Positions 1 to 64,000 of a stretch of DNA of 64,000 nucleotides are shown in pieces; the first letter of the stretch is position 1, and each line of letters begins with the position of its first letter. A model generated the notes under the pieces. The model did not search any database and was not told the origin of the DNA. It worked only from the letters and a program-made list of their open reading frames with translations. This stretch comes from Actinomycetota bacterium. Its GTDB lineage: Bacteria > Actinomycetota > Nitriliruptoria > Nitriliruptorales > Nitriliruptoraceae. Location of the stretch: the NCBI GenBank assembly GCA_019347575.1, contig JAHWKY010000025.1, forward strand, positions 1 through 64,000. Reading direction: 5' to 3'. A program made the translations under genes and the position numbers.

Positions 1-1
1 G

Positions 2-298
2 GACCCGAACGACCCGCGGAGTCAGCGGCCGGAGTACCGGGAGGACGGCATCCATCCCAACGACGCGGGCCACGCGGCCATGGCCGCCGCGATAGATCTC
101 GGGACGCTGACCGCAGCGACGTGCAGCGCAACCGCGCCGCCCTCATTACCGGGCGCAGGAACTTCGGACCCGACGAAGACCCCGTCAGCCCCGAGCTGCA
201 TCATCATCGCCGCGTCCGCCGGGGTGGCGATGCCCCCGGCGGTGAACAGCACGACCGGGAGGCGGCCCGCTTCGGCGACCTCGCGCACGAGTTCGTAG
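2..298 (+). pseudogene. C-terminal fragment of an SGNH/GDSL hydrolase, cut by the left edge and fused to foreign sequence
   Basis: The frame open from base 2 reads [33 protein letters not shown]. The D-G-I-H-P stretch is the block V Asp-x-x-His motif of SGNH hydrolases, and NDAGHAAMA is the usual last helix. Such proteins normally end soon after this helix. Here the frame stays open to 298, but from about base 165 it is only the antisense of pdxS. The native end therefore seems lost at a junction near 165. The N-terminus and catalytic serine lie outside the window. The substrate cannot be told. Confidence 0.6.
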
Positions 299-882
299 GG
301 CGCCTGGAGTTCCTTCGCGGCGGTGAAGAGCTCGCCCTCGTCGAGCGAGGACAGCCGACGGATCTCGCCCGTGATCGCGCGCATGTGACGTGTGGCCTCG
401 ATGACGTTGCCTGTCCCTGCCTCACCCTTCGAGCGGATCATCGCGGCGCCCTCGGTCAGGCGGCGCAGGGCCTCGCCGAGGTTGGTTGCCCCGCAGACGA
501 ACGGCACGTCGAAGCGCCACTTGTCGATGTGGTTCGCCTCGTCGGCCGGCGTGAGGACCTCGGACTCGTCGACGTAGTCGACCCCGAGAGCCTGCAGGAC
601 CTGTGCTTCGACGAAGTGGCCGATCCGCGCCTTGGCCATCACGGGGATCGAGACCGCCTCGATGATCCCGTCGATCATCTCCGGGTCCGACATCCGCGCC
701 ACGCCCCCATCACGCCGGATGTCCGCGGGCACGCGCTCGAGCGCCATGACGGCGACCGCGCCGGCTTCCTCGGCGATGCGCGCTTCCTGGGGGGTGACGA
801 CGTCCATGATGACGCCGCCCTTGAGCATGTCGGCGAGGCCGCGCTTGACGCGGAACGTGCCGGTCGTCGGCTGGTCGGTCAC
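22..882 (-). CDS. pdxS: Pyridoxal 5'-phosphate synthase lyase subunit PdxS, C-terminus replaced
   Basis: PdxS builds PLP from ribose 5-phosphate, glyceraldehyde 3-phosphate and ammonia delivered by the glutaminase PdxT. The first ~239 residues match the family throughout: VIMDV at 25-29, [10 protein letters not shown] with lysine 84, and [11 protein letters not shown] with lysine 152, the two Schiff-base lysines. The GTG start at 882 has a GGAG box 8 bases upstream. After GADGVFVGS the sequence should continue GIFKS and run ~60 more residues, including the oligomer-contacting tail. Instead 47 unrelated residues follow, which are antisense to the hydrolase fragment. PdxT, usually next, is absent. 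The gene is either truncated by a rearrangement or sits at an assembly chimera, and is unlikely to work as drawn. Confidence 0.85.
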
Positions 883-989
883 CGTGGGTCTCCGGTCGAC
901 GTGTCACGCCTCCACGGGGCGTGTCGGCAGATACTCGAGGTTACTACTCCAGGCGACGGCGCATCCGCGCCATCGAGGTCACCACGAGG

Positions 990-2111
990 TCACGGGGTGG
1001 TCGCCGGCGCTTCCGGGAGGGCCTCGGCGGGCGCGAGGTGCAGCCACGTCCTGCCCGGGGTCAGGGGGAAGTCCCGCCCCGATCGGTCCAGCAAGCGGAA
1101 GTGGCTCAGCGCGTCGGCCTTCTCCCACCTGATGGCGTACCAGTGCCCGTCCCGCAGGACGACGCCCCGCCCCTTGCCCAACACCTGCGTGTCGGTGAGC
1201 GGGTTCCCGGCGGGGTCGGCACCACCTCCCGGACCGACCCGCATCCCCAGGACCACGACGTTGTCGGCCGCGATCAGATCGCCACCGGCGTCCTCGAACG
1301 GCTCGCCGTTCTGCGACCGGATGTAGGTCCGGGTCCGCTCGTCGAACTCCCAGCCGGTCACGCTCGCCCCGGACATGCGGATCGTGATCGCATCACCCGC
1401 ACCCGGACACGAGGGCGACTCTGCTGGCGCGGGCGCCGGCGACCGTGGGGCGGACGTGGGACCACGCCGGGGGCTCGGTAAGGCGGGACAGCCCTCGGCC
1501 CCCTCGGGCAGGTCGGTGTCGTAGGCGAACGCGGGACTGGCGGGCGGCACCTCGTCCGCCGCTGCATCGATCAGATCCGCGGGATCGGCGAAGAGGTTGT
1601 GCGGGGCACGTCGCCCCGACTCGCGGTAGAACGGGTCGCCGTCACCGTCGTCGTAGACGGTCGTGATGCCGGCGCGCTCGATCGCCTCGACGACGACCGG
1701 CGCGGCGCCTGACAGACCCAGGATCGCCTGGAAGGGAGGGAGCACCTCAGCGTCGACGAAGCGGCCGGAGCGGATGGGACCAACCGCGTCCGGCAGGGTC
1801 GAGTTGTACAGCGCCATGAACCGGGTGATGCCGCCCTCGACGAGTTCCTCGAAGACGATGTCCGCCTCGGCCAGGCCAGCCTGGGGACGCGCGGCGGGGC
1901 TGTTCTCGACCTTCACCGCGAGGGCGGGGCGCTCGAGCACCTCCTCGTCGGTCGTCGGCTCGCCCGTCAGGGCCGCCGTCGTGGTCTGGGTCGGGCTCGG
2001 GGACGGCGAGGGCGAGGGGGCCGGCGCGGGCTCCTCGTCGCCGCCGCACGCCGCCAGGACGAGCGACGCCGCAACGAGCACGGCTGCGGCACGGAAGCGG
2101 GAAGGGCTCAA
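990..2111 (-). CDS. DUF3048 lipoprotein (YerB-like)
   Basis: A 373-residue exported lipoprotein. I chose the TTG start at 2111 because a GGAG box lies 8 bases upstream and it gives a classic signal: SRFRAAAVLVAASLVLAACGG, with the lipobox LAAC. The frame stays open 35 codons further upstream. A Pro/Ser/Thr-rich linker follows, then the two-part DUF3048 domain (PALAVKVENSPAARPQAGL, DIVFEELVEGGITRF, GPIRSGR; C-terminal WYAIRWEKADALSHFRLLD). YerB-like proteins are widespread in Gram-positives and their biochemical role is not established. A GSP/APAPAE-rich insertion splits the domain. Transcribed in the same direction as pdxS and htpX. Confidence 0.85.
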   Translation of the reverse strand: MSPSRFRAAAVLVAASLVLAACGGDEEPAPAPSPSPSPSPTQTTTAALTGEPTTDEEVLERPALAVKVENSPAARPQAGLAEADIVFEELVEGGITRFMALYNSTLPDAVGPIRSGRFVDAEVLPPFQAILGLSGAAPVVVEAIERAGITTVYDDGDGDPFYRESGRRAPHNLFADPADLIDAAADEVPPASPAFAYDTDLPEGAEGCPALPSPRRGPTSAPRSPAPAPAESPSCPGAGDAITIRMSGASVTGWEFDERTRTYIRSQNGEPFEDAGGDLIAADNVVVLGMRVGPGGGADPAGNPLTDTQVLGKGRGVVLRDGHWYAIRWEKADALSHFRLLDRSGRDFPLTPGRTWLHLAPAEALPEAPATTP

Positions 2112-2233
2112 CGGTGCACTCCGAGGGGCGGGTCGTGAGCGGCGGAGGGTAACGAGGCCGGGCCGAGGTTCCCGCACGGCGTCCGCCCTCCGAACGCTAG
2201 GAGGGCTGTGCGCCACAGTTGCGCACAGGCCTC

Positions 2234-3157
2234 CTACGCCCCGAGGAGCTCCAGGCGGTGGATGCGCTCCTCGATGGGAGGGTGGGTGAGGAACATCCGG
2301 TCGTACCAGGACAGGCCCTCGGTGCCGCGACCGCGTCTGGGGCGCAGCGGGGCGTCGATCCAGAGGTGGGCGGTCGCGTGCGTCGCGTTGCGCACCCGAC
2401 CGCGGCTATCGGAGATCTTGCGCAGCGCGTCGGCGAGCGCGCGTGGGTTGTGCGTGAGATGGGCGCCGCTGACGTCAGCGAGGTACTCGCGCTGGCGACT
2501 CACCGCGGACGTGATGATGCGCGCACCGAGCGGGGCGAGGATCACCATCAGGATGCCGAAGATCACCAGCAGCGGAACGACCCCGTCCGCCTTCCTGCGG
2601 CTGCCGCTGAGGCCACCCCAGCGCACCGCACGGAAGCTCCAGTCGGCCAGCAGCACGATCGCCCCGGCTATGACCGCGACGACCGTCATGAGGCGGATGT
2701 CGTAGTTGCGCACGTGACTGACCTCGTGCGCCACGACGGCTTCGAGTTCCTGCCGGTCGAGGTTCTCGAGGAGGCCAGTCGTGACCGCGACCGCTGCGTG
2801 CTCGGGATCACGCCCCGTCGCGAAGGCGTTGAGTGCGTCCGATCGGACGACGTAGACCCGTGGCTTGGGGATGCCGGCGGCGATGCTCACGCTCTCGACG
2901 AGGTTGTGCAGCCGGCGATGGTCATCCGGATCCGCGGGCACCGCCCCGGTCGACGCCACCACGATGCGGTCGCTCTCCCAGTACGACGTCCACGTGAGCG
3001 CGGCAGCGATCAGAGCGGCGAGCACGCCGGGCAGCGGTCCGGCGCCGAACCACAGCGTGCCGAGCACGTACGCCATGGCGGAGAAGACGAGTCCGCCACC
3101 GAGCAGGTACCAGCGGCTCCGACGGATGTTGCGCTCCGCCAGCTCCTCAGGATGCAT
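2234..3157 (-). CDS. htpX: M48 family membrane zinc metalloprotease, HtpX-like
   Basis: A 307-residue integral-membrane protease. Two N-terminal membrane segments (about residues 17-35 and 40-57) precede the M48 catalytic domain. The zinc motif HEVSH is at 144-148, with the downstream glutamate in SRQREYLADVSGA, and two more hydrophobic segments (about 155-172 and 195-215) lie between them. The HtpX family degrades damaged membrane proteins. It follows lemA on the same strand, an association often seen for LemA and M48 proteases. A strong hairpin lies between the two genes, so expression may be attenuated. The ATG at 3157 has no strong Shine-Dalgarno box. Confidence 0.85.
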   Translation of the reverse strand: MHPEELAERNIRRSRWYLLGGGLVFSAMAYVLGTLWFGAGPLPGVLAALIAAALTWTSYWESDRIVVASTGAVPADPDDHRRLHNLVESVSIAAGIPKPRVYVVRSDALNAFATGRDPEHAAVAVTTGLLENLDRQELEAVVAHEVSHVRNYDIRLMTVVAVIAGAIVLLADWSFRAVRWGGLSGSRRKADGVVPLLVIFGILMVILAPLGARIITSAVSRQREYLADVSGAHLTHNPRALADALRKISDSRGRVRNATHATAHLWIDAPLRPRRGRGTEGLSWYDRMFLTHPPIEERIHRLELLGA

Positions 3158-3249
3158 GCAAGCTCAGCCGCAAGGGCCGCCCGATCCATGGCGCGGATGC
3201 GCCGTCGCCCCAGGGCGCCAACGAACGGCCGGGTCCCCATGAGACGCGA

Positions 3250-3275
3250 GCCGCCGAGACCGCGCTCTCGGCGGC
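3250..3275 (-). terminator. Hairpin between lemA and htpX
   Basis: Perfect 10-base arms (GCCGCCGAGA and its complement) with a 6-base loop, in the 168-base gap between the two minus-strand genes. There is no T-run, so it could be an attenuator, an mRNA-processing structure or a weak terminator. A short direct repeat, GCGGATGCG-S-CGTCGCC, flanks it. Confidence 0.4.
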
Positions 3276-3325
3276 GGATACGAAGCACGCCCCCATCGAC
3301 GACGCGGATGCGGCGTCGCCAAAGA

Positions 3326-3880
3326 TCAGAACTCGACCTTGACGGGGTCGCGGATCTCGGGATCGTCCACCTCGAAGTACTCGCGCTCCTCGAAGTTGAA
3401 CATCCCGGCGACGATGTTCGAGGGGAACGTCTCGCGCGCGTCGTCGTAGCTGCGCACCGCGCCGTTGTAGAACTGGCGCGCCGAGCTGATGCGGTCCTCG
3501 GTCGCGGTCAGCTCCTCCTGCAGCTCGAGGAAGTTCGGCGATGCCTGCAGGTCGGGGTAGGCCTCGGCGACGGCGAACAGGCTCCGCAGCGCCCGGGTCA
3601 GTCCGAGCTCGGCCTGCGCCTGCTCCTGGACCCCGCCGGCAGCGACGGCAGCCGCGCGGGCCCGGGTCACCTCCTCGAACACGCCCTTCTCGTGAGCCGC
3701 GTAGCCCTTCACGGTCTCCACGAGGTTGGGGATCAGGTCGTGGCGGCGGCGGAGCTGCACGTCGATCTGGGCCCACGACTCCTCGACCCGGTTGCGCAAC
3801 CGGACGAGGCGGTTGTAGATCGCGACGATCGCGAGGATCAGCACGACCAGCACACCGAGCGCGATGAGACCCGGGATCAT
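3326..3880 (-). CDS. lemA: LemA family protein
   Basis: A 184-residue protein with one N-terminal membrane helix (about residues 5-22, [20 protein letters not shown]) and the helical LemA domain: [55 protein letters not shown] and [20 protein letters not shown] are all characteristic. The AGGAG box sits 7 bases before the ATG at 3880. LemA proteins are membrane-anchored with an outward helical bundle. The biochemical function is unsettled; they are often encoded beside HtpX-like proteases, as here. Confidence 0.9.
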
Positions 3881-3927
3881 GGGACGTCTCCTGTAGGCAA
3901 CCGCTGGAGCCTAGACCCGACTCGATC

Positions 3928-3969
3928 GTGATGGCACTTCGTCCGCTCGAGCCGACGAAGTGACATCAC
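3928..3969 (-). terminator. Long hairpin after the PIM operon
   Basis: Two 16-base arms starting GTGATG and matching at 15 of 16 positions, with a 10-base loop containing CGCTCGAGCC. It lies about 55 bases downstream of the pimA stop and before lemA, where a terminator of the pgsA-patA-pimA operon is expected. No T-run follows. Confidence 0.5.
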
Positions 3970-4022
3970 CAAGCCCTGTTCGTCGCCGTGCGGCGCGCGA
4001 CCGCGGGCGGCACGGGACCCAC

Positions 4023-5135
4023 TCAGAGCGTCCCGCTGACCTGGGTGTAGATGACGCGGAGCTGGTCGACGACGCAGCTCCAGTCGTAGCGCTGGACGGT
4101 CTGGCGGCCCTGTTCAGCCATGGCCGCGCGGAGCGCCGCGTTCGACAGGAGGGCGTCGAGGGTGTCGGTGAGCGTGCCGGAGTCGCCGGGTGGCACGAAC
4201 CGGCCTTCGACGCCGTCACGCAGGACCGTGCGGTAGCCGGGGATGTCGGACGCCACGACCGCGACGCCAGCTGCCATCGCTTCGAGCAGCACGATCCCGA
4301 ACGACTCGCCGCCGAGAGCCGGAGAGACGAACAGGTCCGCGGACCGGTAGAAGCGCGGGAGGTCCTCCTGATCGACACGCCCGACGAAGAGGACGTCGGC
4401 GCGCAGTCGCGCCGGTAGCAGCGACTGCGCGTAGTCGCGTTCCGGCCCCTCTCCCACCACGACGAGGCGCACGGATGGTCGACGGGTCTTGAGTTCGACG
4501 AAGGCACGCAACAATGGCGCGAGACCCTTGCGCGGCTCCAGCCGCCCCACGAAGAGGAGCACCGGCGGGCCGCCGGCGAGTTCGGGTATCGGCCGGGCAT
4601 CACGGAAGCGGGCGACCTCCACCCCGTTGGGAACGTGTCGGAACGAGCCCTCGCTGATGCCCAGCGCGGCAGCGTGGTACGCACTCGCTGCGGGGCTGAC
4701 CGCGATGCGCACGGCGAGGCGTCGGGCGGCTCGAGCGACGAGGGGGCGGGCGAGCCGGTACGACGTGTCGGAATCGGACCAGGCGTGGAAGGTCCCCACG
4801 ACCGGTGTCGGGCCACGCAGGGCGGCAGCGAGTCCGACCATCGGGACGGCTGGTTCGTGCACGTGCACCACGTCGGGCCGGAAGTGCTCGAGCGCCTGCA
4901 CCGTCCGCCTCCCGGCTGCGGGGCTCGGTGCGATCGGGGCGACCGAGTCGTTGAACGGGACCGATAGAGAACCTCCCACCGCCAGCACGCCCGGGGGCGG
5001 GGCGCTGCGGTCGCCGGGCGCGACCACGAGCACCCGGTCGCCGAGTTCCCGGAGCCGCGCCGCGACGTGCTGCACGTGGGACTGGACTCCGCCCGGGACC
5101 GTCAGGTCGTAGGGACTGACCAGCGCCACCCGCAC
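4023..5135 (-). CDS. pimA: Phosphatidylinositol alpha-mannosyltransferase, PimA-like GT4
   Basis: A 370-residue GT-B glycosyltransferase expected to transfer mannose from GDP-mannose to phosphatidylinositol, the first PIM step, at the inner membrane face. Visible features: N-terminal VRVALVSPYDLTVPGGVQSHV, the acceptor-side HVHEP, and the GT4 EX7E motif in GESFGIVLLEAMAAG. I chose the GTG at 5135, one base after the upstream stop, because the family begins just before the first beta strand. The frame stays open 29 codons upstream. It is the last gene of the operon pgsA-patA-pimA, the same order as Rv2612c-Rv2611c-Rv2610c in M. tuberculosis. Confidence 0.88.
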   Translation of the reverse strand: MRVALVSPYDLTVPGGVQSHVQHVAARLRELGDRVLVVAPGDRSAPPPGVLAVGGSLSVPFNDSVAPIAPSPAAGRRTVQALEHFRPDVVHVHEPAVPMVGLAAALRGPTPVVGTFHAWSDSDTSYRLARPLVARAARRLAVRIAVSPAASAYHAAALGISEGSFRHVPNGVEVARFRDARPIPELAGGPPVLLFVGRLEPRKGLAPLLRAFVELKTRRPSVRLVVVGEGPERDYAQSLLPARLRADVLFVGRVDQEDLPRFYRSADLFVSPALGGESFGIVLLEAMAAGVAVVASDIPGYRTVLRDGVEGRFVPPGDSGTLTDTLDALLSNAALRAAMAEQGRQTVQRYDWSCVVDQLRVIYTQVSGTL

Positions 5136-5136
5136 G

Positions 5137-6087
5137 TCACGATCCCGCGACGGCGGGGTGGTCGGGTTCACGGTCGGCCAGCCAGTTGCGCACGAACACG
5201 TGCCATTGCGCCGGGTACGCACCGATCAGCTTCTCGAGTTCGTGCGCGACGACCTGCGTGCCCTCGTCGACGGACAGGTGGCTGATGTCCACCGGAGCAC
5301 GCACGTCGGCATGCCAGCCATCCGGCGTCGCGAGGAAGGCGCCGGCCGAGACCGGCTTGCCGGTCCGGCGTGCCAGGGCGGCAGGTCCTGGGGGGAGACG
5401 ACACGGCTCACCGAAGAACTCGACCACGGGGCCCTTCTTGGTGAGGTCCCGGTCGGCGAGCAGGGTGGCGATACGCCCCGCCCGCACGTGCTCCTCGAGT
5501 CGCGTCACCATGTCGCCACCCGGGACGAGCGGAACGACCTCGAGCCCGATGTCTCGGCGCAACGCCAAGAAGCGATCGAAGAGGCGGCGCGGCTCGAGGA
5601 CCTCGGCGACGACGGTCAGGGGCCAGTTGTTGAGGTGACAGAAGTACGCCCCGACGTCCCAGGACCCGAGGTGGCAGGTGGCCACGATCCCGCCGCCGAT
5701 GTCGGTCAGGTACTGGAGGTTCTCGAGCCCGTCACCGGTCGTCCGCGACAGGACCTCTTCGGGGTCCATCCGGTGGAGTCGGAACGAGTCGAGCCAGTAG
5801 CGGCCGTACTCGGCGTACGCCTCACGCACGAGGGCGTCGAGTTCCGGGGCAGGCGGGTGGCCCGCCACGCGGGCGAGGTTGCGACGCACCTGCTGCTCCT
5901 GGCGCCCCGACGCCATGCTGTGGAACAACCGCCCCAGCCAACGCGGCAGCTTCCACGCCAGGCGCTGCGGCATGCGCGCCGCGATACCCCAGACCAGCCG
6001 GTACTGCCAGTACGTGAGACGTTTACGGAAGGTCTCCGGTGGCGGGGGCGGGAGCGCGTCGACGTCCGCTGAAGGGGAGCGCGTCAC
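5137..6087 (-). CDS. patA: PIM acyltransferase, LpxL/HtrB-like (PatA)
   Basis: A 316-residue membrane-associated acyltransferase of the lysophospholipid/lipid A acyltransferase family. The catalytic HX4D motif is seen as CHLGSWDVG (His-Leu-Gly-Ser-Trp-Asp). GRIATLLADRDL and VEFFGEPCRLPPGPAALA are the later family blocks. The GTG start at 6087 has a GGAGG box and shares GTGA with the pgsA stop, implying translational coupling. By position it should acylate mannosylated phosphatidylinositol. The frame is open 141 codons further upstream, but that part is antisense-like and overlaps pgsA. Confidence 0.85.
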   Translation of the reverse strand: MTRSPSADVDALPPPPPETFRKRLTYWQYRLVWGIAARMPQRLAWKLPRWLGRLFHSMASGRQEQQVRRNLARVAGHPPAPELDALVREAYAEYGRYWLDSFRLHRMDPEEVLSRTTGDGLENLQYLTDIGGGIVATCHLGSWDVGAYFCHLNNWPLTVVAEVLEPRRLFDRFLALRRDIGLEVVPLVPGGDMVTRLEEHVRAGRIATLLADRDLTKKGPVVEFFGEPCRLPPGPAALARRTGKPVSAGAFLATPDGWHADVRAPVDISHLSVDEGTQVVAHELEKLIGAYPAQWHVFVRNWLADREPDHPAVAGS

Positions 6088-6677
6088 GTCCCGACCTCCG
6101 ACGGGGCGAGCTGACGGTGGACGTGCACCAGCCGCTGGATGACCGTGACGAGCCCGCCGGCGGCGAGGACCCACAGCACCACCTCGAAGGTGGGGGTGAT
6201 GACGAGCGCGGCCATGGTCAGGATCGAGCGCTCGCCGCGCTCGAGCAAGCCGACGCTGCAGTCGGTATCCATCGACTCCGCCTTCGCTCGGACGTAGCTG
6301 GTCAGCAGCGCGGTCGCGAGCGCGACGCTCACCACGCCGAAGAGCAGTGGGTCCCCGCGGACCGCCCACGCGATCGCGAGCAGGATCACGGCGTCGGAGA
6401 TGCGGTCGGCCACCGAGTCGTAGAACGCCCCGAACCGCGACACCATCCCGCGCGCCCGAGCAACCGGACCGTCGAACAGGTCGGCTAGGCCCCCCGCGAC
6501 GAGGACCCACCCGCCAACGGCCAGGTGCCCGGTCGCGACCAGTCCGGCGGCGACACCGGTGAGGACGATGCCGAACGTCGTCATCCAGTTGGGGGTCAAC
6601 CCGAGCCGAGCGAGGCCGCGGCCGATGGGCACGACGATGACGTCGATCTGGCGCGAGAAGGTGGACTTGAGGGTCAT
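6084..6677 (-). CDS. pgsA: CDP-alcohol phosphatidyltransferase, probable phosphatidylinositol phosphate synthase
   Basis: A 197-residue polytopic membrane enzyme. The family signature D-x2-D-G-x2-A-R-x8-G-x3-D-x3-D is complete in GGLADLFDGPVARARG...FGAFYDSVADRISD. By its place in the operon before the acyltransferase and PimA it should make phosphatidylinositol (phosphate) from CDP-diacylglycerol for PIM synthesis. First gene of the three-gene operon. The ATG at 6677 has only a weak ribosome site. Confidence 0.88.
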   Translation of the reverse strand: MTLKSTFSRQIDVIVVPIGRGLARLGLTPNWMTTFGIVLTGVAAGLVATGHLAVGGWVLVAGGLADLFDGPVARARGMVSRFGAFYDSVADRISDAVILLAIAWAVRGDPLLFGVVSVALATALLTSYVRAKAESMDTDCSVGLLERGERSILTMAALVITPTFEVVLWVLAAGGLVTVIQRLVHVHRQLAPSEVGT

Positions 6678-6768
6678 CGGGACCGGAGCCTACCGGTGCC
6701 CTCGACCAGCCAGCTTCGAGCCGCGCGCGCTGCCTCGGCGACCTACGATGCGTGGCCCGGCCGGTTCC

Positions 6769-6834
6769 AGAGCAGTGCTCAAGCAGCGAAGCGGTAGCAC
6801 GAGAGCAGTGCTCAAGCAGCGAAGCGGTAGCACG
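6769..6834 (+). repeat. Perfect tandem 33-base duplication upstream of the EF-G-like gene
   Basis: Two identical 33-base units (6769-6801 and 6802-6834) stand directly before the ribosome site of the EF-G-like gene. Each unit contains GAGCAGTGCTC, an 11-base palindrome with one central base, so the gene carries two copies of a possible operator 33 bases apart. It lies in the divergent gap to pgsA. Confidence 0.8.
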
Positions 6835-6851
6835 AGAAGAGGAGTTCGCGC

Positions 6852-8912
6852 GTGTCGAAGGATCTGACCGTCCCCACCGAGCGCATCCGCAACGTCGTCC
6901 TCCTCGGGCACACCGGCGGTGGCAAGACGACGCTCGCCGAGGCCATGCTGCTCGCCGCAGGCGTCACGACGCGCTTGGGATCGACCGCCGACGGCACGAC
7001 GAAGCTCGACTTCGAGCCCGAGGAGCAGGACAAGCACCACTCCCTGAGCCTGGCCCTGGCCGCGGTCCCGTGGAGCGGACACAAGATCAACATCCTCGAC
7101 GCCCCCGGAGGTCCCGAGTCGTACGGCGACGCCTTCCCAGCGCTCGCCGCCGCCGACATCGCCATCTTCGTCGTCGACGCGACCGCCGGTGTCCAAGCGC
7201 AACACGACGAACTGTGGCAGGCGTGCGATCAGCTCGATCTGCCCCGCCTGGTATTTCTGAACAAGCTCGACAACGAGAACGCGCAGTTCCAGACCAACGT
7301 CGATGCTCTGAGCGAGCGCTACGGCAAGAAGTTCGCGCCGGTCATGATGCCGCTGGGGGTCGAGGCAGAGCTCACCGGCGTCATCGACCTGCTGCACGAC
7401 ATGGCGGTGCGCTTCGACGGCGATGTCCGGACCGAGACGGAGGTCCCCGACGAGCGCAAGGAGCAGGCGGCGCGGAACCGCGAACTGTTGGTCGAGGCCA
7501 TCGTCGAGACCGATGACGAGCTCCTGATGGAGTACCTCGAAGGTGAGATCCCCGAGACCAAGCGGCTCGCCGAGCAGTTCGCCCACGGCATCGCCGAGGC
7601 GGAGTTCTTCCCCATGCTGTGTGGATCGGCCGAGAAGGGCATCGGCATCCAGTTGCTGCTCGACTTCCTGATCGAGGAGTGCCCCTCCCCCACCGACCGC
7701 GGTCCCATCCAAGGGACGCAGGGGGAACTGCCGCTCGACGCGCCGACCACCGCGTACGTGGCGAAGACGCTCAGCGACCCGTTCGTCGGTCGCATCAACC
7801 TGCTGCGTGTCCTGGCGGGCGGTCTGGCCAACGACGACCACCTGCTCGATGCCCGCACCGGGAAGGACTCGCGCCTCCACGGCATCTTCACCCTGCAGGG
7901 CAAGGAGCAGATCGCGGTCGCATCCGCCTCGGCGGGCGATCTGGTCGCGATCGCCAAGCTCGACGACGTGAGCACGGGCGACGTGCTCACGGCGAAGGGG
8001 CACGAGTTCGCCTTCGACGCTCCCCGGCCGCCGGAGGGCTACTACCGCGTCGCCCTGTCCCCCGCTTCCGCCGGCGACGAGGACAAGCTCTCGACCGCGC
8101 TGCAACGCATCGCCGAGGAGGATCCCTCACTGCGGGTGGAGCGAGACGAGGACACCGGGGCGCTGGTCCTGCACTCGTACGGCCCGACCCACGTGGACGT
8201 CACGCTCAGGCGTATGCACCGCAAGTTCGGCGTCGACGTCAACCAGTCGCCACCTCCGGTCGCGTACCGCGAGACGCTCAAGGGCAGAGGTCAGGGGGTC
8301 GGCAAGCACGTCAAGCAGTCGGGCGGGCACGGCCAGTACGGCGTCGCGCACATCGAGGTGGAGCCGCTGCCGTCCGGCGGAGGCTTCGAGTTCGACGACG
8401 CGATCGTCGGCGGCGTCATCCCCAACCAGTTCATCCCGTCGGTCGAGAAGGGTGTCCTGCAGGCACTCGACAAGGGCCCTCTCGCGGGCTACCCCGTCGT
8501 CGACGTCAAGGTGAAGCTGTACGACGGCAAGCACCACTCGGTCGACAGCTCCGACGCGGCGTTCCAGATGGCCGGGATCCTCGCGTTCCGCGAGGCCGCC
8601 AACGCCGCCGGGGTGAAGCTGCTTGAGCCGATCATGGAGATCGACATCGTCGTGCCCGACGATCACACCGGGACCGTGATGGGTGACCTGTCCTCCCGAC
8701 GAGGTCGGATCCTGGGGACCGATGCCGCGGGTGCCGGCAAGCAGGTGGTGCACGCGCTCGTGCCGGAATCGGAGGTGCTCACGTACGCCGCCGAGCTACG
8801 CGCGCTCACCTCGGGGCAGGGCACGCTCGCGATGAGCTACCACCATCACGAGGACGTCCCCGACAACGTCGCACAGCGCATCATCGCCGCCCACCAGGAG
8901 TCGGACGGCTGA
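6852..8912 (+). CDS. EF-G-like translational GTPase (EF-G2 type)
   Basis: A 686-residue EF-G paralogue. The P-loop is GHTGGGKTT (residues 17-25). The G3 motif is DAPGG, where true EF-G has DTPG, and G4 is NKLD. Domains II-V follow, with KGRGQGVGKHVKQSGGHGQYGVAHIEVEPL and SSRRGRILG typical of the C-terminal half. The GTG start at 6852 has a GAGGAG box. EF-G2 proteins of actinobacteria do not replace EF-G and their role is unclear. The gene sits on the opposite strand inside an otherwise thrS-HIT-pgsA arrangement. It converges with the HIT gene, with 7 bases between the ends. Confidence 0.85.
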   Translation: MSKDLTVPTERIRNVVLLGHTGGGKTTLAEAMLLAAGVTTRLGSTADGTTKLDFEPEEQDKHHSLSLALAAVPWSGHKINILDAPGGPESYGDAFPALAAADIAIFVVDATAGVQAQHDELWQACDQLDLPRLVFLNKLDNENAQFQTNVDALSERYGKKFAPVMMPLGVEAELTGVIDLLHDMAVRFDGDVRTETEVPDERKEQAARNRELLVEAIVETDDELLMEYLEGEIPETKRLAEQFAHGIAEAEFFPMLCGSAEKGIGIQLLLDFLIEECPSPTDRGPIQGTQGELPLDAPTTAYVAKTLSDPFVGRINLLRVLAGGLANDDHLLDARTGKDSRLHGIFTLQGKEQIAVASASAGDLVAIAKLDDVSTGDVLTAKGHEFAFDAPRPPEGYYRVALSPASAGDEDKLSTALQRIAEEDPSLRVERDEDTGALVLHSYGPTHVDVTLRRMHRKFGVDVNQSPPPVAYRETLKGRGQGVGKHVKQSGGHGQYGVAHIEVEPLPSGGGFEFDDAIVGGVIPNQFIPSVEKGVLQALDKGPLAGYPVVDVKVKLYDGKHHSVDSSDAAFQMAGILAFREAANAAGVKLLEPIMEIDIVVPDDHTGTVMGDLSSRRGRILGTDAAGAGKQVVHALVPESEVLTYAAELRALTSGQGTLAMSYHHHEDVPDNVAQRIIAAHQESDG

Positions 8913-8919
8913 TGGGGCG

Positions 8920-9477
8920 TCAGCTGAAGCTCGGGCTCAGGTGGTCGTAGAGCTCGTCGAGCGCGACCGGCAGCACGCGGGTGGCTCCAACCGTCGAGAT
9001 GAAGTTGGTGTCGGCGGCCCACCGGGGCACCACGTGCAGGTGTAGGTGGTCGACGATGCCGGCACCGCCCGCCTTGCCGAGGTTCATGCCGAGGTTGATG
9101 CCGTCGCAGAAGGTCCGCTCGTGGAGCACCGCTGCGCACCGCCGGCCCAGTTCCCAGACCTCGGTCGAGGTCTCCTGGTCGAGGTCGCCCAGCTCACCCA
9201 CGTGCGCGAACGGGACGACCATGAGGTGGCCGGGGTTGTAGGGGTAAGCGTTGAAGATGACGTACGCGCGCTGGCCCCGGTACAGGATGAGGCTCTCGCG
9301 GTCCCGCTCCTCGCCGCGTCCTGCCAGGACGCAGAAGGGGCAGCCCTCGATGCCCTCGTCGTCACCGGCGATGTAGCCGTACCGCCACGGTGCCCAGAGG
9401 TGCTGCACCGCCTCGGGGGCCATGGCCGCCTGGGCCCGACGGTTCGCGCCGCTGGGTTCGGACCTCGGCTCGATCAC
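8920..9477 (-). CDS. HIT-family nucleotide hydrolase/phosphorylase
   Basis: A 185-residue histidine-triad protein. The active-site triad is HLHLHVVPRW near residue 143. A CPFC pair near residue 47 is the zinc-binding start of this subfamily. In M. tuberculosis the homologue in the same position (Rv2613c) acts on diadenosine tetraphosphate, so Ap4A breakdown is the likely role. GTG start at 9477 shares GTGA with the thrS stop, so it is translated with thrS. Confidence 0.88.
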   Translation of the reverse strand: MIEPRSEPSGANRRAQAAMAPEAVQHLWAPWRYGYIAGDDEGIEGCPFCVLAGRGEERDRESLILYRGQRAYVIFNAYPYNPGHLMVVPFAHVGELGDLDQETSTEVWELGRRCAAVLHERTFCDGINLGMNLGKAGGAGIVDHLHLHVVPRWAADTNFISTVGATRVLPVALDELYDHLSPSFS

Positions 9478-11453
9478 GACGGCGAGCGTCGGCGGTTCTC
9501 GAGGTCGAGCCGCTCGACGAAGTCGTCGACAGGCACGTCCTTGTCCTGCTCGCCGCTGTAGGGACGGATCGCGACCGTGTGGGCGTCCTGCTCGGAGCTG
9601 CCGACGATGACGGTGTACGGGACCTTGGTGGTCTGCGACTTACGGATCTTGTTGCCGAGGGTGTCGTCGGACCCGTCGACCTCGACGCGCAGGCCGATGC
9701 CCCGCAGCAACCCGGCGACCTCGTCCGCGTAGGCGACGAAGTCCGCGGCGACCGCTACGACGTTGACCTGGACCGGCGCGAGCCACATCGGGAAGGCTCC
9801 GTTGAACGACTCGAGCATCACCGCGAAGAAGCGCTCGATCGACCCGAACAGGGCGCGGTGGACCATGAACGGCCGGTGGGGGTCGCCGTCCTCGGCGATG
9901 TAGGTGACATCGAACAGTTCCGGCAGGTTGAAGTCGACCTGGATCGTGGTCAGCTGCCACTCCCGCCCGATCGCGTCGTGGGCATGGATGTCGATCTTGG
10001 GTCCGTAGAAGGCGCCCTCACCCACGTCGATGACGTAGTCGTAGCCCGACGCCTCGGCCGCCTCCTTCAGCGCTTGCTCTCCGTAGGCCCACTGCTCGTT
10101 GGTGCCGATCGACTTGCCCTCGGGGCGGGTCGAGACCGCGACACGGGAGGGCTCGCCCAGGCCGAACGTGCGGTACAGGTCGCGCGCGAAGTGGATGCAC
10201 GCGACGACCTCGTCGACGACCTGATCGTCGCGGCAGAAGATGTGGCTGTCGTCCTGGGTGAAGCCGCGGGCACGCAGCATGCCGTTGACGACCCCGGACT
10301 TCTCGTAGCGGTAGACGGTGCCGAGCTCCGACAACCGCAGCGGCAGCTCACGGTAGGAGCGGGTGCGCGCCTGGTAGGCGAGGATGTGGAAGGGGCAGTT
10401 CATCGGCTTGAGCCGGTAGGCGGTGCCGGATTCGTCGACCTCCATCCCGGGGTACATCAGCTCGCCGTAGTTGCGCAGGTGGCCGCTGGTGTGCCACAGC
10501 TCCTCCTTGGCGATGTGCGGGGTGTAGACCGCCTCGTAGCCTCGGGCGAGCACCTCGTCGCGGATCCAGTCCTCCATCTGCTTGCGCACGATCGCGCCCT
10601 TGGGCAGGAAGATCGCCATCCCGGGACCGATCTCGTCCGGAAAGTGCACCAGCTCCAGCTCCCGACCGAGCTTGCGGTGGTCGCGCTTGCGCGCCTCCTC
10701 GAGACGGTGCAGGTGCTCGTCGAGCGCCTTGCGCGACTCCCAGGCGGTGCCGTAGATGCGCTGGAGCATCGGCTGGTCCTCGCGCCCGCGCCAGTACGCC
10801 CCGGCCGTGCGCAGCAGCTTGAAGGCGGGCACGCGCTCCGAGGACGGGATGTGGGGGCCGCGGCAGAGGTCGACCCACGCCTCGCCACCGTCGGGGCGCA
10901 CGTTGCGGTAGACCGTGAAGGTGACCTCGCCCTCCCGTTCACCGGTGGCGTCCTGCTCGTCACCACCAGCCGCGACCCGCTCGATCACCTCGCGCTTGTA
11001 GGGCTGGTCGTCGAACAGCGCGAGTGCCTCGTCCTGTGACAGCTCCTCGCGGATGAAGGACTGGCGCTCCTTCATGAGCTCGGTCATCCGGGCCTCGATA
11101 CGTTCGAGGTCCTCCGGCGTGAACGGCTGGTCCACGTCGAAGTCGTAGTAGAAACCGTCTTCGACCGGTGGTCCGATCGCCCACTTCGTCCCCGGGTAGA
11201 GGTCGGTGACCGCCTGCGCCATCAGGTGAGCGACCGAGTGGCGCAGGATCGCGCGGCCCGCCCCGGTGTCCGCGGGGATCGGCTCGATCGATGCCCCGTC
11301 GGGGACGGGGCGGTCGAGGTCCCACTCCTCGCCGTTCACGCGCGCCGCGACGATCTGTCCGCCGACGGCGTCGAGCGCCTTGAGCGCCTGGATCGCGGTC
11401 GCGCCGTCATCGAGCTCCACGGCGCTGTCGCCGTGCTTGACGGTGATGCTCAC
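9474..11453 (-). CDS. thrS: Threonine-tRNA ligase
   Basis: A 659-residue class II synthetase charging tRNA-Thr. Order: TGS domain (residues 1-60), editing domain with HSVAHLMAQAV and the SAD region, catalytic core with MNCPFH, RARGFTQDDSHIFC and the motif 3 region HRALFGSIERFF, and anticodon-binding domain ending DDFVERLDLENRRRSPS. The GTG start at 11453 follows GGAG by 7 bases. Length is normal. No T-box leader is seen upstream. Confidence 0.95.
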   Translation of the reverse strand: MSITVKHGDSAVELDDGATAIQALKALDAVGGQIVAARVNGEEWDLDRPVPDGASIEPIPADTGAGRAILRHSVAHLMAQAVTDLYPGTKWAIGPPVEDGFYYDFDVDQPFTPEDLERIEARMTELMKERQSFIREELSQDEALALFDDQPYKREVIERVAAGGDEQDATGEREGEVTFTVYRNVRPDGGEAWVDLCRGPHIPSSERVPAFKLLRTAGAYWRGREDQPMLQRIYGTAWESRKALDEHLHRLEEARKRDHRKLGRELELVHFPDEIGPGMAIFLPKGAIVRKQMEDWIRDEVLARGYEAVYTPHIAKEELWHTSGHLRNYGELMYPGMEVDESGTAYRLKPMNCPFHILAYQARTRSYRELPLRLSELGTVYRYEKSGVVNGMLRARGFTQDDSHIFCRDDQVVDEVVACIHFARDLYRTFGLGEPSRVAVSTRPEGKSIGTNEQWAYGEQALKEAAEASGYDYVIDVGEGAFYGPKIDIHAHDAIGREWQLTTIQVDFNLPELFDVTYIAEDGDPHRPFMVHRALFGSIERFFAVMLESFNGAFPMWLAPVQVNVVAVAADFVAYADEVAGLLRGIGLRVEVDGSDDTLGNKIRKSQTTKVPYTVIVGSSEQDAHTVAIRPYSGEQDKDVPVDDFVERLDLENRRRSPS

Positions 11454-11542
11454 GGCTGCGCTCCTGGTGCGTAGGGGTCGGCAGGGTACTGCGGGCCGCC
11501 GTCCACCCTCGACCTGCTCTCACGTGGGGCGCGCGCTCGAAC

Positions 11543-12859
11543 TCAACCGTCGAGAGCGTCGCGCCACGCTCCCCGGAGCTCGAGGACGCCCATCCCGAAG
11601 ACCTCGCGTGCTGCTCGGTCGACGTGCCACGCCTCGGTCCCCGGCTCGCCGACCGCTCCTCGGCCCAGTGCCCGGTAGAACTCGGCCACCTGCTCGTCGG
11701 AGTAGGTCGACACCAGCCAATCGATGAACGCGAAGGCGGTCTGGTAGCTGAGGAAGATGCGGTCGCGGCCCCCGGTCGTGAACTGGCTGTCGTCGGGGAG
11801 TCGGTCGTCGAACCCGCCCCTGCCGATCAGGCCCTGGAGCAGGCCCAGCCCGGTCGTGGATCGCTGCTCCCCGAGCCGCTGTGCGATGCCCTCCTCGACC
11901 CAGGCGGGGACGAACGGGCCCGAGGACGGACGCGTGGCCACGTGCAGCAGCTCGTGGGCCAGGATGAGTTGGCGGGTCTCGCTGGAGCGGTTGAGGAAGC
12001 GGGGAGGGTTGACCACGATGCGTGCACCGGTCAGCTCGAACTCGCCCAGCTCACCGACGGGGGTCGAGATCGCGAACGCGACGAAGCTCGACAGGTCGAA
12101 GGTCACGTGGAGCAGCTCGGCCAGCTCCTCCTCGTCGCGCGGGATGATCACCGGCACGCGCTCCGACCACGGCAGCGGCCAGCGTTCGATGACCTGTTGG
12201 AGCGCGGCCCTCGCCTCGGCGAGCACGGCGTCCACCGAAGGCGTGTCGGGGTGGTGCAGAGCGATGATCGGCCCCTCTCCGGACACGACCACCGGTCCGT
12301 GATCCCACAGGTGATCGACGCTGACCAGGCCCAGCGGCTCGGCATCACGATCGCCCGCGAAGCGCCAGGCACCGTCGGTCCGGACCGCGGTGAGGAACAG
12401 GTCCTCGGTGGCCGGCCCGGAGCTGTCGAAGTCTCGTAGCGCGTGCTCCTCACGGACGTAGACCACGACCGCGTCGCCCCCGTACGCCTCGCGGACCGAT
12501 GCGGTCGCCAGGTCCGGGAGGGAGTCGTCCAGCTCGAGTGCGTAGTGCGACAGGGGCACCTCGCGCAGGTTCGCCGCACGATCCAGCCAGCGTCGGCCGA
12601 ACGCGGAGCCCGGGTCGTGCAGGTGGGGGCGGATGCGCTCGGGGTCCGCGGCGAGGAAGGCGGCCGCGACCTCGTCGAGCACCGCCTGCAGACCCGTCAG
12701 GTCCGATGGCTCGGCCGCCGGCGGCGTGACCGCATCGACCGCGGACAGCGGGAGCGCTGCCCGCGAGGTGTCATCGCCGGCGACGGGGAGGACCGCAGGC
12801 TCGGCACAGCCGGAGGTGGCCGTCGCGACGACGGCCAGACCCACCAGCAGACGTCGCAC
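11543..12859 (-). CDS. Lipoprotein gluzincin metalloprotease, peptidase MA-like
   Basis: A 438-residue putative surface zinc protease. The GTG at 12859 has a GGAGGAG box 7 bases upstream and gives a lipoprotein signal ending SGCAEP; a further six codons upstream are open. An accessory alpha/beta region (residues ~40-200) is followed by a catalytic domain with HELLH (in LILAHELLHVATRP) and the later glutamate in WVEEGIAQRLGE. This arrangement is that of the MA-like gluzincins. The substrate is unknown. Divergent from the small membrane gene at 12913. Confidence 0.78.
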   Translation of the reverse strand: MRRLLVGLAVVATATSGCAEPAVLPVAGDDTSRAALPLSAVDAVTPPAAEPSDLTGLQAVLDEVAAAFLAADPERIRPHLHDPGSAFGRRWLDRAANLREVPLSHYALELDDSLPDLATASVREAYGGDAVVVYVREEHALRDFDSSGPATEDLFLTAVRTDGAWRFAGDRDAEPLGLVSVDHLWDHGPVVVSGEGPIIALHHPDTPSVDAVLAEARAALQQVIERWPLPWSERVPVIIPRDEEELAELLHVTFDLSSFVAFAISTPVGELGEFELTGARIVVNPPRFLNRSSETRQLILAHELLHVATRPSSGPFVPAWVEEGIAQRLGEQRSTTGLGLLQGLIGRGGFDDRLPDDSQFTTGGRDRIFLSYQTAFAFIDWLVSTYSDEQVAEFYRALGRGAVGEPGTEAWHVDRAAREVFGMGVLELRGAWRDALDG

Positions 12860-12912
12860 CGCTGCTCCTCCGGTCAAGGCGCCTATGGTTCCACGCGGAT
12901 GGGAGGTCCGCG

Positions 12913-13293
12913 ATGAGCCCCCGGGGGATCACGGCCCTGATCGCGCTCGGCCGCGCAGCGATCGGCGCCACGCTGCTCGCCGCACCCCAGCAGTCAGGGA
13001 AGGGGTGGCTCGGCGACGTGGCGGATGATCCGCGGGCCCAGGCTGCCCTGCGCGGACTCGGGGCACGCGACCTCGCGATCGGCATCGGCACCCTGCTCTC
13101 GCTCACGCGGGGACGACGTCCCGACCGCTGGATCGAAGCCGGGATCATCGCCGACGGAGCCGACGCGTTCGCCGCCGTGATGGCGCGCGACCGCCTGGCG
13201 CGGACCTCGCTGGTGACCACGATCGCGGTGGCGGGCGGCGCGGCGTTGCTGGGCCTGTACACCAGGTTCGCCTCGGTGGGCCCCACGGAGTGA
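12913..13293 (+). CDS. Small membrane protein of unknown function
   Basis: A 126-residue protein with hydrophobic segments near residues 5-25, 52-65 and 100-118, and the stretch GLGARDLAIGIGTLL, which resembles the small DUF4267-type membrane proteins. I cannot assign a function. GGAGGT lies 5 bases before the ATG at 12913. It reads divergently from the metalloprotease gene, 53 bases away, and is followed by tRNA-Val. Confidence 0.65.
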   Translation: MSPRGITALIALGRAAIGATLLAAPQQSGKGWLGDVADDPRAQAALRGLGARDLAIGIGTLLSLTRGRRPDRWIEAGIIADGADAFAAVMARDRLARTSLVTTIAVAGGAALLGLYTRFASVGPTE

Positions 13294-13352
13294 GCGGCCC
13301 CGTACGGCGACGGGAGCGCGTGCAGGAGGCTGGTAGCCTCGGAACTCGCCCA

Positions 13353-13430
13353 GGGCGCGTAGCTCAGTCTGGGACGAGCGCTCCGTTCACACCGGAGAGG
13401 TCGGCGGTTCGAACCCGTCCGCGCCCACCA
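13353..13430 (+). tRNA. tRNA-Val (anticodon CAC)
   Basis: The cloverleaf is complete. Acceptor arms are GGGCGCG and CGCGCCC. The D arm is GCTC...GAGC. The anticodon stem CTCCG/CGGAG closes the loop TTCACAC with anticodon CAC at 13388-13390. The T arm is GGCGG/CCGTC around TTCGAAC. The mature tRNA ends at 13427 and CCA is encoded at 13428-13430. A TAGCCT box ~16 bases upstream may be its -10. Confidence 0.93.
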
Positions 13431-13450
13431 CGATCGATGTCGGCGCGCCG

Positions 13451-14596
13451 GTGACGCTCGACGCCCCACCACTGCCTCGTCGCGAGTTGTCGGCGCCTGT
13501 GCGCACGGCGCTAGTGCTCGCGTTGCTGTACCTCTTCCTCGTCGGTGTCTCGCTGCTCGAGAGCGGTATCAAGCACCTCGGCGCGGGGTTCCAGGAGGGT
13601 CTCCTCGAGAGCGTCACCAACCCGCTGGCCGGGCTGTTCGCGGGCGTGCTCGCCACCGTGCTCGTGCAATCGTCATCGGTGTCGACCGCCACGATCGTGG
13701 GCCTAGTGGGGTCGGGGACGCTCACCGTCGAGGCTGCCATCCCGATGATCATGGGCGCCAACATCGGCACCACGATCACGAACACGTTGGCGTCGCTGGG
13801 CTCGATCCGTCGCAGCGACGAGTTCAGACGCGCCTTCGCCGGCGCCACGATGCACGACTTCTTCAACCTCATCGCGGTCGCCCTGTTCCTCCCCTTGGAA
13901 CTGGTCACGGGGTTCCTGTCGAGATCGGCCGAGGCGATCGCGGATCTGCTGGGCCGCAGCAGCGTGACGGGTGCCGAGGCGAGCAGCCCGGTGAAGGAGG
14001 CCGTGAAGCTGCCGTCCGAGGCGATCGTCTCGGCGATCGACGGCATCGGGCTCGCGACGGCCGTCGCCGGCGTCGTCATCCTCACCGTCGGCCTCGGCTT
14101 CATCTTCCTGGCCCTGACCTACATCACGCGCAACATGCGTCAGCTCATCGCCGGGCGCATCGAGCGGACGATGAACCGGCTCATCGGCAAGGGCGGCGGG
14201 TTCGCCGGCATCGTCATCGGGATGCTCGTCACGATCGCGGTCCAGTCGTCGAGCATCACCACGTCCATCCTGGTGCCCATGGTGGCGGCGGGCGTGCTGA
14301 CACTCCCCAACGCGTACCCGGTGACACTGGGTGCCAACGTGGGAACGACGGTCACGGCGCTGCTGGCGTCACTCGCCGTCGAGCTGCCGGCCGGACTCGT
14401 GATCGCCCTCGTCCACACGCTCTTCAACGTCGCCGGGATCGCGCTGCTGTACCCCCTCCCGGGGGTCCGGCTCATCCCCGTCCGGCTCGCCGAGGGTCTG
14501 GCCGAGATGGCGGTCCGCAACCGGTCGATGGTGGTCGCCTACGTCCTGGGCACGTTCGTACTCGTCCCGATGGCTGGCATAGTCATCCTGCGTTGA
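13451..14596 (+). CDS. Na+/phosphate cotransporter family protein (NptA-like)
   Basis: A 381-residue membrane transporter with the internal repeat of the Na/Pi cotransporter family. The first half has VLVQSSSVSTATIVG and MGANIGTTITNT; the second has AVQSSSITTSILVP and LGANVGTTVTAL. About eight membrane helices. It should import phosphate with sodium. The PhoU-domain protein begins 10 bases later, a known pairing and often a fusion. The GTG at 13451 lacks a clear ribosome site, so the true start may lie a few codons downstream. Confidence 0.88.
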   Translation: MTLDAPPLPRRELSAPVRTALVLALLYLFLVGVSLLESGIKHLGAGFQEGLLESVTNPLAGLFAGVLATVLVQSSSVSTATIVGLVGSGTLTVEAAIPMIMGANIGTTITNTLASLGSIRRSDEFRRAFAGATMHDFFNLIAVALFLPLELVTGFLSRSAEAIADLLGRSSVTGAEASSPVKEAVKLPSEAIVSAIDGIGLATAVAGVVILTVGLGFIFLALTYITRNMRQLIAGRIERTMNRLIGKGGGFAGIVIGMLVTIAVQSSSITTSILVPMVAAGVLTLPNAYPVTLGANVGTTVTALLASLAVELPAGLVIALVHTLFNVAGIALLYPLPGVRLIPVRLAEGLAEMAVRNRSMVVAYVLGTFVLVPMAGIVILR

Positions 14597-14606
14597 GGAG
14601 GTTGCC

Positions 14607-15278
14607 GTGGTCTTCCGGTTGTTCAGGGGCGGAGGCGAGGAGCAGCTCGAGCTGATCGAGCGCCAGATCCAGCAGATGCTCGCCAACGATCGTCACAGCT
14701 TCGACCTGGCCGTGTCGGCGCTCCTCGGCGGCGCCGATCCCGAGGTCGTGGGACCCGACCTGCTCGAGACCGACCGCGAGGTGAACGAGCTGGAGCGCGA
14801 GATCCGGCGCGAGCTCGTCGTGCACGCCAGCGTCCACGGGAAGGTGGACGTGCCCGCGATCCTCGCGTACATGAGCGTGGTGAAGGACATCGAGCGCATC
14901 GGCGATTACGCCAAGAACATCTTCGACCTCGCCGCGCTCGAGGTCGATCTGAGCGAGGCTCCGGACCGCGAGGAGCTCCACCTCCTCGCGCGTCGTGCCT
15001 CGCAGCTCATCACGACCGCCGGGGAGGTGTTCAACGCGCGTGACCGTGACGCGGCTGAGGCGCTGATCTCGGAGGGCGACATCTTGCTCGACGACTTCGA
15101 CGACCTCGTCGCCGAGCTCGTCGGGAGCGATCAGGTCGCGCGGGAGGCGGTGCCTCGCGCGCTGTTCTACCGCCACCTCAAGCGCATCGTCGCACACCTG
15201 ATGAACCTGCTATCGGCGGTCGTCATGCCGGTGGACAGGATCGACTACTTCGACGAGGACCAGTCGACGCGTGACTAG
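14607..15278 (+). CDS. PhoU-domain protein
   Basis: A 223-residue all-helical protein of the PhoU type. The repeated family pattern is seen in ETDREVNELEREIRRELV...YMSVVKDIERIGDYAKNIFDLA and again near RALFYRHLKRIVAHLMNLL. GAGGAGG precedes the GTG at 14607. It most likely regulates the adjacent Na/Pi transporter. Its TAG stop lies in a CTAG that also provides the stop of the converging anti-sigma gene, so the two genes share three bases. Confidence 0.85.
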   Translation: MVFRLFRGGGEEQLELIERQIQQMLANDRHSFDLAVSALLGGADPEVVGPDLLETDREVNELEREIRRELVVHASVHGKVDVPAILAYMSVVKDIERIGDYAKNIFDLAALEVDLSEAPDREELHLLARRASQLITTAGEVFNARDRDAAEALISEGDILLDDFDDLVAELVGSDQVAREAVPRALFYRHLKRIVAHLMNLLSAVVMPVDRIDYFDEDQSTRD

Positions 15279-16003
15279 TCGGCGGCGACCGTGACCAGGC
15301 GATCGCCTGCAGGCAGGCCGCGGGTCAACGGGACCGTCTCCATCGAGATGACGATCTTGCTCACGTCGCGTGCAGGTACCACCAGCGCCAGCCGCCCATC
15401 GCGGTACGCGCCGGGGGGCACGATGTCCTCGTCGAGGGCGGAGCCATCGGGGCGGATGGACCACACGAGGAGCAGTTCGTCGAGCCCCGGGGCCGTGAGG
15501 CCGTGCACGGCCAGCGCGATCTCGTTGCCGCTGCGGGCCGCAGCTGCTCCGACCTCGTCCCCGACCTCGACCTCGAGCGGATCGCCCTCGGACAGTATCC
15601 GGATGACCTCGTTGCGACTAGTCGCCAGCGTCTCCAGGATCGAGTTCACCCGGCGCAGGTGCAGGTTCCAGAAGAGCAGTCCGACCATCACCACCAGCAC
15701 GACCAGCGCGACCGAGGCCCTGACACCCGTTCGATGCCAGGGACGCGGCCGTGTGCGCTCCACGGCATCGGTCTCCTCGGCGACCTCGAGCATCGTCGCA
15801 GCCCGCTGCCGCTCCTCGCGCTCGACCTGGGAGAGCTCGTCCGCCAGTCGGCGGAGCTCGGCCACGTGGGAGCGGCACCTGCGGCAGCCGACCAGGTGGG
15901 TGCGGAACTCGGAGGAGTCGTGCTGGTCAAGCCCACCGAGGACGTGCCCCACGGCGAGGGCCTCGTAGCGATCGTGGCGTTCGCTGGACACGTTCCGGAG
16001 CAT
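15275..16003 (-). CDS. Anti-sigma factor with zinc-finger N-terminus (RskA-like)
   Basis: A 242-residue membrane protein. N-terminal zinc-binding anti-sigma domain with H-x3-C-x2-C (THLVGCRRC), then a single membrane helix (ASVALVVLVVMVGLLFWNL), then an extracytoplasmic beta-rich RskA-like domain (RSGNEIALAVHGL, LVVPARDVSKIVISME). It should hold an ECF sigma factor at the membrane. No sigma gene is adjacent: upstream is the Lgt-like gene 20 bases away, so its partner must lie elsewhere. Start ATG 16003 chosen by domain limits; a GTG four codons in is possible. Confidence 0.8.
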   Translation of the reverse strand: MLRNVSSERHDRYEALAVGHVLGGLDQHDSSEFRTHLVGCRRCRSHVAELRRLADELSQVEREERQRAATMLEVAEETDAVERTRPRPWHRTGVRASVALVVLVVMVGLLFWNLHLRRVNSILETLATSRNEVIRILSEGDPLEVEVGDEVGAAAARSGNEIALAVHGLTAPGLDELLLVWSIRPDGSALDEDIVPPGAYRDGRLALVVPARDVSKIVISMETVPLTRGLPAGDRLVTVAAD

Positions 16004-16023
16004 ACGCCCGCACAGCGGCCCGG

Positions 16024-17025
16024 TCAGCCGCCCTGGTCGGGGGGCTGGTCCACCTCGCCGCTCGCGTCGGCGTCGGGCCCGACCGGCGCCACCGTCCCCC
16101 TCCACGGGTGGTCGAAGTCGGGCGGGTCCCAGGCCCACGGTCGCTCGTCCCAGGGCCGGCGGTTGGCCAGCCACCCGGTGAGCGCGAGCGCCGCTGCCAC
16201 GAGCGCCCACTGCGAACCGGTGAGGCCCAGGATGCGCTGGTCCTCGCGCACGAAGTCGGTCAGGAACCGGAACAGCCCGTACCAGTAGATGTAGAGCATC
16301 ACGAAGAAGCCGTCCCACCTCGGCTTGCGCTCGGCCCACAGCATGAGCAGCAGCAGCGCGGCCACCGCGACGAAGTCGTACAGAGCGGTCTGGTGGACCG
16401 CGATGTCGAAGCAGCCCTGCGTCGGGGGGTCGATCACCCCGGAACGGACCGCGTCGAGCGGGTAGGAGTCGGGCGCGACGCTGCCGAACGTGTTCGTCGC
16501 GCGGACCCACAGGTTCGAGGTGCAGCGCCAGGCGAGGGGGAAGTCCCCGGCCGGGTCCCCGATGTGGTCGCCGATGACGAGGTCCCCGAGCCGTCCGATC
16601 AGCAGACCGAGCGCGACACCGGGAGCCACGGAGTCGAACAGCTGGAAGAAGCGCCAGCGCCTGCGGACGATCATCGGCAGCGCGAGCAGGATGGCTCCCG
16701 CCAGGCCTCCGAGGAACGTCAGGCCGCCCTCCCAGACGGCGAACACGCGCAGCGGGTCGTCGGTGTACTCGCCTGCGTGGGTGATCACCCAGAACAGGCG
16801 CGAGCCGATGACCGCCCCGATGGCACCGCGGACGAGCAGGTCCTGCAGCTGTTCGCGGAGGTCGGGCACCTCGAAGTGGGCGACCCCGCGCTTCTCGGCT
16901 CGTCGCATCATCAGGACCGCACCCAGGAGGAACCCGACGGCGATCCCGACGCCGTGCGGCGACAGCGCCACGTCGCCGAAGATCGGGATGCGCTCGAGTA
17001 TGGGGAAGCTGATGGCGGCGAGCAT
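16024..17025 (-). CDS. Divergent prolipoprotein diacylglyceryl transferase (Lgt-like)
   Basis: A 333-residue polytopic membrane protein clearly related to Lgt, which attaches diacylglycerol to lipoprotein cysteines. WEGGLTFLGG aligns with the WxGGxSFHGG block and GRLGDLVIGDHIG with the GRxGNFxNGE signature. The histidine of HGG (H103 in E. coli) is leucine, and the asparagine after GRLG (N146) is aspartate. Both are reported to be needed for activity in E. coli, so this may be a paralogue with altered function. A hydrophilic tail (WDERPWAWDPPDF...) extends the C-terminus. It lies in a row M23 protease - Lgt-like - anti-sigma factor. Confidence 0.8.
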   Translation of the reverse strand: MLAAISFPILERIPIFGDVALSPHGVGIAVGFLLGAVLMMRRAEKRGVAHFEVPDLREQLQDLLVRGAIGAVIGSRLFWVITHAGEYTDDPLRVFAVWEGGLTFLGGLAGAILLALPMIVRRRWRFFQLFDSVAPGVALGLLIGRLGDLVIGDHIGDPAGDFPLAWRCTSNLWVRATNTFGSVAPDSYPLDAVRSGVIDPPTQGCFDIAVHQTALYDFVAVAALLLLMLWAERKPRWDGFFVMLYIYWYGLFRFLTDFVREDQRILGLTGSQWALVAAALALTGWLANRRPWDERPWAWDPPDFDHPWRGTVAPVGPDADASGEVDQPPDQGG

Positions 17026-17043
17026 CGGGGACCTCGGGGGAGC

Positions 17044-18168
17044 TCAGCAGGACGGTGGGAGGAACTGGAGGGGATCCACGGCAGCGCCGTTGACGCGGGT
17101 CTCGAAGTGCAGGTGCGACCCGGTGGACGACCCGGTCGAACCGACGTCGCCGACCTGCTGGGCCCGGATCACCGTCTGGCCCTCGGTCACGACGAGGCGG
17201 CTCTGATGAGCGTAGGCGCTCACCACCCCATCCCCATGATCGATGAGCACCATCTGCCCGTAGCCCCCGTGCCACCCCGCGAAGATGACCACACCGTCCT
17301 TCACGGCGCCGATGGGCTGGCCCGTCTCGCCGTCGATGTCGAGACCCTCGTGCATCCGGCCCCAGCGGCGTCCGAACCCGGAGGTCACGCGGTCGCAGCG
17401 AGGCCACACGTAGCCCGATGTGCTCGGAACGATCGAGGTGACCGGCTTCTGGCGCTCCGCGATGAGCCGCTTGAGACCCTCGACCGCATCCTCGAGGTTG
17501 TCCATCGACTCCTCGAGTCCGGCCACCTCGGCGCGGGCGGCTGCCAGCTCGAGCTGACGCTGCTGACGCATCTGGGCCACCTGTGCGAGCAGCTGCTTGT
17601 GCTCGAGGCGCATGCGCTCGAGCCGTGCCAGCTCGGCATCGTGGCGGTCCTGCTGCCCCGCGAGCGCGATCCGCGCGTTGCTGACCTGCTCGAGCCTCGC
17701 CTGGTCCGTGCCGGTGACGACGCGCACGAACTCGCTGCGCTCGAGAGCTGCCTGGATGTCGCCGGCGGTGAGCAGCACCTCGAACGGCAGCGAGGTCCCG
17801 TGCTTGTACATATCTGCGGCGCGGAGTCCGAACGCCTCGTGCACCCCCTCGACCTCGGCGGCGAGCTCGGCCAGGAGGCGCTCGCTCTCGACGACACGGT
17901 GGCGCTGCCGCTCGATCGCCGCTGCCGCCTGGTTCACCGCGGCCTCGACCTCGGCGAGGCGCGCATCCGCCTCGGCGAGCCGCGCTGACGCCTCTGCCTC
18001 GACGCCCTCAGCAGTCCGTATCTGCTCCGCGACCGCGTCGATCCGCCGCTGCGCGTCGCTGAGCGCCGCCTCCTCGGCGGTCTGGGCGCGGGCAGGCATC
18101 AGCGCCCCGGCAGCGAACAGCGTCACAGCCGCCAGGAGGAAGATCCAGGAGGGACGAACGCGGCCCAC
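17044..18168 (-). CDS. Secreted M23 peptidase with coiled coil (EnvC-like)
   Basis: A 374-residue exported protein. A signal peptide (IFLLAAVTLFAAGALMPARAQ) is followed by a long coiled coil (residues ~30-250) and a C-terminal LytM/M23 domain. Zinc ligands are in RMHEGLDID and the HLHFE motif. It would cleave peptidoglycan peptides or activate another hydrolase, as EnvC-type proteins do in division. The gene is divergent from the VanW gene over a 140-base gap and 18 bases ahead of the Lgt-like gene. Confidence 0.87.
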   Translation of the reverse strand: MGRVRPSWIFLLAAVTLFAAGALMPARAQTAEEAALSDAQRRIDAVAEQIRTAEGVEAEASARLAEADARLAEVEAAVNQAAAAIERQRHRVVESERLLAELAAEVEGVHEAFGLRAADMYKHGTSLPFEVLLTAGDIQAALERSEFVRVVTGTDQARLEQVSNARIALAGQQDRHDAELARLERMRLEHKQLLAQVAQMRQQRQLELAAARAEVAGLEESMDNLEDAVEGLKRLIAERQKPVTSIVPSTSGYVWPRCDRVTSGFGRRWGRMHEGLDIDGETGQPIGAVKDGVVIFAGWHGGYGQMVLIDHGDGVVSAYAHQSRLVVTEGQTVIRAQQVGDVGSTGSSTGSHLHFETRVNGAAVDPLQFLPPSC

Positions 18169-18308
18169 GCCACCTCCGGGTCGTGGATGTCAGGGCCGGC
18201 CCGGGACCGTAGCGGAGGTCGTCCGCCGCGCAAGAGCCGCCGGAGGACGGGTCGCGCACGCTGGTACGCTCCGCCCGCTCCGATCCGCTGTGCCTCCTTG
18301 GGGTTCCC

Positions 18309-20234
18309 TTGACGCTTCGTCGCGCTGCCACGCTCGCGGGACTGGTCTCGTTGGGCGTCCTCGTCGTCGCGTTCCTGCTCGTCGTCTCGCTGCGCGCGGC
18401 GCACGGTGACATCCTCCCCGGCGTGACCGTCGCGGGGACGGACCTGGGCGGCGCCGAGGAGGACGCCCGCGCGCAGCTCGAGGTGCTTGATGAGACCCGA
18501 CGCACCGACCCCGTCACGGTCGTCGTCGGGGACGAGTCGTTCACGCTCGATCCGGGATCCGTTGGCTACCGCATCGACATCGACGCCACCCTCGACGCGG
18601 CCCGGCTCCCCGGGCGCGACGGTGGGTTCCTCGCGACGTCCTGGGACCACGTTGCGGCTCTGTGGCGCGACGTCGACCTCGAACCAGTCGAGGTGCTCGA
18701 CGAGCAGGCGCTGGCGGCGTGGGTTGCGAGCGTGGGCGCCGAGGTCAACGACGAGCCCTTCCCCGGAGCGCTGCACATCGACCCCGCGACGCTCGCGGTC
18801 TCCACGGAGGCACCGGGACCTGGGCAGCAGGTCGACGAGGACGAGATCGCGGCGTCGGTGCGAGAGGCACTCAGCACCGCGGGCCCCGAGACGCTGGGGT
18901 TCGAGCCCGTCCCCGTCCCCGCACGCATCGAACCGGCCGCGGTCGAAGCGGTCGCGGCGCAGGCGCGGGGCGCACTGAACGAGCCCCTGCGACTGACCGC
19001 CAACGACGCCACCCTCACGCTCGAGCCGAGCCAACTCGCCTCGATGATGCTGCTGCGCGAGGTCAGCGAAGGTGACACCTGGACCGTCGAGCTCGCGGTC
19101 GAGGCTGCCGCGGTCGAGGCCGCCGTCGGTGGACGCGCGAGCGAGTTCGAGCGCGAGCCCGTCTCCGCGAGCTTCGACCTCCCCCGCGAGCCGCCCGCGA
19201 CGCTCGACGATCAGGACGACACCTCGTGGACCCCCGTCCCCGTCGACGCCCGCATCGTCCCATCGCAGCCGGGCGAGACGTTCGACGCGGGTCTCGCCGC
19301 GACGCAGATCAGCGAGCTACTGCAGCAGGGGACCACGACCGCCCCGCTGCGGCTGCGTCCGGTCGAACCCGAGTTCACGACCGCGGACGGGGAGGCGTTC
19401 GGTATCACCCACCTCATCGGCACCTTCACGACCTACCACGCCTGTTGCCAGTCACGGGTCACCAACATCCAGCTCCTCGCGGACATGGTCGACGGCACCA
19501 CCGTGGCACCGGGCGAGCAGTTCTCGGTCAACCAGATCTCCGGTGAACGCACCTGCGGCAAGGGCTTCCGCGCCGCGGGGATGATCCTCAACGGCGAGCT
19601 CGTGGACGTCTGCGGGGGCGGGACGAGCCAGTTCGGGACGACGACCTTCAACGCGGCGTTCTTCGCGGGGCTGCCCATCGATCAGTACAAGGCGCACAGC
19701 TGGTACATCAGCCGCTACCCGATGGGGCGTGAGGCCACCCTGAACTACCCCTCCCCCGACATCGACGTCCGCTTCACGAACACCACCGACGCCGGGATCC
19801 TGGTACGCACCAGCTACACGGGCACCTCGATCACGGTGTCCCTCTACGGCGACAACGGTGAGGTGACCGTTCGCGCGATCCACGGGTCGCCGACCAACTA
19901 CCGGGGCTTCGGCACGCGCACGCGCGAGAACAAGGCGCTGCCACCGGGTGCCTCGCGTGTGGTCCAGAGCGGGGCGCAGGGCTTCGACGTGACCGTCGTG
20001 CGTGTCCTCGAGCAGCCCGACGGCACCGAGGAGCGGGAGGAGTTCTTCACCCGCTACACGCCCATCGTCAAGATCGTCGAGCAGAACAGCGACCCCGCCC
20101 CGCCGCCGCCCGACGAGGACCCGCCCGACGACGGTGAGCCCGAGCCGCCGCCGGAAGAGGGCGGCGACGAACCGCCGCCGGACGGTGGTGGGGACGAGCC
20201 GCCCCCGTCCGAGCAGCCGGATCCGGGGCAGTGA
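18309..20234 (+). CDS. VanW-family cell-wall protein
   Basis: A 641-residue protein with an N-terminal membrane anchor (LAGLVSLGVLVVAFLLVVS), two peptidoglycan-binding-like (PG_binding_4 type) repeats rich in TLDPGSVGYRIDID-like blocks, and a C-terminal VanW domain (GTFTTYHACCQSRVTNIQLLADMVDGT, GEQFSVNQISGERT, FGTTTFNAAFFAGL). The tail is a Pro/Glu/Asp-rich repeat. The VanW domain's activity is not firmly known; such proteins are linked to the wall. TTG start at 18309. It shares GTGA with the next methyltransferase gene. Confidence 0.87.
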   Translation: MTLRRAATLAGLVSLGVLVVAFLLVVSLRAAHGDILPGVTVAGTDLGGAEEDARAQLEVLDETRRTDPVTVVVGDESFTLDPGSVGYRIDIDATLDAARLPGRDGGFLATSWDHVAALWRDVDLEPVEVLDEQALAAWVASVGAEVNDEPFPGALHIDPATLAVSTEAPGPGQQVDEDEIAASVREALSTAGPETLGFEPVPVPARIEPAAVEAVAAQARGALNEPLRLTANDATLTLEPSQLASMMLLREVSEGDTWTVELAVEAAAVEAAVGGRASEFEREPVSASFDLPREPPATLDDQDDTSWTPVPVDARIVPSQPGETFDAGLAATQISELLQQGTTTAPLRLRPVEPEFTTADGEAFGITHLIGTFTTYHACCQSRVTNIQLLADMVDGTTVAPGEQFSVNQISGERTCGKGFRAAGMILNGELVDVCGGGTSQFGTTTFNAAFFAGLPIDQYKAHSWYISRYPMGREATLNYPSPDIDVRFTNTTDAGILVRTSYTGTSITVSLYGDNGEVTVRAIHGSPTNYRGFGTRTRENKALPPGASRVVQSGAQGFDVTVVRVLEQPDGTEEREEFFTRYTPIVKIVEQNSDPAPPPPDEDPPDDGEPEPPPEEGGDEPPPDGGGDEPPPSEQPDPGQ

Positions 20235-21160
20235 GCACGCAGCAGGACGGCTACGTCGAGCGCGACCTCACGCCTGACGAGCTCCAGCTCGCCTTCCACG
20301 AGTTCGAGTGCCAGACCTACGACGAGCGCTTCGGCATCTCGGCGACCGAGCACACGGCTCGTGACGCGGCCCGGGAGGCGCACCGCCTGCTCGGCGGCGC
20401 GACGTTCGACCGCGTCCTCGACGTCGGCTGCGGGACCGGTTTCCTCGGTCTGGGTCTCGCCCACGGCGGCCACGCGCGGGACCTGCACCTCGTCGACCTG
20501 TCACCCGGCATGCTGGGTCGCGCTCGCGACAACGCGGCTGCACTCGGCGTGACCGCGACGATCGTGCAGGCCACGGCGGCCGACCTGCCCTACCCGGACG
20601 CGAGCTTCGATGCCGTCGTCACGCGGGGCGTGCTGCACCACCTGCACGACCCCGTCGTCGCGCTGCGTGAGTGGCGTCGCGTGGTGGTGCCCGGCGGGCC
20701 CGTCATCGCGCTGAGCGAGCCGACCCCGTGGGCGGACCGCATCGGTGGGGCGACCGCGGTCACCACGCTGAGGTCGCTGGCGGTGGCACGGCAGATCGCG
20801 GACCGGGTCGGTCGGCCGTTGTCACGACGGTCCGAGGAGGAGGCCGAGGAGCACCGCTTCTGGGACCTGGTGGCCATGGCCGCCAACCTCCACACGTTCA
20901 CGCCGACGCAGTTGCGCGATCTGGGGCGGCACGCGGGCTTCGCCTCGGTGCAGGTGCGCGGCTCGGGTCTGGCTTCGATCGCCTGGGCCGCTGCCTACTA
21001 CGTCCTGGTGGGTGAGTTCCCCGGGTTGGAGCGGAGCGAGTCCGCCAAGCGACGGGCGGGGCGGGTGTTCGGGGCGCTGCGCCGCGTCGACGCCGCCGTC
21101 GTGGAGCGGATCGTCCCCGACCGGGTGCTCATGACCGTCCAGGCCGTGTACCGCGACTGA
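20231..21160 (+). CDS. Class I SAM-dependent methyltransferase
   Basis: A 309-residue methyltransferase. Motif I is VLDVGCGTGFLGLGL, the acidic residue of motif II is in LHLVDLSPGML, and motif III is in LPYPDASFDAVVTRGVLHHL. The pattern is that of UbiE/Methyltransf_11 enzymes acting on small molecules or lipids. Substrate unknown. It starts with GTG inside the stop of the VanW gene, so it is translated with it. Its last codons are duplicated just downstream. Confidence 0.8.
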   Translation: MSTQQDGYVERDLTPDELQLAFHEFECQTYDERFGISATEHTARDAAREAHRLLGGATFDRVLDVGCGTGFLGLGLAHGGHARDLHLVDLSPGMLGRARDNAAALGVTATIVQATAADLPYPDASFDAVVTRGVLHHLHDPVVALREWRRVVVPGGPVIALSEPTPWADRIGGATAVTTLRSLAVARQIADRVGRPLSRRSEEEAEEHRFWDLVAMAANLHTFTPTQLRDLGRHAGFASVQVRGSGLASIAWAAAYYVLVGEFPGLERSESAKRRAGRVFGALRRVDAAVVERIVPDRVLMTVQAVYRD

Positions 21161-21232
21161 CCGCAGCGTTACAGTGCGGTCCCCATCCAGGCCGTGTACC
21201 GCGACTGACCGCGGCGTTACGGTGCGTCCCCA
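21139..21232. repeat. Diverged tandem duplication of a methyltransferase gene end (48-base period)
   Basis: The stretch from CCAGGCCGTG at 21139 recurs from 21187 with a 48-base period. The copies differ at only about four positions, including one lost base. The first copy spans the codons VQAVYRD plus stop of the methyltransferase; the second repeats them out of context in the gap before the DUF2332 gene. Confidence 0.85.
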
Positions 21233-21274
21233 CCGCGCCGGAGGCCTGCCCTGGACGGACCCGCTGCCGCTGAC

Positions 21275-22327
21275 GTGCTCCGCGAGCAGATCCCCTCAGT
21301 CAAGGGCCGCTCGCCGCTGTACGAGCGGTTGCTGGCCGGTCTGGCCGGAGCGGCGGAGCGTGGCTTCGACGGCGGCGTCATCCCCCGCCTGCTCGACGCG
21401 GCTGGCACGACCCCGCACGAGGCACGACTGCTGCTGCTGGCTGCGCTCAACCACGCGGCCGTGGTCGACCCCTCCCTCCCCCACGCCGCGTGGTTCCCCA
21501 CGGCACGGGAGGATCAGGCGCTGCCTCCCGAGGAGGGCGCCCCGGCTGCCCTCGCGCTGGCCTACCTGATCGAGAACGAGGTGCGCGTGGCGGCGTTCGT
21601 GCGCGAGCACCGGGTGCAGACCAACGAGGTCGGACGCTGCACCGCCCTCCTGCCCGGCTTCCTGCGTGGCGCCGGGTTCGGGCTGCCCCTGCGGCTGCTC
21701 GAGGTCGGTTGCGCGGCCGGCTTGAACCTGCGGTTCGACCGCTACCACTACCGCTACACGAACGGCCCGTCGTGGGGGCCCAGCGGTGGACCCGAGCTGG
21801 AGGCGCGGGGCGAGGGTGATGTGCCGCGGACGCTGACGCCGCCATCGGTCGACGTCGTCGAGCGCCACGGGGTCGACCTGTCACCGATCGACCCCACGAC
21901 CGACGAGGGCCTGTACCTACTGCACTCGTTCGTCTGGCCGGACGAGACGGTGCGGCACGAGCGTCTGCACGCGGCCGTCGCGGTGGCGCGCACGGTGCCC
22001 GCACGGGTCGACCGGGGCGACCTACTTGAGTGGAGCAGCGAGCACGCCTCGCCCGACGAGGGCGTGGTGACGGTGCTGTACCACAGTCAGGTGCGCTACC
22101 AGCTCGACGACGCCGCCATCGCGCAGCTCGACGCCGTCGTCGACCGCGCCTGCCGCGCGGCCACGCCGGAGGCACCGATGCTGTACCTCGCGCTCGAGCC
22201 GCCCCGAGGGGCACCATCGGACGCCCTCCCCGAGCTGGAGGTGACCGTCGGCGACGGATCGGGACCGCCCACCCGGAGCGTGGTGCTGACGACCGACTGG
22301 CACGGCCGTTGGGTGCGCTGGTGGTGA
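21275..22327 (+). CDS. DUF2332 family protein
   Basis: A 350-residue cytoplasmic protein of the actinobacterial DUF2332 family: HRVQTNEVGRCTALLPGFL and LRLLEVGCAAGLNLRFDRYHY are the family hallmarks. The second block looks like a methyltransferase SAM-binding motif. C-terminal LYHSQVRYQL and LEPPRG also fit. Enzyme activity is not established. It sits between two SAM-dependent methyltransferase genes. GTG start at 21275 with no strong ribosome site. Confidence 0.82.
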   Translation: MLREQIPSVKGRSPLYERLLAGLAGAAERGFDGGVIPRLLDAAGTTPHEARLLLLAALNHAAVVDPSLPHAAWFPTAREDQALPPEEGAPAALALAYLIENEVRVAAFVREHRVQTNEVGRCTALLPGFLRGAGFGLPLRLLEVGCAAGLNLRFDRYHYRYTNGPSWGPSGGPELEARGEGDVPRTLTPPSVDVVERHGVDLSPIDPTTDEGLYLLHSFVWPDETVRHERLHAAVAVARTVPARVDRGDLLEWSSEHASPDEGVVTVLYHSQVRYQLDDAAIAQLDAVVDRACRAATPEAPMLYLALEPPRGAPSDALPELEVTVGDGSGPPTRSVVLTTDWHGRWVRWW

Positions 22328-22334
22328 GCCGTTC

Positions 22335-23105
22335 GTGAGCGCCGACCACGTCGAGCGCAACCGCGGACTGTGGGAGCGCGACGCCGACACCTACCAGGAC
22401 GATCACGCCGAGTCGCTGCCGGTGGATCGCATGGTGTGGGGCGTGTGGCAGGTCCCCGAGGACGAGCTCGGGCTGCTCGGGGACGTCACGGGTCTGCGCG
22501 TCCTGGAGCTCGGCTGCGGGGCGGCGCAGTGGTCGGCGCGGCTGGCGTCAGCCGGTGCGCACCCGGTCGGGCTGGACCTGTCGGTCAACCAGCTCCGCCA
22601 CGGGCTGCGCATCCGCGACCAGCTCGGGGCGGGCTACCCACTGGTCGCCGGAGACGCCGAGCACCTGCCGTTCGCGGACCAGGTGTTCGATCTGGTCCTC
22701 AGCGACTGGGGCGCGCCGGGGTTCACCGACCCCTACGTGTCCATCCCCGAGGCGGCTCGGGTGCTCGTCCCGGGAGGGGCCCTGGTGTTCTGCACCGCGC
22801 ACCCCCTGGAGTTCCTCACCTACGACGCCGATCGCGGCACCCGCTCGACCTCCTTCCAGCGGCCCTACTTCGGACTCCACCGCCTCACGAACGTGGAGGG
22901 CATCGTGGAGTTCAACCTCACGTTCGGGGCGTGGTTCGACCTGTTCCGCTCCGTGGACCTGGTGGTGGAACGGCTCGTGGAACCGCAGCCATCCGAAGGG
23001 GCGCAGACGACCTACGCCGCCTACGGCGACCTCGACTGGGGGCGACGTTTCCCCTACGAGGTCATCTGGCGACTGCGCAAGTCGGGCCGACTTCCCCTAT
23101 CGTGA
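22335..23105 (+). CDS. Class I SAM-dependent methyltransferase
   Basis: A 256-residue methyltransferase: motif I VLELGCGAAQWSARLASAG, motif II GLDLSVNQL, then AGDAEHLPFADQVFDLVLSD. Common actinobacterial family near Methyltransf_11. Substrate unknown. It starts 7 bases after the DUF2332 stop, so the two are probably cotranscribed. Confidence 0.82.
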   Translation: MSADHVERNRGLWERDADTYQDDHAESLPVDRMVWGVWQVPEDELGLLGDVTGLRVLELGCGAAQWSARLASAGAHPVGLDLSVNQLRHGLRIRDQLGAGYPLVAGDAEHLPFADQVFDLVLSDWGAPGFTDPYVSIPEAARVLVPGGALVFCTAHPLEFLTYDADRGTRSTSFQRPYFGLHRLTNVEGIVEFNLTFGAWFDLFRSVDLVVERLVEPQPSEGAQTTYAAYGDLDWGRRFPYEVIWRLRKSGRLPLS

Positions 23106-23133
23106 TGGTTCACGCCTATCGAGGGGAGGCGCG

Positions 23134-23523
23134 TTGGGACGGGTCGATCGGGCGGTGCGTCGAGCGCGCCGCCACCTACAGACCGATGAAGCCCTGCTCG
23201 GCACCGTGCTGGGGTCGCTCCGCGCGAACGACGGCAAGCGCTCGCGGCCGGTCCTGCTCGTCGCCACCGACCGACGGGTCCTGCTCGTGCCCACGCGGGG
23301 CGCCAACGAGCCGCGGTCGATCGCGCTGCGTGAGGTCGACGCGTTCGCCGTTGGCAAGGACCGGCTCCGACTCGCCGCGGGTGAGGACGTCATCGAACTC
23401 GGCAGCGTCGAGGACCGCACCGCGCTCGCCATGGTCGGCGACCTCGTCGGCACGCGCCTGTCACGTCTCGGCGACGGCGTCCCGCAGCAGATCCCTCCGA
23501 AGGTCCGCATCGTCCCGAACTGA
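23134..23523 (+). CDS. Small PH-like domain protein of unknown function
   Basis: A 129-residue cytoplasmic protein. I chose the TTG at 23134 behind GGGAGG; an in-frame GTG at 23155 is also possible. The pattern RSRPVLLVATDRRVLLV...RSIALREVDAFAVGKDRLRLAAGEDVIELGSVEDR is that of bacterial PH-like (bPH/GRAM) domains of about 90 residues. It follows the methyltransferase on the same strand. Function unknown. Confidence 0.65.
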   Translation: MGRVDRAVRRARRHLQTDEALLGTVLGSLRANDGKRSRPVLLVATDRRVLLVPTRGANEPRSIALREVDAFAVGKDRLRLAAGEDVIELGSVEDRTALAMVGDLVGTRLSRLGDGVPQQIPPKVRIVPN

Positions 23524-23541
23524 TCCGGGGCGGGGCGGGGG

Positions 23542-23558
23542 GCGTCGCGGGGCGACGC
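23542..23558 (+). terminator. Short GC hairpin after the PH-like gene
   Basis: Seven-base arms GCGTCGC/GCGACGC with a GGG loop, 19 bases after the stop. It is preceded by runs of G (GGGG, GGGG, GGGGGG between 23527 and 23542) that could also form a G-quadruplex. No T-run. Confidence 0.35.
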
Positions 23559-23713
23559 GGGTGCGGGGCGTTGGTGGGGCGCGTGCCGGGCGCAGCGGGG
23601 CGGCGGCCCTCGAACGTCCGGCTGTGGACGAGAGGGCGCTACTTCGAACCCATGTTCGGAACGAGTCACACCCATGTAGTTCCATCGCCGCCACTCGACC
23701 TGGGAGGGACGGG

Positions 23714-24505
23714 ATGGCGATCCTGCGAGCGCAGCGGAGGCGACGGAGCCACGACCGTGAGCGAGCCCGGCGGGCTCGCCAGCACCGCCCGCCGTCGCCG
23801 CCGGTCCGGGACGTCCTCGAGAGGGGACGCAGCGGGCCGACCCACCGGCTCGCCGAGACGCGTGGCTGCTACGACGCCGGAGGGGTCGGGCGGCTCCGGG
23901 TCGTCATCGTCGACCCCCACCCACTGACACGGTCCGGCATCGCCGCCGTGCTCGCGGACGACCCGCGGCTGGACGTCGTGGCGGCGGCTCATGACGTTGC
24001 CGAGCTGATCGGCAGCGGCGCGATGGCGACGTCCGTGGATGCGATCGTGGCCGTCGTCGACGATGTCGTCGACGTCGCCGACCTCACCGATCCGCCAGAC
24101 GCGGGGCCGCTGATCGTCGTCGCCCGGCTGGTGTCGGACGCCGGGTTGCTCGCCGCGTTCGGCGTCGGGCTCCGCGGCGTCGTCCTACACGACTCCGAAC
24201 CGTCGACGCTCCGCGGGGCGGTGACCGCGGTCGGCGCAGGCGGCACGTACATCGACCCTCGCCTGACCGGGCGGCTGCTGCAGATGGCCCACCGCGGGCA
24301 ACGGGCGAGCGAGGACCCGCTCGGCCTCACCGTGCAGGAGCGCCGCGTCCTGCGGCTCGCCGCCGAGGATCTCACGAACCCGCAGATCGCCGACCAGCTC
24401 GGCCTCTCGGTCAACACCGTCAAGGACCACCTCTCCAGCGCCTACGGCAAGCTCGGGGTACGCGGACGCGAGGACGCCGTCCGCGTCGTCCGCGAGCACG
24501 GCTGA
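23714..24505 (+). CDS. NarL/LuxR-type regulator with degenerate receiver
   Basis: A 263-residue regulator. The ATG at 23714 follows GGGAGGG by 4 bases and adds an Arg-rich ~55-residue extension before the receiver (LRVVIVDPHPLTRSGIAAVLADD). The receiver has DP in place of the acidic pair, no clear phospho-acceptor aspartate, and HDSEP where the conserved lysine belongs. A good LuxR/GerE helix-turn-helix closes the protein (LTVQERRVLRLAAEDLTNPQIADQLGLSVNTVKDHL). It probably does not respond to phosphorylation. It converges with the minus-strand genes, with a symmetric hairpin between. Confidence 0.82.
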   Translation: MAILRAQRRRRSHDRERARRARQHRPPSPPVRDVLERGRSGPTHRLAETRGCYDAGGVGRLRVVIVDPHPLTRSGIAAVLADDPRLDVVAAAHDVAELIGSGAMATSVDAIVAVVDDVVDVADLTDPPDAGPLIVVARLVSDAGLLAAFGVGLRGVVLHDSEPSTLRGAVTAVGAGGTYIDPRLTGRLLQMAHRGQRASEDPLGLTVQERRVLRLAAEDLTNPQIADQLGLSVNTVKDHLSSAYGKLGVRGREDAVRVVREHG

Positions 24506-24541
24506 TCGGGTCGGGGCCACCACCTCGCCGATCGCATCGAT

Positions 24542-24580
24542 GTAGGCGGTCCTGTACCTCTGAGGTCAAGAACGGCCTAC
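24542..24580. terminator. Bidirectional terminator-like inverted repeat
   Basis: GTAGGC and GCCTAC bound a 39-base imperfect hairpin with a perfect inner ACCTC-T-GAGGT core. It lies between the converging genes ending at 24505 (plus) and 24616 (minus), as expected for a shared terminator. Confidence 0.5.
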
Positions 24581-24615
24581 CCAGATGTCCGAAGCGCTCC
24601 GTACCGTTCCACCGA

Positions 24616-25314
24616 TCACGCCCCGAACGGCAGCTGCACGTCGGGGTCGAGGGTCGAGTGTGCCCGGTCGGGGCAGACGTCCTGGAAGCCGGGGTCGTCG
24701 TAGACCGAGAGGGCGACCCAGCCGAAGCGGTCGCCGAGGTCGGGTAGGAACTCGAGGTCGTAGGCCACCCGGAGGCGGTTGCCGACGATGTCGGGGCGCT
24801 CGTCGGAGACGAGGATGCGGCGGTCGCCGACGTCGAAGGTGGTCTCCCACTGGTCGCCGTCGAGGGCGACGCGGAGCTGGTAGAGGATCTGCTCGCCCCG
24901 CAGGGTCCAGACCACCCACTGGATCAGGTCGTCCTCACCGAGGCTGTTGCGCCCCGCGGCCGCCGGCACGTCGCCGTCCATCTCGAAGGTCACGACGAGC
25001 TCGGACCCGTCCACCTCGAGCGCGACCCGCCGCAGATCGGTGCCGGGAGCGGCACGGTCGGGTGCGTCGCCGCCGCCCGTTCGGGCGTCGTCGCTGCCGT
25101 CGCGGCACTCGGCGGTCCCCGACAGCGCCGTGACCGCCCCGACCACCGCGCGATCCGGCCCCCCGCCGCCCGCGGCTGCGCGAACGACGACCGTCGCGAG
25201 CACGGCGACGATCAGGCCGAGCGCGAACGCCCCGAGCCAGAGCCGGTGACGACGGTGGCGCCCCGACGGCACCAGCGAGCTGGTTGCGCCCACCGGTGCC
25301 GTCGGGGCCCTCAC
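24616..25314 (-). CDS. Membrane-anchored protein of unknown function
   Basis: A 232-residue protein: short basic N-terminus, one membrane helix (WLGAFALGLIVAVLATVVVRAAA), then a ~180-residue extracytoplasmic domain with predicted beta strands (LRRVALEVDGSELVVTFEMDGD, LRVAYDLEFLPDLGDRFGWVALSVYDD). The domain resembles carbohydrate-binding/DOMON-like folds only in general appearance. GTG start shares GTGA with the stop of the M23 gene, so the two are coupled under promoter 26954-26981. Confidence 0.7.
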   Translation of the reverse strand: MRAPTAPVGATSSLVPSGRHRRHRLWLGAFALGLIVAVLATVVVRAAAGGGGPDRAVVGAVTALSGTAECRDGSDDARTGGGDAPDRAAPGTDLRRVALEVDGSELVVTFEMDGDVPAAAGRNSLGEDDLIQWVVWTLRGEQILYQLRVALDGDQWETTFDVGDRRILVSDERPDIVGNRLRVAYDLEFLPDLGDRFGWVALSVYDDPGFQDVCPDRAHSTLDPDVQLPFGA

Positions 25315-26927
25315 CGTCCGGGACGCTCGTCGTCGCGGGGGACGGGCGCGACGAGGTCCAACGGCAGAGGTTCGAACGAGGCACGTTGACGACCCGACCT
25401 CGCCTCCCGGGCCGCCACAGAGCGCGCGCCAACGGGGATGGGGATAGGCACGCGCTCCTCGTCGCCGAGCGGTAGTGGCTCGAACGGCAGGCCCGGAAGG
25501 GCGAGGTCGGGCAACGCGGGCGCCGGCGCCCCGACCGCAACGGCCGGGCGTGGTCGGCGTGAGCCGCGCAGCATGAGCGTGAAGAGCGCGGCCGTTCCCA
25601 GCAGGATCAGCAGCGCGAGGGGCGAGGTCGCATCGCTCGCCCCGGCGGTCCCGGCGGGCAGCGCCGGTGCCGCCTGCACGGGTGCCTGCGGGGTCGCCGG
25701 CAGGGCCGGTGTCGACTGGCCTGCGGGCCCAGCTACCTCTAAGGAGGCCGGCGGCGCGACGACCGGTGCCAGCGGGGTGACGGAGACGGCGGCGTACTGC
25801 CCGGCGGCAGCGCGCGCGTCGGCCAGCCAGCGATCGAGGTAGGGCACCGGCGGGATCGGCCCGCCACCTCCGGGGTGGATCTCGAAGTGCAGGTGCGGCG
25901 GGGTCCCGGCCGCGTTGCCGCTGTCGCCGACGAAGCCGAGCACGTCGCTCTGCTCTACCTCCACGCCCTCGTCGATCCCCGGTGCGAAGCCGGCGAGATG
26001 GGCGTAGTAGAGGAACGTCCCGTCGGCGGTTACCAGCCGCAGGGAGTTCCCGCCGATCGCGGTGTCGCGACCGATGCGGCCGATCACGCCGTCGAACGAC
26101 GCGATGACCGGGGTTCCGTACGGGGCGAAGATGTCGGTGCCGGCGTGGGGGTGGTAGCTGGGCACGTGCCGCGGGGCGCCCCAGTCGTCGCTGTAGTTCG
26201 CGGGCCCCGCCACGGGGAAGGGAGCCAGGAGCCGCGCGATCTGGCTCGGCAGCAGCAGCGCCTGGCCGAACAGCTCGAAGATGTCGGAGGTGGACCGGGG
26301 ACCGGGGGCCTCGGCGTACATCCAGTAGCCGGGCAGGGGTGCGAGGAGGAACTCGTCATCCGGCTCCGGGGGCAGGCTGCCGTCGTTGAGCACGCCCATC
26401 TCGAAGGCGGTGGGGACGCCCAGGGATGGCGTCCCGTCCTTCCCTGCCGCCATCGCCTCCACGAGCGGCTGGCGCACGGGGGCGCGCGGCTCCACCGCCG
26501 TCGGGGCGCTGGCCCCCTCACCCGGCGAGGACGCCTTCGCTGTCGAGCCGTCACCCGTTCCGGTCGATGTGTCCGTGTCGGTGCTCTCCGGCGTCGTCGG
26601 GCGCTCGGGGGCACGCTGGGATCCATCGTCCGTCGGCTCGTCAGCGGTGTCGGGTTCCGATCCGGCCGGCTCCGCCGTGGGCTCGGGCTCGGGGTCGGGG
26701 TCGTCCAGGAGGCTCTCGGGGTCCTCGACGACGTCCTCGACCGTCCCGACGGGGTCCTCGACCACGTCCTCGAGTTCGGGGGGGGGCAGGGCATCGGTCC
26801 CGCTGGTGAGGTCGCTCGTCGCTCCGGCTGCCACCGGCCACAGCACGGCCGACGCGGCCACGAGCGCCAGGACGACCAGGAGTACCGAGACGACCGCAAG
26901 GTGCTGCCGTACCACGCTGTCTCTCAT
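25311..26927 (-). CDS. Wall-associated M23 peptidase with acidic stalk and C-terminal membrane helix
   Basis: A 538-residue exported protein. Signal anchor at residues 9-36; then a ~150-residue Asp/Glu/Pro/Thr-rich stalk; then the M23 domain with YHPHAGTDIF and HLHFEIHPGG as zinc ligands; then a Pro/Ala linker, a membrane helix (SPLALLILLGTAALFTLML) and a basic, Pro-rich cytoplasmic tail. Anchoring at both ends is unusual for M23 enzymes. It would cut peptidoglycan peptides. The ATG at 26927 has GGGAGGT 9 bases upstream. It is the first gene behind the shared promoter. Confidence 0.82.
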   Translation of the reverse strand: MRDSVVRQHLAVVSVLLVVLALVAASAVLWPVAAGATSDLTSGTDALPPPELEDVVEDPVGTVEDVVEDPESLLDDPDPEPEPTAEPAGSEPDTADEPTDDGSQRAPERPTTPESTDTDTSTGTGDGSTAKASSPGEGASAPTAVEPRAPVRQPLVEAMAAGKDGTPSLGVPTAFEMGVLNDGSLPPEPDDEFLLAPLPGYWMYAEAPGPRSTSDIFELFGQALLLPSQIARLLAPFPVAGPANYSDDWGAPRHVPSYHPHAGTDIFAPYGTPVIASFDGVIGRIGRDTAIGGNSLRLVTADGTFLYYAHLAGFAPGIDEGVEVEQSDVLGFVGDSGNAAGTPPHLHFEIHPGGGGPIPPVPYLDRWLADARAAAGQYAAVSVTPLAPVVAPPASLEVAGPAGQSTPALPATPQAPVQAAPALPAGTAGASDATSPLALLILLGTAALFTLMLRGSRRPRPAVAVGAPAPALPDLALPGLPFEPLPLGDEERVPIPIPVGARSVAAREARSGRQRASFEPLPLDLVAPVPRDDERPGR

Positions 26928-26953
26928 CCGCCGGTACCTCCCTTCACCTACTA

Positions 26954-26981
26954 GTACGGATGAGGACCCTCCTCGGTTACG
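26954..26981 (-). promoter_or_regulatory. Shared promoter element, copy A (M23 peptidase operon)
   Basis: On the minus strand: CGTAAC, 16 bases, CCGTAC, then TAGTAGGTGA. It ends 26 bases before the ATG at 26927, leaving a short leader with the ribosome site. One of eleven copies with identical spacing in this window. Confidence 0.8.
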
Positions 26982-27055
26982 GCGGATCTTCGCCCCGAGC
27001 ACCTCGCGGTGCCGGCGGGGGGCGGGGCTCGGGGCGTACCGGTCGCACGAGCCAC

Positions 27056-27679
27056 TCACGCGCGCCGCGACCGAGCCGGCCGGGGCGTCGGTCGTCGGAA
27101 GGGCAGGACGTTGGACGGGGCGTGGCCGGCCACGACGGGGCCGGCCACGCCCGGTGGCTGGTGGCGGGGCGTGGCCGGCAGCTCCAGGCCCACCTCCGCG
27201 AGCGATCCCGCCAGGGCCTGCAGGCCCGCCTGCCAGCGCCGCTCGGCGGTGCAGGCCAGCTCGGAGGCGACCACCGCGCCGAACCAGGCCTTCCGACCGT
27301 CGAGGCCCGTGGCCCGGCCGAGTTCGGTGGCGGCCTCGACGGCGCGCCGTAGGGCCTCTCCGAGCAGGTCGTGGGCGTGGCGCTGGCGCGGCGGGGCGGT
27401 CGTCGCGGTCCACGCGCTCGCCGCCAGCCGCGCGCCATCCACGAGGGCGGCCACCGGCTCGCGGTCCACCGGCGTCGCAGCGGGCGGTTGACGCTCAAGT
27501 TGACGGCAGGCAGCGGCGAGCCCCGCGATCAGGCGCGGAGCGGCGGCCCGGGCCCGAGCGGTATCCGCGAGGTACGCCACGGCGCGGCGCCGGTCGACCG
27601 CGACCTGGACCCGCGACGACACCGCCGCGAGGAGCGGCGGCATCAGCTCCGTGCCGGACATCGAACGGGGGCGCCGCAC
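27056..27679 (-). CDS. Protein of unknown function, Ala/Arg-rich helical
   Basis: A 207-residue protein without recognisable domain. The GTG at 27679 is placed 6 bases after GGAGG; the ATG one codon upstream is too close to it. The sequence is mostly helical (VDRRRAVAYLADTARARAAAPRLIAGLAAACRQLE; LDGRKAWFGAVVASELACTAERRWQAGLQALAG) with a basic Pro/Arg tail. No signal peptide. Single-gene unit under promoter 27733-27760 with a perfect GGGTGA palindrome upstream. Being in the regulon is the best clue to its role. Confidence 0.6.
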   Translation of the reverse strand: MRRPRSMSGTELMPPLLAAVSSRVQVAVDRRRAVAYLADTARARAAAPRLIAGLAAACRQLERQPPAATPVDREPVAALVDGARLAASAWTATTAPPRQRHAHDLLGEALRRAVEAATELGRATGLDGRKAWFGAVVASELACTAERRWQAGLQALAGSLAEVGLELPATPRHQPPGVAGPVVAGHAPSNVLPFRRPTPRPARSRRA

Positions 27680-27732
27680 CATCGACCTCCTCGGCGGGCG
27701 CCTCGCGGGGAGCGACGTGCCCTCACCTACTG

Positions 27733-27760
27733 GTACGGATGAGAGGGGCCCGGAGTAACG
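27733..27760 (-). promoter_or_regulatory. Shared promoter element, copy B
   Basis: Minus strand: CGTTAC, 16 bases, CCGTAC, then CAGTAGGTGAGG. It lies about 54 bases before the GTG at 27679. A GGGTGA palindrome is centred 40 bases further upstream. Confidence 0.8.
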
Positions 27761-27787
27761 GCGGATCGCGGATCCAGCACCGCATCC

Positions 27788-27803
27788 GGGTGACAACTCA
27801 CCC
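27788..27803. promoter_or_regulatory. GGGTGA-N4-TCACCC operator (perfect), unit B
   Basis: GGGTGA-CAAC-TCACCC, a perfect 6-base inverted repeat. The centre is 40 bases upstream of the -35 box of copy B, which is an activator-like position. The rest of the 27761-28152 gap holds no gene I can support; it also contains the 38-base palindrome at 27948. Confidence 0.7.
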
Positions 27804-27947
27804 GGCGAGCGGGCTACCTCCCCCCGAGAGCGGGCTACGAGGCGGGCGCTCACGAGGCGGGGCGCTGGCCCAGGCGGCGACCATGATCGGGCCGAGCGCG
27901 ATGGACGTCCGTCCCCCCGCCAGCCGACCTCTTGGAGCCTGGACCTG

Positions 27948-27985
27948 CCACCGTCCCGTTCCGGATATCCGGAACGAGGCGGTGG
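27948..27985. repeat. 38-base near-perfect palindrome
   Basis: Outer arms CCACCG/CGGTGG and a perfect 20-base core centred on GGATATCC (27957-27976); only two of 38 positions break the symmetry. It lies in a gene-free stretch between two minus-strand genes. It could be a terminator of the small membrane gene at 28153 or a binding site for a dimeric protein. Confidence 0.85.
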
Positions 27986-28152
27986 TAAGTCGGCGGCGCC
28001 CGCGCCGTCCACAGGCTGAGGCTGCTCCGATGCCCCGTGGACTGGCGACCGCGCGAAGCCTCGCGCATGAGCGACGACCAGGACATCACCCAGGTGGAGG
28101 TTGGTCCGTAGCTCCCAAGCCGACCCCCGGGGCTCGAGTTCCTCATTTCGTC

Positions 28153-28404
28153 TCAGCTCGGCGCCCAACTCCGGAGGATGCGCGACGCGATCTGCATCGA
28201 GCCGACGCCGACCACCGCCGCGGTCGGGCCCCCCTCCGCCAGCCCGAGCAGGCCGAAAGCGAGCACCAGCACGCACACACCGACCACGCGCCACGGAGGC
28301 GGCGTCCGATCGCGACCGGAGCCGTAGCCGTGGCCATCCGCGATCAGACTCAGATGACCACTCGTGGGGGTCGCCGCCTCGTGCCGCTCGCCGCTACCTC
28401 GCAT
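28153..28404 (-). CDS. Small two-helix membrane protein
   Basis: An 83-residue protein with a hydrophilic N-terminus and two closely spaced hydrophobic segments (VVGVCVLVLAFGLLGL and GPTAAVVGVGSMQIASRIL). The ATG at 28404 has an excellent GGGAGGGG box 6 bases upstream, which is the main support for it being real. No family recognised. No copy of the shared promoter precedes it. Confidence 0.6.
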   Translation of the reverse strand: MRGSGERHEAATPTSGHLSLIADGHGYGSGRDRTPPPWRVVGVCVLVLAFGLLGLAEGGPTAAVVGVGSMQIASRILRSWAPS

Positions 28405-28640
28405 GGCCTTCCCCTCCCGGACGGGTGATGACAGGACCGTAACAACACGCTCGTACCTCGTCAGCCCGCATGCCCACGAAGCTGTGGATAACTCGTTCGA
28501 GGGCGGCGGCGCGCGGTCTTCGTTGGGACTGCGGTCCGGCTGACATGCGGCTGGGTGCCGGCGCTCCGGCGCCTCGGTGGTCGCGCCTCGTCACCTGGAC
28601 GAGCGTCACCAGCCCGACGCCCCGCGACCGCGCGTCACAC

Positions 28641-29354
28641 TCACGCGAACAGCTCGCTCGCGACGAGCTGCGCGGCGATCGCGGTGACGGTGCCGGACGC
28701 GACGGCCACGACGCGCGCCGGCCACGGATCCAGCCAGCGGTAGTGGCGCCGCACCTCCGGGGGCGCGCGCCGCACCCGCCGACGCCCCGCGAGGGTCCAC
28801 AGCCACGAGATCAGCAGGCAAGCCACCGCGCCCACCGTGTGGTGACCGCGGTCGAGGCTCCGCTGCGACACGATCACGCTCGCCACGGCCAGGAGCACGC
28901 CGACGGTGCCGGATGCCGCCAAGAAGGCGCCCACGATCGTTGCCTCCAGCGCCACGACCCGGGCCGACGCCGTCGCTCGCTCGATGGCTCGCCCCTCCGA
29001 GTCCCGCAGCCGCGCCGCCAGCTCTCGCTCCCGAGCACGGGCGCGCTCGGCCTCGGCGACCGCCCGAGCCAGCGACGCGGCGTCAGACACCGCCGCCTCG
29101 CGGAGCCGATCCGTCTCCTCCGCCGCATCCGAGCGGACCCGTGAGACCTCGTCCTCGCGCTCGGCGATGCGCTCCCGGTCCCGACGGTGCATCGCGATGA
29201 GTTCGTCGCGGACCAGCTCCCGCTCGTGGTCGCGGTCGTCGGTCAGTGCGAGCCTGCGCCGCAGCTCGCCGTTGACGAGCATGCGTGCGACCGTGGCCTC
29301 GCTGAGGTGCTCGGCGCCCTCGAAGCGCGACAGCGCGCGCAGGACCTGGATCAC
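28641..29354 (-). CDS. Coiled-coil membrane protein, partner of the PIN gene
   Basis: A 237-residue protein. A long charged coiled coil (residues ~20-140: HERELVRDELIAMHRRDRERIAEREDEVSRVRSDAAEETDR...) is followed by two or three membrane helices (ATIVGAFLAASGTVGVLLAVASVIV; TVGAVACLLISWLWTLAG; VVAVASGTVTAIAAQLVASE). The GTG at 29354 shares GTGA with the stop of the PIN reading frame, so it was translated with it. No function known. The intact state of this gene contrasts with its broken neighbour. Confidence 0.72.
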   Translation of the reverse strand: MIQVLRALSRFEGAEHLSEATVARMLVNGELRRRLALTDDRDHERELVRDELIAMHRRDRERIAEREDEVSRVRSDAAEETDRLREAAVSDAASLARAVAEAERARARERELAARLRDSEGRAIERATASARVVALEATIVGAFLAASGTVGVLLAVASVIVSQRSLDRGHHTVGAVACLLISWLWTLAGRRRVRRAPPEVRRHYRWLDPWPARVVAVASGTVTAIAAQLVASELFA

Positions 29355-30493
29355 CGCCCCCTCAGCGTCCTGTGCAGCTCGACTCCACGGTTCCGGCACA
29401 GCGCGAGGAGGTTGTCGATGATCTCGTCGAAGTAGCGTTGCGGGTCGCGCACACCGCCGGCCCGCGCCTGCTCGATGAACCCGGCGACGAGCCCGTTGAA
29501 CCGCACGCTGGCCGCTGCCCTGGCGAGGTTGGGGCGGAGCACGATCCCCCGGCACGTCTGCTGGGCCCTGATAAGCGCGGCCTTGGCCTCCTCGAGGGTG
29601 ATGGGGAGCACGCGGAGCTGGATGGCGACCCGGTCGTGGTGACGGTCGGAGCACCTCCAGCAGGTGGCGGACCGCGGAGTTGGCGGGGTGGACGTGCAGA
29701 CCGAGCACCGAGAACAGCACGTTGGTGTCGAGGAAGCACACGAACTCCGCCGGCTCCTCCACGGTCGCTCGCAGCTCCTTCAGCACGACCTCGTCGAGTC
29801 CGGCAGCGCGCAGCACGAACGACGTCGTCATGTGGCGCAGCAGGTAGTCACGGACGGCCCGGCTCGTGGGATCGAGGAACTCGGCGATGGCGGCCAGCAG
29901 CTCCACCCGGTCCACCTCGCCGTAGCGCTCGACGAACGGATCGACGTACGTCGCCGGGTCGAACCGGAGCACGTCGCCGCGCAGCATCTCGTACGTGCGG
30001 GCGCCGAGCCGGCCGACCAGGGGCAGCAGCAGGGGTCTCGTTGAACGCCGACCAGGCGCCCGCGAGGTCGATGCCCCTCGAGCAGTGCCGGCGGAGGCTC
30101 TGCTCGAACCGTCCCTGTGCCCTGGCATCGATGAGCCTGCTGCTGTCAACCTGCTCCTCGACGTGGATCCGGCCGGTTTCGGTCAGGGCGTAACTGCCAC
30201 CCGACACGGCGACCTGCTCGGGCGCCAGGTCGCGCAGGATCGCCTCGCACCGCAGCGCGTCGAGGTCGACGCCGAGGTCCCCGAGCGGTGTCGCTGACCT
30301 CGACCGGTGTCAGTGGCGACCCCGCCAGCCACAGCGCGCCCAGGGCGAGGTGCCGGCACGCCCGCCCCCACCAGTCGGTGTCGTTGAGCTCCACGAGGTG
30401 GATGAGGTCGACCACGCCCCTCGAGAGGATCATCGCGAGCGGTGCTCCTGTGCTCGGCAGCGTGCGCGGCAGCGTCGGGGCGGGGGTCCCCAC
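29351..30493 (-). pseudogene. PIN-domain protein gene with three frameshifts
   Basis: Four fragments in shifting frames make one protein: (1) MILSRGVVDLIHLVELNDTDWW... to ~30290; (2) LGDLGVDLDALRCEAILRDL...LAGAWSAFNE to ~30035; (3) LLLPLVGRLGARTYEMLRGD...EFVCFLDTNVLFSVLGLHVHP to ~29655; (4) DRHHDRVAIQLRVLPITLEEAKAALIRAQ... to the stop. Each shift needs one extra base; the second falls in a CCCC run (near 30035). FLDTNVLFSVLGL is the first-aspartate motif of a PIN nuclease, with an N-terminal helical region. Start could be GTG 30493 or the internal ATG ~20 codons later. It is either decayed or contains sequencing indels. Confidence 0.7.
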
Positions 30494-30535
30494 CCGCTCG
30501 TGACAGGCGCGGCGCGCGACCCACCCTGTCTGTAG

Positions 30536-30563
30536 GTACGGCTGAGCGACCCGGCCGGTTACG
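30536..30563 (-). promoter_or_regulatory. Shared promoter element, copy C (PIN operon)
   Basis: Minus strand: CGTAAC, 16 bases, CCGTAC, then CTACAGACAGGG. 42 bases before the GTG at 30493. Operators lie at 30592-30630. Confidence 0.78.
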
Positions 30564-30591
30564 TCCGAGTTGGAACTTTCCCCCGGCAGAC

Positions 30592-30630
30592 GGGTGAACG
30601 CTCACCCGGTGAGCAGGTGAACGCCCACCT
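30592..30630. promoter_or_regulatory. Pair of GGGTGA-N4-TCACCC operators, unit C
   Basis: A perfect site GGGTGA-ACGC-TCACCC at 30592-30607 and a near-perfect one AGGTGA-ACGC-CCACCT at 30615-30630, centres 23 bases apart. The first is centred ~41 bases upstream of the -35 box of copy C, as in units B and K. Confidence 0.7.
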
Positions 30631-30767
30631 CCTCGACGTTGAAGCAGTCCCCTACTCGCCTCGGTTCGTCGCCCGACCCGAGGCCTGGAGGGTGCGGCTG
30701 GTCGGGTTGTCGACGGCGCCCGGATCCGATCAGGATCAGCCCGGCGCCGCCACTGCCGCGTGGTCGG

Positions 30768-30808
30768 CGCGAGGTCGCCTCGTCCGCCGACGTCGAGGCG
30801 ACCTCGCG
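30768..30808. terminator. Perfect 15-base-arm hairpin in the gap before tacA
   Basis: Arms CGCGAGGTCGCCTCG and complement with an 11-base loop. It lies in the ~320-base region (30631-30950) that otherwise has no gene I can support. No T-run on either side; it could be a remnant terminator or an mRNA structure. Confidence 0.4.
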
Positions 30809-30918
30809 GCCTGAACTCCGCATCGACACCCTCGCGGCCCCATCGGGTACGGCGAATGGCACATCGACGTGTCCGCGGGCGGAGGCGCGCACGCATGCGT
30901 CGAAGTCGCACCGTGGTG

Positions 30919-30937
30919 TCGTACGGCGTTCGTACGG
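30919..30937 (+). promoter_or_regulatory. Probable TacA operator
   Basis: Two TCGTACGG copies, each containing the palindrome CGTACG, repeat with an 11-base period just before the antitoxin start (30951). One helical turn between half-sites is typical for ribbon-helix-helix autorepressors. Confidence 0.5.
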
Positions 30938-30950
30938 GAAGAGGTCCGAG

Positions 30951-31505
30951 ATGGGGACAGCCGAGACCGAACGAGTCGAGGCTCGCCTGTCGCCGGGACA
31001 ACGACAGCGGATCGACCAGGCCACGGCCCTCGAGGGCCAGGCCCGCTCGTCCTCCATCGTCGCAGCGGCGACCGAGAGAGCCGAGCACGTGATCAGGGCG
31101 CGAATGACGACGGTCATCGCGTCAGCAGCAGCGCATCGTGTGATGGACCAGGTCGAGGCGCTCCACGACGAGCATGAACTCGATTCCTTCGAGTGCGGGA
31201 ACACCACGCTCAGCGGATGGCTCGAGTGTCACGCCCTCCAAGCGCGGGGTCGGGGCACGGGGATGTTCGTCCTCGTCGACGAGGGAGCTGGTTCCGTCGT
31301 CGGGTACTTCGCGATCGCGCCGCACCTGGTTGCGCGGGAGGAGGTACCTGCCCGGATCGCACGGGGCGCGCCGAACCAGATCCCTGCCATCCTTCGCGCC
31401 AAGCTCGGTGTGGGTCGCGCCGTCGACGTCGACCAGCGTGTAGCCGAGCGTGTCGGTGACGACCAGTCAGCTGCAGGAAGACCGCAACCGCACTGGCGCT
31501 CGTGA
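30951..31505 (+). pseudogene. TacA-like antitoxin fused in frame to a truncated TacT-like GNAT toxin
   Basis: 184 codons. Residues ~1-66 are a DUF1778/TacA-type ribbon-helix-helix antitoxin (ERVEARLSPGQRQRIDQATALEGQ...SIVAAATERAEHVIRARM). With no stop between, a GNAT toxin follows: HELDSFECGNTTLSGWLECHALQARGRG...VLVDEGAGSVVGYFAIAPHLVAREEVP...IPAILRAKLGV. The acetyl-CoA-binding Q/RxxGxG block that should come next is missing and unrelated residues end the frame. TacT toxins acetylate charged tRNAs. Here the toxin should be inactive. Start ATG 30951 follows GAGGTCCGAG. Confidence 0.72.
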
Positions 31506-31834
31506 CCGCGATGGGCCAGATGCTCCTCGCCGGCCCGGCCTACGCCGGCGCCGCGCAGTCCGGCGAGGAGCTCGAGCTCAGGTCGAGCCAGACGGTCAGC
31601 TTCTCGGGGACCACGACGGCCACGTTCGGGTTCGTGTCCACGCTCGGGACGGTGTCCGCCGCCGGTCACTCGCTGACGGGGATGGTCACCATCGGGTGCA
31701 CGATCCAGTCCGGCGGTGCGGCGACCGTCGCCGGCCACCACGTGGCCTTCTACATCAACCATGCCGGAAGCACCCTGGAGTTCACCGGCAGGGGGTTCGC
31801 GGGTCGACCGGGGGCTCGGCGACGGTCGCCCTAA
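31502..31834 (+). pseudogene. Broken gene for a small secreted protein
   Basis: The frame holds a secreted beta-rich protein: a signal core LALVTAMGQMLLAGPAYAGA, then LELRSSQTVSFSGTTTATFGFVSTLGTVSAAGHSLTGMV...VAFYINHAGSTLEFTG. Before GTG 31502 the same frame reads RKTATALAL, clearly part of the signal peptide, but a stop cuts it off with no start codon, so the N-terminus is lost. Near 31800 the frame also seems to shift (continuation GSTGGSATVALTDVRTRAVL in another frame). It begins where the toxin homology ends, suggesting a deletion junction around 31430-31460. Confidence 0.5.
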
Positions 31835-31984
31835 CGGACGTCCGCACCCGGGCAGTCCTGCGCTACCGGCGTGTCGAGGTTCATCGCCATCGGGGCGGTC
31901 AACCTCAGGTGACGGGAGGGCATGTCAGGATCGAGACGCCCCCGGTGAAGATGTCGCGTCATGGACGGCGTGTCGCCGCCCTCG

Positions 31985-33826
31985 TCATCCAGGCGCATGG
32001 TCAACCGAGTAATCGCCCGCCGCCAGCTCGACCAATTGCCGGAAGCATTCGCGGAGCTGCTCGGGTACCTCATCGGGATCAGTGAGTCGCGTTGCGAGTT
32101 CTACGAGGCACTCGGTCTTGGTCGACGGTCCTTGTTCCGACTGCTCACGTGCTAGGGCGAGCAACTTGTTGCTGAACTTCCCCTCCCCTCTCAGCTCGCC
32201 GATGTCCGTCGGTTTCCAGTCTTCGCCGTCGCGTCGTGGCCAGGCCTCGTTGGCCGTGCGGGCCCATAGGTCGTCGGTGAACAGGTCCTCGATCTCGCCG
32301 GGATCCCCGAGCAGGTGCATCTGGTCGGGCCTGATGCCGACGGCGCGGAGCTTCTCGGGAGTGAACAGGCTCCTGGTAGAACGGTCCTGCGTCGAGTCGC
32401 GGTCGATGATGAACTGCACCTCGCGGTTGTGGCTGGCCAGCCACCGGGCAACGTCCAACGCCCCGCGGTTGTTGTTTCCGGCTATGAGAGCGATGCCGCT
32501 CGACTGAAGGCTCATGCCGACGACCAAGCGGAAGAGGATCGGGAGGGCCTGTGCCTCGGTTGACCCTTCCACGGCCACGAAGACGCGCTCGTGCAGTAGC
32601 ACGCTGTTGCGGAGCCCCATGGCCGCTGAGATGGCGGCGAGATGGCGGTTGACCTCCTGATGTTCGTCGCTGAGTAGGCGGCTCACACGGGTGTGGCCAT
32701 CGACGAGCTGCAGGTGCACAACGTCAGCGATGTCGACCTTGTCGATGAGGTTCAGTGAGTGGGTCGCCACGAGAACACGGACGCTGTCGCGGGTCGACTG
32801 GTCACGGATGAGCTCTACGAGGTCGCGCTGGTTGGCGTAATCCAGGTGGGTGTCAGGTTCGTCGTACGCGATAACCACGGCTCTCTCGCCCGGGTCGGCC
32901 AATAGGTCTCTGGTCCATTCCCACACAGCCAGGGTCATGCGACGACGACGCCCCGCGCCTGAGTACTCGAGCGGCACGTCGATCCCAGCTTGCGTTCCCA
33001 CGTGCACCGCAACCTGCTGGAAGCCTTCACGGAACGATACGGACGGCGACACATGGATGTCGACGAGCTCAGGGCAGCGACGGAGGACGTGAGCGCAGAG
33101 GTCATCGGCGGCGTCCTGAAGGCGTTGCTGGAGTTGCCGCTCAGCCTCCCTCACCTGACCCACGATGGAGTCCTCGTCCAGAAGTTGTTCGAACGCTCCA
33201 CGGAGTGCCTGGTGGATTTCACTCCGTAGTTCCGGCTCACGTGTCGACGAGAACCTCAGGAGTCGGGGCAGCCTCGATGTCAGCGCTGCTGGGGCCGGTA
33301 CCCACGCCTGAGTGGTCCCACCCGCGGCGGCGAGCGTGCGGAGAGGTTCACGCCACGCCTCCGGCCTACGTGCGTCGCCCGATGGTTCGACACCGAGTTC
33401 CTGGGCCCGCTGGCGCAGCTCGGTCCTGTTCAAGGATCCCAGGCCCCGAAGCAGTGGCTCCTGCGGAACGGTCGCGAACATCTCGTAGGTGTCGTGCTCC
33501 CCGTCTCGCCGCACCCTGCGTACGTCAATGCGTCCATCGTCCACAGCGAGCAGCTCCCGGTCCTCCTCCGTGAGGTCGAACGTGCCGATTACGGCAGTCT
33601 GGGTTGCGACCTCCAGGGTGATCGCCCCTTCGGCGCTCGTGGACGGAGTCCTCGTCAGGTCGTCGTCGCTCAATCGGTGATCACCTAACAGGTACCCCAG
33701 GGCATCAAGGCACGCCGTCTTCCCTCCGGCGTTCGCGCCCGTGAGCACGGTCGGCCGTCCGAGGGGTATGACGCCCGTCGCCGCGAGGCAGCGGAAGCCT
33801 GTCACCTCGAACGAGACGAGATTCAT
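31985..33826 (-). CDS. OLD-family ATPase/TOPRIM nuclease
   Basis: A 613-residue protein with an N-terminal ABC-type ATPase and C-terminal TOPRIM domain. Walker A is TGANAGGKT (~residues 29-37), the signature region YSGAGRRRRM, Walker B VVIAYDEPDTHLD, and the H-loop VATHSLNLI. TOPRIM motifs are VAVEGSTEAQALP (catalytic Glu) and IDRDSTQD (Asp-x-Asp type). OLD proteins are DNA nucleases, several of which work in phage defence (GajA and others). The gene begins 15 bases after the small upstream gene, without its own clear ribosome site, so it is likely coupled to it. Confidence 0.87.
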   Translation of the reverse strand: MNLVSFEVTGFRCLAATGVIPLGRPTVLTGANAGGKTACLDALGYLLGDHRLSDDDLTRTPSTSAEGAITLEVATQTAVIGTFDLTEEDRELLAVDDGRIDVRRVRRDGEHDTYEMFATVPQEPLLRGLGSLNRTELRQRAQELGVEPSGDARRPEAWREPLRTLAAAGGTTQAWVPAPAALTSRLPRLLRFSSTREPELRSEIHQALRGAFEQLLDEDSIVGQVREAERQLQQRLQDAADDLCAHVLRRCPELVDIHVSPSVSFREGFQQVAVHVGTQAGIDVPLEYSGAGRRRRMTLAVWEWTRDLLADPGERAVVIAYDEPDTHLDYANQRDLVELIRDQSTRDSVRVLVATHSLNLIDKVDIADVVHLQLVDGHTRVSRLLSDEHQEVNRHLAAISAAMGLRNSVLLHERVFVAVEGSTEAQALPILFRLVVGMSLQSSGIALIAGNNNRGALDVARWLASHNREVQFIIDRDSTQDRSTRSLFTPEKLRAVGIRPDQMHLLGDPGEIEDLFTDDLWARTANEAWPRRDGEDWKPTDIGELRGEGKFSNKLLALAREQSEQGPSTKTECLVELATRLTDPDEVPEQLRECFRQLVELAAGDYSVDHAPG

Positions 33827-33841
33827 CCGTGGGTCGTCACG

Positions 33842-34393
33842 TCAGACGCGGCGGATCGTGTGGTGACAGTTCGGGACGTTCGGCAGCGAGAACGCTGTCG
33901 GGTCGCCAGGCGCTGGCCAGTACTTGGCCCGATGCCCGTCGTAGACGCTACGCACCGAGACCACCTTGCCCTCCAACGCCACGCATTCGCGTGCCGGCTC
34001 CCAGAGTGGTTCCGCAGCGCGGTAGATCTGGCAGCGTTCGCTGCCCTCATCGAGCAGTCGAGCCGACAATCCCCGGACGTACCAGGTGTTGAACTCGTTC
34101 AGCCCGAGAAGACGAGCACGCTGGCTGACGTTGACTGCCCGCTCGCCCATGGAGCCACTCTTGCGACGGAACGCTTGGTGGGTCTGCCACAGTTCGGCGT
34201 GATCGAACGCGGCTGTGAGCGTGTCATCATCTTCGGATTCCAGCGCCACGCGAACGAGCTCGGCGAAGGAAGCTCGACCCGTCGGTGACAGGTCGGCCCC
34301 GACGAACGGTAGGGCGGTCGCCTGCTCAGTATCGAACTCCGCGATCATGCACTCACGGGTTCTGTCATCGAGTTCCTCGAAGCGCATCCCCAT
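33842..34393 (-). CDS. Small protein of unknown function paired with the OLD nuclease
   Basis: A 183-residue soluble protein. The ATG at 34393 follows GGAGGAG; the frame is open 54 codons further. The C-terminal half (LNEFNTWYVRGLSARLLDEG, CQIYRAAEPLWEPARECVALEGKVVSVRSVYDGHRAKYWPAPGDPTAFSLPNVPNCHHTIRRV) reads like the end of phage minor-capsid/Mu F-like domains, which finish with a Cys...LEG...PNCxH pattern. This likeness is by eye only. First gene of the operon behind promoter 34417-34444. Confidence 0.68.
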   Translation of the reverse strand: MGMRFEELDDRTRECMIAEFDTEQATALPFVGADLSPTGRASFAELVRVALESEDDDTLTAAFDHAELWQTHQAFRRKSGSMGERAVNVSQRARLLGLNEFNTWYVRGLSARLLDEGSERCQIYRAAEPLWEPARECVALEGKVVSVRSVYDGHRAKYWPAPGDPTAFSLPNVPNCHHTIRRV

Positions 34394-34416
34394 CGGCCTC
34401 TCCTCCTCACCTATTA

Positions 34417-34444
34417 GTACGGATGGCCGAGGTCTGCGGTTACG
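34417..34444 (-). promoter_or_regulatory. Shared promoter element, copy D (OLD operon)
   Basis: Minus strand: CGTAAC, 16 bases, CCGTAC, then TAATAGGTGAGGAGG, which runs straight into the ribosome site. 23 bases before the ATG at 34393. Confidence 0.8.
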
Positions 34445-34827
34445 GTGGGTTCTTTCCGTCGCGGAACTCCGCGTGAGGAGGCAGACGAGGGTCGCGCCGC
34501 TTTTCCGGCCAACGAGACCCTGGGACCGTTGCGGAGTCCCGTTCAGTCGTAACACCGTTCACGGCGATGGCTACGGGCGCGTCTCGACGATGGCATGCAC
34601 GAACCGGTGCTGTTGGACAACTACAGCACCCACCGCGACACCGACTCGCCCGGCCAAAGTGCTCCGCGATCCCTCAGCGCCTACCGCGGCCGCTGAAGTG
34701 GGGACTCCGTGACGCCAGGATCTCTCGGTCCCTCGATACGACGACGGCGTCATCGTGCTCCAAGAGGTGGCATACACGTTCCGGATTCGATTCATCCTGG
34801 CGATGGTCGAAATCGAGGTGATCCTCC

Positions 34828-35484
34828 TCAGACCTCCCATTCCCAGGTCACCGATACGACCGAGTTGTCCTCACCTTCGAGCGCGGGGCACCGAACCGTG
34901 CCCGTGGACTCGTCGGCGCCGAGCGTGATCTGGCACGGCTCGAGTGTTCTGGAGTAGGTCCGGGTCTGGCGGAAGTTCCCGGGGGTCAAGTCGGCGTCCG
35001 GGTCCTCAACCTCGGCCGTGATCAGGAACGCGTTGCTCAACTCGCCGGGCCCGGCGATCTCGTCCTCGTCCGCAGCCATCCCCTGGCCTGCGGGGATCTC
35101 GTAAGTCCCCTCCTCGCTGCGGGGACCGACGAGGTCGAACGCCAGGCGGAAGTGGCGGCTGTCGTCGATCGCCTCGAGGTTCTCCAGGCCGATGGACAGG
35201 AAGTGGAGGTCCGTTGAGAGCTCACCACCCGTGATGAGCAGTTCGACGTCGCTCTCCCATTCGAACTCCTCGTCCCCGGACACGGTGACCTGGAGGTGCA
35301 CCGGCTCCATTCGAGACGTGATCGGCCCCTCGGGCTGTGCCTCGCCCGTGGGCGTGGTGGCATCGGGTGTCGGGTCGTCCGTCGCCGTCGGCGACGGTGC
35401 GGGGCTAGCGGCTTCCTCGGACGCGGTACAGGCTGCGAGCGAAGCCAGTCCCGCGACCAGACAGAACGTCAGGGCCCGCCTCAT
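34828..35484 (-). CDS. Lipoprotein of unknown function, end of the SpaA/ABC operon
   Basis: A 218-residue lipoprotein. ATG at 35484 with GAGGGA upstream; signal RRALTFCLVAGLASLAACTAS with lipobox LAAC, then a Pro/Thr/Asp linker and a beta-rich domain (PVHLQVTVSGDEEFEWESDVELLITGG...VVSVTWEWEV). No family recognised. It lies 10 bases after the preceding lipoprotein gene. The gap from 34556 to 34827 holds no gene I can support. Confidence 0.72.
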   Translation of the reverse strand: MRRALTFCLVAGLASLAACTASEEAASPAPSPTATDDPTPDATTPTGEAQPEGPITSRMEPVHLQVTVSGDEEFEWESDVELLITGGELSTDLHFLSIGLENLEAIDDSRHFRLAFDLVGPRSEEGTYEIPAGQGMAADEDEIAGPGELSNAFLITAEVEDPDADLTPGNFRQTRTYSRTLEPCQITLGADESTGTVRCPALEGEDNSVVSVTWEWEV

Positions 35485-35494
35485 CGGTGATCCC

Positions 35495-36118
35495 TCACGA
35501 GCCATCTGCACACCCTTCGGCTGTCGCGACCTCGAACCGACCGTGTCCGAAGCCGGTCCGCTTGCCGTCGTTCGAGGAAGCCATCACCCCGAGGTTCGCC
35601 TCACCCGGCGGAGCTGTGGGCGGTACCACGATGAGCCACACGTACCGGCCGGCGCTGTCGGTCTGCGCGAAGTGCAGCGCACCGTGTGGGTCATTGTCCG
35701 AGTAGGCACCCACCATGACAAGGCCAACCTCCGGTGCGGTCGTGATGGTCGCGGCAACGGTCTCGCCGTTGCGAACGCAGCCCGGTTCGGTGACGACCTC
35801 GACGGGCAGTTCGTTGGGGTCCTGCGTCGGCTGCTCCGCGCCAGGCTCCGATCGGTCGGTTTCCGGTTTGCTCGGGACGACAGGCATTTCTGGTGGTGCG
35901 TCCGGAGCGACGGGCGGAGCCGAGTTAGCCATCACATCAGGCGGCTCGGTGACGTCGATGCTGGCATCGGGCGTTGGGAGATCCGAGAGCGTCGGGCTCT
36001 CCAGCGCGATCAAGTCGGGTCCGTCAGCGCCTGCGTCGAGGCCGTCAGCAGAGGAGCAACCAGCGAGAACGACCGTGAGTCCAACGAACGTGGCGACGAC
36101 TCGGTGCCCGATCCTCAC
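35495..36118 (-). CDS. Lipoprotein of unknown function, next to LivF
   Basis: A 207-residue lipoprotein with signal ATFVGLTVVLAGCSS, a long Pro/Asp/Glu-rich stalk, and a small C-terminal domain (VTEPGCVRNGETVAATITTAPEVGLVMVGAYSDND...YVWLIVVPPTAPPGEANLGVMAS) that looks Ig-like. GTG start shares GTGA with the livF stop, so it belongs to the ABC operon. It may be an accessory surface component. Confidence 0.72.
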   Translation of the reverse strand: MRIGHRVVATFVGLTVVLAGCSSADGLDAGADGPDLIALESPTLSDLPTPDASIDVTEPPDVMANSAPPVAPDAPPEMPVVPSKPETDRSEPGAEQPTQDPNELPVEVVTEPGCVRNGETVAATITTAPEVGLVMVGAYSDNDPHGALHFAQTDSAGRYVWLIVVPPTAPPGEANLGVMASSNDGKRTGFGHGRFEVATAEGCADGS

Positions 36119-36897
36119 GCTTCCACCGCCCCGTTCTGGGGCCCTCCGGAGGCCACATCGTGTAAATCAGGTGACTCGTGGCCACTCCCCCCCAGGTACG
36201 ACTCGAGCAGCTCGGGGCTCTCCCTCAACTCGCTCGAGGGACCTTCCATGACGACCTTCCCCTTCGCCAGCACGTAGGCCCGGTCCGTGTGGCGGAGTGC
36301 CATGTCGACGAACTGCTCGACGATGATCACGGCGGTGCCCTCACTGTTCACCTGCTCGATGATCTCGAACAGCAGCGCCACGATCTTCGGCGCGAGACCA
36401 AGGGACAGCTCGTCGACCATGAGCACCCGGGGCTTGGACATCAGCGCACGGGCGACGACCAGCATCTGCTGCTCGCCACCCGACATCGTCGCCGCAGCCT
36501 GCTTGCGACGCTCCTCAAGGCGGGGGAACAGCTCGAAGACGTGCTCGAGCTGGGGGCCGTAGAGTTCGGGCTCCTTGTGTCTTGGCCAGAAGCCGAAGCG
36601 CAGGTTCTCCTCGACCGTCAAGCCCGGGAACAGCTCGCGACCCTCAGGACCATGGGCCACACCGTGTTGAACGACGTCGTAGGCCGGCAGGCCCTGGATG
36701 TCGTCGCCGTCCAGGACGATCGTGCCCTGGCTCGGCGCCATCATCCCCGAGATGGCGCGGAGCGTGGTCGTCTTGCCCGCTCCGTTCGTCCCAAGCAAAG
36801 CGATGCGCTCGCCCGAATCGACGTGAAGCGAGACGCCCCGCAGGGCCACGATGGGTCCGTAGGAGACGTGGATGTCGGCGACTTCGAGCAGTGCCAT
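36115..36897 (-). CDS. livF: Liv-type ABC transporter ATP-binding protein
   Basis: A 260-residue ATPase of the hydrophobic amino acid uptake family. Walker A LLGTNGAGKTT, Q-loop region, signature MSGGEQQML, Walker B VLMVDELSLGLAP, and VAHGPEGRELFPGLTVEENL, typical of LivF. Start overlaps the stop of the LivM-LivG gene (TGATG). It would pair with the ATPase half of the fusion. Substrate cannot be told from the sequence. Confidence 0.9.
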   Translation of the reverse strand: MALLEVADIHVSYGPIVALRGVSLHVDSGERIALLGTNGAGKTTTLRAISGMMAPSQGTIVLDGDDIQGLPAYDVVQHGVAHGPEGRELFPGLTVEENLRFGFWPRHKEPELYGPQLEHVFELFPRLEERRKQAAATMSGGEQQMLVVARALMSKPRVLMVDELSLGLAPKIVALLFEIIEQVNSEGTAVIIVEQFVDMALRHTDRAYVLAKGKVVMEGPSSELRESPELLESYLGGSGHESPDLHDVASGGPQNGAVEA

Positions 36898-39122
36898 CAG
36901 GATCCCACCGTCTCTGGCTCGCTCACGCCGAGGTAGGCGGCGATCACATCGGGGTTGCGCTGGATCTCCCCCGGGGTGCCCTCCGCGATGATCGCCCCCT
37001 GGTTCAGTACGTAGAGGTAGTCCGTGACAGATGTGACCATGCGGATGTCGTGCTCGATCAGCAGCAGCGTCGCGCCCAGGCCACGAACGAAGCGGAGCAC
37101 GTCCATCAGCTGGTCGGTCTCTCGCTCGTCGAGGCCCGACGCGGGCTCATCGAGCATGACGACACGGGCGCCGCTGACGAGGGCTCTGGCCACCTCGACC
37201 ATCCGCAGCACGCCGAAGGGCAGGCCGGCTACGAGACGCTGCGCGACATCGCCAAGGTCGAGTAGCTCGATGACCCTGCGGACTCGGGCTCGGGCTCGGG
37301 CTTCCGCCTCAAGGGCCTGTGGGGTCACGGCCATGTGCTGGATGAAGCCGGTGGCGTTCTGCAAGTGCGTCGCCGCAAGGAGGTTCTCGAACACGGTCAG
37401 CTGTCCGAACAGCTGGATGAGCTGGAACGTCCGGGCCACGCCGAGCTCGGCGCGCTGGTGCACCGGCAGCCCGGTCACGTCGACGCCGTAGAGCCGCACG
37501 GTCCCCTCGGTGGGCTGGTTGTACCCGGCAATCGCGTTGAACAGCGTCGTCTTGCCTGCGCCGTTGGGGCCGATGAGGCCCGTGATCTCCCCTTCGCGGA
37601 CCGTCAGCGACGCGTTGTCAACGGCCGTCAGTCCACCGAACCGGACGGTGATCTGGTCGGCCTCGATCAGTGCCGCGCGCTGATCGCGGGGCACCGTGCC
37701 GACGCTGCTGGTCGTCTCCCCATCGTGGGTTCGCTCGATCTGGGCGAGGGAGGAAGCGGGGCGGTGGCCGTTCCCGCTCGGTTCGCTCACTGCCGACGCG
37801 AGCCCTCCACCTCCGGACGCAACATCAGCGGTCGGATGGTCTGCTGGCTGATGATCAGCCGTGACGAGGCGGTCGAGTTCGAGCACGGGAGGTACCCGTT
37901 CGTCGCGGCTCCGGCGAGCCAGGCGCCGGTGCAGGACGGCGACGGTCAGCGCCAGTCCGCGGAGGAGCCGGTGCCGCGCTCGAGGGACCGCGGCGGCGAG
38001 CCGACCGGCGGGCACGGCCTCGATCTCCACCGTGTCCGTGGAGGCTTCGTCCACCGTGTCCCCGGAGGCTTCCTCAGCCGACGACGGGGCTGGTTCCTCG
38101 GTTGGGGGGTCCTTCGCACCCGTCTCAGCGATGACGATGAGCTTCTCCACCGCCTGTCCGCCCCGGCGCCGCAGGTCACGCCAACGCTCGCCCATCGACG
38201 CCGCGAGCGCGGCGAGACCTCCCGGGTAGGCGAGGAAGACCGCCGCGAGCAGTCCCGCCGAGACGAGCTGGAGGAACTCGTTCAGGAAGGTGACCCGGAA
38301 GAAGACCTCCTCGAGCGCCGCGAAGACGAAGGCCGCCGCGACCGCGCCTCCGAGGCTCAGAAGGCCGCCGACGACCGCGATGGCCAGGAAGAACAGCGAC
38401 CCGGTGAAGTCGAACGCATCCGGGCTGACCACGCGGCTGTGCGTGATCATGAGGTTCCCGGCGATCCCGGCCATGGCACCCGACAGCGCGAAGGCGAGCG
38501 ACTTGTAGCGCAGGACGTTGACGCCGAGCGACGCGGCGGCCATCTCGGAGCCGCGTATCGCGTAGAACGCACGGCCGGTCTTGGAGTCGCGCAGGTTCAT
38601 GAGGGCGTACAGGAGCGCGATGGCGACAGCCCACGCCACGAAGTAGTAGACGCGTCGCGAGCTGAAGTCGAGCGACAGCAGCGTGCCCGGGGTCCCGATG
38701 GCTTGAGGTGGCACGCTGGAGTTCGCCAGCAGCCATTCCTGCCTGAACAGGAACTCGCTCGCGGCCCAGGAGAAGATCAACGTCGCCACCGCGAGGTACA
38801 GGCCGCGAACGCGGAGTGCAACCACACCCAGCACGCCTGCCACCAGTCCGGCCACGACCACGGCGACCGGCATGCTGAGGGGGAACGTCAGCCCCAGTCG
38901 CCCCGCGGCCCACCCGGTCGCGTACGCCCCGACCCCCACGAAGGCGGCGTGCGCGAGCGAGATCTGCCCGACCCACCCGGTGAGCAGGACCAGGGACGAC
39001 GCGACGATCGTGAATGTGGCCGCCTGGGCCGCGCTGCCGAGGAGGTCGCTGGTACCTGGGAGGAACGGCAGGATCACCAGGCCGGCGAGCAGCACCCCTT
39101 GCAGTTGCCTCTGCCTACCCAT
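36897..39122 (-). CDS. LivM-LivG fusion: ABC permease joined to its ATPase
   Basis: A 741-residue protein. Residues ~1-330 are a LivM permease (QISLAHAAFVGVGAYATGWAAG, LRVRGLYLAVATLIFSWAASEF). A ~150-residue charged linker, ending near TTSSVGTVPRDQ, follows. From ~484 comes a LivG ATPase: GLIGPNGAGKTTLFNAI, FGVLRMVEVARALVS in place of the usual signature, and VVMLDEPASGLD. The ATG at 39122 overlaps the livH stop (TGATG). Such fusions are known in some actinobacteria but the long linker is notable. Confidence 0.88.
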   Translation of the reverse strand: MGRQRQLQGVLLAGLVILPFLPGTSDLLGSAAQAATFTIVASSLVLLTGWVGQISLAHAAFVGVGAYATGWAAGRLGLTFPLSMPVAVVVAGLVAGVLGVVALRVRGLYLAVATLIFSWAASEFLFRQEWLLANSSVPPQAIGTPGTLLSLDFSSRRVYYFVAWAVAIALLYALMNLRDSKTGRAFYAIRGSEMAAASLGVNVLRYKSLAFALSGAMAGIAGNLMITHSRVVSPDAFDFTGSLFFLAIAVVGGLLSLGGAVAAAFVFAALEEVFFRVTFLNEFLQLVSAGLLAAVFLAYPGGLAALAASMGERWRDLRRRGGQAVEKLIVIAETGAKDPPTEEPAPSSAEEASGDTVDEASTDTVEIEAVPAGRLAAAVPRARHRLLRGLALTVAVLHRRLARRSRDERVPPVLELDRLVTADHQPADHPTADVASGGGGLASAVSEPSGNGHRPASSLAQIERTHDGETTSSVGTVPRDQRAALIEADQITVRFGGLTAVDNASLTVREGEITGLIGPNGAGKTTLFNAIAGYNQPTEGTVRLYGVDVTGLPVHQRAELGVARTFQLIQLFGQLTVFENLLAATHLQNATGFIQHMAVTPQALEAEARARARVRRVIELLDLGDVAQRLVAGLPFGVLRMVEVARALVSGARVVMLDEPASGLDERETDQLMDVLRFVRGLGATLLLIEHDIRMVTSVTDYLYVLNQGAIIAEGTPGEIQRNPDVIAAYLGVSEPETVGS

Positions 39123-40009
39123 CAGCCCAACCCGCTGCTCTGCTCGGCGCCCGCGAGCTGCTGGCCCCGCAGCGCCATGACTATGAGACCGACGACGGCG
39201 AGGAACAGCTGGGCCGAGCCCTGGACCGTCCCGAACACCGGGAGGAAGGGCACGAGCCCGACGACGACCCCGACGACCGCCCCTCCCACGAGCGCACCGG
39301 TCACGCTCTCGAGTCCGCCGATCAGCGCAGCGAGGAACCCCGGCAGTGCCGACAACGGGAGCGAGTACGGCTGAAGCACAGTGATCGCGGCGAGCAGGAT
39401 GCCGGCGATGCCGGCGAGCGCCCCACCGATGACCCACGTCAGGGCGGTCATGCGTTGCGGGTTGACCCCCATGAGCGCAGCGGCGGTGGGGTTCTCGGCG
39501 GCGCCGCGCATAAGCAGGCCGAGGTCGGTGTACTTGAACAGAGCCGTCAGGAGCCCGAAGATGACCAGCATGCTGAAGAACAGGCCGAGCTCACCCACGC
39601 GGATGCCCGAGAGCCCGACAGGGATGAACACGTCGGGGAAGACACCGACGGCGGTCAGTGCGGAGGTGCCCCAGACCTGGGCCATGATGGCGATCGCGAG
39701 TCCGAGGACGACCACGGTTCCGACCGTCTGCGCCGTCGCCCCCTGCTTGCGGAAGGGCCGGACGAAAATTCGCTCGACGAGCCAACCCAGCGCACCCCCG
39801 GATGCGATGGCCAATGGAAGCGCGACGAGCGCCGGCAGCCCCAAGGCGACCAGCGTGTACAGCACGTAGGCAGGCAGCGTCGCCATGACGCCGTGAGCGA
39901 GGTTGAGCACCTTGGAGGCGCGGTAGATCAGCACGATGCCGATGGCGAAGATGGCGTACACGCCGATCAGCGGCAACGACAGCACGATGGCTGTGAGGTA
40001 CGTGATCAC
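39122..40009 (-). CDS. livH: Liv-type ABC transporter permease
   Basis: A 295-residue permease with about eight helices: GVYAIFAIGIVLIYRASKVLNLAHGVMATL, the typical LivH start, and LGLLMRGAAENPTAAALMGVNPQRM. It lies between the substrate-binding protein and the LivM-LivG fusion. Confidence 0.9.
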   Translation of the reverse strand: MITYLTAIVLSLPLIGVYAIFAIGIVLIYRASKVLNLAHGVMATLPAYVLYTLVALGLPALVALPLAIASGGALGWLVERIFVRPFRKQGATAQTVGTVVVLGLAIAIMAQVWGTSALTAVGVFPDVFIPVGLSGIRVGELGLFFSMLVIFGLLTALFKYTDLGLLMRGAAENPTAAALMGVNPQRMTALTWVIGGALAGIAGILLAAITVLQPYSLPLSALPGFLAALIGGLESVTGALVGGAVVGVVVGLVPFLPVFGTVQGSAQLFLAVVGLIVMALRGQQLAGAEQSSGLG

Positions 40010-40051
40010 GAGGGGTCCTGGGCGTTCATCGTCAGCGTCGCTCCTGGCGGT

Positions 40052-41788
40052 CTAGAGGCTGGGGTCGCGGATCCAGCCCGTGTCGAGGTACCTCCACCCG
40101 TTGAAGCTCCCGCCCGTGGCCTCGACCTGGAAGGCCTGTGCGAACTTGTTGGCGTGGTGCTGGTTGGGCCGCCAGACGAGCGTGTTGGCGAGATCGGTCT
40201 GGAAGTCCATCGCATCGAGCTTCTGACGCAGGCACGCGCGTGTGAGGTTGGGCGAGCACTTTTTGACGGCGTCCACGAAGACCTGCGTGCCCAGGTAGGC
40301 GCCCTCGACGAACTGGTTGTTGAAGTCGACGCTGGGCTGCACCCGACGCACGTCCTCGACGTACTTCTTGACGCCCGCCTTGTTGCTAACCGGGGGGATT
40401 GAGGGGTTGTAGCCGGTCCAGACCCGCATCTTGTCGCACCAGCTCTGGCACTGGCTGGCGAAGGCGTCCGTGAACAGGGTCTGTGCGCCGTAGGTCGTCT
40501 TGCCGCGGCCGGAGAACGTCCCGGAGTTGGCGTTGCGCCACTTGATCGCGGTCTCGGGGACGAGGAGCAGCGCGACCATGTCGCAGTCCGAGCTGCTGGA
40601 GGTGTTGTTGCAGTCGCCGTTGAACTTGGCCGCCTCCGAGTTGTACGTGTCCTGGTCGGGGTTGATCGGCATGTCCGCCTTGACGGACGCGCCGGGGAGC
40701 GTCTTGACGTAGTCCTTGAACGCGGTCGCCCCCTCGATCCCGAACTTGAACTTGCTGTCCCAGACGATGCCGAGCGAGCGTGCGCCGTCCTTGTCGTAGG
40801 CGTACTTCGCCATCGACCGCATCACCGACAGCGTGGCGGAGGCGACCGGGAACACCCAGGGTTCGCGGTACTCATCGATGCGCAGTCCGGTGGTGCCGAC
40901 GACCGGGATGCCCTCCTTGGAGATCAGGCCGGCCTGGATCGCGGCTGCCAGTCCCTCCGACGACGGCACGACCAGGAGCGCGAACTTCCCCTCCTCGATG
41001 AACCTTCGGATCGCGTTCTGTCCGCGCGCCGCGTCCCAACTGTCGTTGAACGGCTCGAACTTGATCTGGCGACCACAGATCCCACCGGCTGCGTTGACCT
41101 GGTTGAGCACCGCCTGGATTCCAACCGTCGCCGGCTTGAGCAGACTGGCACCCGGGCCGTCGTTGACGACGGTCGCGGCGACCTTGATCTCGGTGGCGGT
41201 GACGCCCTTGTCCGTCGCGCCGCCGTTGTTGGCCCCGCACGACGCATCCCCTGTTCCTGACGAGCCGGTCGTGCTGCCGCTTCCCGTCGTCGAGGATCCG
41301 GAGGAGACATCCAGGCCGGTCGATCCGCTGCTTGACGAACCGGTCGACGTACCCGTGGACGAGCCTCCGCTCGTGCCGCCGGTGGTGGTGCCCCCTGTTT
41401 CTCCGTCGCCGCCACTCGTGGCCGAGGGGCCGCCACCCGTCCCCGACGTGCCGCCCGTGCTGGAGGACCCCGCCGAGCCGCCCGTGCCTGCTGTGCCTGT
41501 GCTCGTCCCGCCCGTGGAACTCCCACCCACGAGCGCCTCGATGTCGAGCGGCCCGCCTTCGGTGCCGGGCCCGATGGCGCCCTCGACGACGTCGGAGGGC
41601 AGCTCGAACGTCTCTCCGTCGCCGGGGAGCTCGCCGGTGACGGTCGCGCCGGGACCGCTACCGGCCGCGCTCGCGACGCCACGCGGTGCGAACTCGACCA
41701 TGGAGAACGCGCCGAGCATGGCACCGGCGACGAAGGCCGTGAGGACCTTGCCGGCGGAGGACGCTGGCGGGGGTGGGATCATCGTCAT
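40052..41788 (-). CDS. Liv-type substrate-binding protein on a long Gly/Ser/Thr stalk
   Basis: A 578-residue periplasmic-binding-type protein (Peripla_BP_6). Instead of a lipobox it has an N-terminal membrane segment (VLTAFVAGAMLGAFSMVEFAP). A ~130-residue stalk almost wholly of Gly, Ser and Thr (SSTGGTSTGTAGTGG...) follows, then the binding domain (DKGVTATEIKVAATVVNDGPGASLLKPATVGIQAVLNQVNAAGGICGRQIKF). It should deliver its ligand to LivH/LivM. The stalk could carry it through a thick wall or be glycosylated. It starts 32 bases after the SpaA gene. Confidence 0.87.
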   Translation of the reverse strand: MTMIPPPPASSAGKVLTAFVAGAMLGAFSMVEFAPRGVASAAGSGPGATVTGELPGDGETFELPSDVVEGAIGPGTEGGPLDIEALVGGSSTGGTSTGTAGTGGSAGSSSTGGTSGTGGGPSATSGGDGETGGTTTGGTSGGSSTGTSTGSSSSGSTGLDVSSGSSTTGSGSTTGSSGTGDASCGANNGGATDKGVTATEIKVAATVVNDGPGASLLKPATVGIQAVLNQVNAAGGICGRQIKFEPFNDSWDAARGQNAIRRFIEEGKFALLVVPSSEGLAAAIQAGLISKEGIPVVGTTGLRIDEYREPWVFPVASATLSVMRSMAKYAYDKDGARSLGIVWDSKFKFGIEGATAFKDYVKTLPGASVKADMPINPDQDTYNSEAAKFNGDCNNTSSSSDCDMVALLLVPETAIKWRNANSGTFSGRGKTTYGAQTLFTDAFASQCQSWCDKMRVWTGYNPSIPPVSNKAGVKKYVEDVRRVQPSVDFNNQFVEGAYLGTQVFVDAVKKCSPNLTRACLRQKLDAMDFQTDLANTLVWRPNQHHANKFAQAFQVEATGGSFNGWRYLDTGWIRDPSL

Positions 41789-41820
41789 GGGACCGGATCT
41801 CCTGAGGTACGGGGCGTGGA

Positions 41821-44800
41821 CTATGCGGCGAGGAGCCAGAGGACCAGCCTGCGGCGCCAGGCTCCTGCAACGGCGGCGCCGAACACCAGCGTCAGACCGC
41901 CGAAGGCCGCAGCCTCCTTCGGTTGACGCAGCAGGAGTCGGGCCGCGTCACCCGGCGACTGGATGATCTGCACGAGCGTCGTCGGCCCCTGGCTGCTCGG
42001 TGCGACGACCGGTGCGGCTGGTCCAGGTGCCTGCTGCACGGTCACGACCGGTTGCGTCGGCGGGAGTGCCTCCTCGAACACAACCGGCGGAGCCTGCTCC
42101 GAAGGAGCCTCCGGTTCCACCCCGGCCGCTGGCGGAGGCTGAGTCGGCGTTTCCGACGGCGCAGCCGCGCCCTCGTCGCCAGCCTCACCCATCGGACCGT
42201 TCACGAGGTTGGCCCGGGCGATCTGACCTTCTCCCAGGTCGAAGCCGACGTCGTCCGTGGGCTGGTACCCGGTCGGTGCGGAGGCCTGATGGATCACGTA
42301 GGCGCCGGGCGGCACGGTCAAGAGGGTGGTGGAGCCATGGCCAAGTTCGTCGGGCGGGACGATCGCGTCGACGACCTCCGGCGCCGAGGCCTCCGGCACG
42401 AACACGCATCGTCCCTGCGCATCGGTCGTGCACGTGGCCACGCGCACATCGCCTGCGCTCCTGGCGTGGTCACCGTCGTCGGCGTGGATCTCGAGGACAC
42501 CGCCGGGGAGTGGGTCACCATCGGTGTCACTGAGGTTGACGGCGATGCCGGTCAGCGCGAGCTTCCCGTTCACGACGTCGACGCGACCAACACCTCCCGA
42601 GGGAACCGTCACCGGGACGGGATCCTCGGTAGGCACGTACCCAGCGGGAGCCGCGACCTGCGTGACCACGTAGCTCCCTGCTGGTATCGAGCTGAACTCG
42701 CAGGCCCCCGCCGTCGTGGTGCAGGTCCGCGGCGGGAGGAGCGACTCCTCGATCCCGATGGCGCCATCGCCCTCGAGGTCGGTGTTTACGTTGAAGACGC
42801 CGCCGTCCAGCGGAAGCCCCTCAGGGTCGGAGAGGTGGATGGATAGCGAGGCGGACTCCTGCGCGCACTCACCGTCGATGATCTCCAGCAGGCAGATGAT
42901 CCCGTACGTGACAGACGTCTCGACGCCTGCGAACTGGTAGATCTGCCGCTGACGACCACGACGGCCGTCCCCGACACGCACCACCTCCAGGGCGGGAACG
43001 GTGGGGAGGTCGTCGTTCTTGAGCGTTTGGTCGGCGAACTTCTCAGTGTCCGGCTTCTGGATGGCAGCCTCGAATCCATCGTCGGCTCCGGCCGCCTGTT
43101 CGGCACTGGGGCGTCGGACAGTCACGGTGAAGCCACGTCCGAGAGCGGCCTGCATGGCCGCCACCATGCGCTCCTGGTTCTCTTCGGTTTCGCACTGCTC
43201 GCACGTGAACGTCTCCCCAGTTGGTCCTGTCACTGTGACCCCGCTGAACGTGACCTCGAAGCACGAACCAGCTGATCGCCTTCTGTCGCAGTTCGGATCG
43301 TCAAGAAGACCCACGGGTTGGCTACGGCCAGTCGCCCACGATTCGGCCTGGGCCTTCACCGCGTCGATCCGTGCAACGCCCTGGTCGCCGATGAGTTCGA
43401 CGCCTCTCGCGACCGATGTGATGCGGGCGACGACCCCACCGTCTGGCAAACGCTCCACTCGGAATACCGATGACGCCTCGGCAACACTGGCGGCATCGGC
43501 TTCCTCGGGGCCGCGCAGGGCGGCTTGACTCCACCCGTTCACCGAGGCGGCACCACACGAGACCTCCGCCGCGAAGCCTCGCAGGATCTCATCCCCCTGC
43601 TTGTCGGTAGTGCGATCTGGTGCCGAGCACGTAGCGGTCGCGAACTGTTGGTCCCATTGGACCGTGGGGGCCAGTTCGTCCGGTCGGTCCCGCACCCCGA
43701 GCTTGCTCAATTCCGCGCCGACATCGACTGCGCGCTGGCACTGCATGCCCGGCCGCGCGAGGAGGTCCTTCGTCGCGTCGTCGGCCCAAGCACTGGTTGC
43801 ATCGGCTGTGGCCGTACCCAGGTCATCCAGTACCGGCGGGTTACTGGGCACGAGGGAACCGCTGAGACCGAGTACGAGCTCCCGATCGAACGCCGTGCAC
43901 GGCGTTGTGGCGTCAACTCCAGCATTGCGGAGACTTTCTTGAGTCGTCTCTAGCCAGAACGTCTGGTCGACGGCCCCTTCGTTCACGGCTCCGCCGATTC
44001 CTCGCACCAGGATTGATCTGAATCCGTAGCCACGCGCCGTGCCGGTGTAGACAATATCCGTGGCGCCGGGTAACTCCGGCACGTCGTGAGTACGCAGCGT
44101 TGCCAGTGAGCCGCTGGACTCAGTTGCCTTGAATTCGAGACCGTCATCCTGAAAGACGAGCCAGTGGGGCGCCCACCGTGTACTCGGGGGCGCCTGCGCA
44201 CCTGGTCTGATGAAGACGCGCGCCGGCCTCCCGTCCATGGCAGGGTCGATATGTATTGGCATGGTGTTGCTCGCGAACGCCTCCCCGGCGAACGCGGTCA
44301 AGCGCACACCCTGGTCCACCTTCTGGCTGCGGCCGTCGCTGACCAGCAGGCCGCCAGGCTCGGGCGGACGCGCCCCTTCATGCTGGGCGCGGCGTGGAGC
44401 CAACGTGTAGACGAATCCCGTGGAGGGGTCGATCCCCCCGGTGGTCTCGACCTCGTTGTAGCGGCCGATACCTAGCTGACCGAGGTAGTTGGAGGCGTGG
44501 CCGTCGAACACCCACCACGACACGCCAGAGGTTCGGGCACTCTGGAGGTGGATCCGCTCGGCAGATGGGTCAGCGAGGACGCGGATGACCTGGAGCGGCC
44601 CCGGGAAGCGGTCCTGACGTATGGTAGGGCTCTCCGCGTCAGGGGACTCGTCCAGCACGATCCGGACGACCCATGCGGTCCCGCCCGCTCCGAAGCAGCT
44701 CACGTAGACGAACGGCCGGTTTGCATCGGGGGCGCGGAAGACCGCGTAGGCGTCTCCCATGCTCGTACATGCCTCAAGGCGGACGATCCAGTCGTGCTCG

Positions 44801-45492
44801 CCTGAGGCCGCGTCGATCTGAACCGCCCAAACGAGGTTCGCCCGCTCAGGGTTGGGGCCGCGGTTGTCCTGGATCACCATGTGGAGCTTGCCGGTGTCCT
44901 TGGGGCTCCGGGGCGCTGAGTACGCCATGGCCTGCAGGTCCGGAGAGACGATAACGCCATCCGTGCCGGCAGGCTGGAACGGCAGGCGATCGACTGTCTC
45001 TAGCGTCGCCGCATCGAGGACATAGAAGCCTCCGAGAGGCCCGATACCCTGCGTCACTCCGGCTGTCCGGTAAGGCACGAACAACCGCCCGCCTGCCTCG
45101 TCGACCACAACGCTGTCGAAGTCCGCTGGCGCCTCCCTCTCACTGGGGTCGTCCCGGCCGAGGGGTTCGAACGTGTCGAGATCGAAGACGAGCAGCCCGT
45201 CGCCGCCGGCCGCGGCGTCGGCGCGCTGATATGCCCTCCGTCCCGTGACCCAGAGCGCGAGGTCTGACGCGTCCGTTGCACCCGCCAGGAGCGGCAAGCG
45301 CTCGTCCAGGAGTCGGATCCTTTCGGAGCCGGGACTGCCACCCTCTGGCGGTTCGCCGACCTCCTGGCCGCTCGCAGGCACGGTGAAGACGAACATCAGC
45401 GCGACCAGGACCAACACCACGCTGCTGCCCATGGCCCGAGACGCGACGTGGTGCGATGCGCCGGTGCGACTCCTGCGCTTACGTTCACCCAT
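41821..45492 (-). CDS. Large surface protein with SpaA-like repeats and C-terminal membrane anchor
   Basis: A 1223-residue exported protein. Signal peptide at residues 20-43. A long N-terminal region has propeller-like pieces (RLFVPYRTAGVTQ..., GGFYVLDAATLETVDRLPF, AMAYSAPRSPKDTG). Two SpaA/prealbumin-type domains lie at about 880-1090, each with the typical end (GSYVVTQVAAPAGYVP; GAYVIHQASAPTGYQP). A Pro/Ala stalk and a final membrane helix with basic tail (FGGLTLVFGAAVAGAWRRRLVLW) follow. No LPXTG is seen. First gene of an operon with the Liv transporter. The ATG at 45492 follows GAGGA. Confidence 0.82.
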   Translation of the reverse strand: MGERKRRSRTGASHHVASRAMGSSVVLVLVALMFVFTVPASGQEVGEPPEGGSPGSERIRLLDERLPLLAGATDASDLALWVTGRRAYQRADAAAGGDGLLVFDLDTFEPLGRDDPSEREAPADFDSVVVDEAGGRLFVPYRTAGVTQGIGPLGGFYVLDAATLETVDRLPFQPAGTDGVIVSPDLQAMAYSAPRSPKDTGKLHMVIQDNRGPNPERANLVWAVQIDAASGEHDWIVRLEACTSMGDAYAVFRAPDANRPFVYVSCFGAGGTAWVVRIVLDESPDAESPTIRQDRFPGPLQVIRVLADPSAERIHLQSARTSGVSWWVFDGHASNYLGQLGIGRYNEVETTGGIDPSTGFVYTLAPRRAQHEGARPPEPGGLLVSDGRSQKVDQGVRLTAFAGEAFASNTMPIHIDPAMDGRPARVFIRPGAQAPPSTRWAPHWLVFQDDGLEFKATESSGSLATLRTHDVPELPGATDIVYTGTARGYGFRSILVRGIGGAVNEGAVDQTFWLETTQESLRNAGVDATTPCTAFDRELVLGLSGSLVPSNPPVLDDLGTATADATSAWADDATKDLLARPGMQCQRAVDVGAELSKLGVRDRPDELAPTVQWDQQFATATCSAPDRTTDKQGDEILRGFAAEVSCGAASVNGWSQAALRGPEEADAASVAEASSVFRVERLPDGGVVARITSVARGVELIGDQGVARIDAVKAQAESWATGRSQPVGLLDDPNCDRRRSAGSCFEVTFSGVTVTGPTGETFTCEQCETEENQERMVAAMQAALGRGFTVTVRRPSAEQAAGADDGFEAAIQKPDTEKFADQTLKNDDLPTVPALEVVRVGDGRRGRQRQIYQFAGVETSVTYGIICLLEIIDGECAQESASLSIHLSDPEGLPLDGGVFNVNTDLEGDGAIGIEESLLPPRTCTTTAGACEFSSIPAGSYVVTQVAAPAGYVPTEDPVPVTVPSGGVGRVDVVNGKLALTGIAVNLSDTDGDPLPGGVLEIHADDGDHARSAGDVRVATCTTDAQGRCVFVPEASAPEVVDAIVPPDELGHGSTTLLTVPPGAYVIHQASAPTGYQPTDDVGFDLGEGQIARANLVNGPMGEAGDEGAAAPSETPTQPPPAAGVEPEAPSEQAPPVVFEEALPPTQPVVTVQQAPGPAAPVVAPSSQGPTTLVQIIQSPGDAARLLLRQPKEAAAFGGLTLVFGAAVAGAWRRRLVLWLLAA

Positions 45493-45554
45493 CGATCAAA
45501 TCCTCGGCCCTAGCCGGTTCTCTGCGGCGGCACACTTTCCACCCTCACTAACTA

Positions 45555-45582
45555 GTACGTACGAGAACGGCTATTGGTTACG
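45555..45582 (-). promoter_or_regulatory. Shared promoter element, copy E (SpaA/ABC operon)
   Basis: Minus strand: CGTAAC, 16 bases, ACGTAC (one change in the -10), then TAGTTAGTGAGGG. 62 bases before the ATG at 45492. It should drive seven genes down to 34828. Confidence 0.75.
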
Positions 45583-45639
45583 CGGGATGCTGAGCTGTCC
45601 GGTGCCTTTGTCCCGCCAGAGGTCCGTACTGGAGAAGGT

Positions 45640-45672
45640 CTTGGGGGCCGGGCGCATGGCCCGGCCCCCAAG
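45640..45672 (-). terminator. Strong GC hairpin between secreted-protein gene and promoter E
   Basis: Perfect 14-base arms (CTTGGGGGCCGGGC and complement) with a 5-base loop, 45 bases after the stop of the gene at 45718 and just upstream of promoter E. It should insulate the SpaA operon from upstream transcription. Confidence 0.7.
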
Positions 45673-45717
45673 AAGGGCTACCTCACGCTCCCGCCTGGGG
45701 AGCGAGCATTGCTCGCG

Positions 45718-46452
45718 TCAGACCGCTGCCGCGACCCCACGAACGTTGAAGACACCAGCTGTCCCAGCAGCACAATCGGCTGCTAGACCCGCGCCGAACG
45801 CCTGTACCAGCGCGACCAGGGTGCCGTTGCCATCCGCAGTCGCGTCGGCCGGGTTGTCTTGCCAGTGCGCGGTCACCGGCAGGATGCTGCCGGCGCTGGC
45901 GAGCCAGCCGATGCCCTCGAGGATGTGGTCGTTGCCGGCCCCGTCCGTGTACCCAGTGTTGTCGAGGGCGAGGTTGCCGTGGCCAGCGTAGCCCTGCGAG
46001 AAGCCACACCACGGTCCGAGGTTCTCACCACCCGGGGACGCAACGGCCCCCAGCTTCCCTTCGGCCGAGATCACGCAGTCAGCGGGACCCGCGCCATCGC
46101 CGTTGCCGCCCACGATCTCGGCCAAGTCCTTGCAAACGTCCGTGCTAGCGTTGACGTCCGGATTGCCCGGGATGAACGCGCTGTTCCCAAGCGGAGTCCC
46201 GCAGGGGTTCTGGCCCACGCACTCGAGCCCGCCACCGGTGGGGGCCCCAGCGGCGAACGCCCAGTCGGACGGGCCGGCAGGGGTGGGCAGCCCTGGCAGG
46301 CCGATCGTTGGACCACCGACCACGGCGTCGCCCTGGAAGACCAGGACGTGGCGAAGCTCATCCCCGCTGTGTGCGCCGGCTGGCAGGGCACCTGCGACCA
46401 TCAAACCTGCGACCAGGCCAGCGGCTGATGCAACTCGAATCTTCGTTTTCAT
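45718..46452 (-). CDS. Secreted protein of unknown function
   Basis: A 244-residue exported protein: signal peptide RVASAAGLVAGLMVAGALPAGAHS, then a Gly/Asn/Asp-rich domain with six or more cysteines (LECVGQNPCGTP, TDVCKDLAE, PADCVISAEG, WCGFSQG, AADCAAG) that suggest disulphides. No family recognised. GGAG lies 9 bases before the ATG at 46452. No copy of the shared promoter is seen upstream. The 305-base gap 46453-46757 contains only a weak GGGGAA-N4-TCACCC site at 46630-46645. Confidence 0.7.
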   Translation of the reverse strand: MKTKIRVASAAGLVAGLMVAGALPAGAHSGDELRHVLVFQGDAVVGGPTIGLPGLPTPAGPSDWAFAAGAPTGGGLECVGQNPCGTPLGNSAFIPGNPDVNASTDVCKDLAEIVGGNGDGAGPADCVISAEGKLGAVASPGGENLGPWCGFSQGYAGHGNLALDNTGYTDGAGNDHILEGIGWLASAGSILPVTAHWQDNPADATADGNGTLVALVQAFGAGLAADCAAGTAGVFNVRGVAAAV

Positions 46453-46757
46453 GTTCGTTGGCTCCTCAGCTTGCGGGGTATCGTTCGGGTTCAGTTAGCG
46501 AGGCACCTACCTATCGGCAACGTCATCCCCGCGCCATGACGTGCTGGTCCAGTAGCCCGCAAGCGGGACATTCGCACAACCGCTTCATGCTGCGCGTCAC
46601 CCGACCGGGGGAGATTGACTCGCGGGAGGGGGGAATAGCTCACCCACCGATCCGAGCATCCATCAACGTCAGGTCCCGATGCTGTGCAAGATCCGCCTAA
46701 CAGACAGACGGTGAACGGCATCCCCCCGCGACAACTGACGGCGCTGAAGTGGGTCGC

Positions 46758-47528
46758 TCAGCTCGTCTCGAGCGGCGTGAAGTCCGACAAGGAAGGAGGC
46801 TCGATGTTGAATACCATGCCGGAGGGCACCTCGGCGGTGTCGTAGACGAACATCGTCTCGTCGCCCGTCCTGAGCGGAGCGATGTGCAACCGGATTGTGT
46901 GCTCCGCATCCGCATCGATGTCTGCCCCCTGCGCGAGCATGGTCGGATAGACGCCAATGAAGGCGAACCGCACAGTGGGAACCTCACCGGTAGCGGCGTC
47001 CACGGTGACCTTCGTCCCGTTGCCGCCGGTCGTCTCGAAGTACGGGTTGCCGTCGATCGTCAACTGGAGGACGGTATCGAAGTCGGGCAGCAACGTCTGG
47101 AGCGCCTGCCGGTTCGGTGAGACGAAATGCAACGTGACCGCGAGGTTGTCGATCGGGCCTGTGAAGGTTCCTTCGAACGTGGGGCCACCGGCAGGGTGGA
47201 ACTTCGTGCCCGCCTGGGGTGGAAGGTTGTGCAGGATATTGAGGCCGACGTATCCTGCACCACCGTCGGGAGCAGCGGCTGGTGCGTCGGTGGACCAGGT
47301 CGGCAGTTCTTCGACGAGCGCGCCCGCGTTGCCAAACCTCGCAACAGGCTCATCCGTCTCAGGCGCGTGGAACCACGTGTCGACCCTGCACACCACGACA
47401 TCGTCCTCGTGATCGTCAGGATCCCTAGCATCGATAACGCGGCAGTCGTCGGGTACATGCGCGGCGACGAGCGGAACGAAGAGCGCTGGCGCTGTGACCA
47501 GCGCGGTGATGAACCTGTAGGTCTTCAT
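46758..47528 (-). CDS. Secreted protein of unknown function
   Basis: A 256-residue exported protein. The ATG at 47528 follows GGGAGA; the signal is KTYRFITALVTAPALFVPLVAAHV. The mature part is beta-rich (VGLNILHNLPPQAGTKFHPAGGPTFEGTF, VTLHFVSPNRQALQTLLPDFDTVLQLTIDGNPY) and acidic. No family recognised. Single gene behind promoter 47577-47604. Confidence 0.72.
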   Translation of the reverse strand: MKTYRFITALVTAPALFVPLVAAHVPDDCRVIDARDPDDHEDDVVVCRVDTWFHAPETDEPVARFGNAGALVEELPTWSTDAPAAAPDGGAGYVGLNILHNLPPQAGTKFHPAGGPTFEGTFTGPIDNLAVTLHFVSPNRQALQTLLPDFDTVLQLTIDGNPYFETTGGNGTKVTVDAATGEVPTVRFAFIGVYPTMLAQGADIDADAEHTIRLHIAPLRTGDETMFVYDTAEVPSGMVFNIEPPSLSDFTPLETS

Positions 47529-47576
47529 GGTTTCTCCCACATGTACGTGGCGGCACCGCCGCCCCCTCATCTAGTA

Positions 47577-47604
47577 GTACGGATGAGCAGGCCAGATGGT
47601 TACG
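47577..47604 (-). promoter_or_regulatory. Shared promoter element, copy F
   Basis: Minus strand: CGTAAC, 16 bases, CCGTAC, then TACTAGATGAGG. 48 bases before the ATG at 47528. Confidence 0.8.
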
Positions 47605-47671
47605 CGCAGATGACAGATCCGTGCTCGAACGCTGCCCGCCCCGACCGTCCCCAACGACAACCGAGGTGATC

Positions 47672-48301
47672 TCACGCCAGGCCGCGCTTCTTCGCCTCGG
47701 CGGCGAGCTTGGCGCGGCCACGGATGTCGAGCTTGGTCATGATCGCGCGGACGTGGCTCTTGACGGTCTCGGTGCCGAGTCCGAGCTGCTCGGCGATCTG
47801 ACGGTTGGTCATGCCGCGCGCCAGGTGCTCGAGGACGCGCATCTGCTGCAGCGTCAGGCCGTGGGGGCCCTTGGCGCGCTTGCCCTTCGTGGCGAGCTCG
47901 ACGAGCTTGCGCGCGAGCAGCGGGTCCACGTAGGTCCCGCCGCCGGCGGTGGCGTGGACGGCGTGGCGCAACAGGCTCGGGGACGATTGCTTGACCACGA
48001 AACCCTTCGCCCCGGCCCCGAACGCGGCCAGCATGATGGGCTCGGTGTCGTACTCGCTCAGCACCACGACCCGGGCCGTGGGCTGCGCCTCGCGGATCTT
48101 GATGATGGCCTGCGCCCCGCTGATCCCCGGAAGGTGGAACTCCACGAGCACGACCTCGGGATGCTTGCGGCGGATGTCGAGCATCGCCGACTCGACGTTC
48201 TCGGCCCGCCCGACCACGTGGATCCGGGGATCCATGGTGAGCAGCTTGACGGTGCCGTCGCGCTCGACGCTGTGGGCGACTATGACCACCACGTTGGTCA
48301 C
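47672..48301 (-). CDS. NarL/LuxR-type regulator with phospho-site Asp replaced by Glu
   Basis: A 209-residue two-domain regulator. GTG at 48301 follows GGAGG by 6 bases. The receiver starts VVVIVAHS, so the acidic pair is lost. The acceptor is glutamate (VVLVEFHLPGISG), while the lysine remains (GFVVKQSSP). The LuxR HTH is good (LTLQQMRVLEHLARGMTNRQIAEQLGLGTETVKSHVRAIMTKL). The Glu may mimic phosphorylation and leave it always active. A GTACGC box at 48401 with a weak -35, plus a GGGTGA site at 48458, may be its promoter region. Confidence 0.85.
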   Translation of the reverse strand: MTNVVVIVAHSVERDGTVKLLTMDPRIHVVGRAENVESAMLDIRRKHPEVVLVEFHLPGISGAQAIIKIREAQPTARVVVLSEYDTEPIMLAAFGAGAKGFVVKQSSPSLLRHAVHATAGGGTYVDPLLARKLVELATKGKRAKGPHGLTLQQMRVLEHLARGMTNRQIAEQLGLGTETVKSHVRAIMTKLDIRGRAKLAAEAKKRGLA

Positions 48302-48457
48302 GTCTTCCCTCCGCGCTGGCCAGCGCACCCGCGCGGGGCGCGCGCGTGCGAGCGCGCCCCGCCCCCGTCCGCGGACGCGGGTACGCACTCCACCCCCCGT
48401 GTACGCGGACGCCGACCCGGCGGCTTCCACCGTCCGGGGGGCCGACGCCGACGACCC

Positions 48458-48474
48458 GGGTGAGGTACTCCCCC
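48458..48474. promoter_or_regulatory. Imperfect GGGTGA operator upstream of the 47672 regulator
   Basis: GGGTGA-GGTAC-TCCCCC, one base longer spacer than the consensus. It lies 57 bases upstream of a GTACGC box (48401). Confidence 0.4.
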
Positions 48475-48503
48475 GTCGATGACCGGCAGCGCTCACGCCC
48501 ACC

Positions 48504-49133
48504 TCACACCAGCCCCTTGCGACGGATCACGTCGACGGCTTCCTTGCGGTCGGACACCTCGAGCTTGCGCAGGGCCTTGCGCAGGTGGCTCTTGACGGTC
48601 TCCTCGGCGATGCCGAGCTGGAGCCCGATCTGGGCGTTGGTCGCCCCGGACGGCAGGTACTCCAGGACGCGCCGCTCCTGCGACGACAGGCCGAACGGGC
48701 CGCGGGTGCGCCGCCCCGCCATCGCATGCGACACCAGCCGCCCCGCGATCTTGGGGTCGATGAACGTCCCGCCGGCGGCGACGCACCGGACCGCCTCGCG
48801 CATGACGGCCGGCTCGGACTCCTTGACGAGGAAGCCGTGCGCACCGGCGGTGAAGGCCTCCGTGACGGTGGCATCACGGGGGAAACTGGTGAGCACCACG
48901 ACGCGGCAGCGGCCGTCGCGCTCGCGGAACGACCGGCACGCGTCGATGCCGCTGATGCCCGGCAGGCGGTAGTCGATGACGACCACGTCCGGCTTCTCGA
49001 CCGCGAGTGCCGACATCGCGTGCTCCGCCGTGTCGTGCTCGCCGACGATCTCGAAGTCGGGCTCGTCCGACAGGACCGTCACCAACCCCTCACGCACGAT
49101 GGGGTGGTCGTCGATCACCACGATGCGGACCAC
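48504..49133 (-). CDS. NarL-type response regulator, intact receiver
   Basis: A 209-residue response regulator. All phosphorylation residues are present: IDDHPIVREG, the acceptor in VVIDYRLPG, threonine in VVLTSFPRD, and lysine in GFLVKESEP. The HTH is LSSQERRVLEYLPSGATNAQIGLQLGIAEETVKSHLRKAL. The GTG at 49133 follows TAGGAG, overlapping the end of the histidine kinase gene 8 bases upstream, so kinase and regulator are a coupled pair. Confidence 0.9.
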   Translation of the reverse strand: MVRIVVIDDHPIVREGLVTVLSDEPDFEIVGEHDTAEHAMSALAVEKPDVVVIDYRLPGISGIDACRSFRERDGRCRVVVLTSFPRDATVTEAFTAGAHGFLVKESEPAVMREAVRCVAAGGTFIDPKIAGRLVSHAMAGRRTRGPFGLSSQERRVLEYLPSGATNAQIGLQLGIAEETVKSHLRKALRKLEVSDRKEAVDVIRRKGLV

Positions 49134-49141
49134 GGCCACTC

Positions 49142-51301
49142 CTAACGCAGCTCGCGCGGCACGACCGCCTCGACCAGCACGCCACCGGCCTCGACGTTGG
49201 CGATGCTCAGCCGGCCACCGACCTCGTCGATGGCGCGGCGCATGCTGGCCGTGCCGACACCGGTGGGCGGTTCCACCGATCCGGGCAAGCCGACGCCGTC
49301 GTCGCGCACCCGCAGCGAGACGTCGGCCCTGCCGAAGGTCAGCACGACCTCGACCGAGCCAGCGCGGGCGTGACGCCAGGCGTTGGTGAGCGCCTCGTGC
49401 GCGATGCGGTACAGGGCGCGCTCGATCCGGGGCGCGAGCCGGACGGGAGAGCCCGCGATGTCGAAGTCGACCTGGATGCCGCTGTCGGCCTCCAGGGAAT
49501 CGACACGGTCCCGGAGCGCCACGGCCAGGCCGCGCTGCGATGCGGGCATGAACGTCAGCGCCCGGATGGCCTGGTCGATCTCCCACTTGCCACGGTCGGC
49601 GAGGTCGACCAACCGCGTGAACCGCTCCACGAACCGGGACCCGTCCGGGAGCTGCTCGCGGTCACGGCGGGTCATCAGCCCGAGCGCGACGAACAACTGT
49701 CCCACCGAGTCGTGCAGGTCGGCCGCGATGCGTTCGCGCTCGTCGGCGACGGCCTGCTCGAGGGCGGCCTCCTCGAGGGCGCTGCGCAGCGCCCAGCGGT
49801 TCGTCACCTCGGCCACACCCCGCGCCAGCGCTTCCACGAACGAGCGGTCCTCGTCCTCGACGTCGGCCGGGCGCACGCGCAGGGCGCCCACGAGGCGGCG
49901 ACCGAGGCGCATCGGCACGACGAGGGTGTCGTCGCTCTGAGGCACGGCCTGTGCGCCTCCCACAGCCGCGCGCTCGGCGCGGGTCATCGTGGCTCCACGG
50001 AGGAGCTGCGCCAGCGCCTTGTCGCGGAAGCTCAAGCTCACGACCTCGACGCCGTAGCCGTGCAGCAGCCGGTTGAGCTCGGCGACGAGGCTGTCGGCAC
50101 TGGCGCCCTCGGCGAGGTTGGTGCTCAGCGCGTAGAGGATCTCGATGCGTCGGACCTGCCGCGACAGCCGCTCGAGGAGGCCGGTGCGGTCCATCGCGGC
50201 TGCGGCGATGGCGGCCAGGGCGGTGGCGGCCTCGCGCGCCTCGGCGCCCAGGTCGGCGCGGTGATCGAACCCGAGCACGATGGCGCCCCGGACGCGTTGC
50301 TCCACCACGAGCGGGATCAGCAGGTAGCGGCTCGGGCGCTCCTCGCCCTCCAGGCTCTGCTCCGCGAGATCGTCGAAGTAGGGGTCGTTGTCGAACTCCA
50401 ACGGCTCGACCCGCCTGGTCCACGCCGTCGTCACAGTCTCGACCACCTGGGGCGTCACTCGCGTCACCGGGTACGGCCCCTCGCTGGAACGGGTCCCACG
50501 GGTCGCGACGGGCGTGATGCGGGTGTAGTTGTCGTCGAACAGGCCCACGCCGCACACCCGCGCCCCGAGCAGGTCGGCGTAGGCGTCCACGAGCGTCTCG
50601 GCGATCTCGGCGACGCCAAGGTGCGACGCCAGTGCGCCTGCCCCGCGCGCGAGCGCCTCCTGCACCGCCGCCCGGCGGCGCGTGGCCTCGTAGAGGCGGG
50701 CGTTGCGCACCGCCATCCCCGCGTAGGTGCCGATCGACGACAGCAGCTCGAGCTCGCCTGGCGCGAAGTCGTGGGTGTGCTGGTAGTCGATCGCCATGAC
50801 CCCGCAGGGTGCGGCCCGGTCGGCTAGCGGGATCAGCGCCAGCGATTGCACCGTGAACCGGTCGATCCACTCGCGCGGGATGAGCGATGACTGCGAGGCG
50901 TCCGCGATCGCCACGGGGTCGCCCTCGAGGAGGTGGCCCCACAGTGCCGCCACGCGCTCGAGGTCGATCGGCCCCATGTCCTGGAAGGCGGCCCACAGGT
51001 CCTCGTCGGGAACGGTGCCGATGGCGACCGTTGGCTCGAGCGTCCCGTCCTCGATCAGGAACAGGCTGCACCGGGCCGCGTCGGTGGCCTCGAGGGCCAT
51101 CCCGGCCAGGTTGTGCAGGACCTCGCGCAGCTCCAGGGTCGAGTTGAGGGTCAGCGCGACCCTGTGGAGCAGGTCCCCGCCGGGGGCCGTGACCGGTGCG
51201 ATCACGCCCGACTGATCCGGTTCGCCCGGACCGGCGGCCCTGATCCGCTGCTCGGCGGCGCTCAGGTCGATGACCGTCCCCTCGGCGTGTTCAACCGGCA
51301 T
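49142..51301 (-). CDS. GAF-domain histidine kinase (NarX/DesK-type, HisKA_3)
   Basis: A 719-residue soluble sensor kinase. The GAF repeats are visible at about 30-180, 195-360 and 390-530 (ARCSLFLIEDGTLEPTVAIG; YLLIPLVVEQRVRGAIVLGFD; TLVVPMRLGRRLVGALRV). The HisKA_3 phospho-site is in RERIAADLHDSVGQLFVALGL and the HATPase in HEALTNAWRHARAG and VRDDGVGLPG. No membrane segment, so it senses a cytosolic signal. ATG 51301 follows GAGAGGAG. It is a close paralogue of the kinase at 61194. Its partner is the regulator at 48504. Confidence 0.9.
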   Translation of the reverse strand: MPVEHAEGTVIDLSAAEQRIRAAGPGEPDQSGVIAPVTAPGGDLLHRVALTLNSTLELREVLHNLAGMALEATDAARCSLFLIEDGTLEPTVAIGTVPDEDLWAAFQDMGPIDLERVAALWGHLLEGDPVAIADASQSSLIPREWIDRFTVQSLALIPLADRAAPCGVMAIDYQHTHDFAPGELELLSSIGTYAGMAVRNARLYEATRRRAAVQEALARGAGALASHLGVAEIAETLVDAYADLLGARVCGVGLFDDNYTRITPVATRGTRSSEGPYPVTRVTPQVVETVTTAWTRRVEPLEFDNDPYFDDLAEQSLEGEERPSRYLLIPLVVEQRVRGAIVLGFDHRADLGAEAREAATALAAIAAAAMDRTGLLERLSRQVRRIEILYALSTNLAEGASADSLVAELNRLLHGYGVEVVSLSFRDKALAQLLRGATMTRAERAAVGGAQAVPQSDDTLVVPMRLGRRLVGALRVRPADVEDEDRSFVEALARGVAEVTNRWALRSALEEAALEQAVADERERIAADLHDSVGQLFVALGLMTRRDREQLPDGSRFVERFTRLVDLADRGKWEIDQAIRALTFMPASQRGLAVALRDRVDSLEADSGIQVDFDIAGSPVRLAPRIERALYRIAHEALTNAWRHARAGSVEVVLTFGRADVSLRVRDDGVGLPGSVEPPTGVGTASMRRAIDEVGGRLSIANVEAGGVLVEAVVPRELR

Positions 51302-51349
51302 CGCGGCTCCTCTCCCGATCCCTCGCTCCCGAGAACCCCTCACCTAGTA

Positions 51350-51377
51350 GTACGGATGAGCACCCCCGCGCATTACG
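51350..51377 (-). promoter_or_regulatory. Shared promoter element, copy G (kinase 1)
   Basis: Minus strand: CGTAAT (one change), 16 bases, CCGTAC, then TACTAGGTGAGGGG. 48 bases before the ATG at 51301. Confidence 0.78.
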
Positions 51378-51400
51378 CGGGATCTGGAAATAGCCGCGGC

Positions 51401-52000
51401 TCAGATGAGCGCGTTCAGGGCCGCGTGGTGCACGGCGGCCGCGCGGGTGTCGACCTGGAGCTTGCGCATGGCGTGGTGCAGGTGGGTCTTGACCGTGTGC
51501 TCGGAGATGCGCAGCTGCTCGGCGACGTCACGGTTGGACAGCCCGGCGGCGACCACGCGGAGCACGTCGCGCTCGCGCCGTGTCAGCGTCCGGTCGCGGT
51601 CGACCACCTCGACGACGGGCGCCGTCGCTGGCCCCAGGGCCAGGTGGGCACGGCCGGTCGCCGCCTCGCGCACGGCGGTGAGCAGCTCCGCCGCCGGCGT
51701 CTCCCTCGCCACGACGGCGGCGACGCCGTCCCGGAGCGCCTCCTGGTAGCCGTGCAGGCCCGACGACGACACGTACAGGACCACCGCCGCCGCGGACCAC
51801 CCGAGCCGGATCGGGGCGAGGTCGATGCTGGCGACGTCGTTGCCGGATGCCACGACCACGTCGGGATCCGGTCCGTGCACCACGATGTCGACAACTTGGC
51901 CGCCTGCGCCCACGACAGTGATGCCCGCGGCCTCGGCGAGGCAGGCGACGATCCCCGCCCGCATCAGCGACTGGCCGTCCACGACCGCAACCCGGATCAT
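51401..52000 (-). CDS. NarL/LuxR-type regulator with pseudo-receiver
   Basis: A 199-residue regulator. Receiver VAVVDGQSLMRAG keeps one acidic residue. The acceptor position is lost (DVVVASGND) and the lysine is arginine (AVVARETP). The HTH is LTRRERDVLRVVAAGLSNRDVAEQLRISEHTVKTHLHHAM. GGGAGGG lies 6 bases before the ATG at 52000. It has its own copy (H) of the shared promoter and sits directly upstream of the kinase unit. Confidence 0.85.
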   Translation of the reverse strand: MIRVAVVDGQSLMRAGIVACLAEAAGITVVGAGGQVVDIVVHGPDPDVVVASGNDVASIDLAPIRLGWSAAAVVLYVSSSGLHGYQEALRDGVAAVVARETPAAELLTAVREAATGRAHLALGPATAPVVEVVDRDRTLTRRERDVLRVVAAGLSNRDVAEQLRISEHTVKTHLHHAMRKLQVDTRAAAVHHAALNALI

Positions 52001-52036
52001 CCTGCGCCCTCCCGCAAAGGCTCCCTCTACCTGTAC

Positions 52037-52064
52037 ATACGGACGAGGGGGGCTCGGAGTTACG
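52037..52064 (-). promoter_or_regulatory. Shared promoter element, copy H
   Basis: Minus strand: CGTAAC, 16 bases, CCGTAT (one change), then GTACAGGTAGAGGGAG. 36 bases before the ATG at 52000. Confidence 0.75.
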
Positions 52065-52081
52065 CCGAGTTCCGGATCTGC

Positions 52082-52732
52082 CTATCCGAGCCCGTCGCGG
52101 CGGACGATCTCGGCGCCCTCGACGCGGTCGCGCGCCCCGATCTTGCTCAGCGCGTTGGCGAGGTGGGTCTTGACGGTCTCGTGCGAGATGCCGAGTCGCT
52201 CGCCGATCTCGCGGTTCGTGAGGTCGTCGGCGAGCAACCCGAGCACTCGGATCTCCTGCACCGTCAGGCCGTGGGGACCTCGGGCCCGGCTCCCGCGCGC
52301 CGCCAGGGTCACCAGCCGTCCCGCGAGCCCCGGGTCGATGAAGGTCCCGCCCGTGCCCGCAGCCAGGACGGCGTGGTAGACGACGCTGGGATGGGAGTGC
52401 TGGGCCACGTAGCCGGCCGCTCCCGCGCGCAGGAACGCCAGCATCCGGGCGTCGGAGGGGTCGCCGGAGAGCACGACCGTGCGCACGTCCTGGTGGTCTC
52501 GTGCCACCGAGCGCACGAAGCCGAGCACGTCGCCGCCCGGGAGCTGCTCGTCGACGAGCACGACGTCCAGATCGCCTGTCTCGACGTGTCCGCGGGCGTC
52601 ATCGAGTGTGGTCACGTCCGCGACCACGTCGATCGTGGCCGGGTCGTCGTCGGGGACCGCGGCGTCGGCGAACAGGGCCAGGAGGCCCTGCCGGAGCATG
52701 GGGTGCGCCTCGGCGAGGAGCAGACGGATCAC
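52082..52732 (-). CDS. NarL/LuxR-type regulator with partly degenerate receiver
   Basis: A 216-residue regulator. The acidic pair is reduced (LLLAEAHPML), the acceptor aspartate remains (VVLVDEQLPGG), but the lysine is glutamine (GYVAQHSHP). HTH: LTVQEIRVLGLLADDLTNREIGERLGISHETVKTHLANALSKI. GTG at 52732 without a strong ribosome site. No copy of the shared promoter is seen upstream; an AGGTGA-ACTC-TCCCCT site lies at 52828-52843. Confidence 0.83.
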   Translation of the reverse strand: MIRLLLAEAHPMLRQGLLALFADAAVPDDDPATIDVVADVTTLDDARGHVETGDLDVVLVDEQLPGGDVLGFVRSVARDHQDVRTVVLSGDPSDARMLAFLRAGAAGYVAQHSHPSVVYHAVLAAGTGGTFIDPGLAGRLVTLAARGSRARGPHGLTVQEIRVLGLLADDLTNREIGERLGISHETVKTHLANALSKIGARDRVEGAEIVRRDGLG

Positions 52733-52827
52733 GAGCGGAGGTCCGAGCGGTGGCTGGCCGCCAGGCTCCCTCAGGCCCCGTCGTGAGCGGTACCCCCGTC
52801 ATCCGGGGGAACGATGGCCCGCTACAC

Positions 52828-52843
52828 AGGTGAACTCTCCCCT
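52828..52843. promoter_or_regulatory. GGGTGA-type operator upstream of the 52082 regulator
   Basis: AGGTGA-ACTC-TCCCCT, matching the N4 spacing of the consensus with one mismatch between the arms. It lies in the gap between this regulator and the Calx-beta gene that ends at 52870. Confidence 0.5.
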
Positions 52844-52869
52844 GGACGATCGGTGAGATCGTCGGTCGT

Positions 52870-55800
52870 TCAGCCGGACGTCAGCGCGTCCCGGAGCTGG
52901 GAGAGCACCGCGTCCGTCACCGCCGCTGGGCCGCCGACGACCACGCCGCCGCCGAACCGTGCCCGGTTCGTGGACAGCAGGTCGCGCACGGCGGCCGCCC
53001 CCCCGAGATCGTCGGGCGGCAGCAGCACGACGAGCGCACCGAGCCGGGCGGCCAGAGCGCCCGCCGCGAGCCCGTCGGGGAAGTTGCGGCCGGTGGCGAA
53101 GACCACCGGGACACGATCGCCGGCATGGCGGCTGAGAGCCTCGGTGGCGACCGCTGCCGACGTGCCCCAGCGGTCATCGCCCGCGAGGCGCACCACCTCG
53201 TAGCCGAGCGTCTCGAGCTGCGCGGCGACGTTGGGCGAGATCGCGGCGGTGCCGCCGAGCAGGTATACGCGCGTCGCGTCGAGGGTCTCCAGCGCGTCCA
53301 TCGTGGCTCGCGTCAGGCTCTCCCCGTGGGTGAGCAGCGTCGGCAGTCCGTCGGGGCTCGCCGCCAGCGCCCCGGCGGCGAGGGCATCGGGCCAGGCGCG
53401 GTCCTCGACCTCGTGGATGCCGAGCGCGATCTGCACCTCGCCTCCAGGCGACGCCCCGACCGCGGCAGCGACGAGGGCGGCGGTCTCGAAGCGGTCGTCA
53501 CCGGCGAGCCGACGCACCTCGTGGCCGGCATCGACCACGGCGTCCTCGACCGCCTGCGACACCGCTTCGGTGCCGCCCATCACCCACACGCGGCCGGCCC
53601 CCAGCCGGGCCAGCTCGGCGGCGACCTCGTCGGGCAGGGCCTCGCGGTCGGTCAGCAGCAGCGGGGCGCCCAGCTTCGCGGCGAGCGCGCCGGCCGCGAG
53701 CGCGTCGGGGTAGTTCCACGCGGTCGCCAGGACCGCGTCGGTCGCCGTGGCCCAGTGGTCGCGTGACACCGCGACCGCGGTGGTGATGCGGGCGTCGCCC
53801 CAGGTGCGCACGACCTCGCCCACCGGCGGGGGCGTGCCGCCGCCGCCTCCATCACCGTCGGTCGGGTCCGGCGGGTTGTCGATCGTGGCCTTCCCGACCG
53901 CGTCCTTGCCGAGGCGCGCGAAGTCCGGGTCGGACAGCGCGACCTCGAAGGTCTGGTCGGCGCCGGTCTTGTCGGGGTCACCGACGACCTCGATCTCGAT
54001 CGTCCCCGTCTTCGTCCCAGGCGGGATCGTCAGCGTGCCCGACCGCTTCACGTAGTCCTCGCCGGCCTTCGCGGTCCCGTCCACGGTGGTGAAGCGCACC
54101 TTGACGGTGTCGGTGGTCGCCTTGGACAGCGTGACCGGGAAGCGCGCGTCGGTCGTGCCGCTCGCGGGGCGGTCGACGGTCACGTCGCCGATGGTCAGCG
54201 TGGGCCCGACGTCGTTGAGGATGGTCGCCGTCACCGAGGTGTCCGCCGTGCGGGCGAACTGCGCCGGGTCGAGCTCGAGGGTGAACTTGCGTGTCGGGGC
54301 GGGATTGGTGCCGCCAGCGACGTCGACCGTGATGGTGCCCGTCTTGGCGCCGCGCGGGATGCGCAGGGTGCCCTCGATGTGGGTGTAGTGGGTGCCCGCC
54401 TTGGCGCTGCCGTCGACGGTGCGGTAGCCGACCAGGACGTCGCATCCGGACTCCTCGTGGAACTTGTCGTCGCAGGTCGACGCCTCCGACAGCTTCACCT
54501 GGAACTCCGCCTTCAGCACGCCCCCCTCGTTGCGCTTGACGGTCACGTCGTCGACCGTCAGGTCGCCTCCGTCGTCGTTGAGCAGGGTGCCGACACCGCG
54601 CGCTCGCATGATCGTCGGACCCGGGAACCCGGGCGTGGTCGCGGTGAGGTCGAGGTGGAAGTACTCGTGGAACCCGGCGTAGTCGTCGCCGATGACGTCG
54701 ACGGTCACGGCGGCAGACGTGTCGCCCGCCGGGATCGTGACCGCCGCGTCGGCGTCCGTGACCGGGACGTAATCGACCGTCGCGGTGGCGCTGCCGTCCG
54801 CGGTGGTGTAGCCGACCTCGACATCGGTGTCGACCGCCTCCGACAGCGACACGGTGAACTCGAACGGCGTGGTCGTGCCCGCGGCGCCTTCGGGCGCGGT
54901 CACGTCGTCGACGGTGATGACGATCCCCTCGTCGTTGCGGATCGTGACGTTGCCCTCGGCGTCCTCGGGGTCGAGGGCTGCGCCGTCCTCGCCATCGGCG
55001 AGGGCCAGGTCGACGATGAACACCTCGTTGTCCTCGTGGTCGTCGTCGCCGATGACCTCGACCTCGACGGTGGTCGTGCGGGACAGGGGCGGCACGGCCG
55101 CGGCGGCGCCGGCCGCGATCGGGGTGTAGTCGTCCTGGCTCACCTTGGCGGCGTTGGCTCCGGTGCCGTCACGGGTGGAGTAGGTGAACGACACCGGGTC
55201 GGTGCTGAGCTGGGACAGCGCGACCGTCACCAGCGCGGTGGTGGTCTGGCCCTCGTCGCCCTCGATGACGTCGGCGTCGAGGATGGACAGGTCGGGCGGG
55301 TCGTCGCGCTCCCCGATGAGCCCGATGGCGACGTCGAGCGGATCCTCGCCGTCGAGCTTCCACACGCCGTTGGCGAGTCCCGACAGCGCGACCGTGAACT
55401 CCTCGGTGTCCCCGCCCTCGTAGATGGCATCGCCGAGGATCGGGACCTCGATCTCGAACTCGGTGGCATCCTCGCCCTCCGCGGGCGGGGCGAGCGTTGC
55501 GGTGCCCTCGACGTGCTCGTAGTCCTCCCCCGGTTCCGCGCCCCCATCGACGGGGACGGTCGCGTAGGTGACGACGACGTCCTCCTGGAACTGGGTCGAG
55601 CCGCCTCGATCGGTCGCGATGATCGTGAACCGTGCGATCCTCGGATCCGCATCGGCGGCGGGCTCGGTGACCGGCTCGGAGGGCCCCTCGATCCGGACCT
55701 CGGGGCCGTCGTCGTTGACGATGACGGCGACGCCGGTGTGGTCCGCGATGACGACGCCGGGGGTGGCGCTCGAGATGCGGACGATGAAGTCCTCGTCGGC

Positions 55801-56145
55801 CTCCTGGACGTGGTCGCCGTGCACGGGAACGGCGACCTCCTGCGTCCCCGGCTCGGTGAAGGTCAGCTCCTGGAGCGTGTCGGTGAAGTCGGAAACGACC
55901 GAGGCTGAGCCCGCGAACGTCCTCGCGCTGACGACGACGTCCTCCGTGACCGTCCCGGTGAGGGTCACGTCGAACGTGAACTCCTTGCTCCCGCTGTTGC
56001 CCTCGGTCGGATCGGCGATGGTGGTGTCGCTCACGGTCAGCGTCGGGGGGTCGTCGGCGGCAGCGGGCGAGGCCGAGCCGACGAGGGCGCCGGAGAGCAA
56101 CGCGGCGGCCGTGAGAGCGGCGGCGTAACGGGGTCGGGAGGTCAA
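52870..56145 (-). CDS. Calx-beta surface protein with three cell wall binding repeat 2 modules (6 Calx-beta)
   Basis: A 1091-residue exported protein. Signal peptide AAALTAAALLSGALVGSASPAAA. Six Calx-beta domains follow, each with the ending NDDG or similar and FxVxLS/DYxxxxGTLxIPxGxxxxxIxVxVxGD patterns. A Gly-rich linker and three CWB2 repeats close it (RITTAVAVSRDHWATATDAV, RLAGDDRFETAALVAAAVG, RLAGDDRWGTSAAVATEAL). Calx-beta domains bind calcium; CWB2 repeats hold proteins non-covalently to the wall. It starts 28 bases after its larger neighbour and is cotranscribed with it. Confidence 0.88.
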   Translation of the reverse strand: MTSRPRYAAALTAAALLSGALVGSASPAAADDPPTLTVSDTTIADPTEGNSGSKEFTFDVTLTGTVTEDVVVSARTFAGSASVVSDFTDTLQELTFTEPGTQEVAVPVHGDHVQEADEDFIVRISSATPGVVIADHTGVAVIVNDDGPEVRIEGPSEPVTEPAADADPRIARFTIIATDRGGSTQFQEDVVVTYATVPVDGGAEPGEDYEHVEGTATLAPPAEGEDATEFEIEVPILGDAIYEGGDTEEFTVALSGLANGVWKLDGEDPLDVAIGLIGERDDPPDLSILDADVIEGDEGQTTTALVTVALSQLSTDPVSFTYSTRDGTGANAAKVSQDDYTPIAAGAAAAVPPLSRTTTVEVEVIGDDDHEDNEVFIVDLALADGEDGAALDPEDAEGNVTIRNDEGIVITVDDVTAPEGAAGTTTPFEFTVSLSEAVDTDVEVGYTTADGSATATVDYVPVTDADAAVTIPAGDTSAAVTVDVIGDDYAGFHEYFHLDLTATTPGFPGPTIMRARGVGTLLNDDGGDLTVDDVTVKRNEGGVLKAEFQVKLSEASTCDDKFHEESGCDVLVGYRTVDGSAKAGTHYTHIEGTLRIPRGAKTGTITVDVAGGTNPAPTRKFTLELDPAQFARTADTSVTATILNDVGPTLTIGDVTVDRPASGTTDARFPVTLSKATTDTVKVRFTTVDGTAKAGEDYVKRSGTLTIPPGTKTGTIEIEVVGDPDKTGADQTFEVALSDPDFARLGKDAVGKATIDNPPDPTDGDGGGGGTPPPVGEVVRTWGDARITTAVAVSRDHWATATDAVLATAWNYPDALAAGALAAKLGAPLLLTDREALPDEVAAELARLGAGRVWVMGGTEAVSQAVEDAVVDAGHEVRRLAGDDRFETAALVAAAVGASPGGEVQIALGIHEVEDRAWPDALAAGALAASPDGLPTLLTHGESLTRATMDALETLDATRVYLLGGTAAISPNVAAQLETLGYEVVRLAGDDRWGTSAAVATEALSRHAGDRVPVVFATGRNFPDGLAAGALAARLGALVVLLPPDDLGGAAAVRDLLSTNRARFGGGVVVGGPAAVTDAVLSQLRDALTSG

Positions 56146-56173
56146 CGGGTTCTCCTCGAGGATGGGGCTCGGC

Positions 56174-59100
56174 TCAGCCGCCGCCCAGGGCCGTGGCGAG
56201 CTGCTGGCGGACGGCCTCGGACACCGCGACCGGCCCCCCGACGATCACGGCGCCGCCGAGCCGTTCGCGGTGAGCACGCAGGAACGCGCTCACCTCGGGC
56301 GCCGTGGCGAGGTGATCGCTCGGGACGAGCACGATCACGCCTCCGAGCTGGGCGGCGAGCGCGCCGGCCGTGAGCCCGTCGGGGAAGTCCTCCCCGGTGG
56401 CGAACACGACCGGGATGCGGCCCGGCCCATGGCGGGCGAGGGCCTCCTCGGCGACCGCCACGGAGGTGCCGTAGCGCGTCGACCCTTCCAGGCGGGTGAC
56501 GGCGTGGCCCGATGCGCGCAACGCCGCGACGACGTCGGAGGAGACCGCCGCGGGACCGCCCAGCAGCTGCACCTCGCGTGCGCCGAGAGCGCGTAGCTCG
56601 CCGGCGGTGACGCCCGGCAGGCCGTTGCCGTGCGTCAGCAGCGTCGGTAGCTGCGCCGGTGTCGCCGCCAGCGACCCTGCCGACAGCGCGTCCGGCCAGG
56701 CACGGTCCGGCACGGTGTGGACGCCGAGGGCGAGCGACACGTCGCCGTTCGGGGGCAGGCCGATCGAGCGCGCCGCCAACGCCGCGGTCTCGAACCGGTC
56801 ACGCCCGGCGACGCGCACGACGTCGAGCCCAGCCTCGCGGAGCTGGCGTTCGACCACCGTGGAGATGGCCATGGGACCGCCCATGATCCAGACCTGCGAC
56901 ACCTCGAGGCGTCGAAGCTCGCTCAGGACGGCCTCCGGGAGCGCATCGACGTCCGTCAGGAGCAGCGGCCCCTCGAGCCCGTGTGCGATGGCTGCGGCGG
57001 CGAGTGCGTCGGGGTAGTTGCGGGCCGTGGCCAGCACAGCAGCGTCGGCACGGATCCAGTGGTCGCGTGAGACGGCGATCGCCGTGCTGATGCGGTCGAG
57101 CCCGGCCGAGCGCTGGGGCAGGGGCGCACCGGAGCCGGTCGTACCGCCCGTGGTGTCGCCTGTCGTCCCCCCGGTCGTGTCGCCCGTGGTCCCACCAGTG
57201 GTGGCGTCGCCGGTCGTTCCGTCGGTGCCGTCGCCGGTAGAGCCACCCGTGGATCCGCCGGTGGTCCCGCCACCATCGCCGTCGTCGTCGCGGATGGTGA
57301 CGGTCGCGACGTCGTCGACGAGCTCGCCGAACCGCGGTCGCGACAGCCGGACCTCGAACGTGTGGTCACCCTCGTCGAACGTGTCGCCGATGACGGGGAC
57401 GATGATCGTGCCCGGGACGGTGAGCCTGCCCGACGTCGCCTCGAAGTCCGCGCCCTCGATCGCGGTCACGCCGTGGGTGGAGTAGTCGACCGTCACCTCG
57501 TGTGTCGAGGGCTCGTCCAGGGTCACCTCCAGACGAGCGTCCGTGCGTCCACTGTCGCCCTCGACGACCTGGACATCCGCGATCCTGATCTCCTTGCCAT
57601 CGTCGTTGACGATCGTGCCGATGCCCTCGCCGTCGAGCAGCGTCGCGGCGGTCGCGGTGGTCTCGGTGGCGGGTTCGCTCAGCGCGACCCTGAACCACTC
57701 GGTGGCCTCCGCGTGGTCGTCGCCGACGATCGACACCGGGACGGTCTTCGTCGCCTCGCCCGGTGCGAACGTGACGGTCCCGGCGTGGTGCACGAAGTCC
57801 ACGTCGCCGAGGGGAGGATCCGCCGAATCTCCGCCGCGGGCGCCGTCGTCCTCGACCTCGCCGTTGCCGGTCGCGAAGGACACGGTGACGGTGTTGTTCC
57901 CGCCCTCCAGGAGGTGGACCTCGAAGTTCAGCGGGTGGGTCTCGTTCCCGTCGCGCTCGAGCGTGGAGGCGTCGCCGATGCGCAGGTGGGGGCCGTCGTC
58001 GTTGAGGATCGTGCCGGTCCCGCGACGCGCCTGGTCGGTGGTCTGCGTGTCCTCGGGGGTGGGGAGGTCGACGTTGCGGGCGCGCGTGAGCAGCAGCGCG
58101 AACGTCTCGTTGATCTCGGCCATGGCGTCGGCGGTGACGTCCACGGTGATGTCGGTGTGCCTCTGGCCCGCCGGGACGAACGGGGTCGTGGCCTCCGCGG
58201 TGTAGTCACCGGTGCCGCTGATGGCGGTCCCGTCGACGGTGCGGTACGCGATCGTGACGTCGGCGTCGGTCGCATCGGACAGCTCCACGCGGAACACCGT
58301 TTGGGCGGTGCCGCTGTCACCCTCCTGGACGCGGACGTCGGCGATGTCCAGGAGCGGGAAGTGGTCGTCGTCGGTGATGTCGCCCGAGCCGGTGGCGTTC
58401 CCGATCTTGCCGTAGCGCGCATCGGAGATCGTGACCTGAACGGTCTCGACGGCCTCGGTCTCGGCGTTGCCGCCCTCGTCCCGGTCGTCGGCGGCCACGA
58501 GCACCGTGATGGTCTGCTCGGTCACGCCCACCGGGAACGTGACTATGCCCTGTGCCGGGATGTAGTCACCGTCGATCGCGGTCGCCGTGCCGTCCACCGT
58601 GGTCCACGCCGCGGTCACGGTGCCGGTGTGCCCGCTACCGGTCAGGGTCACCGGGAAGCTCATCTGCGTGGTGCCGGTCCCGTCGCCCTCGTCGATGGCA
58701 GCCGGATCCTGCACGCTGAGGGTCGGGCCGTCGTCGCTGACGATCGTCGCCGTGCCGCGTGACGGCGAGCCGATGACGGCGTCAGCGCTCACCCCTGCGA
58801 TGTCGGCGTGGAAGGTCTCGTGGTCCTCGGCGGCGGTGTCGTTGGTGATCGCCACCGGGAACTCGGTGCTCGTCTCTCCCGCCGGGATGGTGACCGTGGG
58901 GGTGGCCACGCTGTAGTCCCCGGAGGTGGTCGTGCCGTTGACGACCTGGAGGGTGACGTCGACGTCCTCGGTGGTGGGGCGGCCCAGGGTCACGGGGAAG
59001 CGGGCGGTGGCGCCCGCGCCCTCCGTCACCGTCCCCGCGTCGCCGATCCTGACCTGCGGCGGGCTGTCGGTGTCGACGATCGTGGCCGTCGCCGTGTCCT

Positions 59101-60256
59101 GCCCCAGCCGCACCCCCACCGGTCCGGTCAGCCGTACCTGGAACGTCTCGTCGCCCTCGACGGCGCCGTCCCCGAGGACCCGGACGTCGATCGAGGCCAA
59201 CGTCCCGGTTCCGGGCGCCAGCTCCAGCTCCGTGGGTGGCACCGCGTCGAAGTCCTCGCCGGCCGTCGCGGTCACCGCGACGGTCTCGTACATCACCGTC
59301 GCAGGCGCCTCCAGCTCGCCGGCGACCGTGATGACGAACGTGGCGGTCGCCGCCTCCTCGCTGCCGGGCTCCACGGTCGGGTCAGGGTCCTGGTCGATGG
59401 ACAGGATGGGCAGGTCGTCGTCCTGGATCGCTACCGTCGCCGTGTCGGTCGCCCCGACCGACGCCCCGCTCGCGGAGTTCGCGATCAGCTCGACGGTCAC
59501 GTCCTCGGCGGCCTCGTCGAGGGTGTCGTCGATCAGCGGGACCTCGACCGCGGCCTTGGTCGAGCCACGCGGGATGGTCACCGTGCCGCGCGCCACGCGC
59601 GCGTAGTCGACCCCCGGCTGCGCGGCGTCGGCGCTGGCCGGATCCACCGTGCGCCAGTCGACGGTCATGACACGGTGGTCGTTGATGGCGTCGGCCTCGA
59701 CCTCGAACGACACGACCGCATCGCCCTCGCTGGGCGGTGGTGACGCAGCGGGGTAGACCAGGGTCAGGGTGGGGTCGTCGTCGTCGATGATGCGACCCAC
59801 GCCCGTTCTCACTCCGAGGCTCGTGGTCTGGACCAGCGTCGTCAGCTTGACCTCGAAGATCTCGTCGGCCTCGGGGTCGGTGTCGCCCCTGATGGGCACC
59901 AGGATCGGGTCCGGACTGGGCCGCACATCTCCGGCGTTGAACGTGAGCGTGCCGCTCTGGTGGAGGTAGTCGACACCCGGACCGGGGCTGCTGCCTCCAG
60001 TCGCGCTGCCGACATCCGCCGTCTGGTACTGCACCGTGACGGTCGTGTCGACGCGCTGTCGCAGCACGGCGCGGAACGCCATGAACTTGGTGCCGTCGTC
60101 GCCCTCGTGGATCGCCCCGCCGCCGATGTCCACGGTGGTGATGGGCAGTTGCGCGCTGGCGGGCACGGCCGGGAGCAGCGCGAGGACGAGCCCGGACACG
60201 AGCGTGGCTAAGAGCGCGGCCGACCCGCGCGCGTACCTCACCGCGTGCCGTGACAC
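56174..60256 (-). CDS. Large Calx-beta surface protein with three cell wall binding repeat 2 modules (8 Calx-beta)
   Basis: A 1360-residue exported adhesin-like protein. Signal peptide ALLATLVSGLVLALLPAVPASAQ. I count eight Calx-beta domains, separated by (I)xxDDxP motifs, then a Thr/Gly repeat linker (TTGGTTGDTTGG...) and three CWB2 repeats (RISTAIAVSRDHWIRADAAV, RVAGRDRFETAALAARSIG, RLEGSTRYGTSVAVAEEAL). GTG at 60256 with GGAGG 7 bases upstream, behind promoter 60296-60323. Likely a calcium-stiffened surface fibre or adhesin. It pairs with the 1091-residue protein. Confidence 0.9.
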   Translation of the reverse strand: MSRHAVRYARGSAALLATLVSGLVLALLPAVPASAQLPITTVDIGGGAIHEGDDGTKFMAFRAVLRQRVDTTVTVQYQTADVGSATGGSSPGPGVDYLHQSGTLTFNAGDVRPSPDPILVPIRGDTDPEADEIFEVKLTTLVQTTSLGVRTGVGRIIDDDDPTLTLVYPAASPPPSEGDAVVSFEVEADAINDHRVMTVDWRTVDPASADAAQPGVDYARVARGTVTIPRGSTKAAVEVPLIDDTLDEAAEDVTVELIANSASGASVGATDTATVAIQDDDLPILSIDQDPDPTVEPGSEEAATATFVITVAGELEAPATVMYETVAVTATAGEDFDAVPPTELELAPGTGTLASIDVRVLGDGAVEGDETFQVRLTGPVGVRLGQDTATATIVDTDSPPQVRIGDAGTVTEGAGATARFPVTLGRPTTEDVDVTLQVVNGTTTSGDYSVATPTVTIPAGETSTEFPVAITNDTAAEDHETFHADIAGVSADAVIGSPSRGTATIVSDDGPTLSVQDPAAIDEGDGTGTTQMSFPVTLTGSGHTGTVTAAWTTVDGTATAIDGDYIPAQGIVTFPVGVTEQTITVLVAADDRDEGGNAETEAVETVQVTISDARYGKIGNATGSGDITDDDHFPLLDIADVRVQEGDSGTAQTVFRVELSDATDADVTIAYRTVDGTAISGTGDYTAEATTPFVPAGQRHTDITVDVTADAMAEINETFALLLTRARNVDLPTPEDTQTTDQARRGTGTILNDDGPHLRIGDASTLERDGNETHPLNFEVHLLEGGNNTVTVSFATGNGEVEDDGARGGDSADPPLGDVDFVHHAGTVTFAPGEATKTVPVSIVGDDHAEATEWFRVALSEPATETTATAATLLDGEGIGTIVNDDGKEIRIADVQVVEGDSGRTDARLEVTLDEPSTHEVTVDYSTHGVTAIEGADFEATSGRLTVPGTIIVPVIGDTFDEGDHTFEVRLSRPRFGELVDDVATVTIRDDDGDGGGTTGGSTGGSTGDGTDGTTGDATTGGTTGDTTGGTTGDTTGGTTGSGAPLPQRSAGLDRISTAIAVSRDHWIRADAAVLATARNYPDALAAAAIAHGLEGPLLLTDVDALPEAVLSELRRLEVSQVWIMGGPMAISTVVERQLREAGLDVVRVAGRDRFETAALAARSIGLPPNGDVSLALGVHTVPDRAWPDALSAGSLAATPAQLPTLLTHGNGLPGVTAGELRALGAREVQLLGGPAAVSSDVVAALRASGHAVTRLEGSTRYGTSVAVAEEALARHGPGRIPVVFATGEDFPDGLTAGALAAQLGGVIVLVPSDHLATAPEVSAFLRAHRERLGGAVIVGGPVAVSEAVRQQLATALGGG

Positions 60257-60295
60257 CCGATCGCCTCCATCTCGGCCTTCGCCCTCTACCTACTG

Positions 60296-60323
60296 GTACG
60301 GCTGAGGGGGCCCGACAGTTACG
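60296..60323 (-). promoter_or_regulatory. Shared promoter element, copy I (Calx-beta operon)
   Basis: Minus strand: CGTAAC, 16 bases, CCGTAC, then CAGTAGGTAGAGGGCG. 39 bases before the GTG at 60256. Confidence 0.8.
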
Positions 60324-60354
60324 CGGGACCGGGCGGGAGCAGCCGATCGCCGCG

Positions 60355-60984
60355 TCACACGAGGCCCTCGCGCAGCACGATGGACGCGGCCTCGGCGCGG
60401 TCCTTGGCGCCGAGCTTCTGAAGCGCCCGGTGCACGTGCGATTTGACCGTGTTGAGCCCGATGCCCAGCTCGGTGGCGATCTCGCGGTTGGTGAACCCCG
60501 ACGGCAGGTAGCTGACGACCCGCAACTCCTGGGTCGTCAGCCCGAAGGGGTGGGTCTGACGACGGGGCCGAGTGACGGCGAAGCGCACGACCGTGCTGGC
60601 GACACGCGGGTCGAGGAAGTGGTGGCCGGCCTCGAGCGCCTTCAGCGCCTGGATGAGCAGCGACGGGTCGGACTCCTTGACCACGAAGCCGCGCGCGCCG
60701 GCGTCGAGCCCGGACAGCAGGTCGTCGGTCGACGGGAGGCTGGAGACGAGCAGGGTGAGCACGCCACGGTCGCGCCGTCGCAGCTCGGCGCAGAGCTGCA
60801 TCCCGCTCCGTCCGGGCAGTCGCATGTCGACCAGGACGCAGTCCGGCCGCGTCCGCTCGACCACGGCCAGCGCCTCCTCCGCGCTGCCGGCCTGACCGAC
60901 GACGTCGAAGTCGGGCGAGTCGGAGATCACCGTGGCGAGCCCCTCGCGCACGATCGCGTGATCGTCCACGACCACGATCCTCAC
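60355..60984 (-). CDS. NarL-type response regulator, intact receiver
   Basis: A 209-residue response regulator. Intact receiver: VVVDDHAIVREG, acceptor in CVLVDMRLPGRSG, SS in LLVSSLPS, lysine in GFVVKESDP. HTH: LTTQELRVVSYLPSGFTNREIATELGIGLNTVKSHVHRALQKL. GTG 60984 follows GGAGG by 7 bases. It follows the kinase at 61194 with a 209-base gap and has its own promoter, copy K. Length equals that of the regulators at 47672 and 48504. Confidence 0.9.
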   Translation of the reverse strand: MRIVVVDDHAIVREGLATVISDSPDFDVVGQAGSAEEALAVVERTRPDCVLVDMRLPGRSGMQLCAELRRRDRGVLTLLVSSLPSTDDLLSGLDAGARGFVVKESDPSLLIQALKALEAGHHFLDPRVASTVVRFAVTRPRRQTHPFGLTTQELRVVSYLPSGFTNREIATELGIGLNTVKSHVHRALQKLGAKDRAEAASIVLREGLV

Positions 60985-61050
60985 CGCTCGGCCTCCGTCC
61001 GACGCCGCCACGGGCGCGCCGCGACGCGATCCGATGGCTCTGATAAGGGA

Positions 61051-61078
61051 TTACGGGCGAGAGCGCGGCCCGGTTACG
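61051..61078 (-). promoter_or_regulatory. Shared promoter element, copy K (response regulator)
   Basis: Minus strand: CGTAAC, 16 bases, CCGTAA (one change in the -10). 66 bases before the GTG at 60984. This is the weakest copy, but the spacing is exact and operators lie upstream. Confidence 0.6.
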
Positions 61079-61082
61079 CCGG

Positions 61083-61122
61083 TGCTGAGCTCTCACCCCG
61101 AAGTGGGGGTTAACACTCCCCT
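61083..61122. promoter_or_regulatory. Pair of GGGTGA-type operators, unit K
   Basis: A half-conserved site TGCTGA-N4-TCACCC (61083-61098) and GGGTTA-ACAC-TCCCCT (61107-61122), centres 24 bases apart. The second is centred ~41 bases upstream of the -35 box, as in units B and C. Confidence 0.5.
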
Positions 61123-61193
61123 GGTCAGTCGGTGCGGCCTCCCCCGTCCGCCCCGACGAGCCTCCCCCACGGGGGCGCCCGCCGCTCGCCGGG

Positions 61194-63308
61194 TCAGCGT
61201 GGCTCCACGCCGACGCGGGCCTCGACGACGACGCCCCGAGGATGGCTGTTCTGGACGCGCACCGTCCCGCCGACGTCGTCCATCGCTCGGCGGAGGTTGC
61301 GTAGCCCGATGCCCTCGCTGCTGGACTCGGTCCGGGGGCCGAGCCCGAGCCCATCGTCGCGGATGCGCAGCACCACCTCGCCTTGCTCCTCCTCGAGGTG
61401 GATGCGGATCAGCGCGCAGCGGGCGTGGCGCCACGCGTTGATGAGCGCCTCGTGGGCGACGCGGTACAGCGCACGTTCGATGTCGGAGGGCAGGCGCTGC
61501 TGCTCGCTAGGCACGTCCACGAGCACCTGGATGCCACTGTCCGACGAGAACGAGGTCGCCAGCGAGCGCAGCGCCACCGGCAGCCCGCGGCGCGATGCGG
61601 GCAGGAACGACAGCGCCCGCACCGCCTGGTCGATCTCCCACTTGCCGCGGTCGGCGAGGCTGCCCAGCCGGACGAACCGCGACGACCAGTGGGAGTCGGA
61701 CGGCAGCTCGCCGGCCGCCTGCCGCGACAGCAGGCCCATCGCGACGAACAGCTGGCCGACGGTGTCGTGCAGGTCGGCTCCGATGCGCTCGCGCTCGCCC
61801 GTCACCGCCTGGTCACGAGCGGACTCCTCGACGGCGGTGCGCAGCGCCCGCCGCGTGGCGACCTCAGCCACCCCGCGACCGACGATCTCCAGGAACGATC
61901 GCTCCTCGGCTGGCAGCGACTGCGGGCGGACCCGCAGCGCCCCGATGGTGCGGGCGCCGACGCGCATGGGGACCGCGAGCAGCCCGTCGTCGATCGCGAC
62001 ACACCCCAGCTCGCGCCTCCACGCGTCGCGCTCGGTCGCGGTGGCCGTCGCGGCGTTGAGGCGGTCGCGCAGGGGGCGCTTGCGCAGCGCGATGCTGTCG
62101 ACCTCGATGCCGTGCTGGGCGAGCAGCTCGTTGAGCTTGGTCACCAGCCGTGGCGCGTCCGCCCGCTCGGTGATGGCGGTGGACAGGGCGTAGAGCACCT
62201 CGAGGCTGAGCAGCTGGCGTCGGAGCCGCGTGAGCAGCGAGGCGCGCTCGAGCGCCGCGGCCGCGATGGCCGCCAGGGTCAGCGCCGCGCGACGCTCCTC
62301 GCCCCGGAGTCGCTGGCCTTCGCGCAGGCCCAGCAGCACCGCCCCGCGCGCGTGGCCGGCGCCGGACGGCAGCGGCAGCACGACGTGGCTGACGTCCTCG
62401 GCGCTGCCCACGATGCCGCGCAGCCACTGGTCGGGACCGAACTCGACCGGGTCGGGCCGCTCGGTCCACGCCTCGGTCACACGCTCGCGGATGTGGTCGG
62501 GGACGAGTTCGAACGGGACCGGCGCGACCTCCTCACCCACCCCGCGCGTCGCCAGCGTGGTGATCTGCGTGTGCTCGAGGTCGAACAGGGCGATGGCGCA
62601 GGACTCCGCGCCGGTGAGGTCGAGGTAGGCGTCCACGAGGGCGCCCGCGGCCTGCTCGGGCTCCAGCGTCGAGACGAGGGCCGCTCCCCCGCGTGCGAGC
62701 GCCTCCTGCGCTCGGGCGCGCTGCTTGGTGCTCTCGTAGAGCCGGGCGTTGCGGACGGCGACCCCGGCGTACGCCCCGATGGCATCCAGGGTGACCAGTT
62801 CGTGCACGCCGAAGCTGCGCGCCTGGGCGTAGTCGACCGCCATGAGCCCGCACGGCGTGCCGGCGGCGCGCAGGGGAACGAGCACCGCCGAGCGCACGTC
62901 GAAGCGCTCGACCCACGACCGCGGGATGAGCTCGCTGGCGGCCGGATCCTCGACCGCCACGGAGTTCTCGGACGTCAGCAGCTCCCACACGGGCGAGCGC
63001 GGGGGAACCCGGATCGAGCCCATCCCCCGGAACGCCGCCCACAGGTCGCCGTCGCTGGCGGTGGCGATGGAGACGGCGGGGCGGAGCAGGTGGCCCTCCA
63101 GCAGGAACAGGCTGCAGCGGTCGGCAGCGACCGCCTCCCGCGCCATGTCGCCCAGGAGCCGCAGGACCTCGTCCAGTTCCAGCGTCGAGTTCAGGGCCAG
63201 CGCGACGCGGTGCAGCAGGTCGCCGCCGAGGTGGCCGGGCGGGCCGCCCTCGGACGAGGACGCCCGCCCGCCACCGCTGGGCATGCCGACCAGCCGCGCC
63301 CCGCCCAC
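61194..63308 (-). CDS. GAF-domain histidine kinase (HisKA_3), paralogue of kinase 1
   Basis: A 704-residue sensor kinase. I chose the GTG at 63308 behind GGAGG; an upstream GTG at 63323 is possible. Same architecture as the 49142 kinase: GAF repeats (DRCSLFLLEGHLLRPAVSIAT; AAGTPCGLMAVDYAQARSFG; LLAVPMRVGARTIGALRV), phospho-site RERIGADLHDTVGQLFVAMGL, HATPase HEALINAWRHARCA and IRDDGLGLG. Soluble. It is followed by its likely partner at 60355. Copy J of the shared promoter lies upstream. Confidence 0.9.
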   Translation of the reverse strand: MGGARLVGMPSGGGRASSSEGGPPGHLGGDLLHRVALALNSTLELDEVLRLLGDMAREAVAADRCSLFLLEGHLLRPAVSIATASDGDLWAAFRGMGSIRVPPRSPVWELLTSENSVAVEDPAASELIPRSWVERFDVRSAVLVPLRAAGTPCGLMAVDYAQARSFGVHELVTLDAIGAYAGVAVRNARLYESTKQRARAQEALARGGAALVSTLEPEQAAGALVDAYLDLTGAESCAIALFDLEHTQITTLATRGVGEEVAPVPFELVPDHIRERVTEAWTERPDPVEFGPDQWLRGIVGSAEDVSHVVLPLPSGAGHARGAVLLGLREGQRLRGEERRAALTLAAIAAAALERASLLTRLRRQLLSLEVLYALSTAITERADAPRLVTKLNELLAQHGIEVDSIALRKRPLRDRLNAATATATERDAWRRELGCVAIDDGLLAVPMRVGARTIGALRVRPQSLPAEERSFLEIVGRGVAEVATRRALRTAVEESARDQAVTGERERIGADLHDTVGQLFVAMGLLSRQAAGELPSDSHWSSRFVRLGSLADRGKWEIDQAVRALSFLPASRRGLPVALRSLATSFSSDSGIQVLVDVPSEQQRLPSDIERALYRVAHEALINAWRHARCALIRIHLEEEQGEVVLRIRDDGLGLGPRTESSSEGIGLRNLRRAMDDVGGTVRVQNSHPRGVVVEARVGVEPR

Positions 63309-63353
63309 GATCGCCTCCTGCACCGGGGATCCGTGGAGATCCCCTACTCACTG

Positions 63354-63381
63354 GTACGGACGAACCCCCCAGGCCGTAACG
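63354..63381 (-). promoter_or_regulatory. Shared promoter element, copy J (kinase 2)
   Basis: Minus strand: CGTTAC, 16 bases, CCGTAC, then CAGTGAGTAGGGG. 45 bases before the GTG at 63308. Confidence 0.78.
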
Positions 63382-63563
63382 CGGCTGGCGCAACTGTTCT
63401 GCTGGCGCACACCCGGGCTCGGCAGCGCGCGACCCGGATCGGGGGCCTGTGGCGCGTTGCGGCGAGTCCGCCGGTGTGCGCTGTGCGGTGTTCGGCTCCT
63501 GCTGAGCGCACGTTCAGGCATCGGTTCTCGACCGTTTCCGCGCACCTTTCCGTCCATCGTTCG

Positions 63564-63649
63564 GGGGAAGCAGTCACCCGGCTATTGGGGTGAGTTCTCA
63601 TCCTCTATTCGGGGTGATAACTCACCCCTTCTTCGGTCGGAACTCACCC
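63564..63649. promoter_or_regulatory. Array of four phased GGGTGA-N4-TCACCC operators
   Basis: Sites centred near 63571, 63595, 63619 and 63641, i.e. 22-24 bases apart. The third (63611-63628, GGGGTGA-TAAC-TCACCCC) is perfect over 7 bases; the second is GGGGTGA-GTTC-TCATCC; the outer two keep a TCACCC half. The array lies in the 556-base gap 63382-63937, ~190 bases upstream of copy J and ~290 bases before the plus-strand gene at 63938. The rest of the gap holds no gene I can support. Confidence 0.65.
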
Positions 63650-63859
63650 TCTCGAGTGGCTGACGGGGGCCGGAAGATGCGGGGCTCGCTCGCGCGAACC
63701 GGCGCGTATACCACTGTAGGGACCGGTCTAGGCCATCTTCGCCCCGAGCCGAGAGGCCTGTAGTGCTACGAAGCACAGGCGGCCGCCGTATCCACATCAC
63801 CGAGAACCGGATGAAAGGCCGAGCTATCGATCCGGGGGTTCTCCAGCACTAGTTGGGTG

Positions 63860-63887
63860 CGTAACTTCCCGAATGGAAGCGACGTTG
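63860..63887 (+). promoter_or_regulatory. Possible plus-strand copy of the shared promoter (weak)
   Basis: CGTAAC at 63860 and ACGTTG at the exact 16-base spacing, keeping the CGT core of the -10 only. It lies ~50 bases before the ATG at 63938. Confidence 0.3.
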
Positions 63888-63937
63888 ACCCCGATGATCG
63901 GCCGCATGGCCGTCACCGGGGTCGGGAGGCAGCACCG

Positions 63938-64000
63938 ATGACCGCACTCGCCATAGCCCCAGACGGCAGGGGGCACGTCGCGGACGGTGCACTGGCCCGA
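63938..64000 (+). CDS. Start of an unidentified gene, cut by the right edge
   Basis: The ATG at 63938 follows GGGAGG by 8 bases and the frame is open for 21 codons to the window end (MTALAIAPDGRGHVADGALAR). Too short to identify. It is the only plus-strand gene in the right-hand 30 kb besides the decayed patch. Confidence 0.5.
   Translation, partial: MTALAIAPDGRGHVADGALAR

Follow-up and report, generated by a model that had tools for sequence, protein, structure and literature searches.

A large anchored surface protein encoded with a Liv-type transporter in a conserved Actinomycetota cassette

In Gram-positive-type bacteria, ligands must cross a thick wall to reach a membrane-bound binding protein. 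Contig C25 of an actinomycetotal genome (4.9 Mb, about 70% GC) carries a large surface protein gene at the head of a Liv-type ABC transporter locus, and the question is whether this protein works with the transporter or simply lies beside it. The window analyzed here comprises the first 64,000 nucleotides of this contig, in which an initial annotation had read seven consecutive genes as encoding a surface complex with its own import or sensing function. That interpretation is partly supported: gene order is conserved, phyletic distributions match, and the surface protein co-evolves with the binding protein, all of which speaks for a partnership with a Liv transporter of its own.

Gene layout and importer components

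The run of seven genes from the SpaA protein to two lipoproteins is present as originally described, extending along the minus strand from 45,492 to 34,828 with junctions that overlap or span at most 43 bp. The first gene (41,821-45,492) encodes a 1,223-aa secreted, C-terminally membrane-anchored surface protein, hereafter CORE. After 32 bp comes a Liv-type substrate-binding protein (SBP; 40,052-41,788) with an N-terminal transmembrane (TM) or signal segment and a Peripla_BP_6 domain (E 2e-38) behind a Ser/Thr/Gly-rich stalk of roughly 140 residues; we found no lipobox in this SBP. A LivH-type permease gene (BPD_transp_2; 39,122-40,009) follows 42 bp later, and its stop codon overlaps, in a TGATG, the ATG start of a 741-aa LivM-LivG fusion of permease and ATPase (36,897-39,122; BPD_transp_2, ABC_tran, and BCA_ABC_TP_C domains). 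The LivF ATPase gene (ABC_tran; 36,115-36,897) overlaps the fusion gene by 1 nt and, through a 4-nt ATGA, the gene for lipoprotein 1 (LP1; 35,495-36,118; LAGC lipobox and a small beta-type C-terminal domain, kept in cassettes). Lipoprotein 2 (LP2; 34,828-35,511; LAAC lipobox) likely starts at an internal ATG at 35,484, which would leave a gap of about 10 bp after LP1.

A gene for a 244-aa secreted protein, UP244 (45,718-46,452, minus strand), directly precedes a very stable terminator-like hairpin (45,618-45,720, minus strand; -56.6 kcal/mol, z -4.8) that separates it from CORE. It is plausible that a transcript starts at this hairpin region; the "promoter E" placed upstream of the cassette in the initial annotation does not read as a sigma-70 site. 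No convincing internal promoter separates the SpaA gene from the transporter: the sole promoter-like match, a weak sigma-70-like site at 35,721-35,693 (one found against 0.8 expected by chance), lies inside the LP1 gene. UP244 resembles the protein encoded just upstream of CORE in three other genomes (G085, G071, and G074), weakly when the window's own row is left out (E 0.007), and is probably a relative of it; its claim to be an eighth cassette gene is slight. In these three genomes (loci L021, L025, and L036), what lies directly upstream of CORE is another Liv operon, distinct from that of the cassette and equipped with an SBP of its own.

With a Peripla_BP_6 SBP, two BPD_transp_2 permeases, and two ABC_tran ATPases encoded together, the locus has the full complement of a Liv-type importer, and the ATPases have kept both Walker motifs (A and B) and the Liv-type signature. 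The components nevertheless score far below the curated cut-offs for amino acid and urea equivalogs (243 of 362 bits for LivG, 220 of 441 for LivF, 68 of 379 for LivH, and 22 of 477 for the SBP). An attempt to assign a substrate from SBP residues was abandoned, the SBP family matching amino acid SBPs in the PDB only partially. Among cassettes, LivM and LivG are fused almost everywhere, and in many of them a single frame of about 1,000 aa encodes LivH, LivM, and LivG together (995 aa at L022:1649-4636).

Conservation and co-inheritance of the cassette

When 150 related genomes were searched with CORE as the query, strong matches came from remote branches of the phylum, and none from the same family was a credible relative of the CORE body; the whole protein gave no match against the genome contigs. 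Further loci were found by scanning with the SBP alignment, and searches outside the phylum used strict peptide patterns. All homologs come from genome assemblies, many of them metagenome-assembled. In total, 22 cassette loci occur in 10 Actinomycetota genomes, several of which hold two to five copies. The seven-gene order, whose recurrence elsewhere had been proposed as a check, indeed recurs as CORE-SBP-LivH-M-G-F-LP1-LP2, although LP1 and LP2 are missing or unrecognized in several cassettes. CORE lies directly upstream of the SBP gene in 17 of the 18 loci whose contig reaches that far (at the exception, L054, it sits after LivF), the remaining four being cut by contig ends. SBP and Liv proteins of the window are roughly 46-68% identical to those of other cassettes versus 28-49% to those of other Liv sets. 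The gene set is therefore real and conserved, and its neighborhood is more than chance.

Phyletic distribution tells the same story. In a 396-genome sample of the phylum, a close SBP occurs in seven genomes and CORE in the same seven; an eighth, weak CORE match (G099) comes from a smaller protein whose gene adjoins a different Liv set. By class, CORE is found in 3 of 5 genomes, 3 of 3 (one of them the weak G099 match), 2 of 247 and, in the window's own class, 1 of 66. The LivGs of the cassettes group in a single clade (SH-aLRT 92), separate from other Liv paralogs even where these come from the same genomes, and the tree requires one change against 10.7 when shuffled. Pairwise distances of the C-terminal domain of CORE (CORE_C) correlate with those of the SBP at r = 0.84 and with those of LivH, LivM, LivG, and LivF at only 0.40-0.59; with the mean Liv distance regressed out, the CORE_C-SBP correlation is still 0.73 (P 0.0002). 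Judged by these trees and distances, CORE, SBP, and transporter are inherited as one cassette, within which CORE co-evolves most tightly with the SBP. Since this correlation stands above those with the transporter subunits, the SBP is CORE's likely partner. Co-evolution of this kind can also arise without contact, through shared regulation or a shared niche, and both proteins are fast-evolving and extracellular.

As for origin, third-position GC (GC3) is lowered over a block that spans the cassette and its neighbors (0.74-0.90 over 31,985-47,570, against 0.91-0.94 in the genes from 47,672 on), whereas the tetranucleotide signature stays within the genome's own range. Horizontal acquisition is likely given the reduced GC3 and the isolation of the cassette in its own class, and stays short of proven because tetranucleotide usage is unexceptional. 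We rejected a misbinning of the contig, as its single-copy ThrS is 79% identical to that of a genome of the same family (G004). The surroundings hold other genes of interest. An OLD/GajA-like AAA-TOPRIM ATPase (PADLOC GajA, E 9e-25) and an adjacent 237-aa orphan without family match (31,985-34,555, minus strand) form a candidate defense pair, and the frame at 30,639-31,505 (plus strand) looks by eye like an antitoxin and GNAT-toxin type module in one, with no PADLOC or NCBIfam match. Upstream of the cassette on the minus strand, a GAF-histidine kinase and four LuxR-type regulators stand in a row (47,672-52,732), and two large adjoining secreted proteins are encoded at 52,870-60,256, the first with Calx-beta and CW_binding_2 domains and the second with similar exchanger- and S-layer-type NCBIfam matches.

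The surface protein and its smaller relatives

CORE comprises a propeller-like N-terminus, a choice-of-anchor-P-like domain (about aa 633-868), two SpaA stretches from about aa 890 (PF17802, E 4e-13; best aa 892-976), a Pro-rich linker, and a C-terminal TM segment followed by RRR. Among 14 aligned members, only L064 has a SpaA pair comparable to that of the window protein. By this alignment, the SpaA repeats are optional and peripheral rather than a conserved part of the family, and the label "SpaA-type surface protein" is apt for a surface protein that bears SpaA domains and misleading insofar as it makes an optional stalk the defining part. What remains constant is the signal peptide, an N-terminal motif region, conserved cysteines, a C-terminal beta domain, and the C-terminal TM segment with its basic tail. 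All 17 C-termini inspected end in a hydrophobic segment with basic residues and none has an LPxTG sortase signal, and from these sequence features CORE is predicted to be secreted and membrane-anchored. In G074, CORE (L036, on the same contig as L023) is split into two overlapping frames, the result of a frameshift or of faulty sequencing.

Blade-like D-x-x-x-GR-[LV]-[YF] and W-x-FD motifs recur in the N-terminal region, from which we infer a beta-propeller. The AF2 model of this region is poor (mean pLDDT 48), and a CORE profile found nothing credible among PDB sequences (weak Lp49 match, E 0.93). Foldseek matches of the whole CORE body to porins and sortilin were dismissed, the underlying AlphaFold model being of low confidence. 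The C-domain modeled alone reached moderate confidence and had no fold match in the structure search.

Apart from SpaA in the window protein, no Pfam or NCBIfam family covers CORE, which also gives no match to choice-of-anchor P (NF040603, cut-off 27 bits). However, outside CORE itself, a CORE_C-only profile run over 12,795 ORFs matched almost exclusively choice-of-anchor-P-type proteins. Smaller proteins with the CORE-type domain and anchor adjoin Liv operons in several genomes, usually right after LivF: on contig C19 of the same genome (L020), in G006 of the same family (L070), and in G113, G074, G088 (more than one locus), and G099 (two loci); G411 shows other arrangements. In these proteins, as in CORE, signal peptide, Pro-rich linker, and C-terminal TM segment are all present, and the C19 protein sits right at the NF040603 cut-off (27.0 bits, or 27.5 in a second run). 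Comparison by hhalign of CORE_C with this Liv-adjacent set gave 92.7% (E 4.3e-7), with controls near zero; at this profile level, CORE_C is a remote homolog of their domain. The premise that Liv transporters are not linked to surface proteins thus does not generally hold in this phylum, where the same anchored domain lies beside other Liv operons. Strong full-length choice-of-anchor-P matches in the same sample have no adjoining Liv operon, a split between weak, linked and strong, unlinked proteins (Fisher 3e-9) that was noticed post hoc and is descriptive. With an assumed background of 6%, the proximity of the smaller proteins to Liv genes has P 0.004.

A putative partnership at the cell surface

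We lean, by a modest degree, toward a dedicated Liv-type importer with an added surface module, in which CORE would capture a ligand or present it to the SBP. CORE would sit in the membrane through its C-terminal helix and reach into or through the cell wall, and its propeller-like part and choice-of-anchor-P-like domain would capture, unload, or present to the stalked SBP a ligand possibly bound to a larger carrier beforehand. The SBP would then dock on LivH-LivM and ATP hydrolysis by LivG and LivF would power uptake, while the two lipoproteins would assist as binding or scaffold subunits. Extra reach may come from the window's SpaA repeats and long SBP stalk, acting as spacers.

The main rivals are purely structural and sensing roles. 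Surface adhesins and pili are where SpaA domains typically occur, and choice-of-anchor families are generic surface domains, so CORE might be an adhesin or a structural component of the envelope, co-transcribed with an ordinary importer but taking no part in transport. We consider this unlikely, since members of the family can do without SpaA, CORE and the SBP are virtually never found apart, their co-evolution exceeds the transporter background, and the related smaller proteins are Liv-linked as well. Less probable again is a sensing complex, in which CORE and the SBP recognize a ligand outside the cell and the transporter passes on the signal, perhaps to the neighboring two-component genes upstream. 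Such a role would suit the tethered rather than free SBP and the GAF-histidine kinase and several LuxR-type regulators on the same strand, but these regulators differ in GC3 from the cassette (0.91-0.94 against 0.75-0.90), were not seen, in an unsystematic look, in the cassette neighborhoods of other genomes, and accompany ATPases whose motifs are intact, as for transport. Chance insertion of a surface gene upstream of an ordinary branched-chain amino acid importer is very improbable: the Liv components are unmistakable homologs and the genome has many such systems (32 LivMG matches), yet the order is conserved at 22 loci with one LivG clade and matched distribution, and the components fall far below the curated amino acid LivG, LivF, and LivH cut-offs, the SBP barely matching the amino acid model.

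Beyond the dedicated importer, the smaller proteins raise a broader, more tentative possibility, to which we give somewhat less than even chances: an undescribed class of Actinomycetota importers in which choice-of-anchor-P-like membrane-anchored proteins are general outside partners of Liv transporters, as a small form beside LivF and a large propeller form in the cassette, with ligand passing from the surface partner to the SBP across the wall. If so, CORE and the smaller Liv-adjacent family would be a new accessory class of ABC importers, a "choice-of-anchor" surface domain would gain a function, and part of the large Liv paralog expansion in these genomes would be accounted for. We know of few accessory surface partners of ABC importers, namely AztD and ZinT-like proteins, which act on zinc, and found no description of the CORE-Liv arrangement in open-licence papers.

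Among known systems, Liv/HAAT transporters (LivJ/K-LivHMGF, with the urea relative Urt) share with the cassette the two BPD_transp_2, two ABC_tran, and Peripla_BP_6 components in standard order. The cassette differs from them in falling under every curated equivalog cut-off, in its fused LivM-G (often LivH-M-G) and tethered or stalked SBP, and in its obligate large surface protein and two lipoproteins. Choice-of-anchor P proteins (NF040603) resemble CORE through its remotely homologous C-domain, although some of their unlinked weak matches carry LPxTG whereas the Liv-linked ones have a plain TM segment. The window CORE shares two SpaA domains with SpaA/prealbumin-like surface proteins (PF17802); unlike the sortase-anchored ones, it lacks LPxTG, and SpaA is clear in only one other cassette member. 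The nearest precedent for such a relay is AztD: the gene for this beta-propeller accompanies aztABC, and the protein hands zinc directly to AztC, the SBP (PMC6689063). AztABC is a zinc-type cluster A-I importer, not a Liv one, and CORE, much larger, C-terminally membrane-anchored, and without NCBIfam match, is not a member of the AztD family. What the two systems have in common is an extracytoplasmic protein, a propeller in AztD and a putative one in CORE, that is encoded with an importer and paired with its SBP.
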